Source: Jannaschia seohaensis (lineage in GTDB: Bacteria > Pseudomonadota > Alphaproteobacteria > Rhodobacterales > Rhodobacteraceae). From it: a DNA stretch of 64,000 nucleotides. How positions within the stretch are numbered: position 1 is the first letter of the stretch; the number at the start of each line of letters is the position of its first letter. The stretch lies in contig NZ_UETC01000001.1 of assembly GCF_900116765.1 (NCBI RefSeq), positions 1 through 64,000 on the forward strand, read 5' to 3'. A program made the position numbers and the translations under genes. The notes below the pieces were generated by a model. The model did no database searches. It was not told where the DNA came from and worked only from the letters and a program-made list of their open reading frames with translations. Positions 1 through 64,000 of this stretch are shown in pieces.

Positions 1-1
1 C

Positions 2-1867
2 ACCGACAGCGCCGCGCCCTACACCACCGACATCCTCAGCCTCGATGACGGCCAGGTCAGCCTGCAAAAGGCCGTCACCGTCACCGACGGAGGCGCCACC
101 TGGGAGGGCGACACCGCCGCCGCCGCCGCCAGCGTCGATCTCGGCGGCAACTTCATCGTCGGCGATGACGGGCCGCTGATTCAGGCGACGACTGACTTGG
201 TCTTCGCCAATTCCGACAAGAGCGGCACGGGTGTGTTCCAATACAATATCGGGGCCGACCAGTGGACGGCGCCCTATACCGCGATCCGATCGGACTTCCT
301 GAGCGTTGCGCTCTCGGGAACCGTCGGTGCGGCCGCCATCAGCGATGTCTCGGTTCAGTGGTCCAGCGAAGACGCCACCAGCGCGGAGTTCGATTTCTCG
401 TTCGACTATGTCTTCAACCCCACGACCGGCGACACGAACACGGCGACGGGAACGATCACCTTCGACAAGGCCGCGGGGACCTATACCGTCACGCTCAATG
501 ACACCCTCTCGGGGTATTCGATCGTGAATACCGCCGGCACGATCTCCAAGGACGAGTACAACCTCGAAGGATCGGCCGCGTCCCAGCCGGAGGTCATCGT
601 GTCCAAGCTCTCGGAGGATTTCTGGATCCAGTTCCGTGGCGATCAGGAAACGAACTCTGTCGACATTACCGCGGGCGGGGACGCCACCTGGACGGCGGGC
701 GAGCTCTTCAGTGCCTCGCAGACCTATGTCACAGCCAGCCAGACTCAGAACGGGGTGGCCGGGGACACGATCCAGAACGACGAGATTCTCGACCTGAACT
801 TCTACCTCGACAACCCGGCCCTTTCGCGCCCGGGCTACCCGTTCCCTCCGGACAATCCCATCGACGACCCGAAGGCGGAATTCGGACCTGATGGGCGGGC
901 CGACGGGATCTATGCCTATTTCGACGGTGTCGGTGACGAGGACTTCCTGTTCCTGCTCAAGCTGATCGATTCGGACGGCATCGTGATCAGCCGCGTTGTC
1001 GTGGTCGAGTCGACGGATATCGTGCGCAATACCAACCAGTTCGACGAGACCCTGTTGCCGACGAATCTCGGCCTGACAGGAATGCTCGACAACAACGATG
1101 GCGTGGTCGTGATAGAGAGCAACGACTACAATCTCGCGGGCGAAGACTATCAGATCTACGGCATGCAGATCCTGACCGCGGCAAACAGCTTCAGCGGGAC
1201 GGGAATCGATCTGAACCCGGTCACGGGGGAGGAGGCGGGCGCCTCGACGGGGAGCCAGGCCTTCCCGTCGAGCACGTCGCCCGACAACGACGTCGCCAAG
1301 ATCGTCGATATCGGCTTCGTCCTTCAGAACGATTTCCAGAACAATGCCGATCTCGCGCTGGCGGTCGCGTTGAACGATGCCGATCACGACGTCACCCCGA
1401 CGCAAACGCTGAACATCGATGTCGTCAGCAACGGCGTGCTGGAAGGAGGAGCCAACGCCGACAGCATCAACGGGACGGATGGAGACGACACCCTGATCGG
1501 GAACGGCGGGGCCGACATCCTGACCGGCGAGTTGGGAGGCGATGAGTTCGTCTTCAACGACCCCGGCGAAGGCCCGGACGTCCTCCCCGATTTCGACGGA
1601 ACCGAGGGCGACCAGCTGGTCCTTGCTCAGTCGGGCTTCTCGGCTTTGTCCGTAGGCACGCTCGCCGCCGACGCCTTTGTCAGCGGGGCGACCGTGGATG
1701 CAGACAGCGCGTCGGATGGCAACGACCACCTGCTCTACAACAGCTTGAGCGGGGACCTCTTCTACGACGCGGATGGATCGTCCGGAGGGGCCATTCTAAT
1801 CGCCTCGCTCACGGATGGGATAACGGCGGCCACCCTGACAGCCGACGACATCCTGGTCATTGCCTGA
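2..1867 (+). CDS. RTX/DUF5801-like secreted protein, C-terminal part (5' end outside window)
   Basis: The reading frame is open from base 2, so the gene starts left of the window; 621 residues are visible. The first ~65 residues look like the end of a DUF5801-type repeat (VTVTDGGATWEGD, then a short GDDGP turn). The middle is acidic and beta-rich. Near visible residues 480-515 are RTX-type Ca2+-binding nonapeptides (GTDGDDTLIGNGGADILTG), followed by the usual end of type I-secreted proteins (DFDGTEGDQLVLAQSGF). There is almost no Cys and much Asp/Gly, as expected for a protein exported unfolded by an ABC/MFP/TolC system and folded by calcium outside the cell. Adhesin, S-layer-like or enzyme function cannot be told from this part. 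RTX family confidence is high; specific role unknown. Confidence 0.85.
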   Translation, partial: TDSAAPYTTDILSLDDGQVSLQKAVTVTDGGATWEGDTAAAAASVDLGGNFIVGDDGPLIQATTDLVFANSDKSGTGVFQYNIGADQWTAPYTAIRSDFLSVALSGTVGAAAISDVSVQWSSEDATSAEFDFSFDYVFNPTTGDTNTATGTITFDKAAGTYTVTLNDTLSGYSIVNTAGTISKDEYNLEGSAASQPEVIVSKLSEDFWIQFRGDQETNSVDITAGGDATWTAGELFSASQTYVTASQTQNGVAGDTIQNDEILDLNFYLDNPALSRPGYPFPPDNPIDDPKAEFGPDGRADGIYAYFDGVGDEDFLFLLKLIDSDGIVISRVVVVESTDIVRNTNQFDETLLPTNLGLTGMLDNNDGVVVIESNDYNLAGEDYQIYGMQILTAANSFSGTGIDLNPVTGEEAGASTGSQAFPSSTSPDNDVAKIVDIGFVLQNDFQNNADLALAVALNDADHDVTPTQTLNIDVVSNGVLEGGANADSINGTDGDDTLIGNGGADILTGELGGDEFVFNDPGEGPDVLPDFDGTEGDQLVLAQSGFSALSVGTLAADAFVSGATVDADSASDGNDHLLYNSLSGDLFYDADGSSGGAILIASLTDGITAATLTADDILVIA

Positions 1868-1874
1868 CCCTAGT

Positions 1875-1897
1875 GGCGCGCCCCAGCGGGGCGCGCC
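1875..1897. terminator. GC-rich perfect hairpin after RTX gene
   Basis: A 10-bp perfect stem (GGCGCGCCCC / GGGGCGCGCC) with a 3-nt AGC loop begins 8 bases after the RTX stop codon. No T-run follows, so it is a terminator or mRNA 3'-end stabiliser rather than a textbook intrinsic terminator. The rest of 1898-2120 shows no gene I can support. Confidence 0.6.
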
Positions 1898-2120
1898 CAA
1901 CCCCTTCGAGTGGTTCAAGACGGGCCCCGAGATCATTCGGGAGGTGGGTGAGGCTCACTGTCCGGCTTCCGCTCTGGCGCCGGCTTGTCGCGGGTCTGCT
2001 GCGCGCGCGGCGATGAGGTCCGCCATGAGCCTATGGCGCAGGCAGATCACCGGCGCGCGACCACAGGCCATGGTATCGCATCAAGGTGATAGACAATCTC
2101 CCAGAGGCTGGCTAAGCGCG

Positions 2121-2158
2121 TTGACGCGATGCCCATAATTGGGATATTTTCCAAATAT
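2121..2158 (+). promoter_or_regulatory. Promoter with overlapping inverted repeat before XRE-cupin gene
   Basis: TTGACG (2121-2126) and TATTTT (2145-2150), 18 bp apart, look like -35 and -10 boxes. An inverted repeat ATATTT-TCC-AAATAT (2144-2158) covers the -10 and reaches the ATG at 2157. Transcription would start almost at the ATG, suggesting a leaderless mRNA, and the repeat is placed to act as an autoregulatory operator. Inference from sequence only. Confidence 0.45.
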
Positions 2159-2717
2159 GGAACAACCATCATCAACCGCGAACGCATCCCTTGCCGAACA
2201 CATGCGCACGCTACGCGAAGCGCGCGGCCTCACCCTGGCCGCCGTTGCGGAGCGCAGCGGCATAAGCAGAGCCACGCTGTCCCGCATCGAAAACGGGGAC
2301 ACGAGCCCGACCGCAGAGACGCTTGGGCGCCTTGCGGCCGTCTACGCCTTGCCGATCTCGCGACTGCTCGCCCCGCTGGAGCAGGATTACCAGCCTGTCG
2401 TGAAACGGGATCAGCAGCTTGTGTGGCGGGATGAAGAGCACTCCTTCACCCGACGAAGCGTATCGCCATCGAACGGACAGCTCTCGCTGGAACTGATCGA
2501 ATGCGAATTGGGTCAGAAGCAGACCATCCGATATGCGGCCCCAGCCGTGCCGGGCCAGGAACATCACCTCTACCTGCTGTCAGGTCGGCTTGAGGTGACG
2601 GTCGAGCGGCACTCCCATTCCCTCATGCCGGGCGATTGCCTGAGATACGTCCTTTTCGGGGAGACGGTGTTCAGGACTGCCGAGCACAGCTGCAAATACG
2701 TGATCGCGCTGCGATGA
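2157..2717 (+). CDS. XRE family regulator with C-terminal cupin domain
   Basis: 186 aa when started at ATG 2157; an in-frame TTG at 2139 would add six residues but would sit in the -10 region. Residues ~8-66 form an XRE helix-turn-helix (LREARGLTLAAVAERSGIS, then RATLSRIENGDTSP). Residues ~115-186 form a small beta-barrel cupin (PGQEHHLYLLSGRLEVTVE, then LMPGDCLRY) that probably binds a small ligand. HTH-cupin proteins of this layout usually control an adjacent metabolic or transport gene. The stop overlaps the start of the GNAT gene (ATGA), so the two are translationally coupled, and the downstream DMT transporter probably belongs to the same transcript. Ligand unknown. Confidence 0.85.
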   Translation: MEQPSSTANASLAEHMRTLREARGLTLAAVAERSGISRATLSRIENGDTSPTAETLGRLAAVYALPISRLLAPLEQDYQPVVKRDQQLVWRDEEHSFTRRSVSPSNGQLSLELIECELGQKQTIRYAAPAVPGQEHHLYLLSGRLEVTVERHSHSLMPGDCLRYVLFGETVFRTAEHSCKYVIALR

Positions 2718-3247
2718 ACACGGCGGCACTCGAAATCATCCGGATAGACCAAGACACGCTCGCGCGTCATCTGGACGATCTGTGTCGCGTCTCCATCGAC
2801 ACGGTCGCGGAGGGTGCCGCGATCGGCTTCATCGCGCCGCTGGACCCCGCGGAAGCCGAGCGTTTCTGGTCTAGAGACGTCAAGGCGGCGATTGGAAGCG
2901 GGGCGCGGCTCCTTTTCGGTGCGCTCATGGACGGCAAGATCGTCGGAACAGTGCAACTAGTGGTCGGCATGCCGCCGAACCAGTCTCATCGGGCCGAGAT
3001 CTCCAAGATGATAGTGCATCCCGACTACCGTCAGCGCGGGATCGGAAAGCGACTGCTGCTGCGTGCGTTCGACGCCGCGCGACGCGCGGGCAAGACCCTC
3101 GTCACGCTTGATACGCGGACCGGGGATGTTTCCGAATGGCTGTATCAGGCGGTCGGGTTCGAGCGGGCCGGCATCATCCCCGACTTCGCCCTCGATCCGG
3201 ACGGTCGGGCCTTGCACGCAACGACCTACATGTACAGGCGGTTGTAG
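2714..3247 (+). CDS. GNAT family N-acetyltransferase
   Basis: 177 aa from the ATG that overlaps the regulator's stop codon. The GNAT acetyl-CoA fold is visible in the second half: the beta4 strand and pyrophosphate-binding loop ISKMIVHPDYRQRGIGKRLL (residues ~98-117) give the R/Q-x-x-G-x-G/A signature, followed by VTLDTRTGDVSEWLYQAVGF typical of small-molecule acetylases. The protein is cytosolic with no signal peptide. Substrate cannot be read; this subgroup often acetylates amino acids or toxic amines. Coupling to an HTH-cupin regulator and a DMT exporter suggests a detoxify-and-export or amino-compound homeostasis unit (inference). Confidence 0.88.
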   Translation: MNTAALEIIRIDQDTLARHLDDLCRVSIDTVAEGAAIGFIAPLDPAEAERFWSRDVKAAIGSGARLLFGALMDGKIVGTVQLVVGMPPNQSHRAEISKMIVHPDYRQRGIGKRLLLRAFDAARRAGKTLVTLDTRTGDVSEWLYQAVGFERAGIIPDFALDPDGRALHATTYMYRRL

Positions 3248-3250
3248 GTC

Positions 3251-3709
3251 ATGCAGGCAACGCTCTTCGTTTCGGCGGCACTGGCCGTTCTGGGCGGCAT
3301 GCTCGTCGCGGCACAAGGTCCTATTTACGCCCGGTTTTCTCTCGGCCTCGGGCGGGATCATCTGCTTGCGGTCTTTCTGGCCTTCGCAACCGCGACCTTG
3401 GTAACCGGGCTGTTCGCGTTCGTTTCGGGCAGCCTTCGCGCGCTGACCGTGGTGACAGTCCTTTCGCTTCCTTGGTGGGTCTGGCTTGGAGGCCTTTTGG
3501 GGGTCGTTCACGTCGTGATCTCCATGCAGACGATCCCGATGCTCGGCGCCACACTGTTCCTCGTCCTCGTAATTACCGGCAGCCTCCTGGGCGGAGCGCT
3601 CTACGACCATTTCGGAGCAATAGGGCTGGCAGAAAGACCGTTCTCAACCACAAAGGCCTTTGGGCTCGCGATGGTCATCGTCGGTGTGAGCATCGTTGCC
3701 AGCGCATGA
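3251..3709 (+). CDS. YdcZ-type DMT superfamily membrane protein (DUF606)
   Basis: 152 aa, almost wholly hydrophobic, with about five membrane segments. The order matches the YdcZ/DUF606 half-size DMT family: N-terminal GGMLVAAQGPIYARF helix, central PWWVWLGGLLGVVHVV, then GSLLGGALYDHFGAIGL and a final ~20-residue helix. Half-size DMT proteins usually act as homo- or heterodimers in the inner membrane and export or import small metabolites. It begins 3 bases after the GNAT stop and is probably co-transcribed with the regulator and acetyltransferase. Substrate unknown. Confidence 0.85.
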   Translation: MQATLFVSAALAVLGGMLVAAQGPIYARFSLGLGRDHLLAVFLAFATATLVTGLFAFVSGSLRALTVVTVLSLPWWVWLGGLLGVVHVVISMQTIPMLGATLFLVLVITGSLLGGALYDHFGAIGLAERPFSTTKAFGLAMVIVGVSIVASA

Positions 3710-3801
3710 CGCCGCATCGCGGCGTTGGACGTCGGCTTCTACATCCGGACTGCGCAACAGGCATACCAAGCCCACCCGCAAGCACCGAAAGGTAGGTTTT
3801 C

Positions 3802-4185
3802 GTGCAACCAACCGTTTCGCGCCCCATGCTGCTCTCGCTTCTTTGGGTGTTCGTCTCCCTCAACATCGTCTTCGCGGACGTGCTGTCGATCTATACGCCG
3901 GGGGTCTTGCCGCAGGTCATGGAAGGCGTCGTAGAGGGCGTTGCCCTGTCGGAGACGCTGATGCTCATCGCGGCCGTATTCATCCAGATCCCCTTGGCCA
4001 TGATCGTGCTCACGCATCTCCTTCCGCCGCGTGGCCTGAAGCTCGTGACCACGGTCGCCGCACTTGTCACGGCGGCATTCGTGATTGGCGGCGGCTCCTT
4101 GAAACCCCATTATATTTTCTTCGCCTCCTGCGAGGTTCTGGCCCTGCTGACCATCCTACGGCAGACTTGGCGGCGCGATGCGTGA
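3802..4185 (+). CDS. Small four-helix membrane protein (DUF6326-like)
   Basis: 127 aa from GTG 3802, with ATG 3826 as an alternative (119 aa). Four hydrophobic stretches are visible (LLSLLWVFVSLNIVFADVL; TLMLIAAVFIQIPLAMIVL; LVTTVAALVTAAFVIGG; YIFFASCEVLALLTIL). The pattern resembles the DUF6326 family of uncharacterised inner-membrane proteins; I recognise the layout, not a function. It lies 92 bp after the DMT gene and may be the last gene of that group or independent. Downstream DNA is decayed. Confidence 0.6.
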   Translation: MQPTVSRPMLLSLLWVFVSLNIVFADVLSIYTPGVLPQVMEGVVEGVALSETLMLIAAVFIQIPLAMIVLTHLLPPRGLKLVTTVAALVTAAFVIGGGSLKPHYIFFASCEVLALLTILRQTWRRDA

Positions 4186-4403
4186 CCCGTGCCAAGCCAG
4201 GGGGCGGCGTGGTCAGGACCTCGCGTCGAAAACCCTCCGACGCGATCCGCCAGCCCCGTGCCAACATCAGAACCGGAAACGCGAGGATCGGCCAAGGATA
4301 CCGCCAAGGAACCGAAACTCCGGCGCAGGACCACGATGACGTGAAACGTGAAAGCCGCCATTAGGCCATCCTGGAGCAGGATCAGAATGCCAAGGTCGCT
4401 CAT
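4110..4403 (-). CDS. Short hydrophobic ORF, doubtful
   Basis: 97 aa. It starts at an ATG whose ATGA overlaps the stop of the alpha-glucosidase remnant on the same strand, the spacing of coupled genes, and its N-terminus has a ~22-residue hydrophobic stretch (GLMAAFTFHVIVVL). Against it: it overlaps the 3' end of the opposite membrane-protein gene by 76 bp, its C-terminal half looks random, and no family is recognised. It may be the decayed start of a gene that once followed the glucosidase. Confidence 0.2.
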   Translation of the reverse strand: MSDLGILILLQDGLMAAFTFHVIVVLRRSFGSLAVSLADPRVSGSDVGTGLADRVGGFSTRGPDHAAPWLGTGHASRRQVCRRMVSRARTSQEAKKI

Positions 4404-4690
4404 CTGGCGAGCTCCGCTTCCGGGGGTTGGCCCGCCAGTGTCGTGTCTTCGATCCAAACACCCGCGAAGAACGGTGGCAGGGCAACCGGATCCGTCGGCC
4501 TGACGGGGTGCGCGACATTGCAGAGCTGGCCCTGCCCGGCCCCGTCCGGGACCGCTTCCGGTGGAAGGGCGACCGGCTCAGGGCTGTAGGACACGATCAC
4601 CAGCAGCCGGGTCTTTTCGTGCCGCCGCAGGTAGGCAAAGAGATGCGGATGCTCGGGCAAGAGCAGCTCTAAGCTTCCCTCCGTGATGAA
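4400..4690 (-). pseudogene. GH13 alpha-glucosidase C-terminal fragment
   Basis: About 95 codons on the minus strand read like the C-terminal beta-sandwich of oligo-1,6/alpha-glucosidases: GSLELLLPEHPHLFAYLRRH, then RLLVIVSYSPEPVALP, then PPFFAGVWIEDT at the end. The catalytic (beta/alpha)8 barrel that should precede it (roughly 400 residues) is absent; the frame continues upstream (towards 5100) as sequence unlike GH13, because it is antisense to another pseudogene. So this is a truncated remnant left by a deletion, probably of an old alpha-glucoside operon. Assignment rests on these conserved strands. Confidence 0.55.
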
Positions 4691-4837
4691 CGGCGTATTC
4701 TCTGCGCTCACGGCTGTTCCCCTTGTCCTGAGGGCGAGCGGGGTGGCGGTCGTTGCGGCGGTGGCCGCCCTCTTCGCAGTCTCCCAGTTCGTATCAGCAG
4801 CGAGGATTGCGACGCCCGTGCCGGTTGCAGACTCTGC

Positions 4838-5320
4838 CATGCGGGACGGAAGCCCCCATGCGTCCGCTCGGCGGATGATGCCGGCGCCGCTGTCGACCGC
4901 CTTGCCGTCCTTGCCGATATGGTCGGGGTCAAGCGCCCGATGGTGCTTGCCGGCCATTCCAATGGCGGGCTCGTCGCGCGCGTGTTCGCGCATCGATAGC
5001 CTGACCGGATCGCCGGTCTCGTGCTGGTGGATTCCGCGCGTGAGGAGATGGGGCAGCGTCTGCCGCCGCTTGGCGGGACAGCATATCGACCGGATTGGCA
5101 CAGGCGATCGACAGTCTGGGAAACCTTCCCGTCACAAGGCTTGTAGCCGAGGATTATCCGGGAGACCTGGCGGAGCATTGGATCGCACTCCAACACGACC
5201 TCGCAGGGCTCTCGGGCGCGGGCCGTCGTAACCGGGGCGGATCATTTCGGGCTGGTCCCGCGGCCCGAATAGGCCGCCCGCGTGGCCCGCGAAATCCGTG
5301 ACCTCTCACGCGCCACAGCG
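4838..5320 (+). pseudogene. Alpha/beta-hydrolase pseudogene (stops and frameshifts)
   Basis: Pieces of one alpha/beta-hydrolase lie in order in two frames. 4874-5090 encodes DDAGAAVDRLAVLADM, the nucleophile elbow MVLAGHSNGGLVARVFAHR, an in-frame TAG where Tyr is expected, then PDRIAGLVLVDSAREEMG. The frame shifts near 5090, and 5098-5214 encodes SLGNLPVTRLVAEDYPGDLA and WIALQHDLAGLS. It shifts back near 5215 to give the catalytic-His segment AVVTGADHFGLVPRPE, a TAG, then AARVAREIRDLS. At least two stops and two frameshifts mean no functional protein. The N-terminal ~80 residues are missing or unrecognisable. Confidence 0.75.
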
Positions 5321-5406
5321 ACGTGACCGCATGGGAGCATGCCGTAAGCTCCGACAGTAAACGCCAAATGGCGGGATAGCGCGCCGCCTTCATCTCGATC
5401 AGTGCA

Positions 5407-5443
5407 GCCGCGAGGGGCGCAGACCGCCTGCGCCCCTCGCGGC
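5407..5443. terminator. Perfect 16-bp stem-loop terminator
   Basis: GCCGCGAGGGGCGCAG (5407-5422) pairs perfectly with CTGCGCCCCTCGCGGC (5428-5443) around a 5-nt loop. It lies ~145 bp beyond the end of the minus-strand tct/CoA-transferase operon and is the likely end of that transcript; it also shields the operon from the decayed region. No T-tract on either side. The flanks (5321-5406 and 5444-5588) hold no gene I can support. Confidence 0.65.
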
Positions 5444-5588
5444 ACCGCTCAGCATCCCCCTTGCGGCGGGAGGATAGTGCATCGCTCGGCCATGTCGTGG
5501 AGACATGTTCCTCTATGTCCCAGCGCCCGGGCCGCGACAGGGCCGGCGGCGACGGCCGGGACAACGAGGCACGGTGTCCTCACCCCGC

Positions 5589-6368
5589 TCAGGGACCGTC
5601 ATAGGTCCAGCGATAGGCGGGCGGCGTCGGCCCCTTGTTGCGCCCGCCCTGCTCGGTCTGCTCCCAGGCATGCGCGAGAATCCCGACCGAGCGGGAGAGG
5701 CCGAAGAAGCCGCGGGCAAGTGGCGGCGGGCAACCGAGCTCGGCGTAGATGACCGCCGTGGCCCCATCGATATTCATCGGAACGGGCTTGCCGCGCTCCG
5801 CCGCGAGGCGCGCCTCGATGGCCCGGCCGATATCGGCATATCCCCCGGGGACCTCGCCCGCCGCGGCAGCCTCGTCCACGAGCGCCAGGAGACGCGGGGC
5901 GCGCGGATCGACGGGCTTGTGGAAGCGGTGGCCGAAGCCTGGCAGAAACCGCCCATGCTCCGCGCGCCAGAGGTCGAGGGTGTCCACCAGAGCCTGCGGC
6001 CCCGCAGCCTCGGCCCGGCGGTAGAGTTCCACCGCCTGCTCGCCCGCGCCGCCATGCACGTCACCCAACATGTTGAGACCCGTCGCCATGGCCGATTGCA
6101 GGCCGATGCCGCAGGTCGCGGCCATCCGCGCCGCCGCGATCGAGGGCGCCTGCGGCCCGTGATCGACGGCCGCCACGAGCGCGGCCTCGAAGATCCGGGC
6201 TCGATGCCCGGCGATCTCCTCGCCGGTCACCATCAGCCAGATCATCTCCGCGAAGCCCCGATTTCCGATCAGCTCTTGGACCGGGTGGCCCCGCAGCGCG
6301 ATCCGGCCCGGCTCCATGTCGATGATCTTCGTGCGCCACCAGTCGGCGACATCGGTCCGCTCGCTCAT
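5589..6368 (-). CDS. Citrate synthase-like citryl-CoA lyase
   Basis: 259 aa, about 60% of citrate synthase length: it keeps the catalytic domain and lacks much of the N-terminal part, as in short proteins annotated citryl-CoA lyase. Visible active-site elements are GDVHGGAGEQ (first His), GFGHRFHKPVDPRAPRL (second His with CoA-site residues), and PMNIDGATAVIYAELG (Asp matching the NVD of citrate synthase). It would cleave citryl-CoA or a homologue to acetyl-CoA and a 2-oxoacid. It overlaps the upstream class III CoA-transferase gene by 4 bp, and both sit behind a TctABC importer, so the group reads as import, CoA activation and cleavage. True substrate not readable. Confidence 0.8.
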   Translation of the reverse strand: MSERTDVADWWRTKIIDMEPGRIALRGHPVQELIGNRGFAEMIWLMVTGEEIAGHRARIFEAALVAAVDHGPQAPSIAAARMAATCGIGLQSAMATGLNMLGDVHGGAGEQAVELYRRAEAAGPQALVDTLDLWRAEHGRFLPGFGHRFHKPVDPRAPRLLALVDEAAAAGEVPGGYADIGRAIEARLAAERGKPVPMNIDGATAVIYAELGCPPPLARGFFGLSRSVGILAHAWEQTEQGGRNKGPTPPAYRWTYDGP

Positions 6369-7579
6369 ACGACGTTCTCCCCACGCATCGCCTCGATCTC
6401 CGCCGCGCCGAAGCCGAGTTCGTCCAGGATCTCCCGGGTGTCGGCGCCCAGGGCCGGCGGCGGTGTGGACACCGCGGGGCGCGCACCGTCGAACATCGCG
6501 CCGATGCGGACCAGGTCGATGGGGCGCTCCAAGCCCGGCACGTCCTCGAACCGCGCGAAGAAATCGCGGCCCGTCACCTGCGGATGCACCAGCACCTCGG
6601 GCACGCTCAGCACCGCCCCCGCCGGGACGCCGCGCGCGTTAAGCTCTCGGGCCCAGTCCCGCGCCGGGCGCGTGGTGAGCACCGTCTCCAGCTCCGCCTT
6701 CAGCCGGAGGCGATTGCGTTTGCGGTCCTCGCGGGTGGCGTAATCCGGCCGCGTCAACAAGTCCGCACGGCCGAGATGGCGCGCCAGGATCTCCCACTGG
6801 TCGTCCTTGTTCGCCGCGATGTTCACCAGCCCGTCGGCGCATTGGAACGCGCCCGAGGGCGCCGAGGTCGGGTTCTCGTTGCCATTCGGCTGAGGCGCAA
6901 CGCCGCCGATCAGGTAGTTGGACAGAACCCAGCCCATCGTCGCGAGCACCGAGTCGAGCATCGAGACATCGATGAACGCGCCGCGCTCCGGGGCATTGAG
7001 CGCGGCGCAGATGGCCATCGCCGCCGTCAGCCCGCCCACCGTATCCGCCAGCGGGTAGCCCACGCGAAGCGGCGCGCTCTCCGCGTCGCCGGTGATCGAC
7101 ATGACGCCGGAGGCCCCCTGCACGATCTGGTCATAGGCCGGGCGTCCAGCCCAGGGCCCGTCCTGGCCGAAGCCCGAGATCGCGCAATAGATGAGCTTCG
7201 GGTTCGCCTCCGAGAGCGCCGCATAGTCGAGACCGAGGCGCGCCATGACGCCGGGGCGGAAATTCTCCACCAGCACGTCGGCGCGCGCGGCAAGGCGCTT
7301 GAGCACCTCCTTGCCGCGGGCGTCCTTCAGGTTCAGCGTCAGCGACTTCTTCCCGGCGTTCTGCGCGAGAAAGCTGATGCCCATCCCCTTCGCCGACAGC
7401 TCCGGGTCGGCGCCGAGGTTCCGGGCGAGGTCGCCGCGGCCAACCGCCTCGACCTTGATCACCTCGGCGCCCAGATGCGCGAGCTGGTGGCAGGCGAACG
7501 GCCCCGCCAGCACGTTCGTCAGGTCCAGCACCCGGACGCCCTTGAGGGGCGCCCGGGCGTCGCGCTCCTCAGTCGCCAT
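6365..7579 (-). CDS. CaiB/BaiF class III CoA-transferase
   Basis: 404 aa from ATG 7579, which overlaps the tctA stop by 11 bp (GTG 7588 is an alternative). Family III signatures: LKGVRVLDLTNVLAGPFAC at the N-terminus, LGAEVIKVE, LTLNLKDARGKEVLKRL, ENFRPGVMARLGL, and the catalytic Asp at ~179 in RVGYPLADTVGGL, matching Asp169 of formyl-CoA transferase. It moves CoA between an acyl-CoA donor and a carboxylic acid. Being between a tricarboxylate-type transporter and a citryl-CoA-lyase-like enzyme, it probably activates the imported acid. Enzymes of this family also act on succinate, itaconate, mesaconate and carnitine, so the acceptor is uncertain. Confidence 0.85.
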   Translation of the reverse strand: MATEERDARAPLKGVRVLDLTNVLAGPFACHQLAHLGAEVIKVEAVGRGDLARNLGADPELSAKGMGISFLAQNAGKKSLTLNLKDARGKEVLKRLAARADVLVENFRPGVMARLGLDYAALSEANPKLIYCAISGFGQDGPWAGRPAYDQIVQGASGVMSITGDAESAPLRVGYPLADTVGGLTAAMAICAALNAPERGAFIDVSMLDSVLATMGWVLSNYLIGGVAPQPNGNENPTSAPSGAFQCADGLVNIAANKDDQWEILARHLGRADLLTRPDYATREDRKRNRLRLKAELETVLTTRPARDWARELNARGVPAGAVLSVPEVLVHPQVTGRDFFARFEDVPGLERPIDLVRIGAMFDGARPAVSTPPPALGADTREILDELGFGAAEIEAMRGENVV

Positions 7580-9095
7580 CGGCCACACCTTCGGCCCGTT
7601 TCCGCGCCCGCCGCGCGCGATAGGTCGGCAGCAGGACCAGGAGCACCGCCAGCACCAGGAGCGCCAGCGTCATCGGGCGTTCCCAGATGAAGTCGAGACC
7701 GCGATAAAGCTGCATCGACCGGGCGAAGTTGTTCTCGAGCATGGTGCCCAGGATGAACCCGATCAGCAGCGGCGCCAGCGGATAGTCGGCAAAGCGCAGG
7801 ATCGTGGCCAGCACGCCGAGCCCCACGAGCAACAGCAGCTCGGTGGCATTGTTCTGCCCGATATAGGCGCCCATCAACGTGAAGAAGAGGATGAAGGGGA
7901 TCAGGTAGTTCCGCGGGATCGCGAGGATCTTGGCGATGTAGGGGATCAGCGGAAGGTTCAGGATCAGCAGGACCAGATTGCCGATATACATCGAGATGAT
8001 CACCGCCCAGAAGATATCCGGCTCATCGACCATCAGGCGCGGCCCCGGCGTCACGTTCAGCGCGATGAGCGCGCCCAACAGGATCGCCGTGGTGCCCGAC
8101 CCCGGGATCCCGAGGGTGAGCAGCGGCACGAACGACCCGGTGCAGGCCGCGTTGTTCGCCGTCTCCGGCGCGGCGAGACCCTTGACCGAGCCCTTGCCGA
8201 ACTCGGCCTGTTCCTTGCCTGACGCGATGTTGCGCTCGACCGCGTAGCCGAGGAAGGAGGCGATGGTGGCCCCTGCCCCGGGCAGCACCCCGATAAAGAA
8301 GCCCTGCACCGACTGCCGGCCGATCACCGGCAGGATGGCCCGGCCCTCTTCCCTGGAAAAGCGCAGCCCGGTGATCTTGCCCGAGCCGCCGCCCTCGGCG
8401 CCGCTGGCCGACCGGGCCGGGTTGAGCACAAGAAAGATCGCCTCGGGCAACGCGAACATCGCCATGGCGAGGGTGATGAAGCTGATCCCCGATTGCAGGT
8501 CCATCAGCCCCATGGTGAAGCGCGGCATGTTGAACAGCGCGCCCTCTCCGACGGTCGCCAGGATCAGCCCGAGGATCGTCATCATCAGCGCCTTGGCCAC
8601 CTGACCGGTCCCGGCGAAGGCGGCGATCGCCGAGAGGCCGACGACCATCAGCGCGAAATATTCCGCCGAGTGGAAAAGCAGTGCCACCGTGGAAAGCGCC
8701 GGCGCGAAGATCGCCAGCAGGATCGCCCCGATGGTGCCGCCCGCGAAGGACGAGACCGCCGCGATGGTGAGCGCCTTGCCCGCCTGTCCCTTCCGGGCCA
8801 TCGGGTAGCCGTCGAAACTGGTGGCCACCGTCCCCGCGACCCCCGGCGCGTTCAGCAGGATCGACGAGGTCGAGCCGCCGAAAATCGCGCCGTAATAGAC
8901 CCCGGCGAGCAGGATCAGCGCGGCGGTGGGGTCGCCCAGCGTGATCGCGACAGGGATCATGATCGCGATGATCGACATCGGGCCGAGGCCCGGCAGCATG
9001 CCGATGAAGGTTCCGATGAGACAGCCGGCGACGACCATCAGAAGGTTCTGGACCGAGAACGCGGCCGAGAGGCCGATCATGATGCCTTCAAGCAT
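7569..9095 (-). CDS. tctA: Tripartite tricarboxylate transporter large permease TctA
   Basis: 508 aa with about 12 membrane segments. It has both TctA hallmarks: GTFIGMLPGLGPMSIIAIMI with YYGAIFGGSTSSILLNAPG in the first half, and a repeat of the same logic (GVLPGAGATIASFLGYAVER, PETANNAACTGSFVPLLTLG) in the second. With TctB and the periplasmic TctC it forms a secondary, cation-coupled importer for citrate-like or other carboxylates. Gene order C-B-A is the usual one. It ends inside the start of the CoA-transferase gene, implying coupling of uptake and activation. Confidence 0.92.
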   Translation of the reverse strand: MLEGIMIGLSAAFSVQNLLMVVAGCLIGTFIGMLPGLGPMSIIAIMIPVAITLGDPTAALILLAGVYYGAIFGGSTSSILLNAPGVAGTVATSFDGYPMARKGQAGKALTIAAVSSFAGGTIGAILLAIFAPALSTVALLFHSAEYFALMVVGLSAIAAFAGTGQVAKALMMTILGLILATVGEGALFNMPRFTMGLMDLQSGISFITLAMAMFALPEAIFLVLNPARSASGAEGGGSGKITGLRFSREEGRAILPVIGRQSVQGFFIGVLPGAGATIASFLGYAVERNIASGKEQAEFGKGSVKGLAAPETANNAACTGSFVPLLTLGIPGSGTTAILLGALIALNVTPGPRLMVDEPDIFWAVIISMYIGNLVLLILNLPLIPYIAKILAIPRNYLIPFILFFTLMGAYIGQNNATELLLLVGLGVLATILRFADYPLAPLLIGFILGTMLENNFARSMQLYRGLDFIWERPMTLALLVLAVLLVLLPTYRARRARKRAEGVADGD

Positions 9096-9098
9096 GGC

Positions 9099-9590
9099 TC
9101 ACCTCAGGAAGAAGGGCAGTGGCCGCAGGAAGATGCCAAGCACCTCCTGGACGAGATACCAGACCGCGCCGCTGGCGATCGCGGCGACGAGGAGCATGGT
9201 CAGCCAGCGCCGCTCTCCGAGGATCGCGCTGCCTCCGGCGAGAAAGACCATGGTCGCCAGCAGGAAGCCCGCCGGCCGCAGCGCCAGCGCATAGACGACC
9301 ATGAGACCCAGCAGAGACAGCGCCTGGACCAGGTTGTATTCATGCAGCCGGCGGTAGTTGATGTCGGTCGCCGAAGGCTCGGACTGTTCTGCCGACTTCT
9401 CGAGCCCGAAGAGCACGATGAGACCGACGAGGATGCCGAGCACCGAAAGGACCTTGGGAAAGGTCGAGGGCCAGACCGGGTTGCGCTGCATGAAGGGCGG
9501 CAGCAACTGATCCATCGTGAAAAAAGCCGCGTAGCCGTAGATACAGCAGAACGCGATGAAGATGAGCGCGATCCAGCGATCGAGCGCCAT
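9099..9590 (-). CDS. tctB: Tripartite tricarboxylate transporter small permease TctB
   Basis: 163 aa with four hydrophobic segments (IALIFIAFCCIYGYAAFF; VLSVLGILVGLIVLFGL; ALSLLGLMVVYALALRPAGF; WLTMLLVAAIASGAVWYL) in the 1+3 layout of TctB. The RPAGFLLATMVFL stretch is typical. It is the small inner-membrane subunit that pairs with TctA; its stop is 3 bp from the tctA start. No catalytic residues are known for the family, so assignment rests on topology, size and position. Confidence 0.88.
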   Translation of the reverse strand: MALDRWIALIFIAFCCIYGYAAFFTMDQLLPPFMQRNPVWPSTFPKVLSVLGILVGLIVLFGLEKSAEQSEPSATDINYRRLHEYNLVQALSLLGLMVVYALALRPAGFLLATMVFLAGGSAILGERRWLTMLLVAAIASGAVWYLVQEVLGIFLRPLPFFLR

Positions 9591-9673
9591 GGCCTGGCCT
9601 CCCCCGTTGTCGTCTTGTGCTATGGGCGCGCCGGCCGCCTCTGGCCGACGGCTGCCTTCGGTCGTCGCGAAGG

Positions 9674-9696
9674 GCCGCGCCCCCGGGGGGCGCGGC
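9674..9696. terminator. Intra-operon GC hairpin between tctC and tctB
   Basis: GCCGCGCCC at 9674 pairs with GGGCGCGGC ending at 9696 with a very short loop, 8 bp past the tctC stop on the minus strand. Without a T-tract it probably attenuates or protects the 3' end of tctC mRNA, giving more binding protein than permease. The remaining bases to tctB show nothing else. Confidence 0.55.
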
Positions 9697-9703
9697 TATC
9701 GGA

Positions 9704-10684
9704 TCAGAGGAACCCGAGGACCCGCATCAGGTCGCCGATTTCCTGCTCCTGCTGCTCGAGGAACGCACGGAAATCCTCGCCCGGGTTGAAGATGTTCACC
9801 CAGCCGTTGCGCGCCCGGACCTCTTCCCAAGCGTCGGTCTCGTACATCGCGGCGAACATATCGACATAGGTCTGGCGCGTCGCCTCATCGAGGCCCGGCG
9901 GGCCGAAGAACCCGCGCCAGTTGATGAAGGTCGTCTCGATGCCCTGCTCCGTGAAGGTCGGGGCCTCGTCATAGGCCGGGACACGTTCGGGCGCGGTCAC
10001 GCCGACGATCCGGACCTCGTCCTGCTCGGCCAGCGCGATCGCCTCGGAGAAACCGGTCGAGAGCGCGTCGATTTCGCCCGAGAGCAGCCCGGCCATCGCT
10101 TCGCCGCCGGCGTCGTAGGGGATGTAGTTGAGCGCCGTCGGCTCCTCGCCCGCGGCCTGCATCACCATCGCGGCCACGAGATGGTCCATCCCGCCCGGGA
10201 CCGAGCCCCCGCCGACGGCGAAGTCCGGACCCTGCTCGGCATAGGCCGCGAGCAGATCCTCCATGTTCTCGATCGGGCTGTCCACCGGCACGACAAGCGC
10301 GGCGTAATCCCCGATGGTGCCCGCCACCAGCGTCAGGTCGCGGAAGCTCTGGGGAAAGACGCCGGTCAGCGAGCGGATCACGATCGGCGTGGAGTTCACC
10401 ATCAGCGTGTTGTCGAGGCTGTCGGCGTTCTCGATCATGTAGGCGATCGCCACACCGCCACCGCCGCCGGACATGTTCTCATAGCTCGCATTTCCAACGA
10501 GGCCGCCATTGGTCAGCGCTTCGCCGGTGCCGCGCGCGGTGCCGTCCCAGCCGCCGCCCGCGCCGCCGGGCACGATGAAGTGCAGCTGTTCGACCATTTC
10601 CTCGGCTTGCACGGCGCCGCCGAGCACAAGCGTCGCGGTCGCCGCCGCGACAACCGAGCGACGGGCCCACCCAAAGGTGTTCAT
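9704..10684 (-). CDS. tctC: TctC-type periplasmic binding protein (Bug family)
   Basis: 326 aa. ATG 10684 is chosen because GGGAGG lies 8 bases upstream and a signal peptide follows (RRSVVAAATATLVLGGAVQA). The mature part has the Bug/TctC start VEQLHFIVPGGAGGGWDGTA, the first ligand-binding loop, and the second loop region (AVGGGSVPGGMDHLVAAM, then YDAGGEAMAGLLSGEIDAL). It captures a carboxylate in the periplasm for TctAB. It is divergent from the tctD response-regulator gene. Bug proteins vary widely in ligand, so citrate is only one possibility. Confidence 0.9.
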   Translation of the reverse strand: MNTFGWARRSVVAAATATLVLGGAVQAEEMVEQLHFIVPGGAGGGWDGTARGTGEALTNGGLVGNASYENMSGGGGGVAIAYMIENADSLDNTLMVNSTPIVIRSLTGVFPQSFRDLTLVAGTIGDYAALVVPVDSPIENMEDLLAAYAEQGPDFAVGGGSVPGGMDHLVAAMVMQAAGEEPTALNYIPYDAGGEAMAGLLSGEIDALSTGFSEAIALAEQDEVRIVGVTAPERVPAYDEAPTFTEQGIETTFINWRGFFGPPGLDEATRQTYVDMFAAMYETDAWEEVRARNGWVNIFNPGEDFRAFLEQQEQEIGDLMRVLGFL

Positions 10685-10744
10685 CTGGTTTCCTCCCATT
10701 TGACAGGCGATCCTCCACCGCCCATGCTCCGCCGCTAGCACTCG

Positions 10745-10764
10745 AAGCTGACAGAAGCCTGACA
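10745..10764. promoter_or_regulatory. Candidate TctD binding site (direct repeat)
   Basis: AAGCTGACA (10745-10753) is followed by AAGCCTGACA (10755-10764), one helical turn apart, in the 117-bp gap between divergent tctC and tctD. Tandem half-sites spaced 10-11 bp are the usual target of OmpR-family regulators. This would let TctD switch tctCBA and possibly itself. Inference from position and spacing. Confidence 0.5.
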
Positions 10765-10801
10765 CGCGGCGAGTGCACGGCCGGCGCGAAGGGAGGGGCG
10801 T

Positions 10802-11470
10802 GTGCGGTATCTTCTGGTCGAGGACAATCTCGAACTGGCCGAGGCCATCGCGAGCCGGCTGGCGATGGACGGGCATGCCGTCGACCATGCCGCGAGCTTG
10901 GCCGAAGCCGAGGATTGCCTCGCCACGGCGGATTACGACCTGATCCTGCTCGACGTGATGCTGCCGGATGGGGACGGCCGGGCCTTCCTCAAGCGCAGCC
11001 GCGACCGCCTGGAGGTGCCCGTGATCGTGCTGACCGCGCGCAGCCGCGTCTCCGACCGGGTCGACGCGCTCGACGAGGGCGCGGACGATTACCTGACCAA
11101 GCCCTTCGACTTCTCCGAGCTGGAGGCCCGCTGCCGCGCGGTGCTGCGCCGCCGGGGCGGATCGGCCCGGAACGAGATCGCCCTCGGCGCCGCGGTCTTC
11201 GACCCGATGGCGGGGACGCTGTGCTGCGGATCATCCACGGTCGAACTCCGCAACCGCGAGATCCGGCTCCTGGAGGTCTTTGCCCGCCACCCGGGGCAGA
11301 TCCTCTCCAAGGGCCAGCTCATGGACCGGCTCTTTTCGCATGACGCCGAAGTGACCGAGAACGCGATCGAGGTCTATGTCGGCCGTCTCCGCCGCCGGAT
11401 CGAAGGTAAGGGCGTCCGGATCGAGACGGTGCGCGGGCTCGGATACCGGATGGACACCACGGCGCCATGA
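10802..11470 (+). CDS. tctD: OmpR-family response regulator TctD
   Basis: 222 aa from GTG 10802, preceded by a strong GGGAGGGG. Receiver domain residues 1-~115: acidic pair ED at 7-8, phosphoacceptor Asp51 in LLDVMLPDGDG, Thr in IVLTAR and Lys in LTKPFDFSELEAR. Residues ~125-220 form the winged-helix DNA-binding domain (VELRNREIRLLEVFARHPGQ, then VYVGRLRRRIEG and VRGLGYRMD). It is coupled to the kinase gene by a 4-bp overlap and divergent from tctCBA, the arrangement of TctD/TctE systems that induce tricarboxylate uptake. Confidence 0.9.
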   Translation: MRYLLVEDNLELAEAIASRLAMDGHAVDHAASLAEAEDCLATADYDLILLDVMLPDGDGRAFLKRSRDRLEVPVIVLTARSRVSDRVDALDEGADDYLTKPFDFSELEARCRAVLRRRGGSARNEIALGAAVFDPMAGTLCCGSSTVELRNREIRLLEVFARHPGQILSKGQLMDRLFSHDAEVTENAIEVYVGRLRRRIEGKGVRIETVRGLGYRMDTTAP

Positions 11471-12840
11471 CCGGCACGGGCTCGATCGGGCGCCGGCTGA
11501 CCTTTCTGCTCGCCGGGGTCGCGGCCCTGCTCTCGGTTCTCTCCTGGGGGATGGTCACGGGCCTTGCGCTCGAGGCGGCCGAGCGCACGCAGGACAATGT
11601 CCTCGCCGCCTCCGCCACGACCATCGCCGAGACGCTGCGGAGCGAGCAGGGCCAGGTCCAACTCGAACTGCCCTATTCCGCCTTCGCCATGCTGGGCGCG
11701 ATCAGCGAGGACCGGGTCTTCTATCTGGTCACGGCGGGCGAGGAGATGCTGACAGGCTATCCCGATCTGCCGGTGCCGCAACTCGGCCCGCCCTCGCCCG
11801 GACGGGTGGTCTTCGATACCGGCAATTATCGCGGGGCCGAGATCCGGATGGCGATGCTGACGCGGCTGGTGCTCGCCGGGGCGCAACCGGTGCCGGTCAC
11901 GGTGACCGTCGCGCAGACGCGCAACGGCGTGGACGCGATCACCGGCGAGCTGTCGCAACTCGCCGCGACCCTGGCGGTGGCCTTTTTCCTCGTGGCGGTG
12001 GCTTTGTCCTTCTTCGCCGCGCGCACATCGCTCCGGCCGCTCAACGAGATCGCCAGGGCGGTCTCGCGGCGCGGGCCGTCCGACCTGCGCCCGCTTCGCC
12101 GCGATGCACCGGCGGAGCTTGCCCCGCTTTTGGCCGCGCTGAACCGTCTGATGGCGCGGCTGGGACAGTCGATCCAGCGTTCGGAGGATTTCATCGCCGA
12201 GGCCGCGCACCGCGTCCGCACCCCGCTTGCCACCGTGCGGGTTCAGGCCGAGATCGCGCTGCGCTCGATCGAGGACGAGGCGCAGCGCCGGCGCCTGCGG
12301 CAGATGATCCGCGCCGTCGACGAAAGTTCGCGCTCCGCCGAGCAGATCCTCGACCATGCGACGGTGGCGTACCGCACGGACGATCTCGCCCGCGACCGGA
12401 TCGACCTCGCCGAACTGGCACGCCAGACGGCCAAGGCGTTGGAGCCGACCGCAGCGATGAAGGATATCGAGCTCCGGCTTGAGACGGAGCCCGCCGAGGT
12501 GGCGGGAGACGCGGTCCTGCTCGACAGCGCGCTCAGGAACGTTCTCGACAACGCGATCAAATACTCGCCCGAGGACACCACCGTGCGCCTCACCGTCTCG
12601 ACCGACGGCGGCGAGGCGCGGATGGCGGTGAGCGACCAGGGCCCAGGCCTCGGCGAGGGCCCGGCCGAGGCGTTGACCGAGCGCTTCCGGCGCGGGAGCA
12701 ATACCGAGGGAATCGTCGGCTCCGGCCTCGGGCTCACCATCGTCGACGACGTGCTCCGGGCCCATGGCGGGCGGCTGGAGTTGGGCCGGGTAAAGAAAGG
12801 AGAGGGCGCATGCGTCACGCTCGTGCTGCCATTGGCCTGA
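11467..12840 (+). CDS. tctE: Sensor histidine kinase TctE
   Basis: 457 aa. One N-terminal membrane segment (~11-30), a ~130-residue periplasmic sensor of the TctE N-terminal type, a second membrane segment (~165-185), then a HAMP-like linker. The HisKA domain has the phosphorylated His248 in EAAHRVRTPLATV; the HATPase has the N box VLDNAIKYSPED, G1 VSDQGPGLGEG and G2 VGSGLGLTIV. It would phosphorylate TctD when ligand is sensed outside. Its end overlaps the next gene by 31 bp, tying that binding protein to the signalling pair. Confidence 0.9.
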   Translation: MTGTGSIGRRLTFLLAGVAALLSVLSWGMVTGLALEAAERTQDNVLAASATTIAETLRSEQGQVQLELPYSAFAMLGAISEDRVFYLVTAGEEMLTGYPDLPVPQLGPPSPGRVVFDTGNYRGAEIRMAMLTRLVLAGAQPVPVTVTVAQTRNGVDAITGELSQLAATLAVAFFLVAVALSFFAARTSLRPLNEIARAVSRRGPSDLRPLRRDAPAELAPLLAALNRLMARLGQSIQRSEDFIAEAAHRVRTPLATVRVQAEIALRSIEDEAQRRRLRQMIRAVDESSRSAEQILDHATVAYRTDDLARDRIDLAELARQTAKALEPTAAMKDIELRLETEPAEVAGDAVLLDSALRNVLDNAIKYSPEDTTVRLTVSTDGGEARMAVSDQGPGLGEGPAEALTERFRRGSNTEGIVGSGLGLTIVDDVLRAHGGRLELGRVKKGEGACVTLVLPLA

Positions 12841-13847
12841 TCCTGACGGTCTGGCTCTGGGTCGGGTCCGCCGCCGGGCTCGAGATCGAGGACCGCCGGC
12901 ACTATCCCGGAACCGGAGAGCGCGTCCTCCGGATCCTCTCCACCGCCGATCTGACGGTTTTCGACCCGTTCCTCGCGGCCTTCCACCGCGAGCGGCCGGA
13001 CCTCGCACTGGACTATTCGGTCGTCTCCTCGGCCGAACTGCACCGCGCGATCCGCGAGGGCGCCGCCTTCGATCTCGCGATTTCCTCGGCGATGGATCTG
13101 CAATTTCAACTGGTCAATGACGGGTTCGCCCAGGACTACCGCTCGGCGGTCACCGAGACGCTCCCCGGCTGGGCGCGCTGGCGCGAGCAGATCTTCGCCT
13201 TCACCACCGAGCCCGCCGTCGTCGTGATCTCGACCGAGCGCTTCGCCGGCCTGCCCCCGCCGGAAACCCGGCAGGACCTGATCGACGTCCTGCGCGACCA
13301 TCCGGAGCGGTTCCACGGCGCGGTCGGCACCTATGACGTCCGCGTCAGCGGTCTCGGTTATCTCTTCGCCACCCAGGAGGCGCGCTCGACCGATGCCTAT
13401 TGGCGCCTCTCCGAGGTCATGGGACGGCTGGACCCGCAACTCTATTGCTGCTCGGGCCAGATGATCGACGATGTGGCGTCCGGGCGGCTGGCGCTCGCCT
13501 ACAACGTGCTGGGCAGCTATGCCGCCGACCGGCTGGCGCAGGATTCAGGCGGCCGGGTGCGCATCCTGCGGATGCAGGACTTCTCCAACGTGATCCTGAG
13601 AACCGCCTTCATCCCGATGGCGGCCACGGAGCGGGAGGCTGCCGGCGCGCTCATCGACACGCTGCTCATCGCGGGCTTGCGCGAGTCACCGGGCGACTGG
13701 CCCCTGCCGCCCCTCGGGCGGGCATCCGAGGGCTCGGGCGCCGGGTTCGGCCCCATCCGTCTCGGCCCGGCCCTCATGGTCTATCTAGACCCGCTGAACC
13801 GCCGGGCCTTTCTCCGAGAGTGGGAAAACGCGATGGAGCAGCGGTAG
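12810..13847 (+). CDS. Periplasmic solute-binding protein linked to TctDE
   Basis: 345 aa with a signal peptide (AAIGLILTVWLWVGSAAG). The body resembles ABC-type iron/polyamine binding proteins (family 1): VLRILSTADLTVFDPFLAAF at the start of domain 1, AFDLAISSAMDLQ, and the hinge regions GRLALAYNVLGSYA and NVILRTAFIPMAAT. No permease or ATPase is next to it. Its start lies inside tctE, so it is made together with the two-component pair. It may present ligand to TctE as an auxiliary sensor, or serve a transporter elsewhere (inference). The next gene is convergent, so this ends the operon. Confidence 0.75.
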   Translation: MRHARAAIGLILTVWLWVGSAAGLEIEDRRHYPGTGERVLRILSTADLTVFDPFLAAFHRERPDLALDYSVVSSAELHRAIREGAAFDLAISSAMDLQFQLVNDGFAQDYRSAVTETLPGWARWREQIFAFTTEPAVVVISTERFAGLPPPETRQDLIDVLRDHPERFHGAVGTYDVRVSGLGYLFATQEARSTDAYWRLSEVMGRLDPQLYCCSGQMIDDVASGRLALAYNVLGSYAADRLAQDSGGRVRILRMQDFSNVILRTAFIPMAATEREAAGALIDTLLIAGLRESPGDWPLPPLGRASEGSGAGFGPIRLGPALMVYLDPLNRRAFLREWENAMEQR

Positions 13848-13864
13848 GCCAAGGCCCGCCCCGG

Positions 13865-14551
13865 TCAGCGTTTCAGCGCCTCGCGCAGGGAGGCCGGGGG
13901 TTGGATGACGTTGCGCAGGTCCAGCGAGGCCACGAGATCCAGGAGATGGTTCTTCATCAATTCCTCCGCGGCGTCGCCGTCCTGCCGGGTAAAGGCATCG
14001 AGCAGCGCGTGATGGGCCTGCGTCTCGCAGAGCGCCGCGCGCCGCCGCCAATAGAGCGCGATGATGAGCGACGAGCGCGCGATGAGCTCGGAGATGAAAT
14101 TCGCGATCGTCGCCTGGTTCGCGATGCGCGCGATCTCCAGGTGGAACTGACCGGAGAGAAGCAAGGCCCGGCCATTGTCCCCCCCATCCAGAGCGGCGTG
14201 TTCCTCCTCGATATTGGCCGTGAGCACGGCCAGATCCGCCTCGGTCATCCGCACCGCAGCGGAGCGGGCGGTGCGCGGCTCGAGCAAGGCGCGTGCCTCG
14301 AACACCTCCCGCGCCTCAAGCGCCGAGGGCTGGGCGACGAAGGCCCCGCGATTCCGCTTCAGTTCGACCAGATGGCGATGCGAAAGCGCCAGGAGCGCGG
14401 CGCGCACGAGGGTGCGGCTGATTCCATAGGCCTCCCCGAGTTCGTCCTCGCCCAGTTTGGTGCCCGGGGGCAACCGGTGCTCATGAATTGCGCGTTCGAG
14501 ATCGGCGGCGACCGTGTCGCTGGTCCAAGCTCTGTTCTCGATCTTGTTCAT
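13865..14551 (-). CDS. GntR-family regulator, FCD subfamily
   Basis: 228 aa from ATG 14551. Residues ~15-75 form the winged HTH (PPGTKLGEDELGEAYGISRT, then LVRAALLALSHRHLV, KRNRGAFVAQPS). Residues ~90-220 form the all-helical FCD effector domain with the metal-binding His in GQFHLEIARIANQ, HHALLDAF and NHLLDLVASL. It usually represses a neighbouring catabolic operon until its substrate or an acid intermediate binds. It is divergent from the polyamine-type ABC operon and probably controls it through the palindrome in the shared gap. Related in sequence to the GntR protein at 34242. Confidence 0.88.
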   Translation of the reverse strand: MNKIENRAWTSDTVAADLERAIHEHRLPPGTKLGEDELGEAYGISRTLVRAALLALSHRHLVELKRNRGAFVAQPSALEAREVFEARALLEPRTARSAAVRMTEADLAVLTANIEEEHAALDGGDNGRALLLSGQFHLEIARIANQATIANFISELIARSSLIIALYWRRRAALCETQAHHALLDAFTRQDGDAAEELMKNHLLDLVASLDLRNVIQPPASLREALKR

Positions 14552-14648
14552 CGCATCCGCATCGCATCCTGGGGCCCCATGGACCTTCGCCGATTTCGTT
14601 CTTGAGGAACAAGTGTGACGCGCCGGAGGGATGGCCTGGGACAGAATT

Positions 14649-14665
14649 GCATACAAATTTGTGTA
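14649..14665. promoter_or_regulatory. Palindromic operator in GntR/ABC divergent promoter
   Basis: ACAAATTTGT (14653-14662) is a perfect 10-bp palindrome inside an AT-rich island (14645-14673) in otherwise GC-rich DNA, midway between the divergent gntR (start 14551) and ABC ATPase (start 14773). FCD regulators usually bind short palindromes of this kind. Nothing else is evident in the 220-bp gap. Confidence 0.5.
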
Positions 14666-14772
14666 ATACATTGTGCGCGCCCGGGGCCCATCCGCCCAAT
14701 ATTGGGGCAAAGCAAGTATTCGGCCCGCCGCACCGCCGAAAACGCTGCCGCTACGCCCGCGAACGCCCTCAG

Positions 14773-15777
14773 ATGGAGACGAGAAACGGCATGGGGGCAC
14801 CGATGCGAACGGGATACGACCTGGAGTTGGTTCACCTGACCAAGCGGTATGGTGACACGGTCGCGGTGCGGGATCTGAACCACTTGTTCGTCAAGGGCAG
14901 CTATGTCTGCCTCCTTGGGCCGTCGGGCTGCGGCAAATCCTCGACCCTACGGATGATCGCCGGACATGAGGAGGTCAGCGAAGGGTCGATCGTGCTGGAC
15001 GGCCAGGACGTATCGGACCTGCCCCCGGCGCGGCGCGGCACGGCGATGATGTTCCAGAACTACGCGCTGTTTCCGCATCTCTCGGTGCGCGACAACGTGG
15101 CCTTTTCCCTGCGCATGAAGGGCGTGGACAAGGCCGCGCGCCATGCCCGGGCCGATGAACTGCTCGCCCTCGTGGACATGACCCATCTGGCGGACCGACT
15201 GCCGGCGCAGCTTTCGGGCGGGCAGCAGCAGCGTGTCGCGCTGGCCCGCGCGCTGGTGACCGAGCCCAAGGTCCTGCTGCTGGACGAACCGCTATCGGCG
15301 CTCGACCCGTTCCTGCGCATCCGAATGCGCAGCGAGTTGAAAAAGCTGCAACGCGAGCTTGGGATCACGTTCATCCATGTCACCCATGGCCAGGACGAAG
15401 CCCTGGCCCTCGCCGACGAGATCGTGGTGATGAACAACGCGGTGATCGAACAGGCCGGCCCCGCGCGCGAGGTCTGGGCCACTCCGCGCACCGAATTCGT
15501 GGCGCGCTTCATCGGCGGCCATAACGTGATCGCGCTGCCCTCCGGCAAGGCGACGGTCCGCGCGGACGCGGTGAGGCTGGCCGAGGACGGCCTCCCGGCG
15601 ACGATCACGGCGGTCGAGTATCAGGGCGCGTCCGTCGCGGTGACCTCGCGGACGGAGAGCGGCGACGAGGTTCTCGCGCTGCTGCCCGAAGAGCATTTCT
15701 TCCAATCCCCGAAATCCCCCGGCGAGGCGGTCAAGCTGAGCTGGGACGACAGCCGGTTGCACCGCCTCGAGGCCTGA
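14773..15777 (+). CDS. Polyamine-type ABC transporter ATPase (PotA-like)
   Basis: 334 aa from ATG 14773; ATGs at 14791 and 14803 are in frame, and 14803 has a G-rich stretch ahead of it, so the true start may be later. Walker A GPSGCGKSS, Q loop MFQNYALFPHLSVRDN, signature LSGGQQQRVALARAL, Walker B VLLLDEPLSALD, H loop THGQDEALALAD. A ~100-residue C-terminal regulatory TOBE-like domain follows, as in PotA/CysA-type ATPases. It energises the importer whose other parts follow directly. The substrate group is set by the binding protein. Confidence 0.9.
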   Translation: METRNGMGAPMRTGYDLELVHLTKRYGDTVAVRDLNHLFVKGSYVCLLGPSGCGKSSTLRMIAGHEEVSEGSIVLDGQDVSDLPPARRGTAMMFQNYALFPHLSVRDNVAFSLRMKGVDKAARHARADELLALVDMTHLADRLPAQLSGGQQQRVALARALVTEPKVLLLDEPLSALDPFLRIRMRSELKKLQRELGITFIHVTHGQDEALALADEIVVMNNAVIEQAGPAREVWATPRTEFVARFIGGHNVIALPSGKATVRADAVRLAEDGLPATITAVEYQGASVAVTSRTESGDEVLALLPEEHFFQSPKSPGEAVKLSWDDSRLHRLEA

Positions 15778-15843
15778 GAGGCCACCCCGGCGAACCGGCC
15801 GCACCCCCCACCACAACAAAACCAGCAGGAGAGGATCACCAGC

Positions 15844-17124
15844 ATGGCAATACTCGCGAAACCCAAGGTCGGCTATTCCCGCCGCTCATTGCTCAAGACC
15901 GGCGGCGCGGCGCTTGCCGCAACAGCCCTGCCCGCGCCCATGATCTGGGCCCAGGATACCAAGGACATCGTGCTGCGCCAGTTCGGCACGGGCGTGTCGA
16001 ACCTCAACGACGTGGCCAACAAGGTGAAAGAGGATCTCGGCTTCACGTTGGAGATGACCGCGCTCGACAGTGACAGCGTGACCCAGCGCGCGGCGACCCA
16101 GCCCGACAGCTTCGACATCGCCGATATCGAATACTGGATCTGCAAGAAGGTCTGGCCGACCGGCAACCTCCAGGCCATGGATACGTCGAAGATCGCCAAT
16201 TACGACAAGATCGTCGGCATCTTCCGCTCGGGCAAGCTGACCCCCGAGAGCGAGATCGCCCAGGGCACCGCGCCCCACACCGTGGGCTTCGTCGAGGGCC
16301 CCGGCGGCACCAGCTTCGCCAGCGAAGAGACCGGCTGGATGACGCTGATCCCGACGATCTACAACGCCGACACGCTGGGCATCCGCCCCGATCTGATCGG
16401 CCGTCCGATCGAGTCCTGGACCGAGCTGCTCAACCCCGAGTTCCGCGGCAAGGCCTCGATCCTCGACATCTCCTCGATCGGGATCATGGACATGGCCATG
16501 GTCTGCGAGGCGATGGGCGAAATCCAGTATGGCGACAAGGGCAACATGACCCGCGAAGAGATCGACAAGACCATGGCGATCTTCACCGAAGCCAAGCGCG
16601 CCGGCCAGTTCCGCGCCTTCTGGAAGACCTTCGACGAGAGCGTGAACCTGATGGCCTCGGGCGAGGTGGTGATCCAGTCGATGTGGTCGCCCGCCATCAC
16701 CGCCGTCAAATCCCGCGGCATTCCCTGCGTCTACCAGCCCCTCAAGGAAGGCTACCGGTCCTGGGGCGGCGGCATCGGCCTGTCCTCCTCGCTCAGCGGC
16801 ATGGAGCTCGATGCGGCCTACGAATACATCAACTGGTATCTGTCCGGCTGGGTCGGCGGCTATCTGATGCGCCAGGGCTACTATTCGGCGGTTCCGGAAA
16901 CGTCGAAGAACTTCATGACCGAGAACGAGTGGGGCTACTGGTTCGAGGGCAAGGAAGCCACGGACGTCATCACATCGCCCACCGGCGACACGCTGGCCCA
17001 GGCCGGCGAGACGCGCGACGGCGGCTCCTTCTACGACCGCATGGGCGCCGTGGCCTGCTGGAACGCCGTCATGGACGAGAACCAGTACATGGTCCGCAAG
17101 TGGAACGAGTTCATCGCGGCCTGA
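15844..17124 (+). CDS. Extracellular solute-binding protein (PotD/PotF-like), Tat signal
   Basis: 426 aa. The N-terminus carries a twin-arginine signal (SRRSLLKTGGAALAATALPA), so it is exported folded. The body matches polyamine-type family 1 binding proteins (LRQFGTGVSNLNDVANKVKE, FDIADIEYWICKKVWPTGNL, LNPEFRGKASILDISSIGI). A GGAGAGGA-like site precedes the ATG. It fixes the specificity of the importer; at 426 aa it is longer than E. coli PotD (about 350), a size seen in alphaproteobacterial members of unknown ligand. A strong hairpin follows the stop. Confidence 0.88.
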   Translation: MAILAKPKVGYSRRSLLKTGGAALAATALPAPMIWAQDTKDIVLRQFGTGVSNLNDVANKVKEDLGFTLEMTALDSDSVTQRAATQPDSFDIADIEYWICKKVWPTGNLQAMDTSKIANYDKIVGIFRSGKLTPESEIAQGTAPHTVGFVEGPGGTSFASEETGWMTLIPTIYNADTLGIRPDLIGRPIESWTELLNPEFRGKASILDISSIGIMDMAMVCEAMGEIQYGDKGNMTREEIDKTMAIFTEAKRAGQFRAFWKTFDESVNLMASGEVVIQSMWSPAITAVKSRGIPCVYQPLKEGYRSWGGGIGLSSSLSGMELDAAYEYINWYLSGWVGGYLMRQGYYSAVPETSKNFMTENEWGYWFEGKEATDVITSPTGDTLAQAGETRDGGSFYDRMGAVACWNAVMDENQYMVRKWNEFIAA

Positions 17125-17159
17125 TGCGATCTCGCCGCGCTACGGCGCGGCCCGCGACC

Positions 17160-17187
17160 GCCTGGGGGGATGTCCGTCCCCCCAGGC
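17160..17187. terminator. Intra-operon hairpin after binding-protein gene
   Basis: GCCTGGGGGGA (17160-17170) pairs perfectly with TCCCCCCAGGC (17177-17187) around TGTCCG: an 11-bp GC-rich stem between the binding-protein gene and the first permease gene. With no T-run, it probably gives partial termination or 3'-end protection, keeping binding protein in excess. Confidence 0.6.
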
Positions 17188-17222
17188 TCCCTGAACGCTC
17201 CTGAGAGAGGCTGGGACATCCG

Positions 17223-18089
17223 ATGGCGTCGAGACTGTTGAAAAACCGGCATGTCCTGGGCTGGCTCGAAGCCGCGCCCCTGACGTTGGTGCTGCTCGCC
17301 TTCCTGATCGCGCCCATCGTGATGATCGTGATCGTCAGCTTCTGGGGCGCGACGGAATTTTCGATCTATCCCGCCTTTCAATTCGACAATTACGAGTTCC
17401 TCTTCGGCTCGCCCGTCACCTACCGGGTGTTCTGGGCCACGCTGAAATACGCCTTCATCACCTGGGCGCTGACGCTCGCCATCGGCTTCACCGTCGCTTA
17501 TTTCCTGGCCTTCCACGTCCGCAGCCTGACGATGCAGATCGCGCTGTTCCTGGTCTGCACGATCCCGTTCTGGACCTCGAACATCATCCGCATGATCTCG
17601 TGGATCCCGTTCCTCGGCCGAAACGGCATCGCCAATCAGACGCTGATCTCCTGGGGGGTGATCGACGAGCCGCTCGAATGGCTCCTCTATTCCGACTTCT
17701 CGGTGATCCTGGCCTTCGTGCATCTCTACACGCTCTTCATGGTGGTGCCGATCTTCAACACCATGATGCGCATCGACAAATCCCTGCTGGAGGCCGCCCG
17801 GGACAACGGCGCTTCGGGCTTCCAGACGCTGATCCACGTGATCCTGCCGCTGACCAAGCCGGGCATCATGATCGGGACGATTTTCGTGGTGACGCTGGTG
17901 ATGGGCGACTTCATTACGGTGCGCTTCATGTCCGGCTCGCAGCGCGCCAATGTCGGACGGTTGATTTCGAACGATATCGGGCTGTTGCAATACCCGTCGG
18001 CCGCCGCAACCGCCGTGGTGCTGCTCGGCACCGTGCTGATCGTGATCGCGATCCTTCTGCGCTTCGTCAATATCCGCAAGGAGCTCTAG
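17223..18089 (+). CDS. Polyamine-type ABC permease 1 (PotB-like)
   Basis: 288 aa with six membrane segments. The cytoplasmic EAA loop is seen as LLEAARDNGASGFQTLIHVI followed by LPLTKPGIMIGTIF, the contact site for the ATPase. MetI-type permease fold, first of two. It forms the inner-membrane channel with the next gene product; the spacer between the genes is 1 bp. Confidence 0.9.
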   Translation: MASRLLKNRHVLGWLEAAPLTLVLLAFLIAPIVMIVIVSFWGATEFSIYPAFQFDNYEFLFGSPVTYRVFWATLKYAFITWALTLAIGFTVAYFLAFHVRSLTMQIALFLVCTIPFWTSNIIRMISWIPFLGRNGIANQTLISWGVIDEPLEWLLYSDFSVILAFVHLYTLFMVVPIFNTMMRIDKSLLEAARDNGASGFQTLIHVILPLTKPGIMIGTIFVVTLVMGDFITVRFMSGSQRANVGRLISNDIGLLQYPSAAATAVVLLGTVLIVIAILLRFVNIRKEL

Positions 18090-18090
18090 G

Positions 18091-18927
18091 ATGGACCGCC
18101 GCCCCCGCTCGTTCTACGTGCTCGCCGCCTTTTTCGGGCTCTTCGTGCTGTTCCTCTACGGCCCGATCCTGACCATCGGCATTCTCTCCTTCCAGGGACC
18201 GCAGGGCGGGCTGACCTTCCCGATGAACGGGGTGTCGCTGCACTGGTTCCGGGATCTCTTCCAGGAGCAGGCCGTGGGCGACATCTGGGGCGCCTTCCGC
18301 CGCAGTTTCGCCTTGGGGCTGATGGTGATGGTCACGACGGTGATCGTCTCGGTCATGGCGGGGCTGGCCTTCCGCAAGCGTTTCGTCGGGTCGGGCCTGA
18401 TCTTCTACGCGGCCATCACCTCGCTGGTGATTCCGTCGATCCTGATCTCGTTGGGCGTCGGGCTGATCTTCAACCAGCTCGGCCTGAAGGTGCATTGGGC
18501 GACCTCGGGCTTCGGCTCGCAGCTCACCTGGACCCTGCCCTTCGGCCTGCTGATCATGTTCGCCGTCTTCAACCGCTTCGACAAAAGCTACGAGGAGGCC
18601 GCGCGCGACCAGGGCGCGACGGCCTGGCAGACGATCCGCTTCGTGGTTCTGCCGATCATCGCGCCGTCGCTGATCGGCGTGGCGCTGTTCGGCTTCACGC
18701 TCAGCTATGACGAGTTCGCCCGGACCCTCCTGACCGCAGGAAGCTACAACACCCTGCCGCTGGAGATCTTCGGGATGACGACCAACGTCACCACGCCGGT
18801 GATTTATGCCCTGGGGACGCTGACCACCCTGTTCTCCTTCGGCATCATCGCGGCGTTCCTGCTGGGGGTCTGGATCATGGGCAAGCGCCGGGCCCGGCTG
18901 GGATCGGATGCGGGTAAAGGCGTATGA
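18091..18927 (+). CDS. Polyamine-type ABC permease 2 (PotC-like)
   Basis: 278 aa with six membrane segments and an EAA loop (YEEAARDQGATAWQTIRFVV, LPIIAPSLIGVALFGF). Second channel subunit. Its last codons overlap the racemase start (ATGA), so transport and the enzyme are co-produced. Confidence 0.9.
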   Translation: MDRRPRSFYVLAAFFGLFVLFLYGPILTIGILSFQGPQGGLTFPMNGVSLHWFRDLFQEQAVGDIWGAFRRSFALGLMVMVTTVIVSVMAGLAFRKRFVGSGLIFYAAITSLVIPSILISLGVGLIFNQLGLKVHWATSGFGSQLTWTLPFGLLIMFAVFNRFDKSYEEAARDQGATAWQTIRFVVLPIIAPSLIGVALFGFTLSYDEFARTLLTAGSYNTLPLEIFGMTTNVTTPVIYALGTLTTLFSFGIIAAFLLGVWIMGKRRARLGSDAGKGV

Positions 18928-19598
18928 AGATCGCCTATATCAACCCCAACGCCACGGAGGCGATGACCGATGGCATCGTCGCGACCGCGCGGGCCGCGCT
19001 GCCCGAGGCCGAGATCGTCGGCCTGACCAATACGCGCGGACCCGCCGCGATCGAAGGCCCGGCCGATGGCGCAGCGGCGGTGCCCGGCCTGCTAGACTTG
19101 TTGCCGGTCGCCCGGCAGGCAGGCGCCGAAGCCATCGTCATCGCCTGCTTCGACGACACCGGCCTGGACGCGGCCCGCGAACAGGCGGGCTGCCCGGTCC
19201 TGGGCATCGGTCAGTCCAGCTATGTCATGGCCCAATTGCTGGGTCTGCGCTTCTCGGTGATCACGTCGCTTCCCGTGTCGATCCCGGTGATCGACGGGAA
19301 CATCAAAGCGCATGGCTTTGGGGACCTCTGCGCCTCGGTCCGCGCCACCGGCTTGCCGGTCCTGACCATCGAGAAGGGAGCGCCGGAGACGATCGACCGG
19401 ATCGCGGCGGAGATCGAGGCCGCGCGGCGCGAAGACGGCGCCGGCTGCGCGCTTCTGGGCTGTGCCGGGATGTCCCCGCTGATGAGTGTCCTCGCGGCGC
19501 GGACCAGCCTGCAACTGATCGACGGCGTGGCCGCCTCCGCGCATCTCGCGGAGGCGGTGGTGAAAGGCCAGTCCGTGGCCTTGACCTCGGCACCGTGA
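18924..19598 (+). CDS. Asp/Glu racemase family protein (hydantoin racemase-like)
   Basis: 224 aa. N-terminal MKIAYINPNATEAMTDGIV is the hallmark start of the hydantoin/aspartate racemase family, whose members use two Cys as acid and base. Both are present: Cys75 in IVIACFDDTGLD and Cys180 in ALLGCAGMSPL. It would interconvert stereoisomers of an amino-acid derivative, hydantoin or similar substrate brought in by the ABC importer, with no cofactor. Some members act instead as isomerases or decarboxylases (Asp/Glu/arylmalonate group), so the reaction is not fixed. It is the last gene of the operon. Confidence 0.82.
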   Translation: MKIAYINPNATEAMTDGIVATARAALPEAEIVGLTNTRGPAAIEGPADGAAAVPGLLDLLPVARQAGAEAIVIACFDDTGLDAAREQAGCPVLGIGQSSYVMAQLLGLRFSVITSLPVSIPVIDGNIKAHGFGDLCASVRATGLPVLTIEKGAPETIDRIAAEIEAARREDGAGCALLGCAGMSPLMSVLAARTSLQLIDGVAASAHLAEAVVKGQSVALTSAP

Positions 19599-19680
19599 TC
19601 CTCCGAGCCGTGGGCGCGCGCGGTGCCCGCGTCACCTGGAAGCACGCCTCTGCTCCAAGCCCCTGACCCCAGACCGGTCG

Positions 19681-19720
19681 GCGACCGGGCGCGAAAGGGC
19701 GCGAAAGGGCGCGAAAGGGC
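19681..19720. repeat. 10-bp tandem repeat, three perfect copies
   Basis: GCGAAAGGGC occurs three times head to tail (19691-19720), preceded by a degenerate unit GCGACCGGGC (19681-19690). It lies in the 292-bp gap between the racemase and a DUF1311 gene, where I see no other feature. Probably a simple replication-slippage repeat; a regulatory role is possible but unsupported. Confidence 0.85.
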
Positions 19721-19890
19721 GTGCCGCCTCGTCAGAGCGCGCGGCGACTGCCAGCAGTTGATCTAGGTCATTCCTTCCAGTCGCGCTTGCGCGCCTACTC
19801 GGCAAGATCGCATCGGCCTTTCGGTCCGCGCGCCGGACGTTCCTGCCTTCCTGCCGATTGCGGATCATCGAAGCATCGCGAGACACCGCC

Positions 19891-20277
19891 ATGAAGACAA
19901 TCGCCGCAACTCTAGCCGTGACCTTCTGCCTGCCGCTCCCCGCCCTTTCCGATCCGGCGACCGAGTGCGGCGGACGCAGTCAGGTCGAGATCGGGGCCTG
20001 TGTGGCCGACACACTGCAAAGGGTCGATGCGAGCATCCAGATCTACCTGAATTTCGCGATGCGGTCCGCGGAAGAGCTCGACGCCGCGACGGGCCGCGAG
20101 GTGACCGTTCCGGCTCTCGAAGCATCGCAGGCGGCCTGGGCCGCCTATCGGGATGCCCATTGCGCCTATGTCGGCGCCACTTTCGGCGGTGGGTCGGGGA
20201 CGGGCATCGGGATCAATGCCTGTCGGATCGAACTCGGACGGGAGCGAGCAGCCGACCTGATGCGTTACGCCCGGTAA
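19891..20277 (+). CDS. LprI/DUF1311 family periplasmic protein
   Basis: 128 aa from ATG 19891. Residues 1-~20 are a signal peptide (TIAATLAVTFCLPLPALS). The rest follows the DUF1311 pattern named after mycobacterial LprI: an early Cys (TECGGR), a second in GACVADTLQRVD, a helix-rich middle ending LEASQAAWAAYRDAHCAYVG, and a last Cys in INACRIELGRERA. Four Cys fit two disulphides in the periplasm. LprI inhibits lysozyme, but most family members have no proven role. It has no evident operon partner. Confidence 0.78.
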   Translation: MKTIAATLAVTFCLPLPALSDPATECGGRSQVEIGACVADTLQRVDASIQIYLNFAMRSAEELDAATGREVTVPALEASQAAWAAYRDAHCAYVGATFGGGSGTGIGINACRIELGRERAADLMRYAR

Positions 20278-20481
20278 GGCTTGCGCGGCTCGGGCGCAGG
20301 AGGCCACGGACCTGTCGGACGCCACCGGACCTGCGTCGCGCACGCAGCCCGCGACCGCTTCGGAGCCCGCATTCCCAGCTGGTCGATCCCGGAGACGGGG
20401 CAGCCGAGGCGGGCGCGGAGATTTAGATCGCCCCCGCGCGATTCCATGGATGGAACCCAATCGGATCGCCACGTGAGCACA

Positions 20482-20499
20482 AATTTTATGCCAATTGGA
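20482..20499. promoter_or_regulatory. AT-rich operator-like element upstream of dipeptide-type ABC operon B
   Basis: AATTTTATGCCAATTGGA (20482-20499) stands out in GC-rich DNA and contains the palindrome CCAATTGG (20491-20498). It matches 34979-34998 upstream of the paralogous operon C (AATTTATATGCCTAATTGGA) apart from two inserted bases. It lies ~155 bp before the binding-protein start. The rest of the 20278-20652 gap shows no gene. Confidence 0.45.
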
Positions 20500-20652
20500 G
20501 AGATTTGCCCATTAAATGTGCGATTTCGACGCGAAGCCGGGGCCTATCTAGACCGGACCGCACACAAATCGCTTTGCGCAACGCGTTGAATCGGGTCCCT
20601 TTCGGAAGTTGGGGCGCTCCCGACGTTGGGGCAATCAAGAGAGGGGTCAGCG

Positions 20653-22227
20653 ATGAAGCTAACGAACACCATTTTCTCCGGGGCGCTGTGCGCGGCGTTG
20701 CTGACCAGCGCAGCGAGCGCGGAGACTCTCCGCTGGGCCAATGTCGGCGACATCCTGACGCTCGACCCCTATGCCCATACCGAAAGCGGCACGTCCTCCT
20801 TCCTGCACCACATCTACGAGCCGCTCGTCCGCCGCGACGCCGAACTGAAGTTCGAGCCGGCGCTTGCCCTGACCTGGGAGGTGATCGAACCGACCCGAGT
20901 GCGCTTCACCCTGCGCGAAGGTGTGACGTTCCATGACGGAGCGCCCTTCACCTCGGCCGATGTGGTCGCCTCCGTCACCCGCCTGACGCATCCCGATGCG
21001 CGTGCGCGCGGCAACCTTGCCGGCGTCGCACGGGCCGAGGCCGTCGACGATTACACCGTGGATCTCGTGCTCAACGCGCCCGATCCCCTGCTTATCAACA
21101 AGCTGACCGGCGTCTTCATCATGGACGAGGAATGGCTGGTCGCGAATGACGCGACGCTGCCCGGCAACACCACGACCGGCGTCGTCACCTATGCCTCCGA
21201 CCACGCCAACGGCACCGGCCCCTTCATGCTGGAAAGCCGCCAGCCCGATGCGCGCACGGTCCTGACCGCCAATCCCGACTGGTGGGATACGCCCATCCAC
21301 AACCTGACGCGGATCGAGTTCCTGCCGATCAATTCCGACGCCACGCGCGTCTCGGCCCTGCTGTCTGGCGAGGTCGATGTGATCACCCCGTCGCCGCTCC
21401 AGGACACCGAGCGTCTGGAGGCGGCCGAAGGCGTGACCCCGCTTCAGAACCCGTCGCTGCGCACCATCATGTTCGGTCTGAACGTAGCCCGCGACGAGCT
21501 CCATGGTGGGCCGAACGGCGGCACCAACCCGCTGCGCGACGTCCGTGTGCGCGAGGCGCTCTGGCGTGCCATCGACATGGAAGCGATCAATTCCAGGGTC
21601 ATGCGCGGCAAGGCCCGCATCGCGGGCTCGATAATCGCGCCGCCGGTCCCAGGCTATGAGGCGGAGACCGACGTCAAGCCGGACTACGACGTGGAGGCCG
21701 CCAAGGCGCTGCTGGCCGAGGCCGGGTATCCCGATGGCTTCGCCACCAATCTCGACTGCACCAACGACCGCTACATCAACGACGAGGAGATCTGCCTCGC
21801 GATCGCGTCGATGTGGGCCGGGATCGGGGTCGATGTCGAACTGACGGCCCAGACCCGGAGCAATCACTTCCCCAAGGTCGACCGCGGTGAGACGGATATC
21901 TACATGATCGGCTGGGCCACCTTGCCGGCGATGGACGGGTTCAGCCCGCTGTCGCAGATGCTGGCTACGCGGGAAGGCGATTACGGCGGCAACAACCCCA
22001 ACGGTTATTCCAACCCGCGGGTCGACGAGATCACCGTCATGGCCGCCTCGGAGGTCGACAATGACAAGCGGATCGCGCTGATCGAGGAAGCTATCCAGAT
22101 CGCGCGAGACGAGATCGCCTACATCCCGCTCCACCAGCAGCCCCTGAGCTGGGCCGCGCGGGACAATGTCGAGATCATCCAGTTCCCCGACAACTACTTC
22201 CGGGCTTGGCACTACCGCGTGAACTGA
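20653..22227 (+). CDS. Dipeptide/oligopeptide-type ABC binding protein (operon B)
   Basis: 524 aa from ATG 20653 with a Sec signal (TIFSGALCAALLTSAASA). Family 5 (DppA/OppA-like) features: TLRWANVGDILTLDPYAHTE at the mature start, FHDGAPFTSADVVASVTRL, NGTGPFMLESRQPDARTV, and PDYDVEAAKALLAEAGYPDG. Family 5 proteins bind peptides but also nickel, opines, glutathione or heterocycles. It is clearly paralogous to the protein at 35103 (shared NPDWWD, LLSGE, MRGK.R.AG, IASMW segments). The amidohydrolase in the same operon suggests a cyclic or amide substrate rather than simple peptides (inference). Confidence 0.9.
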   Translation: MKLTNTIFSGALCAALLTSAASAETLRWANVGDILTLDPYAHTESGTSSFLHHIYEPLVRRDAELKFEPALALTWEVIEPTRVRFTLREGVTFHDGAPFTSADVVASVTRLTHPDARARGNLAGVARAEAVDDYTVDLVLNAPDPLLINKLTGVFIMDEEWLVANDATLPGNTTTGVVTYASDHANGTGPFMLESRQPDARTVLTANPDWWDTPIHNLTRIEFLPINSDATRVSALLSGEVDVITPSPLQDTERLEAAEGVTPLQNPSLRTIMFGLNVARDELHGGPNGGTNPLRDVRVREALWRAIDMEAINSRVMRGKARIAGSIIAPPVPGYEAETDVKPDYDVEAAKALLAEAGYPDGFATNLDCTNDRYINDEEICLAIASMWAGIGVDVELTAQTRSNHFPKVDRGETDIYMIGWATLPAMDGFSPLSQMLATREGDYGGNNPNGYSNPRVDEITVMAASEVDNDKRIALIEEAIQIARDEIAYIPLHQQPLSWAARDNVEIIQFPDNYFRAWHYRVN

Positions 22228-22237
22228 TCGCACGTCA

Positions 22238-23206
22238 GTGCTTCCCTTCCTGATAAGACGCCTCGGGCAGGCCTTCCTCGTCGTTCTGACGGTGGGCCTG
22301 CTCAGCTTTCTGATGTTCCGCTTCGTCGGCGATCCGGTCGTGTCCATGAGCCGCGAGGACGCGACCGTGGCCGAGCGCGAGGCGCTACGCGAGTCGCTGG
22401 GGCTGAACGATCCCGTGCCCGTGCAGTTCGCGACCTTCATCGGACGCGCCGTTCAAGGCGATTTCGGCATCTCCTACCGTAACCAGCGCCCGGTCTCCGA
22501 CCTGATCGCCGAGCGGTTGCCCGCCACGCTGGAGCTCGTCTTTGCCGCGACCGTGCTCGCGCTCGCCATCGGGATTCCGCTGGGCGTGGTGACCGCCCTT
22601 CGGCCCAGGGGTGCGCTCTCGAATATCGTGCAGGGCGTGTCCCTGGTCGGGGTCTCGACGCCCACATTCGTGACCGGGATCATGCTGATCCTGCTCTTCG
22701 CGGTGACCCTGCGATGGCTACCGTCCTTTGGGCGCGGCGAGACCGTCGATCTGGGATGGTGGTCCACCGGCTTTCTCTCGGCCAGCGGCTGGCGGGCAAT
22801 CTTCCTGCCCGCGCTGACGCTCGCGCTCTTTCAGATGACACTGATCATGCGGCTCGTCCGGGCCGAGATGATCGAGATCCTCCAATCCGACTATATCCGC
22901 TTTGCTCGCGCGCGGGGCCTGCCGGATCGGTCGATCCATTACCGGCTCGCGCTCAAGAACGCACTGATGCCGGTGCTAACGATCACCGGCATGCAGATCG
23001 GCGGGCTGATCGCCTTCGCCATCGTCACCGAGAGCGTGTTTCAATGGCCCGGCATGGGCCTGCTCTTCATCCAGGCGGTGCAGTTCGTCGATGTGCCCGT
23101 CATGGCGGCCTATCTGATGTTTGTCGGGCTTGTCTTCGTCGCGCTCAACGCGGCGGTCGACGTCACCTATGCGCTGGTCGATCCGCGCTTGCGGGTACGG
23201 GGATGA
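22238..23206 (+). CDS. DppB-type ABC permease (operon B)
   Basis: 322 aa from GTG 22238, 10 bp after the binding-protein stop. Six membrane segments with the DppB N-terminal pattern LSFLMFRFVGDPVVSM and GDFGISYRNQRPVSDLIAER; EAA-type loop near RARGLPDRSIHYRLALKNAL; conserved ESVFQWPGMGLLFIQAV near the end. Inner-membrane channel subunit. Stop overlaps the next permease start (ATGA). Close paralogue of the permease at 36741. Confidence 0.92.
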   Translation: MLPFLIRRLGQAFLVVLTVGLLSFLMFRFVGDPVVSMSREDATVAEREALRESLGLNDPVPVQFATFIGRAVQGDFGISYRNQRPVSDLIAERLPATLELVFAATVLALAIGIPLGVVTALRPRGALSNIVQGVSLVGVSTPTFVTGIMLILLFAVTLRWLPSFGRGETVDLGWWSTGFLSASGWRAIFLPALTLALFQMTLIMRLVRAEMIEILQSDYIRFARARGLPDRSIHYRLALKNALMPVLTITGMQIGGLIAFAIVTESVFQWPGMGLLFIQAVQFVDVPVMAAYLMFVGLVFVALNAAVDVTYALVDPRLRVRG

Positions 23207-24117
23207 GCGGCGTGGCCAGCCCGTCCGCGCCCGCCGGTTTGATGGGGCAGTTCCTCGCCTCGCCCAAGGCGATGATCTCGGCGGCCGTGGCCCTGCTGCT
23301 GATCCTGTCGGCGGGTTTCGCGCCGCTGATCGCGCCGCATGACCCGTTCGCGCTGGGCACCTTCAATCTGATGGATAGCGAGCTGCCGCCGGTCTGGGCC
23401 GAAGGGGGCGATCCGCGCTTCCTCCTGGGAACCGATACGCAGGGCCGCGACGTGCTGTCGGCGATCCTCTACGGGATGCGCGTGTCGCTGATCGTGGGCT
23501 TCGCGGCGGTCGCACTGTCCGCTGGGATCGGCACGCTTCTGGGGCTGCTCGCGGGCTTCCGGGGCGGCTGGCTCGACGCGGTGCTGATGCGCTTCGCCGA
23601 CGTGATCCTGAGTTTCCCGACCATCCTGATCGCGCTCTTGGTCAGCGGCATCGCGCGCGGAGTCCTGCCCGACGCGCGGCAGGGCGACTATGCGATCTAC
23701 GTGCTGATCCTGGCCATCGCGATCAACGAATGGACGCAATACGCCCGCACCGTCCGGGGGCAGACCATGGTCGAGGCCTCGCTCGATTATGTGAAGGCGG
23801 CCCGCATTTCGGGGCTGGCGAATGGGCGGATCCTGGGGCGGCACATCCTGCCCAACGTCCTGTCGCCGGTCATCGTGATCGCCACGATCAATCTCGGCCT
23901 CGCCGTGCTGGCGGAGGCCACGCTGTCTTTCCTCGGCGTCGGTATGCCGGTGACGCAGCCCTCGCTCGGCACGCTGATCCGCATCGGCAACGAGAACCTC
24001 TTTTCCGGCGTCTGGTGGGTGGTCGTTTTCCCGGCGGCGACGCTCGTGATGCTGGTGCTCTCGGTCAATCTCTTCGGCGACTGGCTGCGCGATGCGCTCA
24101 ATCCCCGCCTTGGATAA
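23203..24117 (+). CDS. DppC-type ABC permease (operon B)
   Basis: 304 aa from the ATG overlapping the previous stop. DppC layout: first helix, then a soluble loop with FLLGTDTQGRDVLSAILYGM, EAA loop YVKAARISGLANGRILGRHI, and LSFLGVGMPVTQPSLGTLI near the C-terminus. Partner of the DppB-type subunit. Its last 26 bases overlap the start of the fused ATPase gene. Confidence 0.92.
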   Translation: MSGVASPSAPAGLMGQFLASPKAMISAAVALLLILSAGFAPLIAPHDPFALGTFNLMDSELPPVWAEGGDPRFLLGTDTQGRDVLSAILYGMRVSLIVGFAAVALSAGIGTLLGLLAGFRGGWLDAVLMRFADVILSFPTILIALLVSGIARGVLPDARQGDYAIYVLILAIAINEWTQYARTVRGQTMVEASLDYVKAARISGLANGRILGRHILPNVLSPVIVIATINLGLAVLAEATLSFLGVGMPVTQPSLGTLIRIGNENLFSGVWWVVVFPAATLVMLVLSVNLFGDWLRDALNPRLG

Positions 24118-25759
24118 CCGTCTGCGCATCCGGGGGCTGGAAGTGCTCTATGGCGGCGCGGCCGCTGTCGACGGCATCGATATCGACGCCGTCCCCGGAG
24201 AGATCGTCGCCATCGTCGGCGAGAGCGGCGCAGGCAAGTCCTCCGTGGGGGCGGCGCTTCTGGATCTGGTGGATCCGCCGGGGGAGTGGCGCGCGTCGGA
24301 GATGACGCTGGATGGCGTCCCGATCGACTACAAGCGCACCCATGTCCGGGGCCGCGACATCAGCGTGATCTTTCAGGATCCACAAACGGCGCTCAATCCG
24401 CTCTTCACCGTCGAAAGCCAGCTGGTTCACATGGTGCGCCACCATCTCGGCCTGTCCCAGGCCGAGGCGAAGCGGCGCGCCGTCGAGATGCTGGATGAGG
24501 TGGGCATCGCCGACCCGGAGACGCGGGTGCGTGCCTATCCGCACCAGTTCTCGGGCGGGATGCGGCAGCGCGTGGTGATCGCCCTCGCCCTGGCCTGCCG
24601 CCCCCGCCTCGTGATCGCGGACGAGCCCACCTCCGCGCTCGACGTGTCGGTGCGCGCGCAGATCCTGGAGCTGATCCGCTCCATCTGCCGGGACCGGGGC
24701 ATGGCCTGCCTGCTCATCACCCATGACATGGGGGCCGTGGCCGCGATCAGCGATCGCGCCGTTGTGATGCGCCACGGCAAGGCCGTGGAAACGGCCCCAA
24801 CGGGACAACTGCTGGCCGCGCCGACCGCACCCTATAGCCGGACCCTGATCGCCGCCGTCCCGCCCGTCGACCGCAAGATCGATCGCTTCGCCCTGCCCGA
24901 TACAGGCGCCGTCGTCAGCGACCCGAGCCTGGAGCGGTGGCTGCGCGCGAACGAGACGGATGCCGCGGCGGTCCCCCTGGCCGTGACCGGGCTGGGCAAG
25001 ACCTTCGGCGCGCGCGGTTTCCTCAAGCGCGGCACGCCGGTCCACGCGCTCAAGGACGTCTCGTTCGAGATCGGACGCGGCGAGATCTTCGGCCTCGTTG
25101 GCGAGAGCGGGTCGGGCAAGTCCACGCTCGCGCAGATCGCCGCCGGGTTGCTCAAGCCGGATCAGGGGGAGGTCCGGCTTTTGGGCAAGCCGTTCTCCGC
25201 CGCAACGCCGGACCGCGCGCTGCGCCGTTATCGCGACGGCATGCAGATGGTGTTTCAGGACCCGTTCAGCTCGCTGAACCGGCGGATGTCCGTGCTCGAT
25301 ACGATCATGGAGCCGATGCATGGGGTGCCGCGGGCCGAGGCGCTGCGTCTGGTGCCCGCCCTGCTGGAGCGCGTGGGACTGCCACCGGATGTGATGACGC
25401 GCAAGCCGCATGCCTTCTCGGGCGGCCAGCGCCAACGCATCGCCATCGCGCGCGCCCTCGCCGGACGGCCCAGCCTGCTGATCTGCGATGAACCGACCTC
25501 GGCGCTCGACGTCTCGATTCAGGCGCAGATCCTGAACCTGCTGAAGGATCTGCGGGACGATCTGGGCTTGTCGATGCTGTTCATCACCCACGATCTGCCG
25601 GTCGTGCGCCAGATGTGCGACCGCGTCGGCGTGTTGCACCGGGGATCGCTGGTCGAACTCGGTGCGACCGAAGCGGTGTTCGAGTCGCCGCGCGCCGATT
25701 ACACCCGCGCGTTGCTGTCATACCTCCCGCACCTGCCCGAACTCCAACCCGCGTCCTGA
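24092..25759 (+). CDS. Fused DppD-DppF double ABC ATPase
   Basis: 555 aa with two complete nucleotide-binding domains in one chain. NBD1 (~8-270): Walker [11 protein letters not shown] loop [12 protein letters not shown], signature [15 protein letters not shown], Walker [16 protein letters not shown]2 (~285-545): Walker [22 protein letters not shown], signature [27 protein letters not shown]. Dipeptide importers usually encode these as two genes, as in operon C of this window. The short C-terminal peptide-transporter Cys motif seen in separate OppD/DppD is absent from the linker between NBDs. It powers the operon B importer. Confidence 0.92.
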
Positions 25760-25795
25760 TCCGACCGGACCCACCTCAACCTGATAGGACAACGC

Positions 25796-27235
25796 ATGGC
25801 CGACATTCGCATCGACAACGCCACCGTGATCACGATGGACAAGGAGCGCCGTGTGATCGACCAGGGCTCGGTCGCGATCGAGAAGGACCGCATCGTCGCC
25901 GTGGGCCCGACCTCCGAGATCGCGCCCGCCCATCCCGCCGAGACCGTGATCGACGGCACACGCATGGCGGTGATGCCCGGCCTCATCGACGTGCATGCCC
26001 ATGCCGGCCACGGGCTGATCAAGACGATGGGCGGCGGCAACGGTAAAGCGTGGTTCGAGACCTGCGGCGAGGTCTATACCACCGCCTCCGACACGCATTT
26101 CTGGCATTCCGAGGCGATGCTGGCCGGGCTGGAGCGGCTCAAGGCCGGGGTGACTTGCGGCGTCTCCCTGCTGGGCGGCGGCGACACCGTCATGCGGACC
26201 GATGAGCCGATCTATGGCGAGGCCCATCTCGACGCGATCCGGCAATTGGGCACGCGCGTGGTGATGGCCGTCGGATCCTGCCGGGCCACCTATCCCTGGA
26301 CCTATGCCAACTGGGAAAGCGGCACACCGAAGGAGCTGACCGTAAGCTTTGAGGACCAGATGGCGACCTGCGAGACGCTCATCAAAGCCTATCACGGCAC
26401 CGAGGGCGGGCGGCTCAATATCTGCATGATCACCCCCACCCTGCGCGGCGAGCACCTGGACCATGCCTCGAAGGACGAAGTGGCGGAGATGATCCGCCAG
26501 GCACAGGCCGGAAGCCGGATCGCGCGGGAGCATGGCCTCGTCTTCACGCAGGACGGGCACCAGACCGGAACGGTCAAGTTCGCCAAGGAGAACATGGACA
26601 TCCTCGGCCCCGAGATGCTCCTGTCCCACGCCACCGACTTCACCGACGAAGAAATCGAGATCTGCGCCGAATACGACCTGAAGATCGCGCATAACACCTC
26701 GTCCAACGCCTCGGTCTTCGGCCGGTGCCGGGCGATCGAGCTGATGGATGCGGGCGTGACGGTCGGGATCGGCTCGGATGCGACGGCCCCGGACCGCTCC
26801 GGCGACATGCTCCGCCATGTGCAGCACTGCATGCACTACCACCGCCGCCACTTCCGCGACACGCATGTCTTGCCGCCGGGCAAGGCGCTGGAGATGGTCA
26901 CGATCGACTCCGCGCGGGCGCTTGGAATGGAGGACGAGATCGGCTCGCTGGATGTCGGCAAGAAGGCCGACGTGATCGCCATCGACCTCGCCAAGCCGCA
27001 TCTTTTCCCGCACAACATGATCCCCTTCCGCGTGGCCTATTTCGCCAACGGCGCCGATGTGGACACGGTCATCGTGAACGGGAAGGTTCTGATGCGCGGC
27101 CGGGAGGTCGCGACCGCCGATCAGGCCAAGGTGCTCGACGAGGCGCAGAAGGCGACCGACATCATGCTGGAGCGGACGGGCCGCCATGCGCTTCTCGACA
27201 TCCCGGAGAATTTCTTCGGTGCGACACGATACTGA
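25796..27235 (+). CDS. Metal-dependent amidohydrolase (chlorohydrolase/deaminase family)
   Basis: 479 aa. Complete TrzN/AtzA/guanine-deaminase-type fold: HxH metal site His67/His69 in LIDVHAHAGHGL, third ligand in QDGHQTG, fourth in LSHATDFTDEE, and the metal Asp in VGIGSDATAPDRSGD. C-terminal MEDEIGSLDVGKKADVIAID returns to the small beta-domain. These enzymes hydrolyse amino or other groups from heterocycles (guanine, hydroxyatrazine, S-adenosylhomocysteine and others). A cytosolic enzyme acting on what the operon B importer brings in; substrate not readable. Confidence 0.87.
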   Translation: MADIRIDNATVITMDKERRVIDQGSVAIEKDRIVAVGPTSEIAPAHPAETVIDGTRMAVMPGLIDVHAHAGHGLIKTMGGGNGKAWFETCGEVYTTASDTHFWHSEAMLAGLERLKAGVTCGVSLLGGGDTVMRTDEPIYGEAHLDAIRQLGTRVVMAVGSCRATYPWTYANWESGTPKELTVSFEDQMATCETLIKAYHGTEGGRLNICMITPTLRGEHLDHASKDEVAEMIRQAQAGSRIAREHGLVFTQDGHQTGTVKFAKENMDILGPEMLLSHATDFTDEEIEICAEYDLKIAHNTSSNASVFGRCRAIELMDAGVTVGIGSDATAPDRSGDMLRHVQHCMHYHRRHFRDTHVLPPGKALEMVTIDSARALGMEDEIGSLDVGKKADVIAIDLAKPHLFPHNMIPFRVAYFANGADVDTVIVNGKVLMRGREVATADQAKVLDEAQKATDIMLERTGRHALLDIPENFFGATRY

Positions 27236-27408
27236 CCGCGCCCGCGGGCAGGCCGGCAACGGATCCCCCGCCTCCGGCCCCGGATGGGTGCGCCGGATGA
27301 AGGCAGCCCATGGGCGGATGTGACAGGCGGGCCACGCCGTGACGCTCTTCCTTTCCATCGCGGGATGCGGCATGAGCCAGGCTCCCCAGCACACGGATTG
27401 AGCCTGTC

Positions 27409-28641
27409 TTGACACGAACCGAGACCCCCCGCGCAGATATCTCCGCCGGGCCGGGGCGATGGCTGGTCCTGGCCGGCGTCTGGCTGATCTATTTCTGCTT
27501 CGGCGTCACGGCCGCCTCCATGGCCCCTCTAGTCGAGCCGGTCGGCGACGATCTGGGGATCGGTAACGCACGGATGGGCCTGATCCTGGGCGCCTGGCCA
27601 CTGGCCTATATCGCGGCGGCGATCCCCTGCGGCATCCTGCTCGACCGCTTCGGCGTCCGCCGGATGCTCTTCGTCGCGACGCTGGTCATGGCGGTCTCCG
27701 GCCTTGCGCGCAGCCTCGCGGACAGCCCGACACAGATGTTCCTCGCGGTGGCGCTGTTCGGCCTCGGGGGACCGCTGATCTCCATCGGAGCGCCAAAGGT
27801 CATCGCGCGCCTTTTCGAGGGCCCGGCGCGCGGAATGGCGATGGGGGTCTACGTCACCGGCCCCTATCTGGGCGGCATCCTCGCGCTCGCGCTCACCAAC
27901 AGCGTTGCGATGCCCCTGGCGGGCTACGACTGGCGCGGCGTCATGCTGATCTATAGCGCGCTGGTCGCCGCGAGCGGCGGGATCTGGCTGGCCATCGCCT
28001 ATGCCCCCGTGACCGCTTGGCCGACGCGCGACGACGACGGCGGCAAGAAGTTCAACCTGGGTGCCTTCGCCGAGCTTGTCCGCGTTCCCGAAGTGCGTCT
28101 CATCCTCGGGATGAGCGTCGGGATCTTCTACATCAATCACGCCCTGAACAACTGGCTGCCCGAAATCCTGAAGGGGCATGGCTTCTCGCCCGTCGAGGCC
28201 GGCAATTGGGCGGCGGTCCCCTCGGCGCTCGGCATCGTGGGTGCGCTGGTGGTCCCCCGGCTGGCCACTCCGGAGCGACGGCTCAAGATCATGGCGCTCC
28301 TTTTCGCGGCGTCCCTGGTGGCGAGCCTGTGCCTGCATTTCTCCAGCCTGGCGCTCATCCTGCCCGGCCTGATCGCGCAGGGCATCGCGCGCGGCTCGAT
28401 GATGACGATCGCGATCCTCATCCTGATGGAGACACCGAGCGTCCCACCCGAACGGCTCGGACTTGCGGGCGGCCTGTTCTTCACGGCGGCCGAGATCGGC
28501 GGCGTTCTGGGGCCGGTCGCGTTCGGGGTGCTGTCGGCCCTGGGCGCAGGCTTCGCGCTGCCCTTGGTCTCGATGACGCTGGTCTGCCTGATCCTGTTCG
28601 TCATCGTCGCCCGGCTGCGCCGGGCCGCCGCATCGGCCTGA
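27409..28641 (+). CDS. MFS transporter
   Basis: 410 aa from TTG 27409, a weak start; no better ATG lies near the first helix, and the 173-bp gap ahead holds no other feature. Twelve membrane helices with the MFS loop-2/3 motif GILLDRFGVRRMLF and the second-half counterpart. Similar to CynX/NimT-type (cyanate/nitroimidazole-like) or nitrate/nitrite-like major facilitators. Same strand and next to the amidohydrolase, so it may export a product or import a related substrate. It is convergent with a methyltransferase. Confidence 0.82.
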   Translation: MTRTETPRADISAGPGRWLVLAGVWLIYFCFGVTAASMAPLVEPVGDDLGIGNARMGLILGAWPLAYIAAAIPCGILLDRFGVRRMLFVATLVMAVSGLARSLADSPTQMFLAVALFGLGGPLISIGAPKVIARLFEGPARGMAMGVYVTGPYLGGILALALTNSVAMPLAGYDWRGVMLIYSALVAASGGIWLAIAYAPVTAWPTRDDDGGKKFNLGAFAELVRVPEVRLILGMSVGIFYINHALNNWLPEILKGHGFSPVEAGNWAAVPSALGIVGALVVPRLATPERRLKIMALLFAASLVASLCLHFSSLALILPGLIAQGIARGSMMTIAILILMETPSVPPERLGLAGGLFFTAAEIGGVLGPVAFGVLSALGAGFALPLVSMTLVCLILFVIVARLRRAAASA

Positions 28642-28696
28642 GCCTGGCGCTGAACAGGGCGTGGCGGCGGGCGGGCTTCGATTTTCCTCCGCCGGA

Positions 28697-29524
28697 TCAA
28701 CCCGCGCGTTTGCGGCCCGTCACGGTGACGAATTCGCCCGGGATCCGGTAGCTGCCGTCGGCCTGCCGGAAGCCCGCGACCGAGGCCAGGAATTCCTGCC
28801 GGACCTCCTCCCAGACCTCCGCGCCGAACCGCTTGACGGCCAGCGCCACGGGCCCGCCAAGCAGCACGGCATCGGTAACCTCGGCATCGGAGCCGAAGAC
28901 CAGCACCTCGGCATGCCGGTGCTCGCGCAGACCGACGAGACCGGCGGCCTCGAAGAGCCGCGCTAAGCTGCCGGGACCGCCCGTGCCGAAGAAGAGCGGG
29001 CAGACATCGGAGGCGACGCGCGCATCGACGATCGGAAAGACTTCGGCCCAACCGCAGTTCCGCCGTTCGCCCCAGACCGTCGCCGCGACGGTGCCGCCCG
29101 GACGCACCACGCGGGCCATCTCGGCCACCGCTTGGCCGGGGTCGGGCGTGTACATGAGCCCGAGCGCACAGATCGCCATGTCGAAGGCGGCATCGGGGAT
29201 ATCGAGCGACTCCGCCGCCATCCGCGCGGTTTCGACATTGGCCATGCCGGTCCTTGCCAAACGCATCCGAAGATCGCGCACCATCTGTTCCGAGAGGTCG
29301 GTGGCGAGGACCTGCCCGTCCGGTCCCACCTGCGCGGCAAGACGCATCGTGACCAACCCGCTTCCACAGGCCGTCTCGACGATGCGCTGGCCCTGCCCTG
29401 CGCCCGCAAGATCGAGCAATCGATCATGCGCAGGCCGCAGCTGCGCCTCCCAACTCTCGTGATAATGCGGCGCGGCCGCATCCCAGCCGTAGCGCTGGAC
29501 GCGCAATTGCAGTCGGGCGTCCAT
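28697..29524 (-). CDS. Class I SAM-dependent methyltransferase
   Basis: 275 aa from the ATG that overlaps the OsmC-like gene's stop by one base. SAM motif I RIVETACGSGLVTMRLA, motif II region VLATDLSEQMVRDLRMRLA, and the post-I segment MAAESLDIPDAAFDMAICAL leading to VAEMARVVRPGGTVAATVWG, all as in Methyltransf_11/UbiE-type proteins. Acceptor unknown. Production with an OsmC-like protein under an HxlR-type regulator hints at a stress or electrophile response (inference). Confidence 0.85.
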   Translation of the reverse strand: MDARLQLRVQRYGWDAAAPHYHESWEAQLRPAHDRLLDLAGAGQGQRIVETACGSGLVTMRLAAQVGPDGQVLATDLSEQMVRDLRMRLARTGMANVETARMAAESLDIPDAAFDMAICALGLMYTPDPGQAVAEMARVVRPGGTVAATVWGERRNCGWAEVFPIVDARVASDVCPLFFGTGGPGSLARLFEAAGLVGLREHRHAEVLVFGSDAEVTDAVLLGGPVALAVKRFGAEVWEEVRQEFLASVAGFRQADGSYRIPGEFVTVTGRKRAG

Positions 29525-30042
29525 CACGCCACCTCTTGGGCGATCGACACATCCGTCGCGATGGACTGAGCATCTCGGAAGGCGAGATACCAGGGATCGT
29601 GCCGCATGGCTCGCTCGACCATCTCTCGTATTCTGGCCTCTTCCTCGGGGCTGACGATCTCGATCGAAATCCGGGTATCGCCAGGGGCGGAGCGTGCGCC
29701 GGGCATCGCCAGGACGCCCCGATTGTCGAACTCCTGCGCGATCTCGACCCGGACCCGCTCCAGACGCACCCCCTCCCGCGTGGCCGCCATCTTGATGCCG
29801 ATCGCGAGACAGCCGCAGAGCGCCGCGCGCCCGAAATAGCCGGGCGACGGTCCCTGGTCGTCTCCGCCAATGGCGGCCGGCATGTCGATCGTCACCGAAT
29901 GTCCGTCCTGGGCATAGGTGCAGGTCAGGCCCTCGCAAACCTCGGCCTGCCCGTGATGCGTCACGCGCGCCTGCTCGGGGCGCTTCTCGAAGACCGAGAT
30001 CGCCCGGAGTTGCCCGTCTCTCGCATGGATGTCCCTCTGCAT
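29524..30042 (-). CDS. OsmC-like family protein
   Basis: 172 aa from ATG 30042, preceded by AGAGGAGGA. OsmC/Ohr layout: N-terminal beta-strands (VTHHGQAEVCEGLTCTYAQD), GPSPGYFGRAALCGCLAIG with the Cys pair at the expected helix, and ISIEIVSPEEEARIREMVER at the C-terminus. OsmC/Ohr proteins reduce organic hydroperoxides with two Cys; here the Cys placement differs from classical Ohr (the CxC in ALCGCL), so peroxidase activity is uncertain. First gene of a two-gene operon, divergent from hxlR. Confidence 0.8.
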   Translation of the reverse strand: MQRDIHARDGQLRAISVFEKRPEQARVTHHGQAEVCEGLTCTYAQDGHSVTIDMPAAIGGDDQGPSPGYFGRAALCGCLAIGIKMAATREGVRLERVRVEIAQEFDNRGVLAMPGARSAPGDTRISIEIVSPEEEARIREMVERAMRHDPWYLAFRDAQSIATDVSIAQEVA

Positions 30043-30127
30043 GTCGTCCTCCTCTGGGTTGGATCGAGGACAGCGTCGCATCCGGGCGGTCGAGGCAACC
30101 AGTTCAGCGACTGCAGCAACTCCACTA

Positions 30128-30141
30128 CACTTTCTGAAGTG
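30128..30141. promoter_or_regulatory. Inverted repeat in OsmC/HxlR divergent promoter
   Basis: CACTT-TCTG-AAGTG (30128-30141) is a perfect 5-bp inverted repeat in the 145-bp gap between the divergent osmC-like and hxlR-like genes, 46 bp before the hxlR start. HxlR-type proteins bind such short dyads, so it may be the shared operator. Confidence 0.5.
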
Positions 30142-30187
30142 GAACGCGGCCTCGCTTGCTTCTAGCCTGTATCCGGGAGGCGCTCCA

Positions 30188-30907
30188 ATGTCAGAGACCA
30201 ACTACCCGAAGTTCTGCCCCGTCGCGATGGCCGCTAGCCTGCTCGAGCCGCGCTGGACGATGCTGATGCTCTGCGAGATGTGGTCCGGCTCGACCCGGTT
30301 CAGCGAGATCCAGCGCGGGGTTCCGGGCATGTCGCCGGGGCTGCTGTCAAAGCGTCTTAAGGAATTGGAGGCCAATGGCCTCGTGGTCCGGCGGACGACC
30401 GGGGCTGGCGGCCATGTCGAGTATCTGACCACGCCGATCGCCGACGAATTGCAGCCCCACATTCGGGCTCTTGGCGAATGGGCCCATCGGAACATCGATT
30501 GCGATGTCTCCCTCAAGGATCTCGATGCCCGCCTTCTGATGTGGAAAATCCGAGGCAAGATCGACCTCTTGCAGCTTCCCAAGGGGAAGCGGGTCATTCA
30601 GTTCATTCTGAACGACGCGCCGAACGCGACCGCGAACTATTGGCTTGTGACGAAACCCGGCGAAGAGACCGACCTGTGCTTTACCGATCCGAAATACGAC
30701 GTGGACCTCTATGTGGTCTGTGAGTTGCGCGCCCTCACCTCGGCCTGGATGGGGCATACGCGGTTCGAGACAGAGATCGAGCGGGAGCGGATCGTTCTGT
30801 CGGGGCATGAGCTGATGGCCAGGACGCTCACCAAATGGCTGACCCGTAGCAGCTTTGCCGATGTCGGGAAACGCAGCCCCGCCACCACTGAGGCAAGAGC
30901 GGGTTAG
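30188..30907 (+). CDS. HxlR-family regulator with C-terminal SCP2-like domain
   Basis: 239 aa from ATG 30188. Residues ~8-100 form the HxlR winged helix with the conserved Cys start KFCPVAMAASLLEPRWTMLM and GMSPGLLSKRLKELEANGLV. Residues ~120-225 add a second domain (LMWKIRGKIDLLQLPKGKRV) resembling the SCP2 sterol-carrier-like ligand domain found in long HxlR proteins. The HxlR Cys can be a redox or electrophile sensor. Divergent from and probably regulating the OsmC/methyltransferase pair. Confidence 0.85.
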   Translation: MSETNYPKFCPVAMAASLLEPRWTMLMLCEMWSGSTRFSEIQRGVPGMSPGLLSKRLKELEANGLVVRRTTGAGGHVEYLTTPIADELQPHIRALGEWAHRNIDCDVSLKDLDARLLMWKIRGKIDLLQLPKGKRVIQFILNDAPNATANYWLVTKPGEETDLCFTDPKYDVDLYVVCELRALTSAWMGHTRFETEIERERIVLSGHELMARTLTKWLTRSSFADVGKRSPATTEARAG

Positions 30908-31011
30908 CGCGGCGAGACCGCGCATGGCCGATGGAGACAGCGCTGCGGCGGAGATCCCTCACCGGTCGCGGCATCGGTGTCGCCGTCCCGCGCGCCCCGA
31001 TCCGCGCCGCG

Positions 31012-33537
31012 TCACGGATCGCGGTGCCCTGTCTCCCGGCGCAGAACGGCCGCGGACAGGCTGACAAGCGCGCCGCCCCCCGCGGCGAGAAGCCAGTCGA
31101 TCCCGTGGAGCGGCCTCAGGTGGAACAGTTCGGCTACGGGCGCGATCTGGATCACGGCGATGGCGGAGACCACCGGCAGCACGGTGGCCAGAAGCGCGGC
31201 TCGCGTGCCCAGCCGTGTCAGCGCCGCCGCCATCGCCGCGCTCGCGATCACCAGCGTCGCCATCGCCATCGACCGCGCATGGGGAACGTCGAGGTCGTCC
31301 CCGAGATTGAAGACGAAGCCGCCCAGGATCACCGCCGTCGCCACCGCACCGACCAGGCCAATACGCGCCCACTCCGCCGGTGAGAAGAACCGCAACCGGC
31401 GCTCCCCGCCCGGCGTCAGCGCGTGCCGCGAGGGCAGGTCTTGGAACACGAGCATCGCTGTCGGGTGGATGATGAGTTCGATCCAGACGATATGGATCGG
31501 CAGGTAGAGCAGGGGATAGCCCATCAGCGGGATCAGCGCCGCCGTGGCCACCAGCGGCGCGTGCAGCATCAGCAGATAGGCGAAGCTGAGCCGAAGGTTC
31601 GTGAACAGCTGCCGGCCCTCTGCGACGGCCCGCACGAGCGTCGCGAAATTGTCGTCGAGCAGAACGATCGCGGCCACTTCGCGCGCCGAGCGCGTCCCGC
31701 GTTCCCCCATCGCGATCCCGACATCGGCGCCGCGCAGGGCCGGTGCGTCGTTGACGCCATCTCCGGTCACGGCGACAAGCTCTCCCTCGGCGCGGAGCGC
31801 CTCGACCAGGGCCAGCTTCTGCGCGGGGGTGCAGCGGGCCACGACATCGAAATCGAAGCGCGGCCCGGGCTGGCCGAGCCTCCGTTCGAGGGCGGCGCCC
31901 TCGACGACCCGCGGCGCGGCACCGCCGATCCCGAGCTCCCCCGCGATGGCTTCGGCGGTGCGGGCGTGATCGCCGGTAATCATGATGACCCGGATGCCCG
32001 CGCCCTGCGCCTCGGCCACGGCCTCGGCGACGCCGTCGCGGACGGGATCGGAAAAGGCGAGAAGGCCCGCAAAGTCGAACCCCTCTTCCGGCTCGTCCCC
32101 GGTCCAGGCCGCAAGCCGCCGCGCGGCGACGGCGATGACCTTATGGCCCGACCCGGCCAGCGTCTGCGTCCGATGGAGCCAGACTTCGCGCGCCTCCGGG
32201 GCGAGGTCCGACAGCGAGAGAACCATCTCGGGTGCACCCTTCATCGCGACGCGCCAGCCGCCCTCGGGATCGCGCAGAACGCAGACCTCGCGCAGGCGGT
32301 CTTCCGTGAACGGATAGACCGCCTCGACCGCGCCATCCCAGGCGGCGCCACTGGCCAGCAGGATCTCGTCGAGCGGATCGGCGGTCTCGGCCCGGGACGC
32401 CGTGGCGCCGATCGCGAGCACCTCCGCCCGGTCGCGCGCGCCCGCGGGAACGACCTCGCTAAGCAGCAGCCGTCCCTCGGTCAGCGTCCCCGTCTTGTCG
32501 GTGCAGATGCAGGTGACACGCCCGATATTCTCGACGACCACCGCCCGCCGCACGAGCGCATGGAGCTTGGCGAGGCGAAAGACACCGAGTCCGAGGAAGA
32601 AGGAGAAGACGACCGGGAATTCCTCGGGCAGCGCCGCGATGGCGAGCGTGACGGCACTCAGGATCGCATCGACCAAGCCGTAGCCCTGGACGTATCGAAT
32701 GACGGCGAGCGCCGCGCAGAGGACCAGCGCGATGACGAGCAGGATCCGCACCAAGTCCGTGATCGCGGCTTGCAACGGCGTCCGTTCGCTGCGTGTCGTG
32801 CTCGAAAGCCGGGCGATTTCGCCATAATAGGTGTCGCCCCCGGTCAGGGCGACGCGCAGCCGCGCCTCGCCCGTCAGCAGACGGGTTCCGGCCATGCCCC
32901 AATGCACCCCGTCGATCAGCCTGTCCGCCGCCCCCTTGGGCGGCGCGGCGAGCGGCAGTTTCCGCACCGGAAGCGCTTCGCCGGTCAGGGTGGATTCGTC
33001 GGCCTGCAAGGCATGGCCGGCAAGGATCAGACCATCCGCCGGGAAATAGGCGCCCGCCGGCACGATCACGAGATCGCCGGGTACCAAATCGGCCGCCTGG
33101 ATCTCCCGTTCCACCCCATTCCGGACCACCCGCGCCCGCGATGCCAGCCGGGCCCGCAGCCCTTCAGTGGAGGCCTCGGTGCGGCGGTGGAGATAGACGT
33201 CCATCCCGGCGATGGGGATCAGGGCGACGGCCAGGACGGCGGCCTCGGTGTAATCCCCGAGCCAGAGAAACAGGAGCGCGGTCCCGACCAGGAACCAGAT
33301 CATCGGATCCTTGACCGTGCTGCGCAGAATCTCCAGCCAGCCGGTCGGGCGCTCGGCGAGGATGGCGTTCGGGCCATAGCGCGCACGACGCTGGGCGACC
33401 GCGCTGTCGTCCAGCCCGGCCTCCTGGCTCCACAATCCTTCGAGCGGCTCTAGCGGGGCGGGACGCTGCAAATTCCTATCCGAGAGGGGCGATATGACAT
33501 CGGGACGGCCGAAGCGCGGCCCCGTCCCAAATCGCAA
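31012..33537 (-). CDS. P-type cation-transporting ATPase
   Basis: 841 aa from TTG 33537; the start is uncertain because no ATG precedes the first conserved block (GLWSQEAGLDDSAVAQRRAR). Phosphorylation Asp347 lies in CTDKTGTLTEG, the actuator motif is LQADESTLTGEALPV (TGE), the membrane motif is AALPEEFPVVFSF, and the P domain has VTGDGVNDAPALRGADVGIA. Eight to ten membrane helices. PEEFP in helix 4 separates it from heavy-metal (CPC) pumps and resembles P2-like bacterial ATPases of unsettled ion choice (Ca2+ or others). No partner gene; convergent with hxlR. Confidence 0.87.
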   Translation of the reverse strand: MRFGTGPRFGRPDVISPLSDRNLQRPAPLEPLEGLWSQEAGLDDSAVAQRRARYGPNAILAERPTGWLEILRSTVKDPMIWFLVGTALLFLWLGDYTEAAVLAVALIPIAGMDVYLHRRTEASTEGLRARLASRARVVRNGVEREIQAADLVPGDLVIVPAGAYFPADGLILAGHALQADESTLTGEALPVRKLPLAAPPKGAADRLIDGVHWGMAGTRLLTGEARLRVALTGGDTYYGEIARLSSTTRSERTPLQAAITDLVRILLVIALVLCAALAVIRYVQGYGLVDAILSAVTLAIAALPEEFPVVFSFFLGLGVFRLAKLHALVRRAVVVENIGRVTCICTDKTGTLTEGRLLLSEVVPAGARDRAEVLAIGATASRAETADPLDEILLASGAAWDGAVEAVYPFTEDRLREVCVLRDPEGGWRVAMKGAPEMVLSLSDLAPEAREVWLHRTQTLAGSGHKVIAVAARRLAAWTGDEPEEGFDFAGLLAFSDPVRDGVAEAVAEAQGAGIRVIMITGDHARTAEAIAGELGIGGAAPRVVEGAALERRLGQPGPRFDFDVVARCTPAQKLALVEALRAEGELVAVTGDGVNDAPALRGADVGIAMGERGTRSAREVAAIVLLDDNFATLVRAVAEGRQLFTNLRLSFAYLLMLHAPLVATAALIPLMGYPLLYLPIHIVWIELIIHPTAMLVFQDLPSRHALTPGGERRLRFFSPAEWARIGLVGAVATAVILGGFVFNLGDDLDVPHARSMAMATLVIASAAMAAALTRLGTRAALLATVLPVVSAIAVIQIAPVAELFHLRPLHGIDWLLAAGGGALVSLSAAVLRRETGHRDP

Positions 33538-33585
33538 ACCTCGGGGCGCTGCGATACCGCAATATCGCTGACGCGCGCGTTTCGA

Positions 33586-34245
33586 TCAGTCCGCGCGGCC
33601 CGTTCTCGCCCGCCACGCGGCCTCAACCTCGGCGACGGAGGGCGTCGGCAGATCGAAGAGATCGCGGGTTGTGCAATAGCCCTCGCCTCCCATCCGGCCG
33701 ATAGCGTCGAGCCGGGTCGCGTCGGAGTAGTAGGTGTCCGGGTCGATGATATCCTCGCGGATATGGGCCATCTCGATCCGGCCCAGAACGATCTCCCGGG
33801 CGCCGCTGACCGCGATCGAGACATGGCGGCGGCACTCGAAGGCGACCGGCGCCTCGGCGATGCGCGGGCAGTCGATCACCTCGCCGGGCGCCGCGGTCAG
33901 GCCGGCCTTGGCGAGTTCGTCGACCTCGGGCGGAAAGGGCGCCGCCGTTGCCGCCATCGGCACGACATTGGCGACATCGCAGATATTGACGGTGAAAACC
34001 TCGGTGCTGCGGATGTTCCAGGCCGTGTCCTTGAACCGGCGGTCGGGCTTGTTCTCCACCCCGAGCGCAAGGATCGGCGGGTCCGCCGACAGGCAGTTGA
34101 AGAACGAATAGGGCGCCGCGTTGATCACGCCCTCGGGCGAGCGGGTCGTGACCCAGGCGATCGGGCGCGGGACGATGGTCCCGATCATCACCTTGTAAGC
34201 CTGGCGTGCGGTCAGGTCGGCGAAGCGGATCGCGCGATGGGTCAT
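33586..34245 (-). CDS. Flavin reductase-like (FMN-binding split barrel) protein
   Basis: 219 aa. Starts VMIGTIVPRPIAWVTTRSPE and continues INAAPYSFFNCLSADPPILA, the signature of the DIM6/NTAB flavin reductase-like family that binds FMN in a split beta-barrel. Such proteins supply reduced flavin to a monooxygenase or act directly on flavin. No monooxygenase lies nearby. It overlaps the GntR regulator's stop by 4 bp and is the second gene of that unit, divergent from the operon C importer. Confidence 0.85.
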   Translation of the reverse strand: MTHRAIRFADLTARQAYKVMIGTIVPRPIAWVTTRSPEGVINAAPYSFFNCLSADPPILALGVENKPDRRFKDTAWNIRSTEVFTVNICDVANVVPMAATAAPFPPEVDELAKAGLTAAPGEVIDCPRIAEAPVAFECRRHVSIAVSGAREIVLGRIEMAHIREDIIDPDTYYSDATRLDAIGRMGGEGYCTTRDLFDLPTPSVAEVEAAWRARTGRAD

Positions 34246-34934
34246 TGCGCGAGTTCCCGGCCGTAGCGCGCGAGAATCGATTCCACGGTATCGGGTGTGC
34301 CGTCGAAATTGGCGCGGTCGGCCACGGCGCCCAGATGATGCTCCATCAGGCGGACGGCGCGGTCGGTATCCTTGGCCCGGATCGCGGCGATGATCTGCGA
34401 ATGCTCGTCCACCGCGCAATCCGCGGAATGGGAGTTCGCGAACATCGCCATGATCAGCGAGCAGCGGCGCACCACCTGGGTGACGTATTTCGCCAGCACC
34501 GCGTTGCCGCTGAGCTCCGCCATCAGAATATGAAACTCACCGGCGAGGCGGATCGACACCGGGCCATCCTTGCCCTTGGTGCCATGTTCGCGGCGGACAT
34601 GCGCCTCCAGCGCATCGAAGCCCGAGCGCGGCATCCGCTCCACCAGAAGCCGCGTCACCTCGGTTTCGAGACAGCGGCGGACCTCGAAGATCTGGCGCGC
34701 CTCCTCCAGGGTGGGTTCGGCGACGAACGCGCCGCGATTGCGCTTGGAGACGACCAGCCCCTCAGTCTCCAACCGCACGAGCGCGTGACGCACGATGGTC
34801 CGGCTGACCCCGAACTGCTCGCCGACCATATCCTCCGGCAAGCGCATCCCCGGCTTGAGCGACTGTTCGATGATCGCACGGCAGAGAAGGTCATAGACCG
34901 CATCGGTCGTCGTACTTTTTCCGTGTTCTGCCAT
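34242..34934 (-). CDS. GntR-family regulator, FCD subfamily (operon C)
   Basis: 230 aa from ATG 34934. Winged HTH in residues ~8-75 (PEDMVGEQFGVSRTIVRHAL, VSKRNRGAFVAEPTLEEARQ). FCD effector domain with the His ligands in GEFHILMAELSG, DEHSQIIAAI and MEHHLGAV. Related to the GntR protein at 13865 (shared SRT.VR.AL and KRNRGAFVA). Divergent from operon C, with a dyad in the gap; the likely repressor of operon C and, by a shared element, perhaps of operon B. Confidence 0.88.
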   Translation of the reverse strand: MAEHGKSTTTDAVYDLLCRAIIEQSLKPGMRLPEDMVGEQFGVSRTIVRHALVRLETEGLVVSKRNRGAFVAEPTLEEARQIFEVRRCLETEVTRLLVERMPRSGFDALEAHVRREHGTKGKDGPVSIRLAGEFHILMAELSGNAVLAKYVTQVVRRCSLIMAMFANSHSADCAVDEHSQIIAAIRAKDTDRAVRLMEHHLGAVADRANFDGTPDTVESILARYGRELAQ

Positions 34935-34978
34935 TGCCGCCTTTGCCCATTTTCGCCGCACACCCACGGGACGGATGC

Positions 34979-35058
34979 AATTTATATGCCTAATTGGATA
35001 CAGAGGGCTAGACATGTCAAGGCCGGCTGTGCTTGATCGGATACTAGATCGTATCCAA
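34979..35058. promoter_or_regulatory. Operator region of operon C: dyad and AT element
   Basis: GGATAC-TAGATC-GTATCC (35039-35056) is a perfect 6-bp inverted repeat. Its outward half GTATCCAA (35051-35058) is the inverse of TTGGATAC at 34994-35001, giving two linked sites 57 bp apart. The second lies in AATTTATATGCCTAATTGGA (34979-34998), which resembles 20482-20499 of operon B. Placed between divergent gntR and the binding-protein gene; likely FCD-GntR binding sites and promoter. Confidence 0.6.
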
Positions 35059-35102
35059 TTTGCGCCAGAAAGTCGGCGCAATCAACAGCCGAGGAGAACG
35101 GG

Positions 35103-36680
35103 ATGACCCTTCGACACTACCTCTTTGCCACTGCCGCCGTCAGCGCGCTCGCGCTGCCCGCGCAGGCGCAGAACATTCTGGACTGGGGTGCGAATCGCGA
35201 CATCGGCTCGCTCGACCCGTATTCCTTTGGGGACAGCTTTACGATCAACGTGCTCAACCACGTCTACGAGGGCCTGGTGCGCTATGACCGCGACCTGACT
35301 ATCGAGCCGGCGCTGGCGACGTCCTGGGAGATCCTCGACGACCAGGTGACATGGCGCTTTACCCTGCGCGAGGGCGTGACCTTCCATAACGGCAATGCCT
35401 TTACCGCCGAGGACGTGCAGGCCTCGCTCACGCGCGTCAGCCATGAGACCTCGCCGCTCAAGGGCAACCTGCCGGCCTATGTCTCCTCCGAAGTGGTGGA
35501 CGATTACACCATCGACATCACCCTGAACGGCACCTATCCGCTGCTGCTCAACGACCTGACGAACATCCATATTTTCGACCGCGACTGGCTGGTCGAGAAC
35601 AATGCCGAACTGCCGACCGATATCGGTGCGGGCGTCGAGGGTTACGCTACCTACAACGCCAACGGCACCGGCCCCTTCTTCGTGGAGAGCCGCCAGCCCG
35701 AGGCGCAGACGGTCTTCACGGTCAATCCCGACTGGTGGGACGAGCCGCAGCACAATCTCGACGGGTTCGTTCTGCGCCCCGTGACCTCGCCGGCGACCCG
35801 CGTGGCCGCGCTGCTCTCGGGTGAGATCGACTTCACCAACGATGCGCCCGTGCAGGACCTCCCGCGCCTCGCCGCCGCGCCCACCGTCAACGTGCTCGAA
35901 GGCGTCGATCTGCGCACCGTGATGATCGGCTTCCCCTTCCGCGAGACGCTCGCCTCGGGCGCGCCGAACCCCTTCGCGGACCGCGCCGTGCGCGAAGCGA
36001 TGTATAAGGCCATCGACCTGAACCTGATCCACGAGCGCATCATGCGCGGCAAGAGCCGCGTCGCCGGCGCCGTGGTGGCGCCTCCGATCCCCGGCTATTC
36101 TGAGGATTTGGATACGATCCCCGAATACGATCTGGACGGCGCCAAGGCGCTCCTGGAAGAGGCCGGTGTATCCGAAGGCCTGTCCTTCGAGTTCAACTGC
36201 CTGTCCGACGGGCTGGTGAACGAGGAGCAGTTCTGCCAGGCGATCGCCTCCATGTGGAGCCGCCTCGGCCTCGCCCCGCAGCTCGACGTGGCGCCGCGCG
36301 CGGTGCAATCGCCCAAGCGCACCGGCGGGCAGACGGATGTCTACACCTTGGGCTGGGCGACGCTGCCGATGCTCGACAGCTATTCGCCGCTGATCCAGAT
36401 CTTCCACTCCAAGGAGGGCAATTCCGGCGTGTTCAACTGGGGCGACTGGTCCTACCCCGAACTCGACGCGTTGGTGCAGGCCGCCGGGCAGGAGCTGGAT
36501 CTCGAAACCCGGCTCCAGCTTCAGAACGACGCCATGCGGATCATCAAGGATGAGCACATCATGATCCCGCTGCACCAGCAGCCGATGGCCTGGGCGGTCA
36601 CCACCTCGGTCAGCGAGATGCCGCTCTTCCCGGACAACAAGCCGCGGCTCTGGTTCGCGCGCATGGGCAGCGACGGCTGA
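35103..36680 (+). CDS. Dipeptide/oligopeptide-type ABC binding protein (operon C)
   Basis: 525 aa with a Sec signal (YLFATAAVSALALPAQA). Family 5 pattern: ILDWGANRDIGSLDPYSFGD, FHNGNAFTAEDVQASLTRV, NGTGPFFVESRQPEAQTVFT, PEYDLDGAKALLEEAG, IMIPLHQQPMAWAV near the end. Paralogue of the protein at 20653. The deaminases and amidohydrolases downstream suggest that the ligand is an N-heterocycle, cyclic amide or related compound (inference). Confidence 0.9.
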   Translation: MTLRHYLFATAAVSALALPAQAQNILDWGANRDIGSLDPYSFGDSFTINVLNHVYEGLVRYDRDLTIEPALATSWEILDDQVTWRFTLREGVTFHNGNAFTAEDVQASLTRVSHETSPLKGNLPAYVSSEVVDDYTIDITLNGTYPLLLNDLTNIHIFDRDWLVENNAELPTDIGAGVEGYATYNANGTGPFFVESRQPEAQTVFTVNPDWWDEPQHNLDGFVLRPVTSPATRVAALLSGEIDFTNDAPVQDLPRLAAAPTVNVLEGVDLRTVMIGFPFRETLASGAPNPFADRAVREAMYKAIDLNLIHERIMRGKSRVAGAVVAPPIPGYSEDLDTIPEYDLDGAKALLEEAGVSEGLSFEFNCLSDGLVNEEQFCQAIASMWSRLGLAPQLDVAPRAVQSPKRTGGQTDVYTLGWATLPMLDSYSPLIQIFHSKEGNSGVFNWGDWSYPELDALVQAAGQELDLETRLQLQNDAMRIIKDEHIMIPLHQQPMAWAVTTSVSEMPLFPDNKPRLWFARMGSDG

Positions 36681-36694
36681 GCCCAGGACAGACC

Positions 36695-36720
36695 GGGTCC
36701 GGGCGCACGCGCCCGGACCC
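36695..36720. terminator. Intra-operon hairpin after binding-protein gene (operon C)
   Basis: GGGTCCGGGCG (36695-36705) and CGCCCGGACCC (36710-36720) form a perfect 11-bp stem with a CACG loop, between the binding-protein stop and the permease. Followed by ATTTCC, not a T-run. Probably partial termination or mRNA 3' protection. Confidence 0.6.
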
Positions 36721-36740
36721 ATTTCCTCCGGAGAGACCCC

Positions 36741-37733
36741 GTGATCGCATTCCTTCTCAAACGCACGGCGAACGCCGCCTTCGTGATGCTGGCCGTCGCG
36801 TTCCTCGCTTTTCTGATCTTCCGATCCTTCGGCGACCCGGTCGAGATGATGGTGAACGAACAGGCCACGCAGGCCGAGCGCGCCGAACTGCGCGAGAGGC
36901 TGGGACTGAACGACGGGTTCCTCACGCAGTATATCCGCTTCGTTACCAACGCGGTGCAGGGCGATTTCGGGATCTCCTACCGCAATCAACAGGACGTCAT
37001 GGTCCTGATCGCCGAGCGCCTGCCCGCGACCTTCGAGCTGGTTCTGGTGGCGACGGTGATCTCGCTCGTGGTGGGCATCCCGCTGGGGGTCTTCACTGCG
37101 GTCCACCGCAACAGCCGGCTGGCAGATGCATTGCAGCTGACCTCCATCGTGGGGGTGTCACTGCCCAGCTTCGTGGTCGGCATCCTCCTGATCCTCGCCT
37201 TTTCCGTGACGCTCGGCTGGCTGCCCGCTTTCGGGCGCGGCGAGACGGTCGATATCGGCTGGTGGTCCACCGGGCTGCTGACACCCTCGGGCCGGGCGGC
37301 GCTGGTTCTGCCTGCGATCTCGCTCGCCACGTTCCAGATCACGCTGGTCATGCGGCTGGTCCGCGCCGAGATGCTGGAGACCCTGCGCACCGACTACGTC
37401 AAATTCGCCCGCGCCCGCGGCGTGCCCCGCGCCCGGGTCCACTGGATCCACGCCCTGCGCAACTGCCTGATGCCTGTCATCACGCTGACGGGCATGCAGA
37501 TCGGCAACCTGATCGCCTTCGCGCTGGTGACCGAGACGGTGTTTCAGTGGCCGGGCATGGGGCTTTTGTTCATCCAGGCGGTGACCTTCGTCGATATCCC
37601 GGTGATGGCCGCCTACCTGATGCTCGTGTCCTTCATCTTCGTCGTCCTCAACACCATCGTGGACGTGACCTATGCCTGGGTTGATCCGCGCCTGCGCGAC
37701 GACACCGCAGCGGCCGGAGGCGCCAATGGCTGA
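36741..37733 (+). CDS. DppB-type ABC permease (operon C)
   Basis: 330 aa from GTG 36741 behind CTCCGGAGAG. Six membrane segments; FLIFRSFGDPVEMMVNEQAT, GDFGISYRNQQDVMVLIAER and ETVFQWPGMGLLFIQAV as in the operon B homologue. Inner-membrane channel. Overlaps the next permease gene by 8 bp. Confidence 0.92.
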   Translation: MIAFLLKRTANAAFVMLAVAFLAFLIFRSFGDPVEMMVNEQATQAERAELRERLGLNDGFLTQYIRFVTNAVQGDFGISYRNQQDVMVLIAERLPATFELVLVATVISLVVGIPLGVFTAVHRNSRLADALQLTSIVGVSLPSFVVGILLILAFSVTLGWLPAFGRGETVDIGWWSTGLLTPSGRAALVLPAISLATFQITLVMRLVRAEMLETLRTDYVKFARARGVPRARVHWIHALRNCLMPVITLTGMQIGNLIAFALVTETVFQWPGMGLLFIQAVTFVDIPVMAAYLMLVSFIFVVLNTIVDVTYAWVDPRLRDDTAAAGGANG

Positions 37734-38670
37734 TCGCACCGACATCCCGCCCGCTCCGCCCTCGCGCTTGGCGCGGTTGCGCGACAGCGACCTGTGGTAT
37801 TCCTTCCGCGCGCATCCCAGCGCCGTCTTCGCCGCGATCCTGTTGCTTCTGCTGACCCTCGGCGCCCTGCTGGCCCCCTGGATCACGCCGCAGAACCCCT
37901 ATGACCTTGCCGCGCTGGAGCTGTGGAACTCCGAGATCCCGCCGCTCTGGGACGCCCAAGGGCAATGGCCCTTCCTGCTGGGTACGGACGTGCAGGGGCG
38001 CGACATCTACTCGGCCATCCTCTACGGCTCGCGCATCTCGCTGGTCATCGGCTTTGCCTCGGTGATGCTGGCGCTCGCGGTGGGCCTGAGCCTCGGGCTG
38101 ATCGCGGGGTATTTCGGCGGCTGGGTCGACAATGTCATCATGCGGGTGGGCGATGTGCTGCTGTCGATGCCGTTCATCCTGATCGCTATCCTGATCTCCG
38201 CCGTCGCCACCGCCGCCCTGCCGCCCGACCTCAAAAGCGCCCTCGCCGCGCCGATCCTGATCGTCGCCATCGCGGTGCCGTCCTGGGTGCAATACGCGCG
38301 CACTGTTCGCGCTTCGGCCATGGTGGAGCGCAAGAAGGAATACGTGCAGGCCGCGCGCCTGATCCGGGTGAAGCCCTGGCGCATCATGCTGCACCACATC
38401 CTGCCCAACACGCTGACGCCGATCATGGTGGCCGCGACGCTGAATTTCGGGCTCGCCATCCTGTCCGAGGCGACGCTGTCCTTCCTCGGCGTGGGCATGC
38501 CGCCGGACCAGCCGTCGCTGGGGACGCTGATCCGTATCGGCAACCAGTATCTTTTCTCGGGCCTGTGGTGGATCGTGGTGTTCCCCGCCATCCAGCTCTG
38601 CCTGATCGTGCTGTCGGTCAACATGATCGGCGACTGGCTGCGCGATGCCCTCAACCCCAAGCTGAACTGA
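37726..38670 (+). CDS. DppC-type ABC permease (operon C)
   Basis: 314 aa from ATG 37726. N-terminal cytosolic tail, first helix, then FLLGTDVQGRDIYSAILYGS, EAA loop YVQAARLIRVKPWRIMLHHI and LSFLGVGMPPDQPSLGTLI, as in DppC proteins. Partner of the previous permease. Followed 4 bp later by an amidohydrolase gene instead of ATPase genes, which come further downstream. Confidence 0.92.
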   Translation: MADRTDIPPAPPSRLARLRDSDLWYSFRAHPSAVFAAILLLLLTLGALLAPWITPQNPYDLAALELWNSEIPPLWDAQGQWPFLLGTDVQGRDIYSAILYGSRISLVIGFASVMLALAVGLSLGLIAGYFGGWVDNVIMRVGDVLLSMPFILIAILISAVATAALPPDLKSALAAPILIVAIAVPSWVQYARTVRASAMVERKKEYVQAARLIRVKPWRIMLHHILPNTLTPIMVAATLNFGLAILSEATLSFLGVGMPPDQPSLGTLIRIGNQYLFSGLWWIVVFPAIQLCLIVLSVNMIGDWLRDALNPKLN

Positions 38671-38674
38671 GCCC

Positions 38675-39856
38675 ATGACAGACCTCATCCTCAAGAACGT
38701 CCGCCCCATGGGCGCCCCCGCCACCGATCTCAACGTCACCGCCGGGCGCTTTGCCGAAAGCGCCGCCGCCGGGGCGGAGACGATCGATTGCGGCGGGCGG
38801 ATCCTGATCCCCGGGCTGGTCGAGGCGCATACCCATCTCGACAAGTCCCTGCTGGGCCTGCCCTGGTATCGCAACGAGGTCGGCCCGCGCCTGATCGACA
38901 AGATCGACAACGAACGCGCGGTCAAAGTGTCGCTGGGCCTCGACCCGCGGGTGCAGTCGGAGCGGCAGGCGCTCCAGTCCGTTGCCTACGGCACGACCCA
39001 TATTCGCAGCCATGTAGACGTGGACACCCATCACGGGCTCGCGGGCGTCGAAGGCGTCATGGCCACACGCGAAAAGCTGGCCGGGATCGTCGATATCGAG
39101 ATCGTGGCCTTCCCGCAGTCGGGCATGATTACCCGGCCCGGCACGGTCGAGCTGATGGACGAGGCGCTGTCGATGGGCGTCGAGGTGGTCGGCGGGCTCG
39201 ACCCTTGCGGCATTGACCGCGACCCCCGCGCCCATCTCGACGCGATCTTCGGCCTGGCGGAAAAGCACGGCAAACCGATCGACATCCATCTGCACGAACA
39301 GGGCGCGCTGGGCTGGTTCTCGATGGAAGAGATCCTCACCCGCACCCGCGCCCACGGCATGCAGGGGCAGGTCACGGTCAGCCACGCTTTCTGCCTCGGC
39401 GCGCCCGACCGCGCCGCCGTCGCGGCCCTACAGGAGCAACTGGCCGAGGCGCGCATCCACATCGTCACCACCGCGCCGGCCTCCGCCCCGGTCCCGGCGG
39501 TCAAGGAGTTGCACGCCCTGGGCATCCTGACCGGCGCAGGCTCGGACGGGATCCGCGACACCTGGGGGCCTTACGGCAATGGCGACATGCTGGAGCGAGC
39601 GATGTTCGTCGGACTGCGCAACAACCTGCGCCGCGATGACGAGGTCGAATTGGCGCTCGACATCTGCACCGCGGGCGGCGCGGCGGTCATGGGGCTCGAC
39701 GGCTACGGCCTCGCGCCGGGCTGCCATGCGGACGCTGTGCTGGTCGAGGGTGAGACGCTGGCGGAGGCCGTCGCCCTGCGCGCGCCGCGCAAACTGGTCC
39801 TGAAGGGCGGGCGCGTCACCGCACAGGACGGCAAGTGCCTGACGGAGGCACCATGA
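38675..39856 (+). CDS. Cytosine deaminase-like amidohydrolase
   Basis: 393 aa. The cytosine deaminase (CodA-type) pattern is complete: His52/His54 in EAHTHLDKSLLG, GGLDPCGIDRDP, His205/His207 in IDIHLHEQG, His237 in VSHAFCLG, and Asp291 in GSDGIRDTWGPYGNGDML. These enzymes deaminate or hydrolyse cytosine, isoguanine, creatinine-like or N-isopropylammelide-like rings with one Fe/Zn. It acts in the cytosol on the imported compound. Overlaps the next gene by 4 bp. Confidence 0.87.
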   Translation: MTDLILKNVRPMGAPATDLNVTAGRFAESAAAGAETIDCGGRILIPGLVEAHTHLDKSLLGLPWYRNEVGPRLIDKIDNERAVKVSLGLDPRVQSERQALQSVAYGTTHIRSHVDVDTHHGLAGVEGVMATREKLAGIVDIEIVAFPQSGMITRPGTVELMDEALSMGVEVVGGLDPCGIDRDPRAHLDAIFGLAEKHGKPIDIHLHEQGALGWFSMEEILTRTRAHGMQGQVTVSHAFCLGAPDRAAVAALQEQLAEARIHIVTTAPASAPVPAVKELHALGILTGAGSDGIRDTWGPYGNGDMLERAMFVGLRNNLRRDDEVELALDICTAGGAAVMGLDGYGLAPGCHADAVLVEGETLAEAVALRAPRKLVLKGGRVTAQDGKCLTEAP

Positions 39857-41304
39857 CCCGGACGCTTCTCACCGCGCGCTGGGTGGTCGGCTTTGGCGGC
39901 GACGCCCACCGCGTCCACGAAAACGGCTGCGTGCTGATCGAAGCGGATCGCGTGGCCCATATCGGCGCCCTCCCCGACCCGGTGCCGGATTGTCCGCGCA
40001 TCGATTACGGCGAGGCGATCCTGTCGCCGGGCTTCATCGACCTGGACGCGCTGTCGGATCTCGACACCACGATCCTCGGGCTCGACAACTTCCCCGGCTG
40101 GAAGAAGGGTCGCGTCTGGCCGGAGAGCTATGTCGCGCGCGGCCCCTACGAGATGTATTCGGCGGAGGAACTGGCGTTCCAGAAACGCTTCGCCTTCGCG
40201 TCGCTCATCCGCAACGGGATCACCACGGCGCTGCCGATCGCGTCGCTTTTCTACCGCGAGTGGGGCGAAACCGTAGAAGAGTTCGAGGCGGCCGCCGAGG
40301 CGGCCGAAGCGCTCGGCCTGCGCGTCTATCTCGGGCCCGCTTACCGCACCGGCGGGCAGGTCGTGGACGAGAGCGGCACGATCCGCGCGATATATGACGA
40401 GGCGCGAGGCCTTGCCGGGCTCGAAGAGGCGGCCGACTTCGCGCAACGGATCGAGGGACGCGCCGAGGGACGCATCCGCGCGATGTTCGCCCCCGACCGC
40501 ATCGAGACCTGCACGCCGAAACTCCTGAGACGCACCGCCGCGATCGCCGCCGAGATGGGCGCGCCCGTGCGACAGCATTGCTTGCAATCGGAGATCGAGC
40601 TGCGGCTGGTGCGCGACCAGCATGGCGTGAGCCCGATCCGCTTCCTCGCGGAGAACGGCGCGCTGGCGTCGAACTGGCTCCTGCCGCACGGCACCAACGC
40701 CACCGAGGAGGATATCGCGCTGATCCGCGACGCGGGCGCGGCGCTGGTGCATTGCCCGCTTGTGGCCGCGCGTCACGGGGGGATGCTGCGCTCCCTGCCC
40801 CGCTGGCTGGAGGCTGGCATCACCGTGGGCATGGGCACCGATACCTGGCCGCCCGACATGATCCTCAACATGCAGCTCGGCCTGATGACCGCGCGCCTCG
40901 CCGATGGCCACGACGCAATCCGCTCCGAGGCGCTGTTCGATGCGGCGACACTGGGCGGGGCGCGGGCGCTCGGGCGCGACGACATCGGCCGGCTCGCGCC
41001 GGGCGCCAAGGCGGATATCGCCGTGATCGACCTGAGCGGCGCATTGCAGACCCCGGACCCGATCCAGACCCTGATGACCTCCTGCGCCGGGCGCGACGTG
41101 CGCGATGTCTGGATCGACGGGCGGCGGGTGATGGCCGACGGCGTCATCCCCGGCAGCGACCTCGTCGCCGATACCGCCCGCGCGCAGGCGCAATTCGACG
41201 GGCTGGTCGCGAAATACCCCGACCGGACGCTGGGCCACCCGCCCATGAACGAGATATTCGAGCCGTCTTATGAGAGGGTTACCCATGACCGACACCGTCC
41301 TTGA
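39853..41304 (+). CDS. Amidohydrolase-fold protein lacking the HxH metal motif
   Basis: 483 aa. The overall chlorohydrolase/deaminase fold is clear (AILSPGFIDLDALSDLD; RQHCLQSEIELRLV; WLLPHGTNATEEDIALI; VGMGTDTWPPDMILNM; GARALGRDDIGRLAPGAKAD). The first-strand metal motif, normally HxH, reads Asp65-Ala-Leu67, while His242, His279 and Asp330 remain. That leaves a mononuclear site like that of some family members or an altered reaction. Located between the importer's permease and ATPase genes and coupled on both sides (4-bp and 20-bp overlaps). Substrate unknown. Confidence 0.82.
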   Translation: MTRTLLTARWVVGFGGDAHRVHENGCVLIEADRVAHIGALPDPVPDCPRIDYGEAILSPGFIDLDALSDLDTTILGLDNFPGWKKGRVWPESYVARGPYEMYSAEELAFQKRFAFASLIRNGITTALPIASLFYREWGETVEEFEAAAEAAEALGLRVYLGPAYRTGGQVVDESGTIRAIYDEARGLAGLEEAADFAQRIEGRAEGRIRAMFAPDRIETCTPKLLRRTAAIAAEMGAPVRQHCLQSEIELRLVRDQHGVSPIRFLAENGALASNWLLPHGTNATEEDIALIRDAGAALVHCPLVAARHGGMLRSLPRWLEAGITVGMGTDTWPPDMILNMQLGLMTARLADGHDAIRSEALFDAATLGGARALGRDDIGRLAPGAKADIAVIDLSGALQTPDPIQTLMTSCAGRDVRDVWIDGRRVMADGVIPGSDLVADTARAQAQFDGLVAKYPDRTLGHPPMNEIFEPSYERVTHDRHRP

Positions 41305-42253
41305 CGTGCGCGATCTGAGGGTCGAGTTTCCAACCCGCCGCGGCGTCCTGACCGCGCTGGATGGGGTCTCGCTCTCGATCCGGCGCGGCGAGATCCTCGG
41401 CGTGGTCGGCGAAAGCGGCGCGGGCAAGAGCATGACCGGCATGGCCATCCTCGGCCTGCTGGAGCCCCCGGGCCGCATCGCCGGCGGCGAGATCCACCTC
41501 TCCGGCGACCGGATCGACACGCTGAGCGAGTCCGAGATGGAGCAGGTGCGCGGCCGCCGGATCGGCGCGATCTTCCAGGACCCGCTCACATCGCTCAACC
41601 CGCTCTTCCGGGTGGGCGACCAGCTGATCGAGACCATCCGCCTGCATACCGACCTGACCCGCGACCAGGCCGGGCAGCGCGCGCTGGGCCTGCTGCGCGA
41701 AGTCGGGATCCCCGCCCCCGAAGACCGCATGAACAGCTTTCCACACCAGTTCTCGGGCGGCATGCGGCAGCGGGTCGTGATCGCGCTGGCGCTCTGCGCC
41801 GAGCCGGAGCTGATCGTCGCCGACGAACCCACGACCGCGCTCGACGTCTCGATCCAGGCGCAGATCACAGCGCTCCTGCGCCAGCTCTGCACCGAGCGGG
41901 GCACGGCCGTGATGCTGGTCACGCATGACATGGGCGTGATCGCCGAAACCGCCGACCGCGTGGCGGTGATGTATGCTGGACGGCTGGTCGAAACCGGGCC
42001 GGTCGACGATGTCGTCCGCCGCCCCCAGCACCCCTATACCGCCGGTCTGATGGGATCGATCCCGGGCCTGCGCAGCGATGTGGAGGAACTCAGCATGATC
42101 CCCGGAAGCATGCCGCGTCTCGACGCGATCCCGCCCGGCTGCGCCTTCAACCCGCGCTGCGACAAGGCCGGGCCGCGCTGCCGCCGCGAAGCGCCGCGCA
42201 TCACGGGCGAAGGCGCCGCCTGCTGGCTCGCCATGGAAGGAAGCACCGCATGA
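41285..42253 (+). CDS. OppD/DppD-type ABC ATPase (operon C)
   Basis: 322 aa from ATG 41285, preceded by GAGAGGG; ATG 41270 is also in frame. Walker [22 protein letters not shown], signature [15 protein letters not shown], Walker B LIVADEPTTALD, and the C-terminal peptide-transporter motif PPGCAFNPRCDKAGPRCR, whose Cys cluster is typical of OppD/DppD. First ATPase of the operon C importer. Confidence 0.92.
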   Translation: MTDTVLDVRDLRVEFPTRRGVLTALDGVSLSIRRGEILGVVGESGAGKSMTGMAILGLLEPPGRIAGGEIHLSGDRIDTLSESEMEQVRGRRIGAIFQDPLTSLNPLFRVGDQLIETIRLHTDLTRDQAGQRALGLLREVGIPAPEDRMNSFPHQFSGGMRQRVVIALALCAEPELIVADEPTTALDVSIQAQITALLRQLCTERGTAVMLVTHDMGVIAETADRVAVMYAGRLVETGPVDDVVRRPQHPYTAGLMGSIPGLRSDVEELSMIPGSMPRLDAIPPGCAFNPRCDKAGPRCRREAPRITGEGAACWLAMEGSTA

Positions 42254-43212
42254 CCCGCGCCGATGCCATCCTCGAAGTCGATGCGCTGGAACGGCGCTTC
42301 GACGTCTCCGCGCCCTGGCTCAACCGTTTGCTGGAAAACAAGCCGCGCCGCGTGTTGCGCGCCGTCGACGGGGTCGATTTCCAGATCGAGCGCGGCAAGA
42401 CGCTGGCCCTCGTCGGCGAATCCGGCTGCGGCAAGAGCACCATCGCCAAGCTGGTGACGGGGCTGCATCCGCCCTCGGACGGCGCGATCCGCTTTCACGG
42501 CGACCGCGACCGGGTGCAGATGATCTTCCAGGACCCCTATGCCTCGCTCAACCCGCGCTGGCGGGTCGGCCGGATCATCGCCGAACCCCTGCGCACCCTG
42601 CGGCCGGAGACCACCGATGCAGAGGCCGAGGCCCGCGTGGCCGAGCTTTTGGGCATCGTCGGCCTGTCGCCCACGGACGCGGTGAAATACCCGCACGCCT
42701 TCTCCGGCGGCCAGCGGCAGCGCATCTCGATCGCGCGCGCGCTGGCGGGCGAGCCCGAGTTCCTGGTCTGCGACGAGCCCACATCCGCGCTCGATGTCAG
42801 CGTCCAGGCGCAAGTTCTGAACCTGATGAAGCGGCTTCAGAGGGAGTTCGGGCTGACCTACCTGTTCATCAGCCACGACCTGTCGGTGGTGCGCCACATG
42901 GCCGATGAGATCGCGGTGATGTATCTCGGCCGCATCGTCGAGATGCAGCCCACCGCGGATCTCTTCGCCAACCCGCTGCATCCCTATACCCGCATGCTGC
43001 TCGACACGATCCCCGACCTTGAGCGGCCGAACCGCAACCGCAGCCCGATGCGCGGCGAGGTGCCGTCGCCCATCGCGCCGCCGCCGGGTTGCAGCTTCCA
43101 CCCGCGTTGTCCGCTCGCCAATGACCGTTGCCGCACCGAGCGCCCCAGCCGGACCGAGCATGTCATGGGCGGGCGCGTCGCCTGTTTCGCCGCCGAGGAG
43201 GGCCGCATATGA
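42250..43212 (+). CDS. OppF/DppF-type ABC ATPase (operon C)
   Basis: 320 aa from an ATGA overlap. Walker A GESGCGKST, FQDPYASLNPRW, signature [15 protein letters not shown], Walker [13 protein letters not shown]-terminal PPPGCSFHPRCPLANDRCR. Second ATPase; works as a heterodimer with the DppD-type subunit. Overlaps the deaminase start by 4 bp. Confidence 0.92.
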   Translation: MTRADAILEVDALERRFDVSAPWLNRLLENKPRRVLRAVDGVDFQIERGKTLALVGESGCGKSTIAKLVTGLHPPSDGAIRFHGDRDRVQMIFQDPYASLNPRWRVGRIIAEPLRTLRPETTDAEAEARVAELLGIVGLSPTDAVKYPHAFSGGQRQRISIARALAGEPEFLVCDEPTSALDVSVQAQVLNLMKRLQREFGLTYLFISHDLSVVRHMADEIAVMYLGRIVEMQPTADLFANPLHPYTRMLLDTIPDLERPNRNRSPMRGEVPSPIAPPPGCSFHPRCPLANDRCRTERPSRTEHVMGGRVACFAAEEGRI

Positions 43213-43730
43213 GCTACAATGACACTTTCATGCGTCGCGCGATCGAGATCTCGGCGCAGGCGCTGGATGAGCCGGGGCTTGAGCCCTTCGGCGCGGTCGT
43301 GGTCCGCGACGGCGAGATCGTCGGCGAGGGGATCAACCGGTCGCTGGCGAATTTCGACCCGACCTCCCATGGCGAGACCGAGGCGATCCGCGATGCCGCC
43401 CGCAATCTACAGACGGTCGATCTGCGCGGCTGCGATCTTTACACAAGTTGCGAGCCCTGCGCGCTTTGCGTCGCGGCCATGGCCATCGCCGGGATCTCGC
43501 GGCTTTACTACGCCGCCGACATGGCCCAGGCTGGAGCGGCGCTGGGGCACCTGCCGGAGAGCGCCCGCTTTCCGATCGATGTGGCCCACCTGACCCATGA
43601 ATGCGCGCATCCGGTGGCCGAGCGCCGCATGCCCTCGGAGCAGGCCCGGGCGGCCGAGGCGGCCGCGATTCTACAGCGCTGGGCCGAGCAGGCAATGCGG
43701 CCGCGTTCCGGCGATGCGCGAGAGGGCTGA
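43209..43730 (+). CDS. CMP/dCMP-type zinc nucleoside/base deaminase
   Basis: 173 aa from ATG 43209. Zinc site intact: His54 and catalytic Glu56 in SHGETEAIRDA, Cys84 and Cys87 in CEPCALCVAAM. The family includes guanine deaminase, cytosine deaminase (yeast type), TadA and riboflavin-pathway deaminases; the N-terminus AIEISAQALDEPGLEPFGAV fits guanine/cytosine-type members. Last metabolic enzyme but one of operon C. A nitrogen-releasing step on a base or heterocycle is likely. Confidence 0.87.
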   Translation: MSYNDTFMRRAIEISAQALDEPGLEPFGAVVVRDGEIVGEGINRSLANFDPTSHGETEAIRDAARNLQTVDLRGCDLYTSCEPCALCVAAMAIAGISRLYYAADMAQAGAALGHLPESARFPIDVAHLTHECAHPVAERRMPSEQARAAEAAAILQRWAEQAMRPRSGDAREG

Positions 43731-43731
43731 C

Positions 43732-44403
43732 ATGACCGCCGCCAGACCCGCGCCGGATGTTCTGCTGCTGAACGCGAATACGGATCGCGGCATGACCGAA
43801 CGCATGGTCGCCCATGCGCGGCGCCGGCACGCCAGCTGTCGTGGGGCCACGGTTACATCCGGCGCCTCCTATATCAGCGACGCCGCCTCGCTTCAGATCG
43901 CCTCGGCCGCGGTCGAGGAGCATGTGAGCCAGCTTGGCCCGGACGCGCGGCCCGATATCCTGATCGTCGCCTGTTTCGGCGATCCGGCCGTGCGCGATCT
44001 GCAGCGCCGTCTGCCCTATCCCGTCACCGGCCTCGCCGAGGCGTCCTGCCAGCTGGCCAGCCGGATGGGGGATCGGTTCGGGATCGTGACAGGGGGCCGG
44101 AAATGGCCGCCGCTCCTTCGGGATCTGGTCACGGAGATCGGTCTGGCCCCCCGCCTGAGCGGAATCCACGCGCTGGAGCTGACCGGCGACCAGATCGCGC
44201 AGGACCGCGCCGGCGCAAGGGACGCGATCAGGGACAAGGTGCTGGAGGCCGCCTCCGCTGGAGCGGACGTCGTCATCCTTGGCGGCGCCGGTCTCATCGG
44301 CTTCGCCGAGGAACTCCAGGCCGATATCGACGTGCCTTTGCTCGACTCGGTCGATTGCGCGATCCGGCGCGCGGTGGAGATGGCGGGCGAGACGACATCC
44401 TGA
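43732..44403 (+). CDS. Asp/Glu racemase-like protein missing one catalytic Cys
   Basis: 223 aa. Typical start VLLLNANTDRGMTERMVAHA and the first Cys (Cys81) in IVACFGDPAVRDL. At the second catalytic position the family motif LGCAG reads LGGAG (Gly185), so the two-base racemase mechanism is broken. One-Cys relatives (arylmalonate decarboxylase type and other isomerases) exist, so this may be a decarboxylase, an isomerase or an inactive binding protein. Compare the intact two-Cys paralogue at 18924. End of operon C; convergent with a ScfR-like gene. Confidence 0.78.
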   Translation: MTAARPAPDVLLLNANTDRGMTERMVAHARRRHASCRGATVTSGASYISDAASLQIASAAVEEHVSQLGPDARPDILIVACFGDPAVRDLQRRLPYPVTGLAEASCQLASRMGDRFGIVTGGRKWPPLLRDLVTEIGLAPRLSGIHALELTGDQIAQDRAGARDAIRDKVLEAASAGADVVILGGAGLIGFAEELQADIDVPLLDSVDCAIRRAVEMAGETTS

Positions 44404-44549
44404 CGTTCATCCGGCGGCCCTATCGGCAGGGACACACCGGGTGGCGGGGATGCGGCACACGCTCAGTCGCGCCAATTCCCACGGGCCCGTTCCTCGGTAT
44501 CGGTCTTCGCCCGGGCTCTGCCGGCGGCTGCCCCAACCCGCGCCCCGGT

Positions 44550-45974
44550 TCATTCGACCTCAAACGGCACGATATTTCGGGCGTGGTGGTCCACTGTGAT
44601 GTCGCGCGCCAAGGGCGGCACGGAGCGGTGCGCGCAGTTGGAGCGTTCGCAGATGCGGCAGCCGGTCCCGATCGGCTCGAACCGCTCGGCATTCGACACG
44701 TGCAGGTCGTCGGCATAGACGAGCTGGCTGGCATATTTCGCTTCGCATCCAAGCCCGATCGCGAATTTCCGCGACGCCTTGCGGAAATCGGCGCTGCGGA
44801 TCGTCTTGCTGAAGGCCAGGCAGACATAGCGCAGCCCGTCCGGCGTGCTGGCCAATTGCCGCAGAATCTCGCCCTGGCTCTCGAAGGCCGCGTGGATGTT
44901 CCAGAGCGGGCAGGAGCCGCCGAAGCGGGTGAATTGCAGGCTGGTCGCGCTATGCCGCTTGGTGATGTTCCCGGCGCGGTCGATGCGTAGGAAGTAGAAC
45001 GGAACGCCCTTGTTTCCGGGCCGCTGCAACATGCTGAGCCGGTGGCAGACCTGCTCGCGGCTGGCATCGAAGCGGAAGGCCAGGCGGTCCAGGTCGTGCC
45101 GCGTCTCGGCCGCGGCCTCGCGGAACTCGGAATAGGGCAGCACGACCGCACCGGCGAAGTAATTGGCGAAGGTCATCCGGCAGACTTCGCGGGCGCTGCG
45201 GGAATGGAAGCCCGCCTCGTCCAACAACTTCTCGATCAGCGCACCCTGCTCCAGCAGTCCGACCTGATAGGCCATCTGAAAGAGGTTCGTCGCCGGGCTG
45301 GACGTGGCGCTGAGATGCAGCGTCTGCGTGACCGGATCGTATCGGCGGATCGTCCCGGCCGCCGCCGCGCTTTTAGTCTCGACCACGCGAATGCCATGGG
45401 CGTCGTTCAGATAATCGGCCAGCAGGACGTAGCGCTGCTTGTCGCTGGCCATAAGGGTGCGAGCGAAGGCCTCCGCCTCCCGGTCGAGCTCGTCTATGTA
45501 GTTGTCCTTGTAATGGAAATAGTCCCGCACCTCCTCGTAGGGGATGGGCGTGGTGGCGGATTCGGTCGCGGAGAGCGTCGTGTCGAGCTGGCCGAGCTGC
45601 TCGCGGGTTTTCTGATAGACCTGATAGAGACCGAGAAAGGCGCGGACCATGTTCGGCGTGTTCGAGGTCGCGATCTTGAGCTCTTGCGGCTGGATCCGGG
45701 TATCCGCGAAGACCGGGTCGGACAGGATCTCGCCCAGATCGACGGCGATCTTGCCGGATTCGTCGAGCGCCAGATCCGAGAGATCGAAGTCGAAGCCGTT
45801 GAACAGCGCCAGGATCACCGAGGCGGAGAGCGACCGATGGTTGTTCTCGATCTGGTTGAGGTAGCTTGTCGAAATCCCGAGCCGCCGCGCGAATTCCGCC
45901 TGGGTCATCTTGTGAGACTGGCGCAGGTGGCGAACACGGGCGCCTGCAAAGATCTTTCGGAGATCGTCGCTCAT
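44550..45974 (-). CDS. Short-chain fatty acyl regulator (ScfR/RamB-like, XRE)
   Basis: 474 aa. Residues ~10-70 are an XRE HTH (RHLRQSHKMTQAEFARRLGI, STSYLNQIENNHRSLSASVI). The centre is an IrrE/ImmA-like domain (SPATNLFQMAYQVGLLEQGA, REVCRMTFANYFAGAVVLPY) without a clear HExxH, and the C-terminus has the Cys cluster GCRICERSNCAHRSVPPL of the RamB/PrpR-like group. These regulators sense acyl-CoA and control acetate and propionate genes. Divergent from phaB-prpE-phaA-phaC, which fits. Confidence 0.85.
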   Translation of the reverse strand: MSDDLRKIFAGARVRHLRQSHKMTQAEFARRLGISTSYLNQIENNHRSLSASVILALFNGFDFDLSDLALDESGKIAVDLGEILSDPVFADTRIQPQELKIATSNTPNMVRAFLGLYQVYQKTREQLGQLDTTLSATESATTPIPYEEVRDYFHYKDNYIDELDREAEAFARTLMASDKQRYVLLADYLNDAHGIRVVETKSAAAAGTIRRYDPVTQTLHLSATSSPATNLFQMAYQVGLLEQGALIEKLLDEAGFHSRSAREVCRMTFANYFAGAVVLPYSEFREAAAETRHDLDRLAFRFDASREQVCHRLSMLQRPGNKGVPFYFLRIDRAGNITKRHSATSLQFTRFGGSCPLWNIHAAFESQGEILRQLASTPDGLRYVCLAFSKTIRSADFRKASRKFAIGLGCEAKYASQLVYADDLHVSNAERFEPIGTGCRICERSNCAHRSVPPLARDITVDHHARNIVPFEVE

Positions 45975-45984
45975 TCACTTTTTC

Positions 45985-46007
45985 GCATTTTGCACACGGC
46001 ATTTTGC
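45985..46007. promoter_or_regulatory. Direct repeat GCATTTTGC, likely ScfR operator
   Basis: GCATTTTGC occurs at 45985-45993 and 45999-46007, 14 bp apart, just outside the ScfR start and ahead of phaB. TTTGC-core sites are typical of the RamB group. A further dyad AACGT-AAC-ACGTT (46018-46030) lies alongside. Together they probably control both directions. Confidence 0.55.
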
Positions 46008-46119
46008 TAACTTTCACAACGTAACACGTTCAGCCCTCGACGGATAGAGAAACCGGAGCATAGGGCTTTGGTTAACGCATCCCTCGCGGGATGGCGCAGG
46101 CCCCAAGGAGACGTGGACG

Positions 46120-46845
46120 ATGGCGAAAGTAGCATTGGTCACAGGCGGCACGCGCGGCATTGGTGCGGCGATCAGCACGGGATTGGCCGCGGCGGGCTAC
46201 CGCGTCGCCGCCAATTACGCCGGAAACGACGACGCCGCTTCCCGTTTCTCCGAGGAGACCGGCATCAAGACCTACAAATGGTCGGTCGGCGATTATGCGG
46301 CCTGTATCGAAGGCGTCGCCAAAGTCGAGGCCGATCTCGGCCCCGTCGACATCCTCGTGAACAATGCCGGCATCACCCGCGACGGCATGTTCCACAAGAT
46401 GACCAAGGAAAAGTGGGACGCGGTCATCAACACCAATCTCAACGGCCTCTTCCACATGACGCACCCGGTCTGGGCGGGAATGCGCGATCGCAAGTTCGGC
46501 CGGGTGATCAACATCTCGTCGGTCAACGGGCAGAAGGGACAGGCGGGACAGTCCAACTATTCCGCCGCCAAGGCTGGCGATCTCGGCTTCACCCGGGCGC
46601 TGGCCCAAGAAGGCGCGCGCGCGGGCATCACCGTCAACGCGGTCTGCCCGGGATATATCGGCACCGAGATGGTCCGCGCCATCGACGAGGACGTGCTCAA
46701 CAAGCACATTCTGCCGCAGATCCCCGTGGGCCGCTTGGGCGAGCCCGAGGAAATCGCGCGCTGCGTCGTGTTTTTGGCCTCGGACGACGCCGGCTTTATC
46801 AATGGATCGACGATTTCCGCGAATGGCGGGCAGTTCTTCAGCTGA
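46120..46845 (+). CDS. phaB: Acetoacetyl-CoA reductase PhaB
   Basis: 241 aa short-chain dehydrogenase. NADPH site VTGGTRGIGAAI at 8-19, NNAG at 81-84, catalytic Ser134, Tyr147 and Lys151 in SSVNGQKGQAGQSNYSAAK, and VNAVCPGYIGTEM. Reduces acetoacetyl-CoA (and 3-oxovaleryl-CoA) to the (R)-3-hydroxyacyl-CoA used for PHA. RBS AAGGAGA upstream. First gene of the PHA operon. Confidence 0.92.
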   Translation: MAKVALVTGGTRGIGAAISTGLAAAGYRVAANYAGNDDAASRFSEETGIKTYKWSVGDYAACIEGVAKVEADLGPVDILVNNAGITRDGMFHKMTKEKWDAVINTNLNGLFHMTHPVWAGMRDRKFGRVINISSVNGQKGQAGQSNYSAAKAGDLGFTRALAQEGARAGITVNAVCPGYIGTEMVRAIDEDVLNKHILPQIPVGRLGEPEEIARCVVFLASDDAGFINGSTISANGGQFFS

Positions 46846-46872
46846 CCGCCATCGCAAAAGGAGGAGGAAGAC

Positions 46873-48768
46873 ATGGGACAGTACGCAGAGGTCTACGGCG
46901 CCTGGCAGAAGGATCCGGAGGCGTTCTGGGCCGAAGCCGCCCGCGCCGTGGATTGGACCAAGGCTCCTCTGACGGTGCTCGACGACAGCGCCGCGCCGCT
47001 CTACCGCTGGTTCGCGGATGCGGAAGGCAACACCTGCTACAACGCCGTCGACCGGCACGTGGAGGCCGGGCGCGGCGACCAGCCGGCGATCATCCATGAC
47101 AGCCCCGTCACCGACAGCAAGACGACGATCACCTATGCCGAATTGCAGGACCGTGTCGCCCGGCTCGCCGGCGTGCTGGCGGCCCGCGGCGTGACCAAGG
47201 GCGACCGCGTCGTGATCTACATGCCGATGGTGCCCGAGGCCCTGGTGGCGATGCTAGCCTGCGCCCGGATTGGCGCGGTGCATTCGGTGGTCTTCGGGGG
47301 CTTCGCGGCGCATGAACTCGCCGTCCGCATCAACGACGCCGCACCCAAGGCGGTTCTCAGCGCCTCCTGCGGGATCGAGGGCAAGCGGGTGATCGCCTAC
47401 AAGCCGCTGCTCGACGAGGCCATCGCCCAGTCGGAGCACAAGCCCGACCTCTGCGTCATCTTCCAGCGCCCGCAAGCCGAGGCGGCGCTGACCCCCGGCC
47501 GCGATCTGGATTGGGCCGAGGCCGTGGCGGCGGCCGAGCCCGTGGGCTGCACGCCGGTCGGCGGGGCCGATCCGCTCTATATCCTCTATACCTCCGGCAC
47601 GACCGGCCAGCCCAAGGGGGTCGTGCGCCACAGCGGCGGCCACATGGTCGCGCTGCTCTGGACGATGAAGAACCTCTACAACGTGCAGGCCGGCGACGTC
47701 TTTTGGGCCGCCTCGGACGTGGGCTGGGTCGTGGGCCACAGCTATATCTGTTACGGGCCGCTGCTGGCCGGCTGCACCACCGTGGTGTTCGAGGGCAAGC
47801 CCGTCGGCACCCCCGATCCCGGCACGTTCTGGCGCGTTATCGAAGAGCATGACGTGAAGGTTCTGTTCACCGCCCCCACCGCGCTGCGCGCCATCAAGCG
47901 CGAGGACCCCGAGGCGGCCTATCTCAAGAAATACGACCTCAGCGGCCTTCAGGCGCTGTTCCTGGCCGGCGAGCGCGCCGACCCGGCGACGATCGAATGG
48001 GCGCAGACCCATCTGCAAAAGCCGGTGATCGACCATTGGTGGCAAACCGAGACCGGCTGGGCCATCGCGGCCAATCCGCTCGGCATCGAGGAACTGCCGA
48101 TCAAGCCGGGCTCGCCCGCCGTGCCGATGCCGGGCTACGAAGTAGAGATCCTCGACGAGGCAGGGCATCCGGTGCCCGCCGGCACGCTCGGCGCCATCGC
48201 GATCAAGCTGCCCTTGCCGCCGGGCACCTTCCCGACGCTGTGGAATGCCGAAGCGCGCTATCGCAAGAGCTATCTCGACACCTTCCCCGGCTATTACGAG
48301 ACTGGCGATGCGGGGGTGAAGGACGAGGACGGGTATCTCTACATCATGGCGCGGACCGATGACGTCATCAACGTCGCGGGCCACCGGCTCTCGACCGGCG
48401 CGATGGAGGAGGTTCTCTCGGCGCATCCCGATGTCGCCGAATGCGCGGTCATCGGCATCGGCGACACGCTCAAGGGCCAGTCGCCGCTGGGTCTGGTCTG
48501 CCTGAACGCGGGGGCCGACCGCTCGGAGGAGGAGATCCAGAAGGAATGCGTCGCCCTGGTCCGGCAGGAGATCGGCCCCGTTGCCGCGTTCAAGCAATGC
48601 ATCGTGATCGACGCCCTGCCCAAAACCCGCTCGGGCAAGATCCTGCGCGGCACCATGGTGGCCATCGCCGACGGCACCCCCTGGAAGATGCCCGCGACCA
48701 TCGACGACCCGGCGGTCCTGGACGCGATCGCCGAGCGCATCGGCGGCCTCGGCCACCCCACATCCTGA
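46873..48768 (+). CDS. prpE: Propionyl-CoA synthetase PrpE
   Basis: 631 aa acyl-CoA synthetase of the PrpE/Acs group. P-loop YILYTSGTTGQPKGVVRHSG, VGWVVGHSYICYGPLLAG, WWQTETGWAIAANP, YETGDAGVKDEDGYL, and the C-terminal Lys589 in PKTRSGKILRGTM, the usual acetylation-controlled catalytic Lys. ASGIEGKRV-like SCGIEGKRVIAYKPLL fits propionate-type members. Makes propionyl-CoA (or acetyl-CoA) from the acid and ATP. Placed between phaB and phaA it would feed 3-hydroxyvalerate units. Confidence 0.9.
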   Translation: MGQYAEVYGAWQKDPEAFWAEAARAVDWTKAPLTVLDDSAAPLYRWFADAEGNTCYNAVDRHVEAGRGDQPAIIHDSPVTDSKTTITYAELQDRVARLAGVLAARGVTKGDRVVIYMPMVPEALVAMLACARIGAVHSVVFGGFAAHELAVRINDAAPKAVLSASCGIEGKRVIAYKPLLDEAIAQSEHKPDLCVIFQRPQAEAALTPGRDLDWAEAVAAAEPVGCTPVGGADPLYILYTSGTTGQPKGVVRHSGGHMVALLWTMKNLYNVQAGDVFWAASDVGWVVGHSYICYGPLLAGCTTVVFEGKPVGTPDPGTFWRVIEEHDVKVLFTAPTALRAIKREDPEAAYLKKYDLSGLQALFLAGERADPATIEWAQTHLQKPVIDHWWQTETGWAIAANPLGIEELPIKPGSPAVPMPGYEVEILDEAGHPVPAGTLGAIAIKLPLPPGTFPTLWNAEARYRKSYLDTFPGYYETGDAGVKDEDGYLYIMARTDDVINVAGHRLSTGAMEEVLSAHPDVAECAVIGIGDTLKGQSPLGLVCLNAGADRSEEEIQKECVALVRQEIGPVAAFKQCIVIDALPKTRSGKILRGTMVAIADGTPWKMPATIDDPAVLDAIAERIGGLGHPTS

Positions 48769-48793
48769 ATTTTCGAACGAAGAGGACACTCCC

Positions 48794-49975
48794 ATGAAAG
48801 ACGTCGTTATCCTGGACGGTGCGCGCACCGCGATCGGCACCTTCGGCGGCTCGCTCGCCGGGACGCCGCCGACAGACCTCGCCACCGCCGTGGCCAAGGA
48901 GGCCATCCGCCGCTCGGGCGTCGAGCCGGGCCAGATCGGCGCCTCGGTCTTCGGCCACGTCATCAACACCGAAGCCAAGGACATGTATCTGGGCCGCTAT
49001 GCCGCCGTTCAGGCCGGTGTCCCCGAAGAGGCCACGGGCCTGACCGTCAACCGTCTCTGCGGATCGGGCGCGCAGGCCATCGTGAACGCGGCGCAGCACA
49101 TCATGCTGGGCGACGTGGACTATGCGCTGGCCGGCGGCGCCGAAAGCATGTCCCGCGCGCCGCATTCGACCCAGTCGATCCGGACCGGCCAGAAGATGGG
49201 CGATGTCAGCTTCACCGACATGATGATCGGCGCGCTCAACGACCCCTTCGGCGTCGGCCATATGGGCGTGACCGCCGAGAACGTGGCCGCCGAGAACCAG
49301 ATCACCCGCGAGCAGCAGGATGCTTTCGCCGTCGAGAGCCAGCGCCGTGCGGCGGCGGCGGTCGAGGCCGGCCATTTCAAGAGCCAGATCCTGCCCATCG
49401 AGGTCCGCGTGAAGCGCGACATGGTCGCCTTCGACACCGACGAGCACATCAAGGCCGGCACCACGATGGAAAGCCTCGGCAAGCTGCGTCCGGCCTTCAA
49501 GAAGGACGGCTCGGTCACGGCGGGCAACGCCTCGGGCATCAATGACGGCGCGGCCGCGCTGGTGCTGGCCTCGGCCGACGCCGCCGAGGCCGCCGGGCTC
49601 AAGCCCCGCGCGCGGCTGCTGGGCTATGCCATCGCCGGCGTGCGCCACGAGGTGATGGGCATCGGCCCGGTCCCGGCGGTGACCAACCTGCTCAAGAAGA
49701 TCGACATGACCGCCGATCAGTTCGACGTCATCGAGAGCAACGAAGCCTTCGCCGCGCAAGCTTGCGCCGTGAATGCGGGTCTCGGGCTGAACACCGACAA
49801 GGTGAACCCGAACGGCGGCGCCATCGCCCTGGGCCACCCGATCGGCGCGACCGGCGCGATCATCTCGATCAAGACGCTCTACGAACTGGAGCGGATCGGT
49901 GGTAAATACGGTCTCGTCACGATGTGTATCGGCGGCGGGCAGGGCATCGCCCTGGCGTTTGAGCGCCTTAACTGA
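48794..49975 (+). CDS. phaA: Acetyl-CoA acetyltransferase PhaA
   Basis: 393 aa biosynthetic thiolase. Nucleophile Cys89 in NRLCGSGAQAIVNAAQ, His in ALGHPIGATGA, Cys378 in TMCIGGGQGIAL. Joins two acetyl-CoA, or acetyl-CoA with propionyl-CoA, for PHA monomers. RBS about 8 bp upstream; a hairpin follows the stop before phaC. Confidence 0.93.
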   Translation: MKDVVILDGARTAIGTFGGSLAGTPPTDLATAVAKEAIRRSGVEPGQIGASVFGHVINTEAKDMYLGRYAAVQAGVPEEATGLTVNRLCGSGAQAIVNAAQHIMLGDVDYALAGGAESMSRAPHSTQSIRTGQKMGDVSFTDMMIGALNDPFGVGHMGVTAENVAAENQITREQQDAFAVESQRRAAAAVEAGHFKSQILPIEVRVKRDMVAFDTDEHIKAGTTMESLGKLRPAFKKDGSVTAGNASGINDGAAALVLASADAAEAAGLKPRARLLGYAIAGVRHEVMGIGPVPAVTNLLKKIDMTADQFDVIESNEAFAAQACAVNAGLGLNTDKVNPNGGAIALGHPIGATGAIISIKTLYELERIGGKYGLVTMCIGGGQGIALAFERLN

Positions 49976-49984
49976 CCCGGCCGC

Positions 49985-50008
49985 AGGGGCGCCCGCCAGG
50001 GCGCCTCT
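49985..50008. terminator. Hairpin between phaA and phaC
   Basis: AGGGGCGCCC (49985-49994) pairs with GGGCGCCTCT (49999-50008), ten pairs including one G-U, with a GCCA loop. No T-tract. It may set a lower phaC level than phaA or separate the transcripts; phaC has its own strong AGGAGGAGGA site. Confidence 0.5.
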
Positions 50009-50047
50009 CCTCGCCGCCCGATCGTCCCAAGGAGGAGGACACCCGTC

Positions 50048-51823
50048 ATGCCTGCCGAAAATCCTGACCCAGAACTCCCCGACGTGGCGGAAACAGCGCA
50101 GCGCATGATGGCGCTGACGCAGCGGTCGCTTGCGGCGGCGGCCAAGATGCAGTCCCGCTCTGTCGCGCAGGCCACAGGCTCCGAATATCAGCTGATGGAC
50201 GCGGCCACCCTGACCCGGGCCTACGCCAATGTGTGGGCGCGCGCCCTGACCCGCCCGCAAGATCTCATGGCGGCGCAACTCAAGGCGACGACCGGCTTGG
50301 CGCAGGCCTGGCAGGCGATGCTCATGCCCCGCGAAGGGGAGGTGAAGGACCGCCGCTTCAAGGACGAAAGCTGGTCCTCCGATCCCTTGTCGCGCAGCTA
50401 TCGCGACGCGTTCCTGGCTTTCGAAGGCGCGGTCGAAGAGTTGCTGGAGACGATGACCGAAGAGGGCCGCGACGATCTGCGGGTGAAGTTCTTCACCCGC
50501 CAGGCCGTCAGCGCGCTGTCGCCCGCCAACTACCTCGCGACCAACGCCGCCGCCCGCGCCAAGATGCTGGAGAGCGGCGGGCAAAGCGTGCTCGACGGGC
50601 TCGACAACCTGCTGACCGATCTCGAACGCGGCGACGGGCGGCTCGCCATCGCGACCAATGACGGGCAGGCTTACAAGGTTGGCGTCGATCTGGCCACGAC
50701 CGAAGGCGAGGTCGTCTTCCAGAACGATCTGATGCAGCTGATCCAGTATCACCCGAGGACCGAGACACAATATCAGGTGCCGATGCTCTTCGTCCCGGCC
50801 TGGATCAACAAGTTCTACATTATGGACATGCGTCCGCAGAACAGCCTGATCCGGTATGCGCTGGACCAGGGCCATTCGGTTTTCGTGATCTCCTGGGCGA
50901 ACCCGACCAAGGCGCATGCCGATCTGGATTTCACCGATTACATGACCAAGGGCCCGATCGCGGCGCTTGACGTCATCCGCGACATAACAGGCGAGGAAAA
51001 GGCCAACGTGCTCGGCTTCTGCATCGGCGGAATCCTGGTCACGGCGATGCTGGGCTATCTCGCCGCCAAGGGCGACGACCGCATCAACAGCGCCACGACC
51101 CTGGCCACGATGGTGGATTTCGCGGATGTGGGCGAAATCGGCGTCTTCATCGACGACGACCGGCTGGAGGTTCTGCGCGCACATATGGAAGAGAAGGGCT
51201 ATCTCGACGCCCATCACCTTCAGGACATGTTCTCGATGCTGCGGGAGAACGATCTGATCTGGTCGTTCTACGACGCCAACTACCTGCGCGGGGACAAGCC
51301 GCGGCCGTTCGACCTGCTCTACTGGAACTCGGATTCCACCCGCCTGCCCAAGGCCATGCTGCTTTGGTATCTCGAAGAGATCTATCTCAGGAACAAGCTG
51401 CGCCAGCCCGGCGGGTTGGAAATGGACGGCGTGAAGATCGACATCTCCAAGATCAAGCCGCCGCTCTTCGTGCTGGCCACCGAGGACGATCACATCGCGC
51501 CCTGGCGCTCGATCTATCCGGCCACGCAGATCATGGAGAACGTGGAGTTCGTGCTGGGCGGCTCGGGCCATATCGCGGGCGTCATCAACCCGCCCGGCAA
51601 ACGGATGAAATACGGCTACAAGACCGCGACGCACTATCCCGAGACCGCCGTGGGGTTCCTGCGCGTGGCCGAGAGCCACGAGGGCTCCTGGTGGCCCCAT
51701 TGGGTGCAATGGCTCGACGGCAAGAGCGGGGCGCAGGTCCCGGCGCGCAAGGTCGCCAGGCGCGGGCGCTACAAGTCGCTGGAACCGGCGCCGGGCAGCT
51801 TCGTCACCAGCAAACCGGCCTAG
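50048..51823 (+). CDS. phaC: Class I polyhydroxyalkanoate synthase PhaC
   Basis: 591 aa, the usual class I length. Lipase-like box with the catalytic Cys325 in LGFCIGGILV, Asp480 in ATEDDHIAPW, His508 in GGSGHIAGVINPPG; the last two numbers match the C. necator enzyme. N-terminal ~180 residues are the PhaC_N domain (SYRDAFLAFEGAVEELLETM, NYLATNAAARAKMLESGG). It polymerises (R)-3-hydroxyacyl-CoA onto storage granules. No phaR or phasin gene is next to it. Confidence 0.94.
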   Translation: MPAENPDPELPDVAETAQRMMALTQRSLAAAAKMQSRSVAQATGSEYQLMDAATLTRAYANVWARALTRPQDLMAAQLKATTGLAQAWQAMLMPREGEVKDRRFKDESWSSDPLSRSYRDAFLAFEGAVEELLETMTEEGRDDLRVKFFTRQAVSALSPANYLATNAAARAKMLESGGQSVLDGLDNLLTDLERGDGRLAIATNDGQAYKVGVDLATTEGEVVFQNDLMQLIQYHPRTETQYQVPMLFVPAWINKFYIMDMRPQNSLIRYALDQGHSVFVISWANPTKAHADLDFTDYMTKGPIAALDVIRDITGEEKANVLGFCIGGILVTAMLGYLAAKGDDRINSATTLATMVDFADVGEIGVFIDDDRLEVLRAHMEEKGYLDAHHLQDMFSMLRENDLIWSFYDANYLRGDKPRPFDLLYWNSDSTRLPKAMLLWYLEEIYLRNKLRQPGGLEMDGVKIDISKIKPPLFVLATEDDHIAPWRSIYPATQIMENVEFVLGGSGHIAGVINPPGKRMKYGYKTATHYPETAVGFLRVAESHEGSWWPHWVQWLDGKSGAQVPARKVARRGRYKSLEPAPGSFVTSKPA

Positions 51824-51843
51824 ACCCGGACCCGCGCATTTGC

Positions 51844-51869
51844 GGCCCAGCCCCCCTCGGGGTTGGGCC
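51844..51869. terminator. Bidirectional hairpin between phaC and otnK
   Basis: GGCCCAGCCCC (51844-51854) pairs with GGGGTTGGGCC (51859-51869), 11 pairs with one G-U and a CCTC loop. It lies in the 70-bp gap between the convergent phaC and otnK-like genes and would end both transcripts. Confidence 0.7.
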
Positions 51870-51893
51870 TGTCGCGCGGATCGACGCGGGCGC

Positions 51894-53156
51894 TCAGAGT
51901 TGCGCCAAGGCGTCGGCGAAGAACGTCTCGGCCCCGAAATTCCCCGATTTCAGCGTGAGCGCGATCCGGTGCCCGCCGCTGTCGCAGAAGGTCCAGGGCA
52001 CCCCCGGCGCGATCTCCTTGCCGATATCGAGGCGCGTGACGCCGAGCGCTTGGGTGACCGCGCCGGAGGTCTCTCCGCCCGCCACGACGATCCGCCGCGC
52101 CCCGGCATCGCGCGCCGCGACGGCGCAGGCCGCGAGCGCCTGTTCCACGACCTCCCCGGCGCGGTCCCGGCCGAGCGTCTCCTGCGCGGCGCGGACGCTT
52201 GCGGGATCGGCCGTCGCGTAGAGCAGCGGGGCCCGCTCCAGATCCTGCCCCGCCAGCCAGTCCAACGCCGCCTGCGGCCCCGTCCGCGCCAACTCCACCG
52301 GGTCGAGTTGCAGCGCGGGGGCGCCGCTCGCCATGTAGGCCGAAACCTGCGCGTTGGTCATGGCGGAACAGCTGCCCGACAGGACGACCGCCGCCTGGGG
52401 CAGGTCGGGCGCGGCGGCGGCCTCGCTCCGGCCCCCCAGCGCCCCATCCGCGATGTAGAGCGCGGGCAAGGGCATGGCGACGGCACTGCCGCCGGTCATA
52501 AGGGGCATGTCCCGGCAGGCCTCGGCGATGACATAGAGATCTTCATTGGCGACCGCATCCATCACGACATGGGCCACGCCCGCCTCGGACAGCCGCGACA
52601 GCTCCGCGCGGACGGCCTCGACCCCTTGCGCGACCGTCAGCCGATCGACCAGCCCGACCGGCCGCGTGACCTGCGGCGCGAGCAGGCGCATCAGGTTGGA
52701 GTCGCGCATCGGCGTCAGCGGGTGGTCCTTCATCGGGCTTTCCGCAAGGGGCTGCCGCCCGACGAACAGGTTGCCCATGAAGATCGCGCGGCCGTTTTCC
52801 GGGAAGGCGGGGCAATAGATGGTCTGGGACGTCCCGAGATCGGCCATCAGCGCCTCGGCTACCGGACCGATATTGCCCTCCGCCGTGGAGTCGAAGGTGG
52901 AGCAGTATTTCCAGAAGATCCGCTCCGCCCCGGCGCTCTGCAACCAGTCTAGCGCGGCCCGGCAATCGGCCACGGCCTGCGCCACCGGCGCGGTCCGGCA
53001 TTTCAACGCGATGACCTCGAACGGCGCGGGATCTGAGGGCGGCTCGCTCGGGATGCCGATCCGCAGCGACACCGGCACGCCGGACCGGGCAAGTAGCCCG
53101 GCCAGATCCGTCGCTCCGGTGAAATCGTCTGCGATGCAGCCAAGAACCGTGGTCAT
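51894..53156 (-). CDS. otnK: Four-carbon acid sugar kinase (OtnK-like, DUF1537)
   Basis: 420 aa. N-terminal substrate domain starts LGCIADDFTGATDLAGLLAR, the family hallmark; FWKYCSTFDSTAEGNIGPVA and GQPL-like GRQPLAESPMKDHPLTPM follow. C-terminal nucleotide domain with IVVAGGETSGAVTQALGV. OtnK phosphorylates 3-oxo-tetronate (2-oxo-tetronate for DtnK) in C4 acid sugar catabolism. Last gene of a long operon. The aldolase/decarboxylase and isomerase partners (OtnC, OtnI or PdxA2) are not in the window. Confidence 0.8.
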   Translation of the reverse strand: MTTVLGCIADDFTGATDLAGLLARSGVPVSLRIGIPSEPPSDPAPFEVIALKCRTAPVAQAVADCRAALDWLQSAGAERIFWKYCSTFDSTAEGNIGPVAEALMADLGTSQTIYCPAFPENGRAIFMGNLFVGRQPLAESPMKDHPLTPMRDSNLMRLLAPQVTRPVGLVDRLTVAQGVEAVRAELSRLSEAGVAHVVMDAVANEDLYVIAEACRDMPLMTGGSAVAMPLPALYIADGALGGRSEAAAAPDLPQAAVVLSGSCSAMTNAQVSAYMASGAPALQLDPVELARTGPQAALDWLAGQDLERAPLLYATADPASVRAAQETLGRDRAGEVVEQALAACAVAARDAGARRIVVAGGETSGAVTQALGVTRLDIGKEIAPGVPWTFCDSGGHRIALTLKSGNFGAETFFADALAQL

Positions 53157-53179
53157 GGCGGTCTCCTTTCTTCCTGCGT

Positions 53180-54673
53180 CTACGCGGTTCCGGACCGCCG
53201 CGCCCGCAAGGCGGTTATCAGCGGCAGGGCCAGCATGCCCACGGCCAGGATCGCCAGCACCAGGGCGATGGGATGTCCGGTGAAGAAGGCCGCAAAACTG
53301 CCATCGGTGATGATGAGCCCCTGCCGGAGGCTGATCTCCAGCGTCGGCCCCAGCACCATTCCGATCACCAGCGGCGGCATCGGCATGCCCTGACGGCGGA
53401 GGACGAAGCCCAGAATGCCCGCGCCGCCCATCACCAGAAGGTCGAACGGATTACCGCGCACGAAATACACGCCCACCGCGCAAAGCAGCACGATCAGCAC
53501 CAGCATGTAGCCCTCACGCAGGCGCAACAGCGGGGCCGCCCCCTTCGCCACCAGCATGCCCATCGGCAGCAGCATCAGGTTGATCACGAAGAAGCCCGAA
53601 AAGATCGCGGCGATCAGCACCGGGTTGTCGGTCATCAGCCGGATCCCCGGCGTCACGCCGTGCAAGGTCAGCGTCGCCAGCATCACCGCCGTGATCGCAT
53701 CGCCCGGGATGCCCAGCGCCATGGTCGGCACCAGCGCGCCGCCCGTGACGGCGTTGTTCGCGGATTCCGAGGCGATCAGCCCGTCCGGTTCGCCCTTCCC
53801 GAACTTCGCGCGGTTCGGAGACGATCTTTGCGCCTCGGCATAGGAGATGAAGGCCGCGGTCGCCGCGCCGGTGCCGGGCAGGATGCCGATGCCGTTGCCG
53901 ATGGCGACGGATTTCATCAGCCCCTTGATGCGCCCGCGCCAGGCCGAAAGCGGCGGCAGCACGATCCCGGAGAAGGAGACCAGGGACTGGGTGCCTTCCT
54001 CCTTGGCGGCGGCGCGGATCAGGACTTCGGACAAGGCGAAGACGCCGATCACCACCGCCAGCAGGTTGAAGCCGGAGATGAGCTGGAACTGCCCGAAGGT
54101 AAAGCGCGCCTCGCCGGTGATCGGGTCTCCGCCGACGCATCCGAGAAACAGACCGATGCTGCCCGCGACCAGTCCCTTGATCAGCGACCCTTCGGAGACG
54201 GAGACGATACAGGTCAGGCCCAGAAGGATCAGGGCGAAGGTCTCGATCGGGCCGAAATTCAGCGCCAGCGCGGCAAGCTGCGGCGCGGCCAGCAGCAGGA
54301 CGACCGCCGAGGTCAGGCCGCCGATGGTCGAGGCGATGGTGCTCCAGCCCAGCGCCAGACCGGCCTCTCCGCGCTGCGCCATCGGATAGCCGTCGAGGCA
54401 GGTGGCGGCCGATTGCGGTGTCCCGGGCGTGTTGATCAGGATGGCCGAGATCGAGCCGCCATAGACAGAGCCCGCATAGACCGCCAGCAAGAGCAAAATG
54501 GCCGGGGCCTGGCTCATGCCCAGCGTGAAGGGCAGGATCATCGCCACCGCGACGGTAGAGCCGATGCCCGGCAAGGCCCCGAGGATGATGCCCAGCATGG
54601 TGCCCAACACCAGCACGAGCAGACCCTCAAGGGTGAAGATCAGCCCGGCCGCCTGGGGGAGCAATTCGATCAT
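53180..54673 (-). CDS. tctA: Tripartite tricarboxylate transporter large permease TctA (second system)
   Basis: 497 aa with about 12 membrane helices and the duplicated TctA motifs: GALPGIGSTVAVAMILPFTL, YGGSISAILINTPGTPQSAA, GILPGTGAATAAFISYAEAQ, ESANNAVTGGALVPTMALGI. Secondary carboxylate importer subunit. Ends 23 bp before otnK. Distinct from the tctA at 7569. Confidence 0.9.
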   Translation of the reverse strand: MIELLPQAAGLIFTLEGLLVLVLGTMLGIILGALPGIGSTVAVAMILPFTLGMSQAPAILLLLAVYAGSVYGGSISAILINTPGTPQSAATCLDGYPMAQRGEAGLALGWSTIASTIGGLTSAVVLLLAAPQLAALALNFGPIETFALILLGLTCIVSVSEGSLIKGLVAGSIGLFLGCVGGDPITGEARFTFGQFQLISGFNLLAVVIGVFALSEVLIRAAAKEEGTQSLVSFSGIVLPPLSAWRGRIKGLMKSVAIGNGIGILPGTGAATAAFISYAEAQRSSPNRAKFGKGEPDGLIASESANNAVTGGALVPTMALGIPGDAITAVMLATLTLHGVTPGIRLMTDNPVLIAAIFSGFFVINLMLLPMGMLVAKGAAPLLRLREGYMLVLIVLLCAVGVYFVRGNPFDLLVMGGAGILGFVLRRQGMPMPPLVIGMVLGPTLEISLRQGLIITDGSFAAFFTGHPIALVLAILAVGMLALPLITALRARRSGTA

Positions 54674-54682
54674 GGCACGGTC

Positions 54683-55132
54683 TCAGAACCACCACGCGAC
54701 GGGCGAGGTCGGCAGCGGCAAGGTCAAAAGGTGGTTGAACAGCGCCACGAGCGCCGCCGGAACGCCAAGGCTCACGGCTGCCACGGGCACGGGCCGGCGC
54801 AGACCCAGCGTCACCAGCGCCACCGCTGAGAACGGGACCGCCGCCAGAAAGAACCCGATGCGGGTCATGGCCAGTAGAAAGACCAACGAGGCCAGGGCGA
54901 TCACAGTGACGCGCAGCAGCTGCGGGCGGGTGCCGACGACACGCTGGCGCAGCTCCGCCACGAGGTCCAGCGCCGCGACCGCGACCCAGAAGCTCAGGAC
55001 GATCTGCGGAAAGAACATCGGACTGAACGCACCCAGCCCGGAATAGGCCTGGCCGAAGGTCTGCGACAGCAAGGCCATGCCGACCAGCAGCAGCACTAGC
55101 GATGTCACCCGCCGTTCGGTCAGGATGGACAT
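54683..55132 (-). CDS. tctB: Tripartite tricarboxylate transporter small permease TctB (second system)
   Basis: 149 aa with four hydrophobic segments (SLVLLLVGMALLSQTFG; IVLSFWVAVAALDLVAEL; LLRVTVIALASLVFLLAM; VSLGVPAALVALFNHLLT), the TctB layout. Stop is 9 bp from tctA. Assigned by topology, size and place. Confidence 0.85.
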   Translation of the reverse strand: MSILTERRVTSLVLLLVGMALLSQTFGQAYSGLGAFSPMFFPQIVLSFWVAVAALDLVAELRQRVVGTRPQLLRVTVIALASLVFLLAMTRIGFFLAAVPFSAVALVTLGLRRPVPVAAVSLGVPAALVALFNHLLTLPLPTSPVAWWF

Positions 55133-55158
55133 GGCGCGTCTCCTTCGGAGGACAGGGT

Positions 55159-55181
55159 GGGGTGCCGTAGGCCGGCACCCC
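55159..55181. terminator. Intra-operon hairpin between tctC and tctB (second system)
   Basis: GGGGTGCCG (55159-55167) pairs with CGGCACCCC (55173-55181) around TAGGC, 8 bp past the tctC stop on the minus strand. Same position and type as the hairpin at 9674-9696. Confidence 0.55.
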
Positions 55182-55189
55182 GGATCGCC

Positions 55190-56146
55190 TTACAGGCCCG
55201 CGGCCTCGATGATCGCGGTGTTGCCTTCGTATTGCGCGCGGAAGAACGCGTCGAACGCCTCGGCGTCGCGGTAGTTCAGCACGGTCTGCGTGTCGGCCGC
55301 GAAGCTCTGGAAGCCCTCGGACGCCACGGCGGCCCCGCAGGCCTCCGACAGCTTGGCGACGACGTCGTCAGGCGTGCCGGCCGGCGCGAAGAGCCCGCCC
55401 CAGAGATAGAGCTCGTTCAGGGGCGCCGCGATGCCCACCTCGGTCGCCGTCGGCACGTCGGGGAAGTTCTCCGATCGCGCGTCCGAGAAGATCACCAGAG
55501 GGGTGAAATCGCCGCGCTGCATCAGGATTTCGGTGTCGCCGAAGAACTGGATGGTCCCCGCCGCCATCGCCTGCAAGGCCGGGCCGGAGCCCTGGAACGG
55601 CAGATGCTTGATCTTGTCCAGAACGCCCAGCCCCTCAAAGGCCGCGACGGTCGTCAGATGGGTCATCGCGCCCGGGCCGGACGAGCCGAACAGGTATTTG
55701 CCCGGCTCCGCCTCGATGGCCGCCTTGGCTTGCTCGATGGTCTCGATGCCATTGCCGGCATTCGTGAACAGCATGGTCGGCGAGGCCGCGACCGAGCAGA
55801 TCGGCTCCCAGCTGTCGATGCCGTAGGGCACGTCCTTGATCTGCGGCTGGATGGTGCTGACGGTGACCGACCAGTAGCCGAGCTGATAGCCGGTGGGCCG
55901 CTGCCCCGCGAGCGCGCCCGCCGCCACCGTGCCGGAGCCGCCCGCCATGTTCGACACGAAGACGTCGCCGCCCAGCGCCTCGGCCAGATAGGGCGCGAAG
56001 CCGCGCACCAGCAGGTCCGTCCCGCCGCCCGCGTTGAACGGCACGACCAGGTTCACGGGCCGCTCGGGGAAGTCCTGCGCCAGGGCCGGGGCCGCCGCCG
56101 ATGTGGCGAGCACGGCAAGGCTTGCGATAAGGGTTTTAATATTCAT
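55190..56146 (-). CDS. tctC: TctC-type periplasmic binding protein (second system)
   Basis: 318 aa with a Sec signal (LIASLAVLATSAAAPALA). Bug family body: FPERPVNLVVPFNAGGGTDL, FVSNMAGGSGTVAAGALAGQ, FGSSGPGAMTHLTTVAAFEG. GGGAGG-type RBS precedes the ATG. Binds the carboxylate carried by the second TctAB; in this operon a sugar acid such as a tetronate or aldonate is a fair guess (inference). Confidence 0.9.
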   Translation of the reverse strand: MNIKTLIASLAVLATSAAAPALAQDFPERPVNLVVPFNAGGGTDLLVRGFAPYLAEALGGDVFVSNMAGGSGTVAAGALAGQRPTGYQLGYWSVTVSTIQPQIKDVPYGIDSWEPICSVAASPTMLFTNAGNGIETIEQAKAAIEAEPGKYLFGSSGPGAMTHLTTVAAFEGLGVLDKIKHLPFQGSGPALQAMAAGTIQFFGDTEILMQRGDFTPLVIFSDARSENFPDVPTATEVGIAAPLNELYLWGGLFAPAGTPDDVVAKLSEACGAAVASEGFQSFAADTQTVLNYRDAEAFDAFFRAQYEGNTAIIEAAGL

Positions 56147-56202
56147 GGTTTCCTCCCTGTTGGTTGTTCATGCGATCCGCGGTCGCCGCCCGTGCAGGCG
56201 AG

Positions 56203-57099
56203 TCAGTCCTTGGACTCGGGCAGCGTCAGCCCGGCGTTGCGGGCATAGACCTTGGCAATCGCCGCGTCGTCCTCGTGCCCCAGCCCCATGCCGACGGCGA
56301 CCATGTATTGCTGAAGGGCCGTCGCCGTGATCGGCGCCGAGAAGCCGGCGGATTTGGCCACGTCCAGCACGATGCCAAGATCCTTGGGCCAGATGTTGAT
56401 CTGGCTGCGCGGCGTATAATCCCCGTCGACGATATGCGGCGCGCGGTTTTCCAGCATCCAGCTGGTCCCGGCGCATTTGCTGATCACCTCGACGAATTGC
56501 GCGGGATCGACGCCTTGGGTCATCCCGAAGGTCATCGCCTCGGCCATGGCCGCGATATGCACACCGGCGAGCAGCTGGTTGACCGCCTTCATGGCCGATC
56601 CCGGCCCGGCCGCGTCGCCCAGGGTGAACACGGTCTCGGCACAGGCGTCGAGCACCGGCCGCGCGGCGGCGAAGGCCTCGGGCGTGCCCGACGCCATGAT
56701 CGACAGAGCGCCCGCCGCCGCCTTGGCCGCGCCGCCCGAAATCGGCGCGTCGAGGTAATGCACCCCGGCCTCGCCACACCGCGCCTCCATGTCCCGCGCG
56801 AAGGCGGGCGGCACGGTCGCGCAGGAGATGACGACGGCGCCCTTGGGCAGGGTCGCGACGATCCCGCTCTCGCCGAACAGCACCGCCTCGGTCTGCGCGG
56901 CGTTCAGCACGACGATGACGGCGACATCGAGATCGGAGGGCAGGGCTCCCGTCTCGCCGCCCTCGCCCTGGAACCGCTTGACCGCCTCGGGATTGATGTC
57001 CGCGCCCCAGGTCCGATGCCCGGCCCGCAGACAGGATTTGGCCATCCCATACCCCATCGACCCCAGGCCGATCACCGCTGTCTTTGTCGCCTCTGTCAT
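56203..57099 (-). CDS. ltnD: L-threonate dehydrogenase-like 3-hydroxyacid dehydrogenase (LtnD)
   Basis: 298 aa from ATG 57099, whose ATGA overlaps the lactonase stop. NAD site IGLGSMGYGMAKSCLRAGH, substrate motif DAPISGGAAKAAAGALSIMA, catalytic Lys in PGSAMKAVNQLLAGVHIAA. The stretch CAGTSWMLENRAPHIVDGDY followed by PKDLGIVLDVAKSAG is closest to LtnD (L-threonate 2-dehydrogenase). It would oxidise the imported or lactonase-derived C4 acid to the 2-oxo acid. Related enzymes act on tartronate semialdehyde or 3-hydroxyisobutyrate. Confidence 0.78.
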   Translation of the reverse strand: MTEATKTAVIGLGSMGYGMAKSCLRAGHRTWGADINPEAVKRFQGEGGETGALPSDLDVAVIVVLNAAQTEAVLFGESGIVATLPKGAVVISCATVPPAFARDMEARCGEAGVHYLDAPISGGAAKAAAGALSIMASGTPEAFAAARPVLDACAETVFTLGDAAGPGSAMKAVNQLLAGVHIAAMAEAMTFGMTQGVDPAQFVEVISKCAGTSWMLENRAPHIVDGDYTPRSQINIWPKDLGIVLDVAKSAGFSAPITATALQQYMVAVGMGLGHEDDAAIAKVYARNAGLTLPESKD

Positions 57100-58055
57100 G
57101 CGCCTTCCCCTTTCGTCTGTGTCGTTGGACGGCGTGCCGCATCCCGGCGCGTGGTGTGGACGCGCCAGACGCGGTCCGAAGAGGTGATGAACATCTCCGT
57201 GCCGGTCTCGCCGCCAAAGCAGAGATTGGCCGTGGGGGCCGGCAACAGGATCTTGCCCAGGCAGTGCCCCTCGGGCGACAGGCAACGGATCCCGTCCATC
57301 GCGCTCGTCCAGACAAAGCCCTCGTGGTCGACCCGCAGCCCATCGGGCACGCCCGGCTCGATCTCGGCAAAGACGGACCCGCCGCTCAGCGTCGTTCCGT
57401 CCACCTCGAAGACCCGGATATGGTGCGGCAGGTCATAGTCGATGCCGGGAAAGCTCGCGCCCCGGATGGCTCCGGAATCGGCGATGTAGAGCTTGCGCTC
57501 GTCCGGCGAGAAGGCGAGCCCGTTCGGCTTGTCGAAATCCGTGGCGACCGGGGTGAGCGTGCCGTCCGGGCTGGCGCAGAAGACGAAGCAGCCGCCGATC
57601 TCGCTCTCCGCCGGATAGCCCTCGACATCGGAGTTGATGCCGTAAGGCGGATCGGTGAACCAGACCGAGCCATCGGAGCGCACCACGACATCGTTGGGCG
57701 AGTTGAGCCGCTTGCCCTCGAACCGATCCGCGATGACCTCGACCGCCGCCGGGTCTTCGCTGTCCAGACGCCGGATCACGCGCCGCCCGCCATGTTCGCA
57801 GGACACCATGCGCCCTTGCAGATCCAGCGTGTTGCCGTTGGCGAATTCACTGTTCTCCAGCGCAACGGAGACTCCTGCGTCGGGCTGCCATTTCAGCATC
57901 CGCTTAGCGGGAATGTCGTTGAAATAGAGCGCGCCGTTCTGCCAGACCGGCCCCTCGGTCCAGGTATAGCCGCCGGTGATCTCCTCCGGGGGCCGGTCCA
58001 GGTCGATCATCTCGGCGAAAGCCGGATCGAAGGTCTCGTAGGTTGCGGATGTCAT
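57096..58055 (-). CDS. SMP-30/gluconolactonase family lactonase
   Basis: 319 aa six-bladed beta-propeller. Metal ligands are visible: Glu in YTWTEGPVWQNGALYFND, Asn in NSPNDVVVRSDGSVWFTDPP, Asn in DKPNGLAFSPDERKLYIADS, Asp in GVPDGLRVDHEGFVWTSAMD. Hydrolyses a sugar lactone to the aldonate, with a divalent metal. No signal peptide, so cytosolic. Between the ABC importer and LtnD in one operon, giving lactone to acid to oxo acid. Confidence 0.87.
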   Translation of the reverse strand: MTSATYETFDPAFAEMIDLDRPPEEITGGYTWTEGPVWQNGALYFNDIPAKRMLKWQPDAGVSVALENSEFANGNTLDLQGRMVSCEHGGRRVIRRLDSEDPAAVEVIADRFEGKRLNSPNDVVVRSDGSVWFTDPPYGINSDVEGYPAESEIGGCFVFCASPDGTLTPVATDFDKPNGLAFSPDERKLYIADSGAIRGASFPGIDYDLPHHIRVFEVDGTTLSGGSVFAEIEPGVPDGLRVDHEGFVWTSAMDGIRCLSPEGHCLGKILLPAPTANLCFGGETGTEMFITSSDRVWRVHTTRRDAARRPTTQTKGEGA

Positions 58056-58058
58056 GCG

Positions 58059-59012
58059 TCAGCCCTCCCTGCCGCGAAGTGTCTGAACCATCAGCATCGT
58101 GATGATGAGGACGCCGAAAATGATGCTGCGCCACGCATCGGACATCTGCATGACCGACAGGATCGAGTTGAGCAGCGTGATGAAAAACACGCCGCCCACC
58201 GTCCCCAGCAATCCGCCCTTGCCGCCGAGGATCGACGTGCCGCCGATCACCACCGCCGCGATGGTCGGCAGCAGGTAGGGATCGCCCATCGATTGGTAGG
58301 CCTGGTTCGCATAGCCCGCCAAAAGCACCCCGCCGAGGGCGGAGCACAGGCCCGCGATGGAAAAGGCGGCGAACAGGACCGACGGTGTCGAGACCCCCGA
58401 CAGGAACGTGGCCTTTTCGTTATAGCCGATCGCCGAAAGATACCGCCCGAACCCCGTGCGATGCAGCATCAGCGCCAGCCCGACCGCCACCGCCATCCAA
58501 AGCAGGAAGGCCACGGGAATGCCGGCCAGCTTGCCGGTGGCCAGCCAGTTCATCGTCGCGCTGGCTTCGCCCTTGGGGTTGAACCCGCCGGTATAGAGAA
58601 CGGAGATGCCCAGCAGCATCGAGTTCACGGCCAGTGTCCAGACCATGGACGGGATCCGCAGCAGCGCCACGCCCACCGCGTTGATCAGACCGATCAGCCC
58701 GCCGAAGGCCAGCGCCGCCGGGATCGCCAGCGCCGTCAGCAGCGGATCGCCGGTCCCCGCCAGCGTGGTCGAGATCAGAGCGGCCCCGCCCAGCACCCAA
58801 GGCACGGACAGGTCGATGTGACCCAGCAGGATCACGATGGTCGCGCCCATGGCGATGACGCCGAGAAAGGCCGCGATCTGCAATTGTTGAGAAAGATATC
58901 CGATCCCCAGCATCTGCGGAAAGAACAGGCTGCCCCCCAGGATCAGCAGGACCGTCGCCGCAAAGGGCAACAGGGTCGTCAGGTCCAGGCGCCGGGCGAT
59001 CGCGAGGCTCAT
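58059..59012 (-). CDS. RbsC-type sugar ABC permease 2
   Basis: 317 aa with about ten membrane helices. BPD_transp_2 pattern: GVIAMGATIVILLGHIDLSV, GLIGLINAVGVALLRIPSMV, and AAVVIGGTSILGGKGGLLGT near the end. One of two related channel subunits of a ribose/rhamnose-type importer. Overlaps the other permease by 4 bp. Confidence 0.9.
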   Translation of the reverse strand: MSLAIARRLDLTTLLPFAATVLLILGGSLFFPQMLGIGYLSQQLQIAAFLGVIAMGATIVILLGHIDLSVPWVLGGAALISTTLAGTGDPLLTALAIPAALAFGGLIGLINAVGVALLRIPSMVWTLAVNSMLLGISVLYTGGFNPKGEASATMNWLATGKLAGIPVAFLLWMAVAVGLALMLHRTGFGRYLSAIGYNEKATFLSGVSTPSVLFAAFSIAGLCSALGGVLLAGYANQAYQSMGDPYLLPTIAAVVIGGTSILGGKGGLLGTVGGVFFITLLNSILSVMQMSDAWRSIIFGVLIITMLMVQTLRGREG

Positions 59013-59974
59013 CGGGCAAAGACCTCCAGACGGTTGCGGACCCGCAGGACATCGGCGCCGCCGATGGCGATGGCCGCCGCCAGGACGAGCCCCTCGACGA
59101 AGGGCTGCGCCAGGGGCGGCAGACCGGAGAAGAACATCAGCGCCCCGATGGTTTTAAGGATGAAGGCCCCCGCAATCGCCCCGATCAGCGACCCCACCCC
59201 GCCGCGCAGCGCGACGCCGCCCAGCACCACCGCCGCGATGGAGTTCAGCGTGAAATTGGCCGCGATCCCGGCATCTCCGGTCGTGGTCACGAAGCTGAAG
59301 TAGAGCCCCGCCAACCCGGCAAAGAGCCCGCCCAGCCCGAAGGAGATCATCCGCACCAGCGGGACCTGGATGCCCGACTGAAACGCCGCCTGCTCCGACG
59401 AACCGATGGCATAGAGACCCAGGCCCAGCCCGGTCCGGCGCAGCGGGATCCAGAACAGGCCGATCACCGCCGCCGTGATGAGGAGCGCGGTCGGAATGCC
59501 CAGAACATCCAGCGTCATCGCATCCGCGAGGTCATAGTTGATGACCCCACCCGGCGTCGGCCGCAGGATCAGGGCGAGGCCGACGAAGATCGAGGCCGTC
59601 GCCAGCGTCACCACGATGGGCTGGATGCGGGCGAAAACCACCAGCGCGCCGTTGAGCAAGCCGCAGGCAACGCCCGCGGCCAGCACCAGCGCCGCCCCCC
59701 CGAGCAGGCTGATCCCCTCGCCGCCCATGACATGCGAGGCGATGGTGTTGGTCAGCGCCATCACCGCGCCCACCGACAGGTCGATGCCGCGCACGATCAC
59801 CGCGAAGAACTGCGCCGCCGCCGCCAGCGCCAGGATCAGGCACTGGTTGGCCCAGATCGTCATCACATAGGTACTCATCCCGCGCGGATGGGTCGACAGA
59901 TAGACCGTCAGCAGGAACAGCAAGACGGCGACCGCGATCGCCTCCCGGCGATTGGCTCTCAGGAATTCAGGCAT
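59009..59974 (-). CDS. RbsC-type sugar ABC permease 1
   Basis: 321 aa with about ten helices; AAQFFAVIVRGIDLSVGAVM, GVACGLLNGALVVFARIQPI, AAVVLGGVALRGGVGSLIGA. Two non-identical permeases are typical of rhamnose- and erythritol-type importers. Start overlaps the ATPase stop by 8 bp. Confidence 0.9.
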   Translation of the reverse strand: MPEFLRANRREAIAVAVLLFLLTVYLSTHPRGMSTYVMTIWANQCLILALAAAAQFFAVIVRGIDLSVGAVMALTNTIASHVMGGEGISLLGGAALVLAAGVACGLLNGALVVFARIQPIVVTLATASIFVGLALILRPTPGGVINYDLADAMTLDVLGIPTALLITAAVIGLFWIPLRRTGLGLGLYAIGSSEQAAFQSGIQVPLVRMISFGLGGLFAGLAGLYFSFVTTTGDAGIAANFTLNSIAAVVLGGVALRGGVGSLIGAIAGAFILKTIGALMFFSGLPPLAQPFVEGLVLAAAIAIGGADVLRVRNRLEVFAR

Positions 59975-61481
59975 GGGTGCCTCCCTGCGCCGGCAGGTTA
60001 AGGGTCGCGGCGAGAATGTTCTCGGCCGTCACGGCATCGCCCTGGAGATGGCGCACGACGCGACCGTCATAGAAGATGTGGGTCTCGTCGCAGAGATGGA
60101 TGAACTCCTCGTAATCGGTCGACAGCAGCAGGATGGCGGTGCCTTCGTCCGCGAGCCGACGCAGCAGCTCGTAAATCTGCGTCTTGGTCTTGACGTCGAT
60201 CCCCCGCGTCGGGTCGGCCAGCAGCAGGCAACGGGGCTTGAGCGCCAGCCATTTGGTTAGCGCAACTTTCTGCTGGTTGCCGCCCGAGAGCTGGCCGACC
60301 GGCTGATCCAGAGAGGCGTATTTGAGCTGGAGCGCGTCGATATAGGGCCGGTAGAGCACGGGATCCGACGCCGGAACGCCATCCACGCCCAGCGCTGCGA
60401 GCTGCATGTTCGCCGCGATGCTCTGCTGGAGAACCAGCGCCTCGGTCTTGCGGTCCTCGGGCACGAGCGCGATGCTGATATCGGGCCGCTTGGCGTCCTT
60501 GGGCGACGCGATCTGGATCTCCCGGCCGTCCAGGACGATGTCTCCTTCGGTCTTTCGCAGCAGACCGAACAGCCCTTGCAGAACCCGGGCCTGCCCCTGA
60601 CCGTCGAGCCCGCCCAGCCCGGTGATGCAGCCCTTGCGCAGGGTGATCGAGACGTCCTTCAGCCCGTCCTCCCAGCCGAAGCCGTCCAGGCGCAGGACGA
60701 CCTCCGCATCCGGCTTGGCCTCGGGCTTGGCGGGGAAGAGATCGTCGATCTTCTGGCCGACCATCTTGTTGATGATCGCCGGGTAATCATAGGCGCCATT
60801 GTCAAATGTCTCGACATGGCGGCCGTTGCGAAAGACCGACACACGGTCCGCCAGCGCCTCGATCTCGTGAAAGCGGTGCGAAATGAACAGCACCCCGATG
60901 CCGCGCGCGCTTTCCTCGCGGATCACGGTGAACACCTTTTCCACGACCGAGGCGTTGAGCGCCGATGTCGCCTCGTCGAGGATCAGGAGACGCGGCTCCC
61001 GGGCCAATGCCTTGGCGATCTCGACCTGCTGCCGCTCCGCGAGGCTCAGATCGGCAAGCCGCGCGCGCATGGGGATATGGCCGCCATCGATCCGCGCCAG
61101 CAGATCACACGCCACGGTCAGGGTGCGGCCCGAGAGCCTGCCCAACCCAGTGCCCGGCGCGCCGAGCATCAGGTTTTCACGCACGGTCAGATCGGGGATC
61201 AGCGAGAGTTCCTGGAACATGCAGACCAGGCCGCGCGACACGGCCTCACGCGGAGAGCGCAGCGCGACGGGCTCGCCATCGACATGGACCACCCCCTCGG
61301 TCGGCTGGATCACCCCGGCGATGATCTTCATCAGGGTCGACTTCCCGGCCCCATTCTCGCCCAGCACGGCGTGGATTTCCCCGGCATTGCAGTCGAAATT
61401 CACGCCGTCCAGCGCGACGGTCGCGCCATAGCGCTTGGTCACGCCCTCAAGACGGACGATGGGGGAAGGGGACGTCGCCAC
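59967..61481 (-). CDS. RbsA-type double-domain sugar ABC ATPase
   Basis: 504 aa with two NBDs. NBD1: Walker A GENGAGKSTL, signature LSLAERQQVEIAKALARE, Walker B LLILDEATSALN. NBD2: degenerate Walker A GLDGQGQARVLQ, signature LSGGNQQKVALTKWL, LLLADPTRGIDVKT. Standard for CUT2 (ribose/xylose/rhamnose) importers. GC-rich inverted repeat separates it from the binding-protein gene. Confidence 0.92.
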   Translation of the reverse strand: MATSPSPIVRLEGVTKRYGATVALDGVNFDCNAGEIHAVLGENGAGKSTLMKIIAGVIQPTEGVVHVDGEPVALRSPREAVSRGLVCMFQELSLIPDLTVRENLMLGAPGTGLGRLSGRTLTVACDLLARIDGGHIPMRARLADLSLAERQQVEIAKALAREPRLLILDEATSALNASVVEKVFTVIREESARGIGVLFISHRFHEIEALADRVSVFRNGRHVETFDNGAYDYPAIINKMVGQKIDDLFPAKPEAKPDAEVVLRLDGFGWEDGLKDVSITLRKGCITGLGGLDGQGQARVLQGLFGLLRKTEGDIVLDGREIQIASPKDAKRPDISIALVPEDRKTEALVLQQSIAANMQLAALGVDGVPASDPVLYRPYIDALQLKYASLDQPVGQLSGGNQQKVALTKWLALKPRCLLLADPTRGIDVKTKTQIYELLRRLADEGTAILLLSTDYEEFIHLCDETHIFYDGRVVRHLQGDAVTAENILAATLNLPAQGGTHA

Positions 61482-61504
61482 GGGAACCTCCGGCGGAGCG
61501 GTCT

Positions 61505-61540
61505 GGCCGGCCCGGGGCGCGCGACGGCGCCGGGCCGGCC
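61505..61540. terminator. Intra-operon inverted repeat after RbsB-like gene
   Basis: GGCCGGCCCGG (61505-61515) pairs with CCGGGCCGGCC (61530-61540), 11 bp, with a 14-nt GC-rich loop that can pair further. It lies between the binding-protein stop and the ATPase start on the minus strand. Confidence 0.55.
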
Positions 61541-61547
61541 CGCCTGG

Positions 61548-62627
61548 TCAGGTATTGTCGGCGGTTTGGCCGAGCAGTTCTTCCGGCGTGAACGGCGCGA
61601 AACAGTCCGGGAAGCCGGTGCCGGTGTTGAACGACTTCGGCAGGTCCGGGAAGTAGTTCACGCCCGGCGCGAGATCCTCGGACTTGACCTGCGGGATCGG
61701 CAAATAGACCGTCTGCGGCAGGGCGTTGCCCTCCAGCAGCGCGACCGCCGCCTCCAGCGCAATGGCCGACATGGCCGGTGCCTGGCTGGCGGAGATGCCG
61801 GGGATGTCCAGCTCGTCCATCAGCATCCGCACGCCGTTTTCGCCGTCGACACCCATCGGCACGATCGGATGGCCCGCCGCCTGCATGGCGTTGATCGTGC
61901 CCGCCGCGCCGTGCTGCGAGACGACCCCGTCGAACTGACCATGGGTGGCCAGCGCGTCCGAGACGACCTTTTGGCTGGTGCCGGTGTCCCAGTTGCCGAC
62001 GACTTCGACGATTTCGAGCCCTTCGACATTCTCCAGCACGCTCATCATGCCGATGCGCCGGTCGCGGTCGGTGGCGTTACCCGGCAGGCCGTTCACCATC
62101 AGGATCTTGTCGGCCTCGCCGCCCAGCAGATCCATGACCGTCTGCGCCTTGAGGCGGCCGAGCTCGACCTGGCTTTCGTTGATCTGAACCACGCGGTCGG
62201 TATCGAGCACGTTGTCGAAGGGAACCAGCACGGTGCCCGCCCGCTCGGCCCGGCGAATCACTGGCTCGAAGGCGGTCGGGTTGACGGCGATGAAGGTGAT
62301 GGCGTCGAAGCCGGCGGCGATGAAATTGTCGATCGCGGCGATTTGCGCGGCGCTGTCATTGCCGACGGAGACGACGTTGAACTCTTCGATCTTGGCCGCG
62401 TTCTCGGGCCGGGCGGCCCAGGCCTTGGCCGCCTGAATCGCGGCAATCCGCCAGTCGTTGCCGGCAAACCCGTTCACGAAGGCGATCTTGTAGGGGCCCT
62501 CTTTCGCCTCATAGCTGATCGTCGACGTCCCCGGGGCAGGAGCAAAGCACTCGGGACGATAGGTGTCGGCCATGGCAATGCCGGCGGTCGCAAACGCAAC
62601 GGCCGAGCCGAGCAAAAGTGATCTCAT
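61548..62627 (-). CDS. RbsB-type sugar-binding protein
   Basis: 359 aa from ATG 62627, with GGGAGGA upstream and a signal peptide (LLLGSAVAFATAGIAMA). Peripla_BP_4 body: YKIAFVNGFAGNDWRIAAIQ, NDSAAQIAAIDNFIAAGFDA, LVPFDNVLDTDRVVQINESQ, VSQHGAAGTINAMQAAGHPI. Binds a sugar, polyol or lactone in the periplasm for the CUT2 importer. First gene of the ten-gene operon; divergent from lacI with two operators. Confidence 0.9.
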   Translation of the reverse strand: MRSLLLGSAVAFATAGIAMADTYRPECFAPAPGTSTISYEAKEGPYKIAFVNGFAGNDWRIAAIQAAKAWAARPENAAKIEEFNVVSVGNDSAAQIAAIDNFIAAGFDAITFIAVNPTAFEPVIRRAERAGTVLVPFDNVLDTDRVVQINESQVELGRLKAQTVMDLLGGEADKILMVNGLPGNATDRDRRIGMMSVLENVEGLEIVEVVGNWDTGTSQKVVSDALATHGQFDGVVSQHGAAGTINAMQAAGHPIVPMGVDGENGVRMLMDELDIPGISASQAPAMSAIALEAAVALLEGNALPQTVYLPIPQVKSEDLAPGVNYFPDLPKSFNTGTGFPDCFAPFTPEELLGQTADNT

Positions 62628-62643
62628 TGTTTTCCTCCCAATG

Positions 62644-62665
62644 GCGATGTTTTCGTAAACATCGC
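62644..62665. promoter_or_regulatory. LacI-type operator 1
   Basis: GCGATGTTT (62644-62652) and AAACATCGC (62657-62665) form a 22-bp dyad with a TCGT centre (CpG in the middle), as in LacI/GalR operators. It overlaps the 5' leader of the RbsB-like operon. Confidence 0.75.
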
Positions 62666-62678
62666 AGCGGCACAATTA

Positions 62679-62692
62679 TGTTTACGTAAACA
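62679..62692. promoter_or_regulatory. LacI-type operator 2
   Basis: TGTTTACGTAAACA is a perfect 14-bp palindrome with the LacI-family central CpG. Its centre is 31 bp, about three helical turns, from that of operator 1, so one repressor tetramer or two dimers could bind the same face. Confidence 0.8.
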
Positions 62693-62761
62693 CTTGTCAA
62701 TCACATTCTCACCCTCCAAGGTTCAACCGGGCACTCGAACCAACCGCGAAAGGCCGCGCCA

Positions 62762-63781
62762 ATGGCCGGAAGAACGGACTCGCGGCCGACGATGGACGAC
62801 ATCGCGGCGGCCGCCGGCGTCAGCCAGATGACCGTATCGCGTGTGATGCGCGGCACGGGGCAGACCTCTCAGGAGGTGCGGCAACGGGTCGAAAGCGCCG
62901 CGCGAAAACTCGGCTATGTTCCGAACCGCCTGGCGACCGCCTTGCGCGACGAAACCGCGCCTCTGATCGCCGTCGTGCTCCCGACCCTGGGAAACCGCGT
63001 CTTCTCGGAGGTTCTCAACGGGGTGCATGCGACGCTGGCGGGCACCGGGCTGCAACCGGTCTTCGGCGTGACGGAATATTCCGTCGATCAAGAAGAGACG
63101 CTCGTCCGCGATCTGTTGTCCTGGCGCCCGCGCGGCATCATCCTCCCGGGGCTGGAGCATAGCGATGCCACCCGCGCCGCGATCCGGGCCTCGGGCGTTC
63201 GCGTCGCCGAGGTCATGGATATTGACGGCGAGCCGATCTCGGTCGCCTTCGGCCTGTCCCAGAGCGCGGCGGGCCGAGCCACCGCCCGTCACATGCTGTC
63301 CAAGGGCTATCGCCGGTTCGGCTATATCGGCAGCCAGGGCGGGCTCGACCTGCGGGCGGTCAAGCGCTTCGACGGGTTTCGGGCCACTATTCGCGAAGCG
63401 GGCGCCCAGATCGTCGCCGAACGTGTCCTGCCGGGCGCCTCCTCCATGACCGACGGCCGCAGGGAGACCGCCGCGATGCTGTCGGCGCAGGATCCACCGG
63501 ACGCGATCTACTATTCTAATGACGACCTGGCCGCCGGTGGCATCATGCACTGCCTCGCCGAAGGGATCGCGATCCCGGCGCAGGTCGCGCTCGCCGGGTT
63601 CAACGGCCTGGCCTTCCTCGAAGCGCTGCCGGTGCGGCTGACGACGATCGAGACGCCGCGCCTCCAGATGGGCGTTCAGGCCGCCTTGCACCTGATCGGG
63701 CAGGACAAGGACGACGCCGACACATCCGCCCCCCGCATCGTCGACCTCGGATTTCGTCTCATCGACGGCGACACCTGCTAG
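62762..63781 (+). CDS. LacI-family transcriptional repressor
   Basis: 339 aa. HTH at ~10-35 (TMDDIAAAAGVSQMTVSRVM), hinge helix region LGYVPNRLATAL, then a periplasmic-binding-protein-like effector domain (PLIAVVLPTLGNRVFSEVLN, YYSNDDLAAGGIMHCLAEGI, IPAQVALAGFNGLAF). GntR/GalR-like subgroup. It probably represses the divergent ten-gene operon until the sugar or an intermediate binds. Single gene. Confidence 0.9.
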   Translation: MAGRTDSRPTMDDIAAAAGVSQMTVSRVMRGTGQTSQEVRQRVESAARKLGYVPNRLATALRDETAPLIAVVLPTLGNRVFSEVLNGVHATLAGTGLQPVFGVTEYSVDQEETLVRDLLSWRPRGIILPGLEHSDATRAAIRASGVRVAEVMDIDGEPISVAFGLSQSAAGRATARHMLSKGYRRFGYIGSQGGLDLRAVKRFDGFRATIREAGAQIVAERVLPGASSMTDGRRETAAMLSAQDPPDAIYYSNDDLAAGGIMHCLAEGIAIPAQVALAGFNGLAFLEALPVRLTTIETPRLQMGVQAALHLIGQDKDDADTSAPRIVDLGFRLIDGDTC

Positions 63782-63816
63782 GGCGCGGCGGCCGCTGAAC
63801 CCGCCCGACCGACGAT

Positions 63817-63835
63817 GCCGGGGCTTACGCCCGGC
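63817..63835. terminator. Short hairpin after lacI
   Basis: GCCGGG (63817-63822) pairs with CCCGGC (63830-63835), 7-nt loop, between two convergent genes. Weak candidate terminator. Confidence 0.35.
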
Positions 63836-63847
63836 GGTGCAGGCCGG

Positions 63848-64000
63848 TCACCTCTTGTCGGCGGGCGGCCGGACGCCGCCATAGCGCAGGGCGCTCCGCA
63901 AGAGACCGAAGGCGACGCCCCCCCCCGGACGCGGGTCGAGAGCCAGCGGCCCATCGGCAGACGCCGGACCGCCGCCTCCCGCTCCGGGTCCGGGCGGCTG
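63848..64000 (-). CDS. C-terminal end of an unknown protein (runs off window)
   Basis: Fifty codons are open on the minus strand from the right edge to TGA at 63848-63850. The third-position G/C is almost total, as in neighbouring genes, and the residues read MGRWLSTRVRGG, LLRSALRYGGVRPPADKR at the end. No family recognised. The gene start is beyond the window. Confidence 0.4.
   Translation of the reverse strand, partial: QPPGPGAGGGGPASADGPLALDPRPGGGVAFGLLRSALRYGGVRPPADKR

Follow-up and report, generated by a model that had tools for sequence, protein, structure and literature searches.

Why would one bacterial operon encode two unrelated importers beside the enzymes of a single small-acid pathway? 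The question is raised by ten genes of Jannaschia seohaensis, a relative of the marine roseobacters, in the window, as we call the whole stretch of 64,000 nucleotides that was analysed. From sequence, we put at roughly 0.72 the probability that they form an inducible operon through which L-threonate, or a tetronate very similar to it, is catabolised after entering the cell by two ways. The pathway itself is known; the pairing of importers and the build of the operon are a new variation on it.

Layout and predicted control of the operon

Ten open, co-directional genes occupy the minus strand from 62627 to 51894, downstream of one promoter region and a divergent regulator:

62762..63781, plus strand: divergent LacI-family predicted repressor; GntR (gluconate) subfamily best, 313 bits, below the cut-off of 400
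62695..62700, minus strand: -35-like hexamer TTGACA, 2 nt before O1 (TTGAC 3 nt before)
62679..62692, no strand: predicted LacI operator O1, perfect palindrome TGTTTACGTAAACA, from conservation in relatives
62648..62661, no strand: predicted LacI operator O2, TGTTTTCGTAAACA (plus-strand reading), from conservation in relatives
61548..62627, minus strand: CUT2-type periplasmic binding protein (SBP), start ATG 62627, RbsB-like fold model
59967..61481, minus strand: ABC ATPase of RbsA/AraG type; two ABC_tran stretches, i.e. two ABC domains
59009..59974, minus strand: ABC permease 1, BPD_transp_2
58059..59012, minus strand: ABC permease 2, BPD_transp_2
57096..58055, minus strand: SMP-30/gluconolactonase-like predicted lactonase; PF08450, 150.6 bits; 3e5z, 1.7e-63
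56203..57099, minus strand: LtnD, L-threonate dehydrogenase; NF043037, 431 bits against a cut-off of 350
55190..56146, minus strand: TctC, TTT binding protein, PF03401
54683..55132, minus strand: TctB, small TTT membrane subunit, PF07331
53180..54673, minus strand: TctA, large TTT membrane subunit, PF01970, 467 bits
51894..53156, minus strand: OtnK, 3-oxo-tetronate kinase (SBD_N + NBD_C); NF043035, 544 bits against a cut-off of 350

Reading frames, family profiles and operator positions confirm the ten-gene order, the two importers and the two operators that an earlier note on this DNA had described, and its ATGA and 8-bp overlaps are borne out by the measured gaps of -4 and -8 bp. Promoter-proximal first, the intergenic distances are 66, -8, -4, 3, -4, 56, 57, 9 and 23 bp, and the Pfam/NCBIfam classes are Peripla_BP_4, ABC ATPase, two BPD_transp_2 permeases, SGL/SMP-30, L-threonate dehydrogenase, TctC, TctB, TctA and 3-oxo-tetronate kinase. 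Both importers are complete within the operon: the CUT2 system has its binding protein (for which ATG 62627 was preferred over the mechanically called TTG), the ATPase with two ABC domains and its BPD_transp_2 permeases, and TctA, TctB and TctC all exceed their gathering scores (PF01970, PF07331, PF03401).

Judged by spacing only, a single transcript for the ten genes is likely. A promoter and terminator setting tctCBA apart would, according to the earlier note, refute its proposal; sequence scans gave chance-level counts (5 terminator-like sites against 5.7 expected, 1 promoter-like site against 1.0 expected). When the RNA of three intra-operon gaps was folded, only TctC-TctB stood out (z -2.8), with a hairpin that has no T run.

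The divergent regulator carries a LacI HTH domain (PF00356), and O1 and O2 lie 31 bp apart. With at most one mismatch to TGTTTWCGWAAACA, they are the sole matches in the 4.84-Mb assembly (37 contigs), in which a backwards control of TGTTTWCGWAAACA gave 0 matches. The operators are kept in 27 of 32 orthologous loci and missing from 5, and TTGAC stands exactly 3 nt ahead of the first operator in 26/26 orthologous loci with at least two sites; the predicted two-operator LacI control is strongly conserved. The operon promoter was not reported by the promoter scan and was placed by this conservation instead; we think that a weak -10 made the scan miss it. The LacI-family protein would repress this one promoter through both operators, until released by a presumed inducer.

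A probable L-threonate route on two contigs

L-threonate is degraded in four steps, by LtnD, OtnI, OtnK and OtnC, a chemistry from Zhang et al. 2016 as summarised in PMC12540250. LtnD of the operon, the single NF043037 match above cut-off in the genome, reaches 431 bits with the L-threonate dehydrogenase profile, and the second-best family gives 187. The kinase scores 544 bits as OtnK, and a second OtnK copy lies on contig C18 (492 bits). Routes for D-threonate and 3-oxo-isoapionate were considered and rejected, as the operon kinase reaches only 128 bits as D-threonate kinase and 114 as OiaK.

But where are the remaining two enzymes? The earlier note had called the OtnC/OtnI partners missing, which holds for the operon and not for the genome: a genome search revealed overlapping genes for OtnC and an OtnI-like protein, unlinked to the operon, on contig C10 (C10:121192-122543). 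This OtnC scores 279 bits against a cut-off of 250 and also matches PF00596, and the OtnI-like protein has NF043033 as its best family, at 228 bits against an equivalog cut-off of 325, below which two OtnI proteins adjoining OtnC in relatives also fall (264 and 192 bits, n=2). Because this pair is encoded on another contig, the four-step route is probably complete in the genome, although the operon by itself looks as if steps were lacking. The operator search of the whole assembly found none at the C10 locus.

In our proposal, L-threonate or a closely related acid enters as the anion through TctCBA. The CUT2 system would take up a neutral precursor, for which a tetronolactone is the likeliest candidate; SMP-30 would open this precursor to the acid, and both branches would meet at LtnD. 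By their families, LtnD would oxidise the acid to 2-oxo-tetronate, the operon OtnK would phosphorylate 3-oxo-tetronate and the C10 OtnC would decarboxylate the kinase product to dihydroxyacetone phosphate; the isomerisation of 2-oxo-tetronate may fall to the C10 OtnI-like protein, mostly on grounds of context. The system has in common with the known pathway the operon-encoded LtnD and OtnK and, elsewhere in the genome, OtnC, each above its cut-off; it differs in its unlinked otnC/otnI-like pair and in having, besides, two importers and a predicted SMP-30 lactonase. With a reported L-threonate/D-erythronate gene set, the system shares LtnD, OtnK, OtnC, an OtnI-like protein where that set has OtnI, and predicted control by a repressor (co-transcription is reported there). 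The repressor of that set belongs to the DeoR family and is accompanied by an mfs gene, whereas the operon here has LacI and the ABC and TTT importers.

The substrate could instead be an erythronate isomer, a C5-C6 aldonate or a branched acid, handled by LtnD and OtnK homologues of shifted specificity. The LacI protein is nearest to gluconate/idonate regulators, SMP-30 and CUT2 are broad families, and the kinase family also holds D-threonate and 3-oxo-isoapionate kinases, but the score gaps of both OtnK and LtnD and an OtnC above its cut-off make such a shift unlikely, though not negligible.

Candidate ligands of the two importers

The CUT2 system resembles RbsABC-type importers in its ATPase with two ABC domains, its two permeases and its RbsB-like SBP fold, but its genes are linked to those of a predicted lactonase and of tetronate breakdown. 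The SBP model (pLDDT 89) has ribose-type binding proteins as its nearest solved folds, at only 17-28% identity to the 50 solved chains listed. As a ligand guide the model was rejected: it resembles sugar-binding proteins in general, those for ribose most of all, and therefore points to no particular SBP ligand. For TctC, the structure prediction was of low quality (pLDDT 66). We favour a lactone over a sugar as ABC substrate, as the operon has no sugar dehydrogenase. The proposal in the earlier note of two importers for one pathway is supported, as orthologues of both lie beside LtnD/OtnK-type genes in other genera; of its "sugar or lactone", the sugar is the less likely ABC substrate.

TTT ligands listed in part of PMC5812351 include citrate, sulfolactate, terephthalate, adipate and galactarate/glucarate, and a 2026 paper (PMC13390454) is concerned with a TTT system in alginate use. 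The operon matches known TTT systems in its complete TctC, TctB and TctA, and sugar diacids are already among TTT ligands, but the ligand predicted here is a C4 sugar monoacid, none of which is among the ligands in that part of PMC5812351. Within this family, the pairing of a TTT importer with a C4-acid kinase is less rare than the earlier note suggested: of 60 OtnK neighbourhoods, taken from 109 listed rows above cut-off, 6 contain both TctA and TctC genes that belong to other clades. A search of the open-access literature found neither a threonate-importing TctCBA, which subscription journals may hold, nor threonate in Rhodobacteraceae, and "threonate" and "Tct" are both absent from the main text of a LacI regulon survey (PMC4052901). 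Our reading predicts ligands for two importer clades that so far have none known: the CUT2 set, and a TctCBA clade with orthologues next to threonate-pathway genes in several genera.

Threonate is a breakdown product of plant vitamin C (PMC12540250, in the passage cited), and the prediction therefore bears on bacterial use of ascorbate residues. More tentatively, and with rather poor odds, the operon may scavenge this pool in ionised and in neutral form, TctCBA taking L-threonate or its ester oxalyl-L-threonate and the ABC system with SMP-30 the lactone or cyclic ester; for the oxalyl-threonate route, the support is plant literature (PMC6099474) and a hydrolase gene in some relatives. Were this so, roseobacter-type bacteria and rhizobia would hold dedicated importers for the vitamin C breakdown pool, and TTT substrates would reach C4 sugar monoacids. 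On the oxalyl-L-threonate reading, an alpha/beta-hydrolase that follows TctCBA in some relatives would be an esterase.

Arrangements in relatives

In comparing relatives, we dropped BLAST rows below 30-40% query coverage, hydrolase rows below 30% identity and overlapping weaker rows; some loci share genomes (L098/L157/L208; L153/L219; L156/L220). The common form of the operon in relatives comprises the ABC importer, SMP-30, LtnD, OtnK, OtnC and OtnI behind the same two operators. Among the 31 named loci (SBP identity at least 76%; the operator set of 32 adds L223, which rounds to 76% from just under), SMP-30 is present in 30, the exception being a 5-kb contig, and LtnD in 24. Seven, one of them truncated, have no LtnD match; in some cases, then, what the ABC system imports may feed a different route. 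All five enzymes occur in 15 of the 29 named loci with at least 9.5 kb downstream (L210, whose OtnK is just under 40%, was counted as lacking it). ABC-set orthologues also adjoin LtnD/OtnK-type genes in other genera, and OtnK is above cut-off in 5/5 SBP-positive against 93/290 other genomes (p 0.004, Fisher, study genome included, relatedness uncorrected, SBP matches of at most 53% identity not scored positive).

Do the Tct genes belong to the same pathway? Orthologous tctCBA runs into ltnD in three genera, in two of them also with otnK and in one with the whole pathway: L192 reads LacI, TctCBA, alpha/beta-hydrolase, LtnD, OtnK, OtnC, OtnI; the L185 run ends at OtnK, close to a contig end; and in L183 LtnD follows TctCBA. 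In L153, from the same genus, an ABC-SMP30-LtnD-OtnK-OtnC-OtnI unit is convergent with a LacI-TctCBA-hydrolase unit. Pathway or ABC-SMP30 genes lie near 5 of the 12 TctC-orthologue loci outside the window (binomial tail 1.6e-5, with a rough per-locus chance estimated at 0.03), and OtnK is above cut-off in 6/7 TctC-positive against 92/288 other genomes (p 0.006, Fisher, again with the study genome included and relatedness uncorrected).

A rearrangement could, on the other hand, have placed TctCBA here for another carboxylate, leaving only ABC-SMP30 to feed LtnD and OtnK. TctCBA has its own LacI beside it in 9/12 loci and may therefore answer to a different inducer there, 7/12 have no LtnD, OtnK or ABC-SMP30 orthologue nearby (L188, with a 43% LtnD relative 4.4 kb from TctC, was scored as not linked), and the palindromes upstream of TctC in the 3/12 loci with a clear one differ from the operator of the ABC operon, in a scan that demanded a central CG and had no chance control. 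Against separate substrates stand the runs into LtnD in L192, L185 and L183, where the stretch covered by the analysis contains no ABC set, and the fact that Tct orthologues neighbour these gene sets again and again in differing arrangements (window, L153, L156, L192, L199). We regard this explanation as decidedly unlikely. Given the separate LacI genes and differing palindromes of relatives, shared induction of both importers may be peculiar to this genome. The same scan gave two further palindromes, one in L155 and one in L190, which were taken as chance.

Returning to a threonate operon with two entry points, how did its present form arise? In 24/24 named loci with both LtnD and OtnK on the SBP strand, otnK starts at most 32 bp from the end of the ltnD match; unlike these, the operon studied has tctCBA (3 kb) between the two. 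From the distribution among relatives we infer the direction of change: starting from the ABC-SMP30-LtnD-OtnK-OtnC-OtnI form, tctCBA, in relatives mostly a unit with its own LacI, would have come between ltnD and otnK, with otnC/otnI at another locus. The operon would in this way have gained a further transporter, the final two enzymes of the pathway being encoded outside it. That the set is instead a decaying remnant, its kinase product unusable without linked otnC/otnI, is very improbable: OtnC/OtnI are unlinked, and in four other loci (L195, L196, L198, L215) LtnD and a whole or partial OtnK come with no OtnC/OtnI match, but none of the ten reading frames is interrupted, their family scores are strong, both operators are intact, and OtnC and an OtnI-like gene are present in the genome. 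OtnK of L215 looks shortened. The CUT2 set is conserved in roseobacter-type genomes, and its relatives lie beside the same pathway in rhizobia.

Layout and predicted control of the operon

The operon is best read as serving one L-threonate-type pathway, with two predicted entries that would meet at the L-threonate dehydrogenase LtnD. The carboxylate importer TctCBA (TTT) would take in an acid, while the CUT2 ABC importer and the SMP-30 lactonase would supply a neutral precursor; the two branches would join at LtnD, and the isomerase and the final pathway step are encoded outside the operon. The pathway itself is known, as are both types of transporter and the type of regulator. In searches of an open-access library, we found neither a CUT2 and a TTT importer paired on one tetronate pathway nor a TTT clade with C4 sugar acids as predicted substrates. 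As the earlier note described, one minus-strand unit holds both importers, SMP-30, LtnD and the 3-oxo-tetronate kinase OtnK, with all ten genes complete and in the order proposed:

51894-62627, minus strand: ten intact genes encoding the ABC binding protein (SBP), ABC ATPase, permease 1, permease 2, SMP-30, LtnD, TctC, TctB, TctA and OtnK
62762-63781, divergent from the operon: LacI-family gene

From SBP to OtnK, the intergenic distances are 66, -8, -4, 3, -4, 56, 57, 9 and 23 bp. A promoter and terminator scan of the operon gave no more sites than shuffled sequence, and among three intra-operon gaps folded, only that between TctC and TctB departed from its shuffles (z -2.8), with a hairpin lacking a T run; these results make a single transcript of all ten genes likely. 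Wherever ltnD and otnK both lie on the SBP strand in the named loci (24 of 24), the otnK match starts at most 32 bp from the ltnD match, as in 4/4 such loci of a family-genome set that overlaps those 24. The window is the exception, with a 3-kb tctCBA block separating the two genes; the majority state among relatives would give the direction of this rearrangement. On the plus strand, 48794-51823 holds acetyl-CoA acetyltransferase-like and PHA-synthase-like genes (named by eye from translation), the latter converging on otnK with 70 bp between their ends.

The proposal of LacI control through two operators is likewise supported by two palindromes, TGTTTACGTAAACA and TGTTTTCGTAAACA, spaced 31 bp apart. 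They are the only matches to TGTTTWCGWAAACA with at most one mismatch in the whole 4.84-Mb assembly, where the backwards control of the search gave 0 matches. Upstream of orthologous SBP genes, TGTTTACGTAAACA with at most one mismatch occurs at least once in 27 of 32 loci and at least twice in 26; no such site was found in the other five (L216, L217, L221, L222, L223). TTGAC precedes the first operator by exactly 3 nt in all 26 loci having at least two sites, and six family loci (L153-L158) show an agreeing operator pattern. At the sequence level, this conservation amounts to a good phylogenetic footprint of a promoter that a LacI-type repressor would block, and the LacI-family protein would accordingly be the predicted repressor of the operon. 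Among named regulators, it is closest to those of gluconate and idonate, with scores under their cut-offs, a kinship that would fit a sugar-acid inducer without proving one.

The ABC importer and its enzyme partners

An SBP match at E 1e-30 or better occurs in 21 of 394 family genomes, the window's included, and a search of 20 same-genus genomes (again counting its own) gave one further strong orthologue, in G302. From a scan of named genomes, we took the best 80 of 133 SBP loci. At an SBP identity of at least 76% (31 loci), both permeases, the ATPase and SMP-30 are present in 30, the sole locus without the full set being a 5-kb contig. With the thresholds used, these 31 loci contain LtnD in 24, OtnK in 22, the decarboxylase OtnC in 18 and the 2-oxo-tetronate isomerase OtnI in 17; all five enzymes occur in 15 of the 29 whose downstream sequence extends for 9.5 kb or more. 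At 60-76% identity (20 loci), OtnK and OtnC are each found in 15, LtnD in 14 and OtnI in 13; below 60%, neither OtnK nor OtnC was found at these thresholds in any of 29 loci among the best 80 of 133.

Gene order differs in 14 of the 20 intermediate loci (L226-L239, from rhizobia and close MAGs): OtnK-OtnC flank LacI on one side, and the other side carries the ABC genes followed, as far as the contig reaches, by LtnD and OtnI, and in some loci a distant SMP-30. No TGTTTACGTAAACA site (at most one mismatch) was found in the 260 bp preceding their SBP match.

Five loci (L201, L216, L217, L218, L222) keep ABC-SMP30 without an LtnD match, next to unrelated-looking genes, so that SMP-30 is, judging by gene neighbourhoods, the enzyme most consistently associated with this importer. 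Since the operon has no sugar dehydrogenase, a lactone would be the simplest imported substrate. Four loci (L195, L196, L198, L215) carry an ABC-SMP30-LtnD-OtnK operon without an OtnC or OtnI match at the locus; the OtnK of L215 looks shortened.

Pathway enzymes across the genome

Both operon enzymes pass their equivalog cut-offs of 350 bits (LtnD with 431, OtnK with 544), and this LtnD is the only one above cut-off in the genome. According to PMC12540250, the reactions of LtnD, OtnI, OtnK and OtnC lead to dihydroxyacetone phosphate. What about OtnC and OtnI, which the earlier note listed as missing? They are indeed absent from the operon, but other contigs of the genome (C10, C18) hold further pathway genes, and with the C10 pair the pathway is probably complete:

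C10:121192-121794 (match): OtnC, 279 bits, above the cut-off of 250
C10:121824-122543 (match): OtnI-like gene overlapping the end of the OtnC gene, 228 bits against a cut-off of 325
C18:257692-258903 (L019:9172-10443): second OtnK, 492 bits, 62% identical to that of the operon, standing alone

The OtnI cut-off may be stringent in this lineage, since OtnI proteins encoded beside OtnC in two relatives also score under it (264 in L153, 192 in L192). Neither LtnD nor OtnK was matched within the 19 kb surrounding the C10 pair. Some 6 kb separate the C18 otnK from a polyhydroxyalkanoate-synthase-like gene (named by eye).

The TctCBA importer in relatives

Among the 394 family genomes, 12 (the window's included) have a TctC orthologue with E 1e-60 or better. 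We compared 12 loci, namely all 11 family genomes outside the window (including G185, locus L156) and the same-genus L153. A LacI gene adjoins the unit in nine; LtnD, OtnK or the ABC-SMP30 set is near in five, and none of these in seven.

TctC loci near pathway or ABC genes
L192: TctCBA, alpha/beta-hydrolase, LtnD, OtnK, OtnC, OtnI
L185: TctCBA, hydrolase, LtnD, OtnK, then end of contig
L183: TctCBA, LtnD
L153 (same genus): Tct unit convergent with full ABC operon
L156: Tct unit convergent with ABC-SMP30

Five such loci in 12 would have a probability of 1.6e-5 at a per-locus chance of 0.03, a rough estimate based on the number of loci and the size of the genome. OtnK above cut-off is found in 6/7 TctC-positive vs 92/288 other genomes (p 0.006) and in 5/5 SBP-positive vs 93/290 others (p 0.004), in tests that count the window's genome and ignore relatedness; the sole TctC-positive genome without it, G212, is 62% complete.

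An alpha/beta-hydrolase gene follows TctA in four of the 12 loci (L153, L156, L185, L192), and in a Natronohydrobacter MAG of the named set (L199), TctA and hydrolase stand immediately upstream of a complete ABC-to-OtnI operon. The hydrolase is possibly an esterase or lactonase that acts on the TTT substrate. The window's genome gave no match to a kin hydrolase at E 1e-20, an uninformative answer as the search had no positive control, nor any to TGACARCGYTGTCA, derived from palindromes that lie upstream of the TctC gene of three relatives, with at most one mismatch. These hydrolases resemble 3-oxoadipate enol-lactonase, yet are under cut-off in all three scanned; for the hydrolase of L156, the BLAST match was obtained in L220, which seems to be the same contig. 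L192 additionally carries a TauE/SafE permease.

Recruitment of TTT importers to the tetronate pathway may recur, since 6 of 60 OtnK neighbourhoods (L056, L068, L076, L093, L106, L109) contain genes of other TctA/TctC clades (TctA 35-49%, TctC 26-34% identity).
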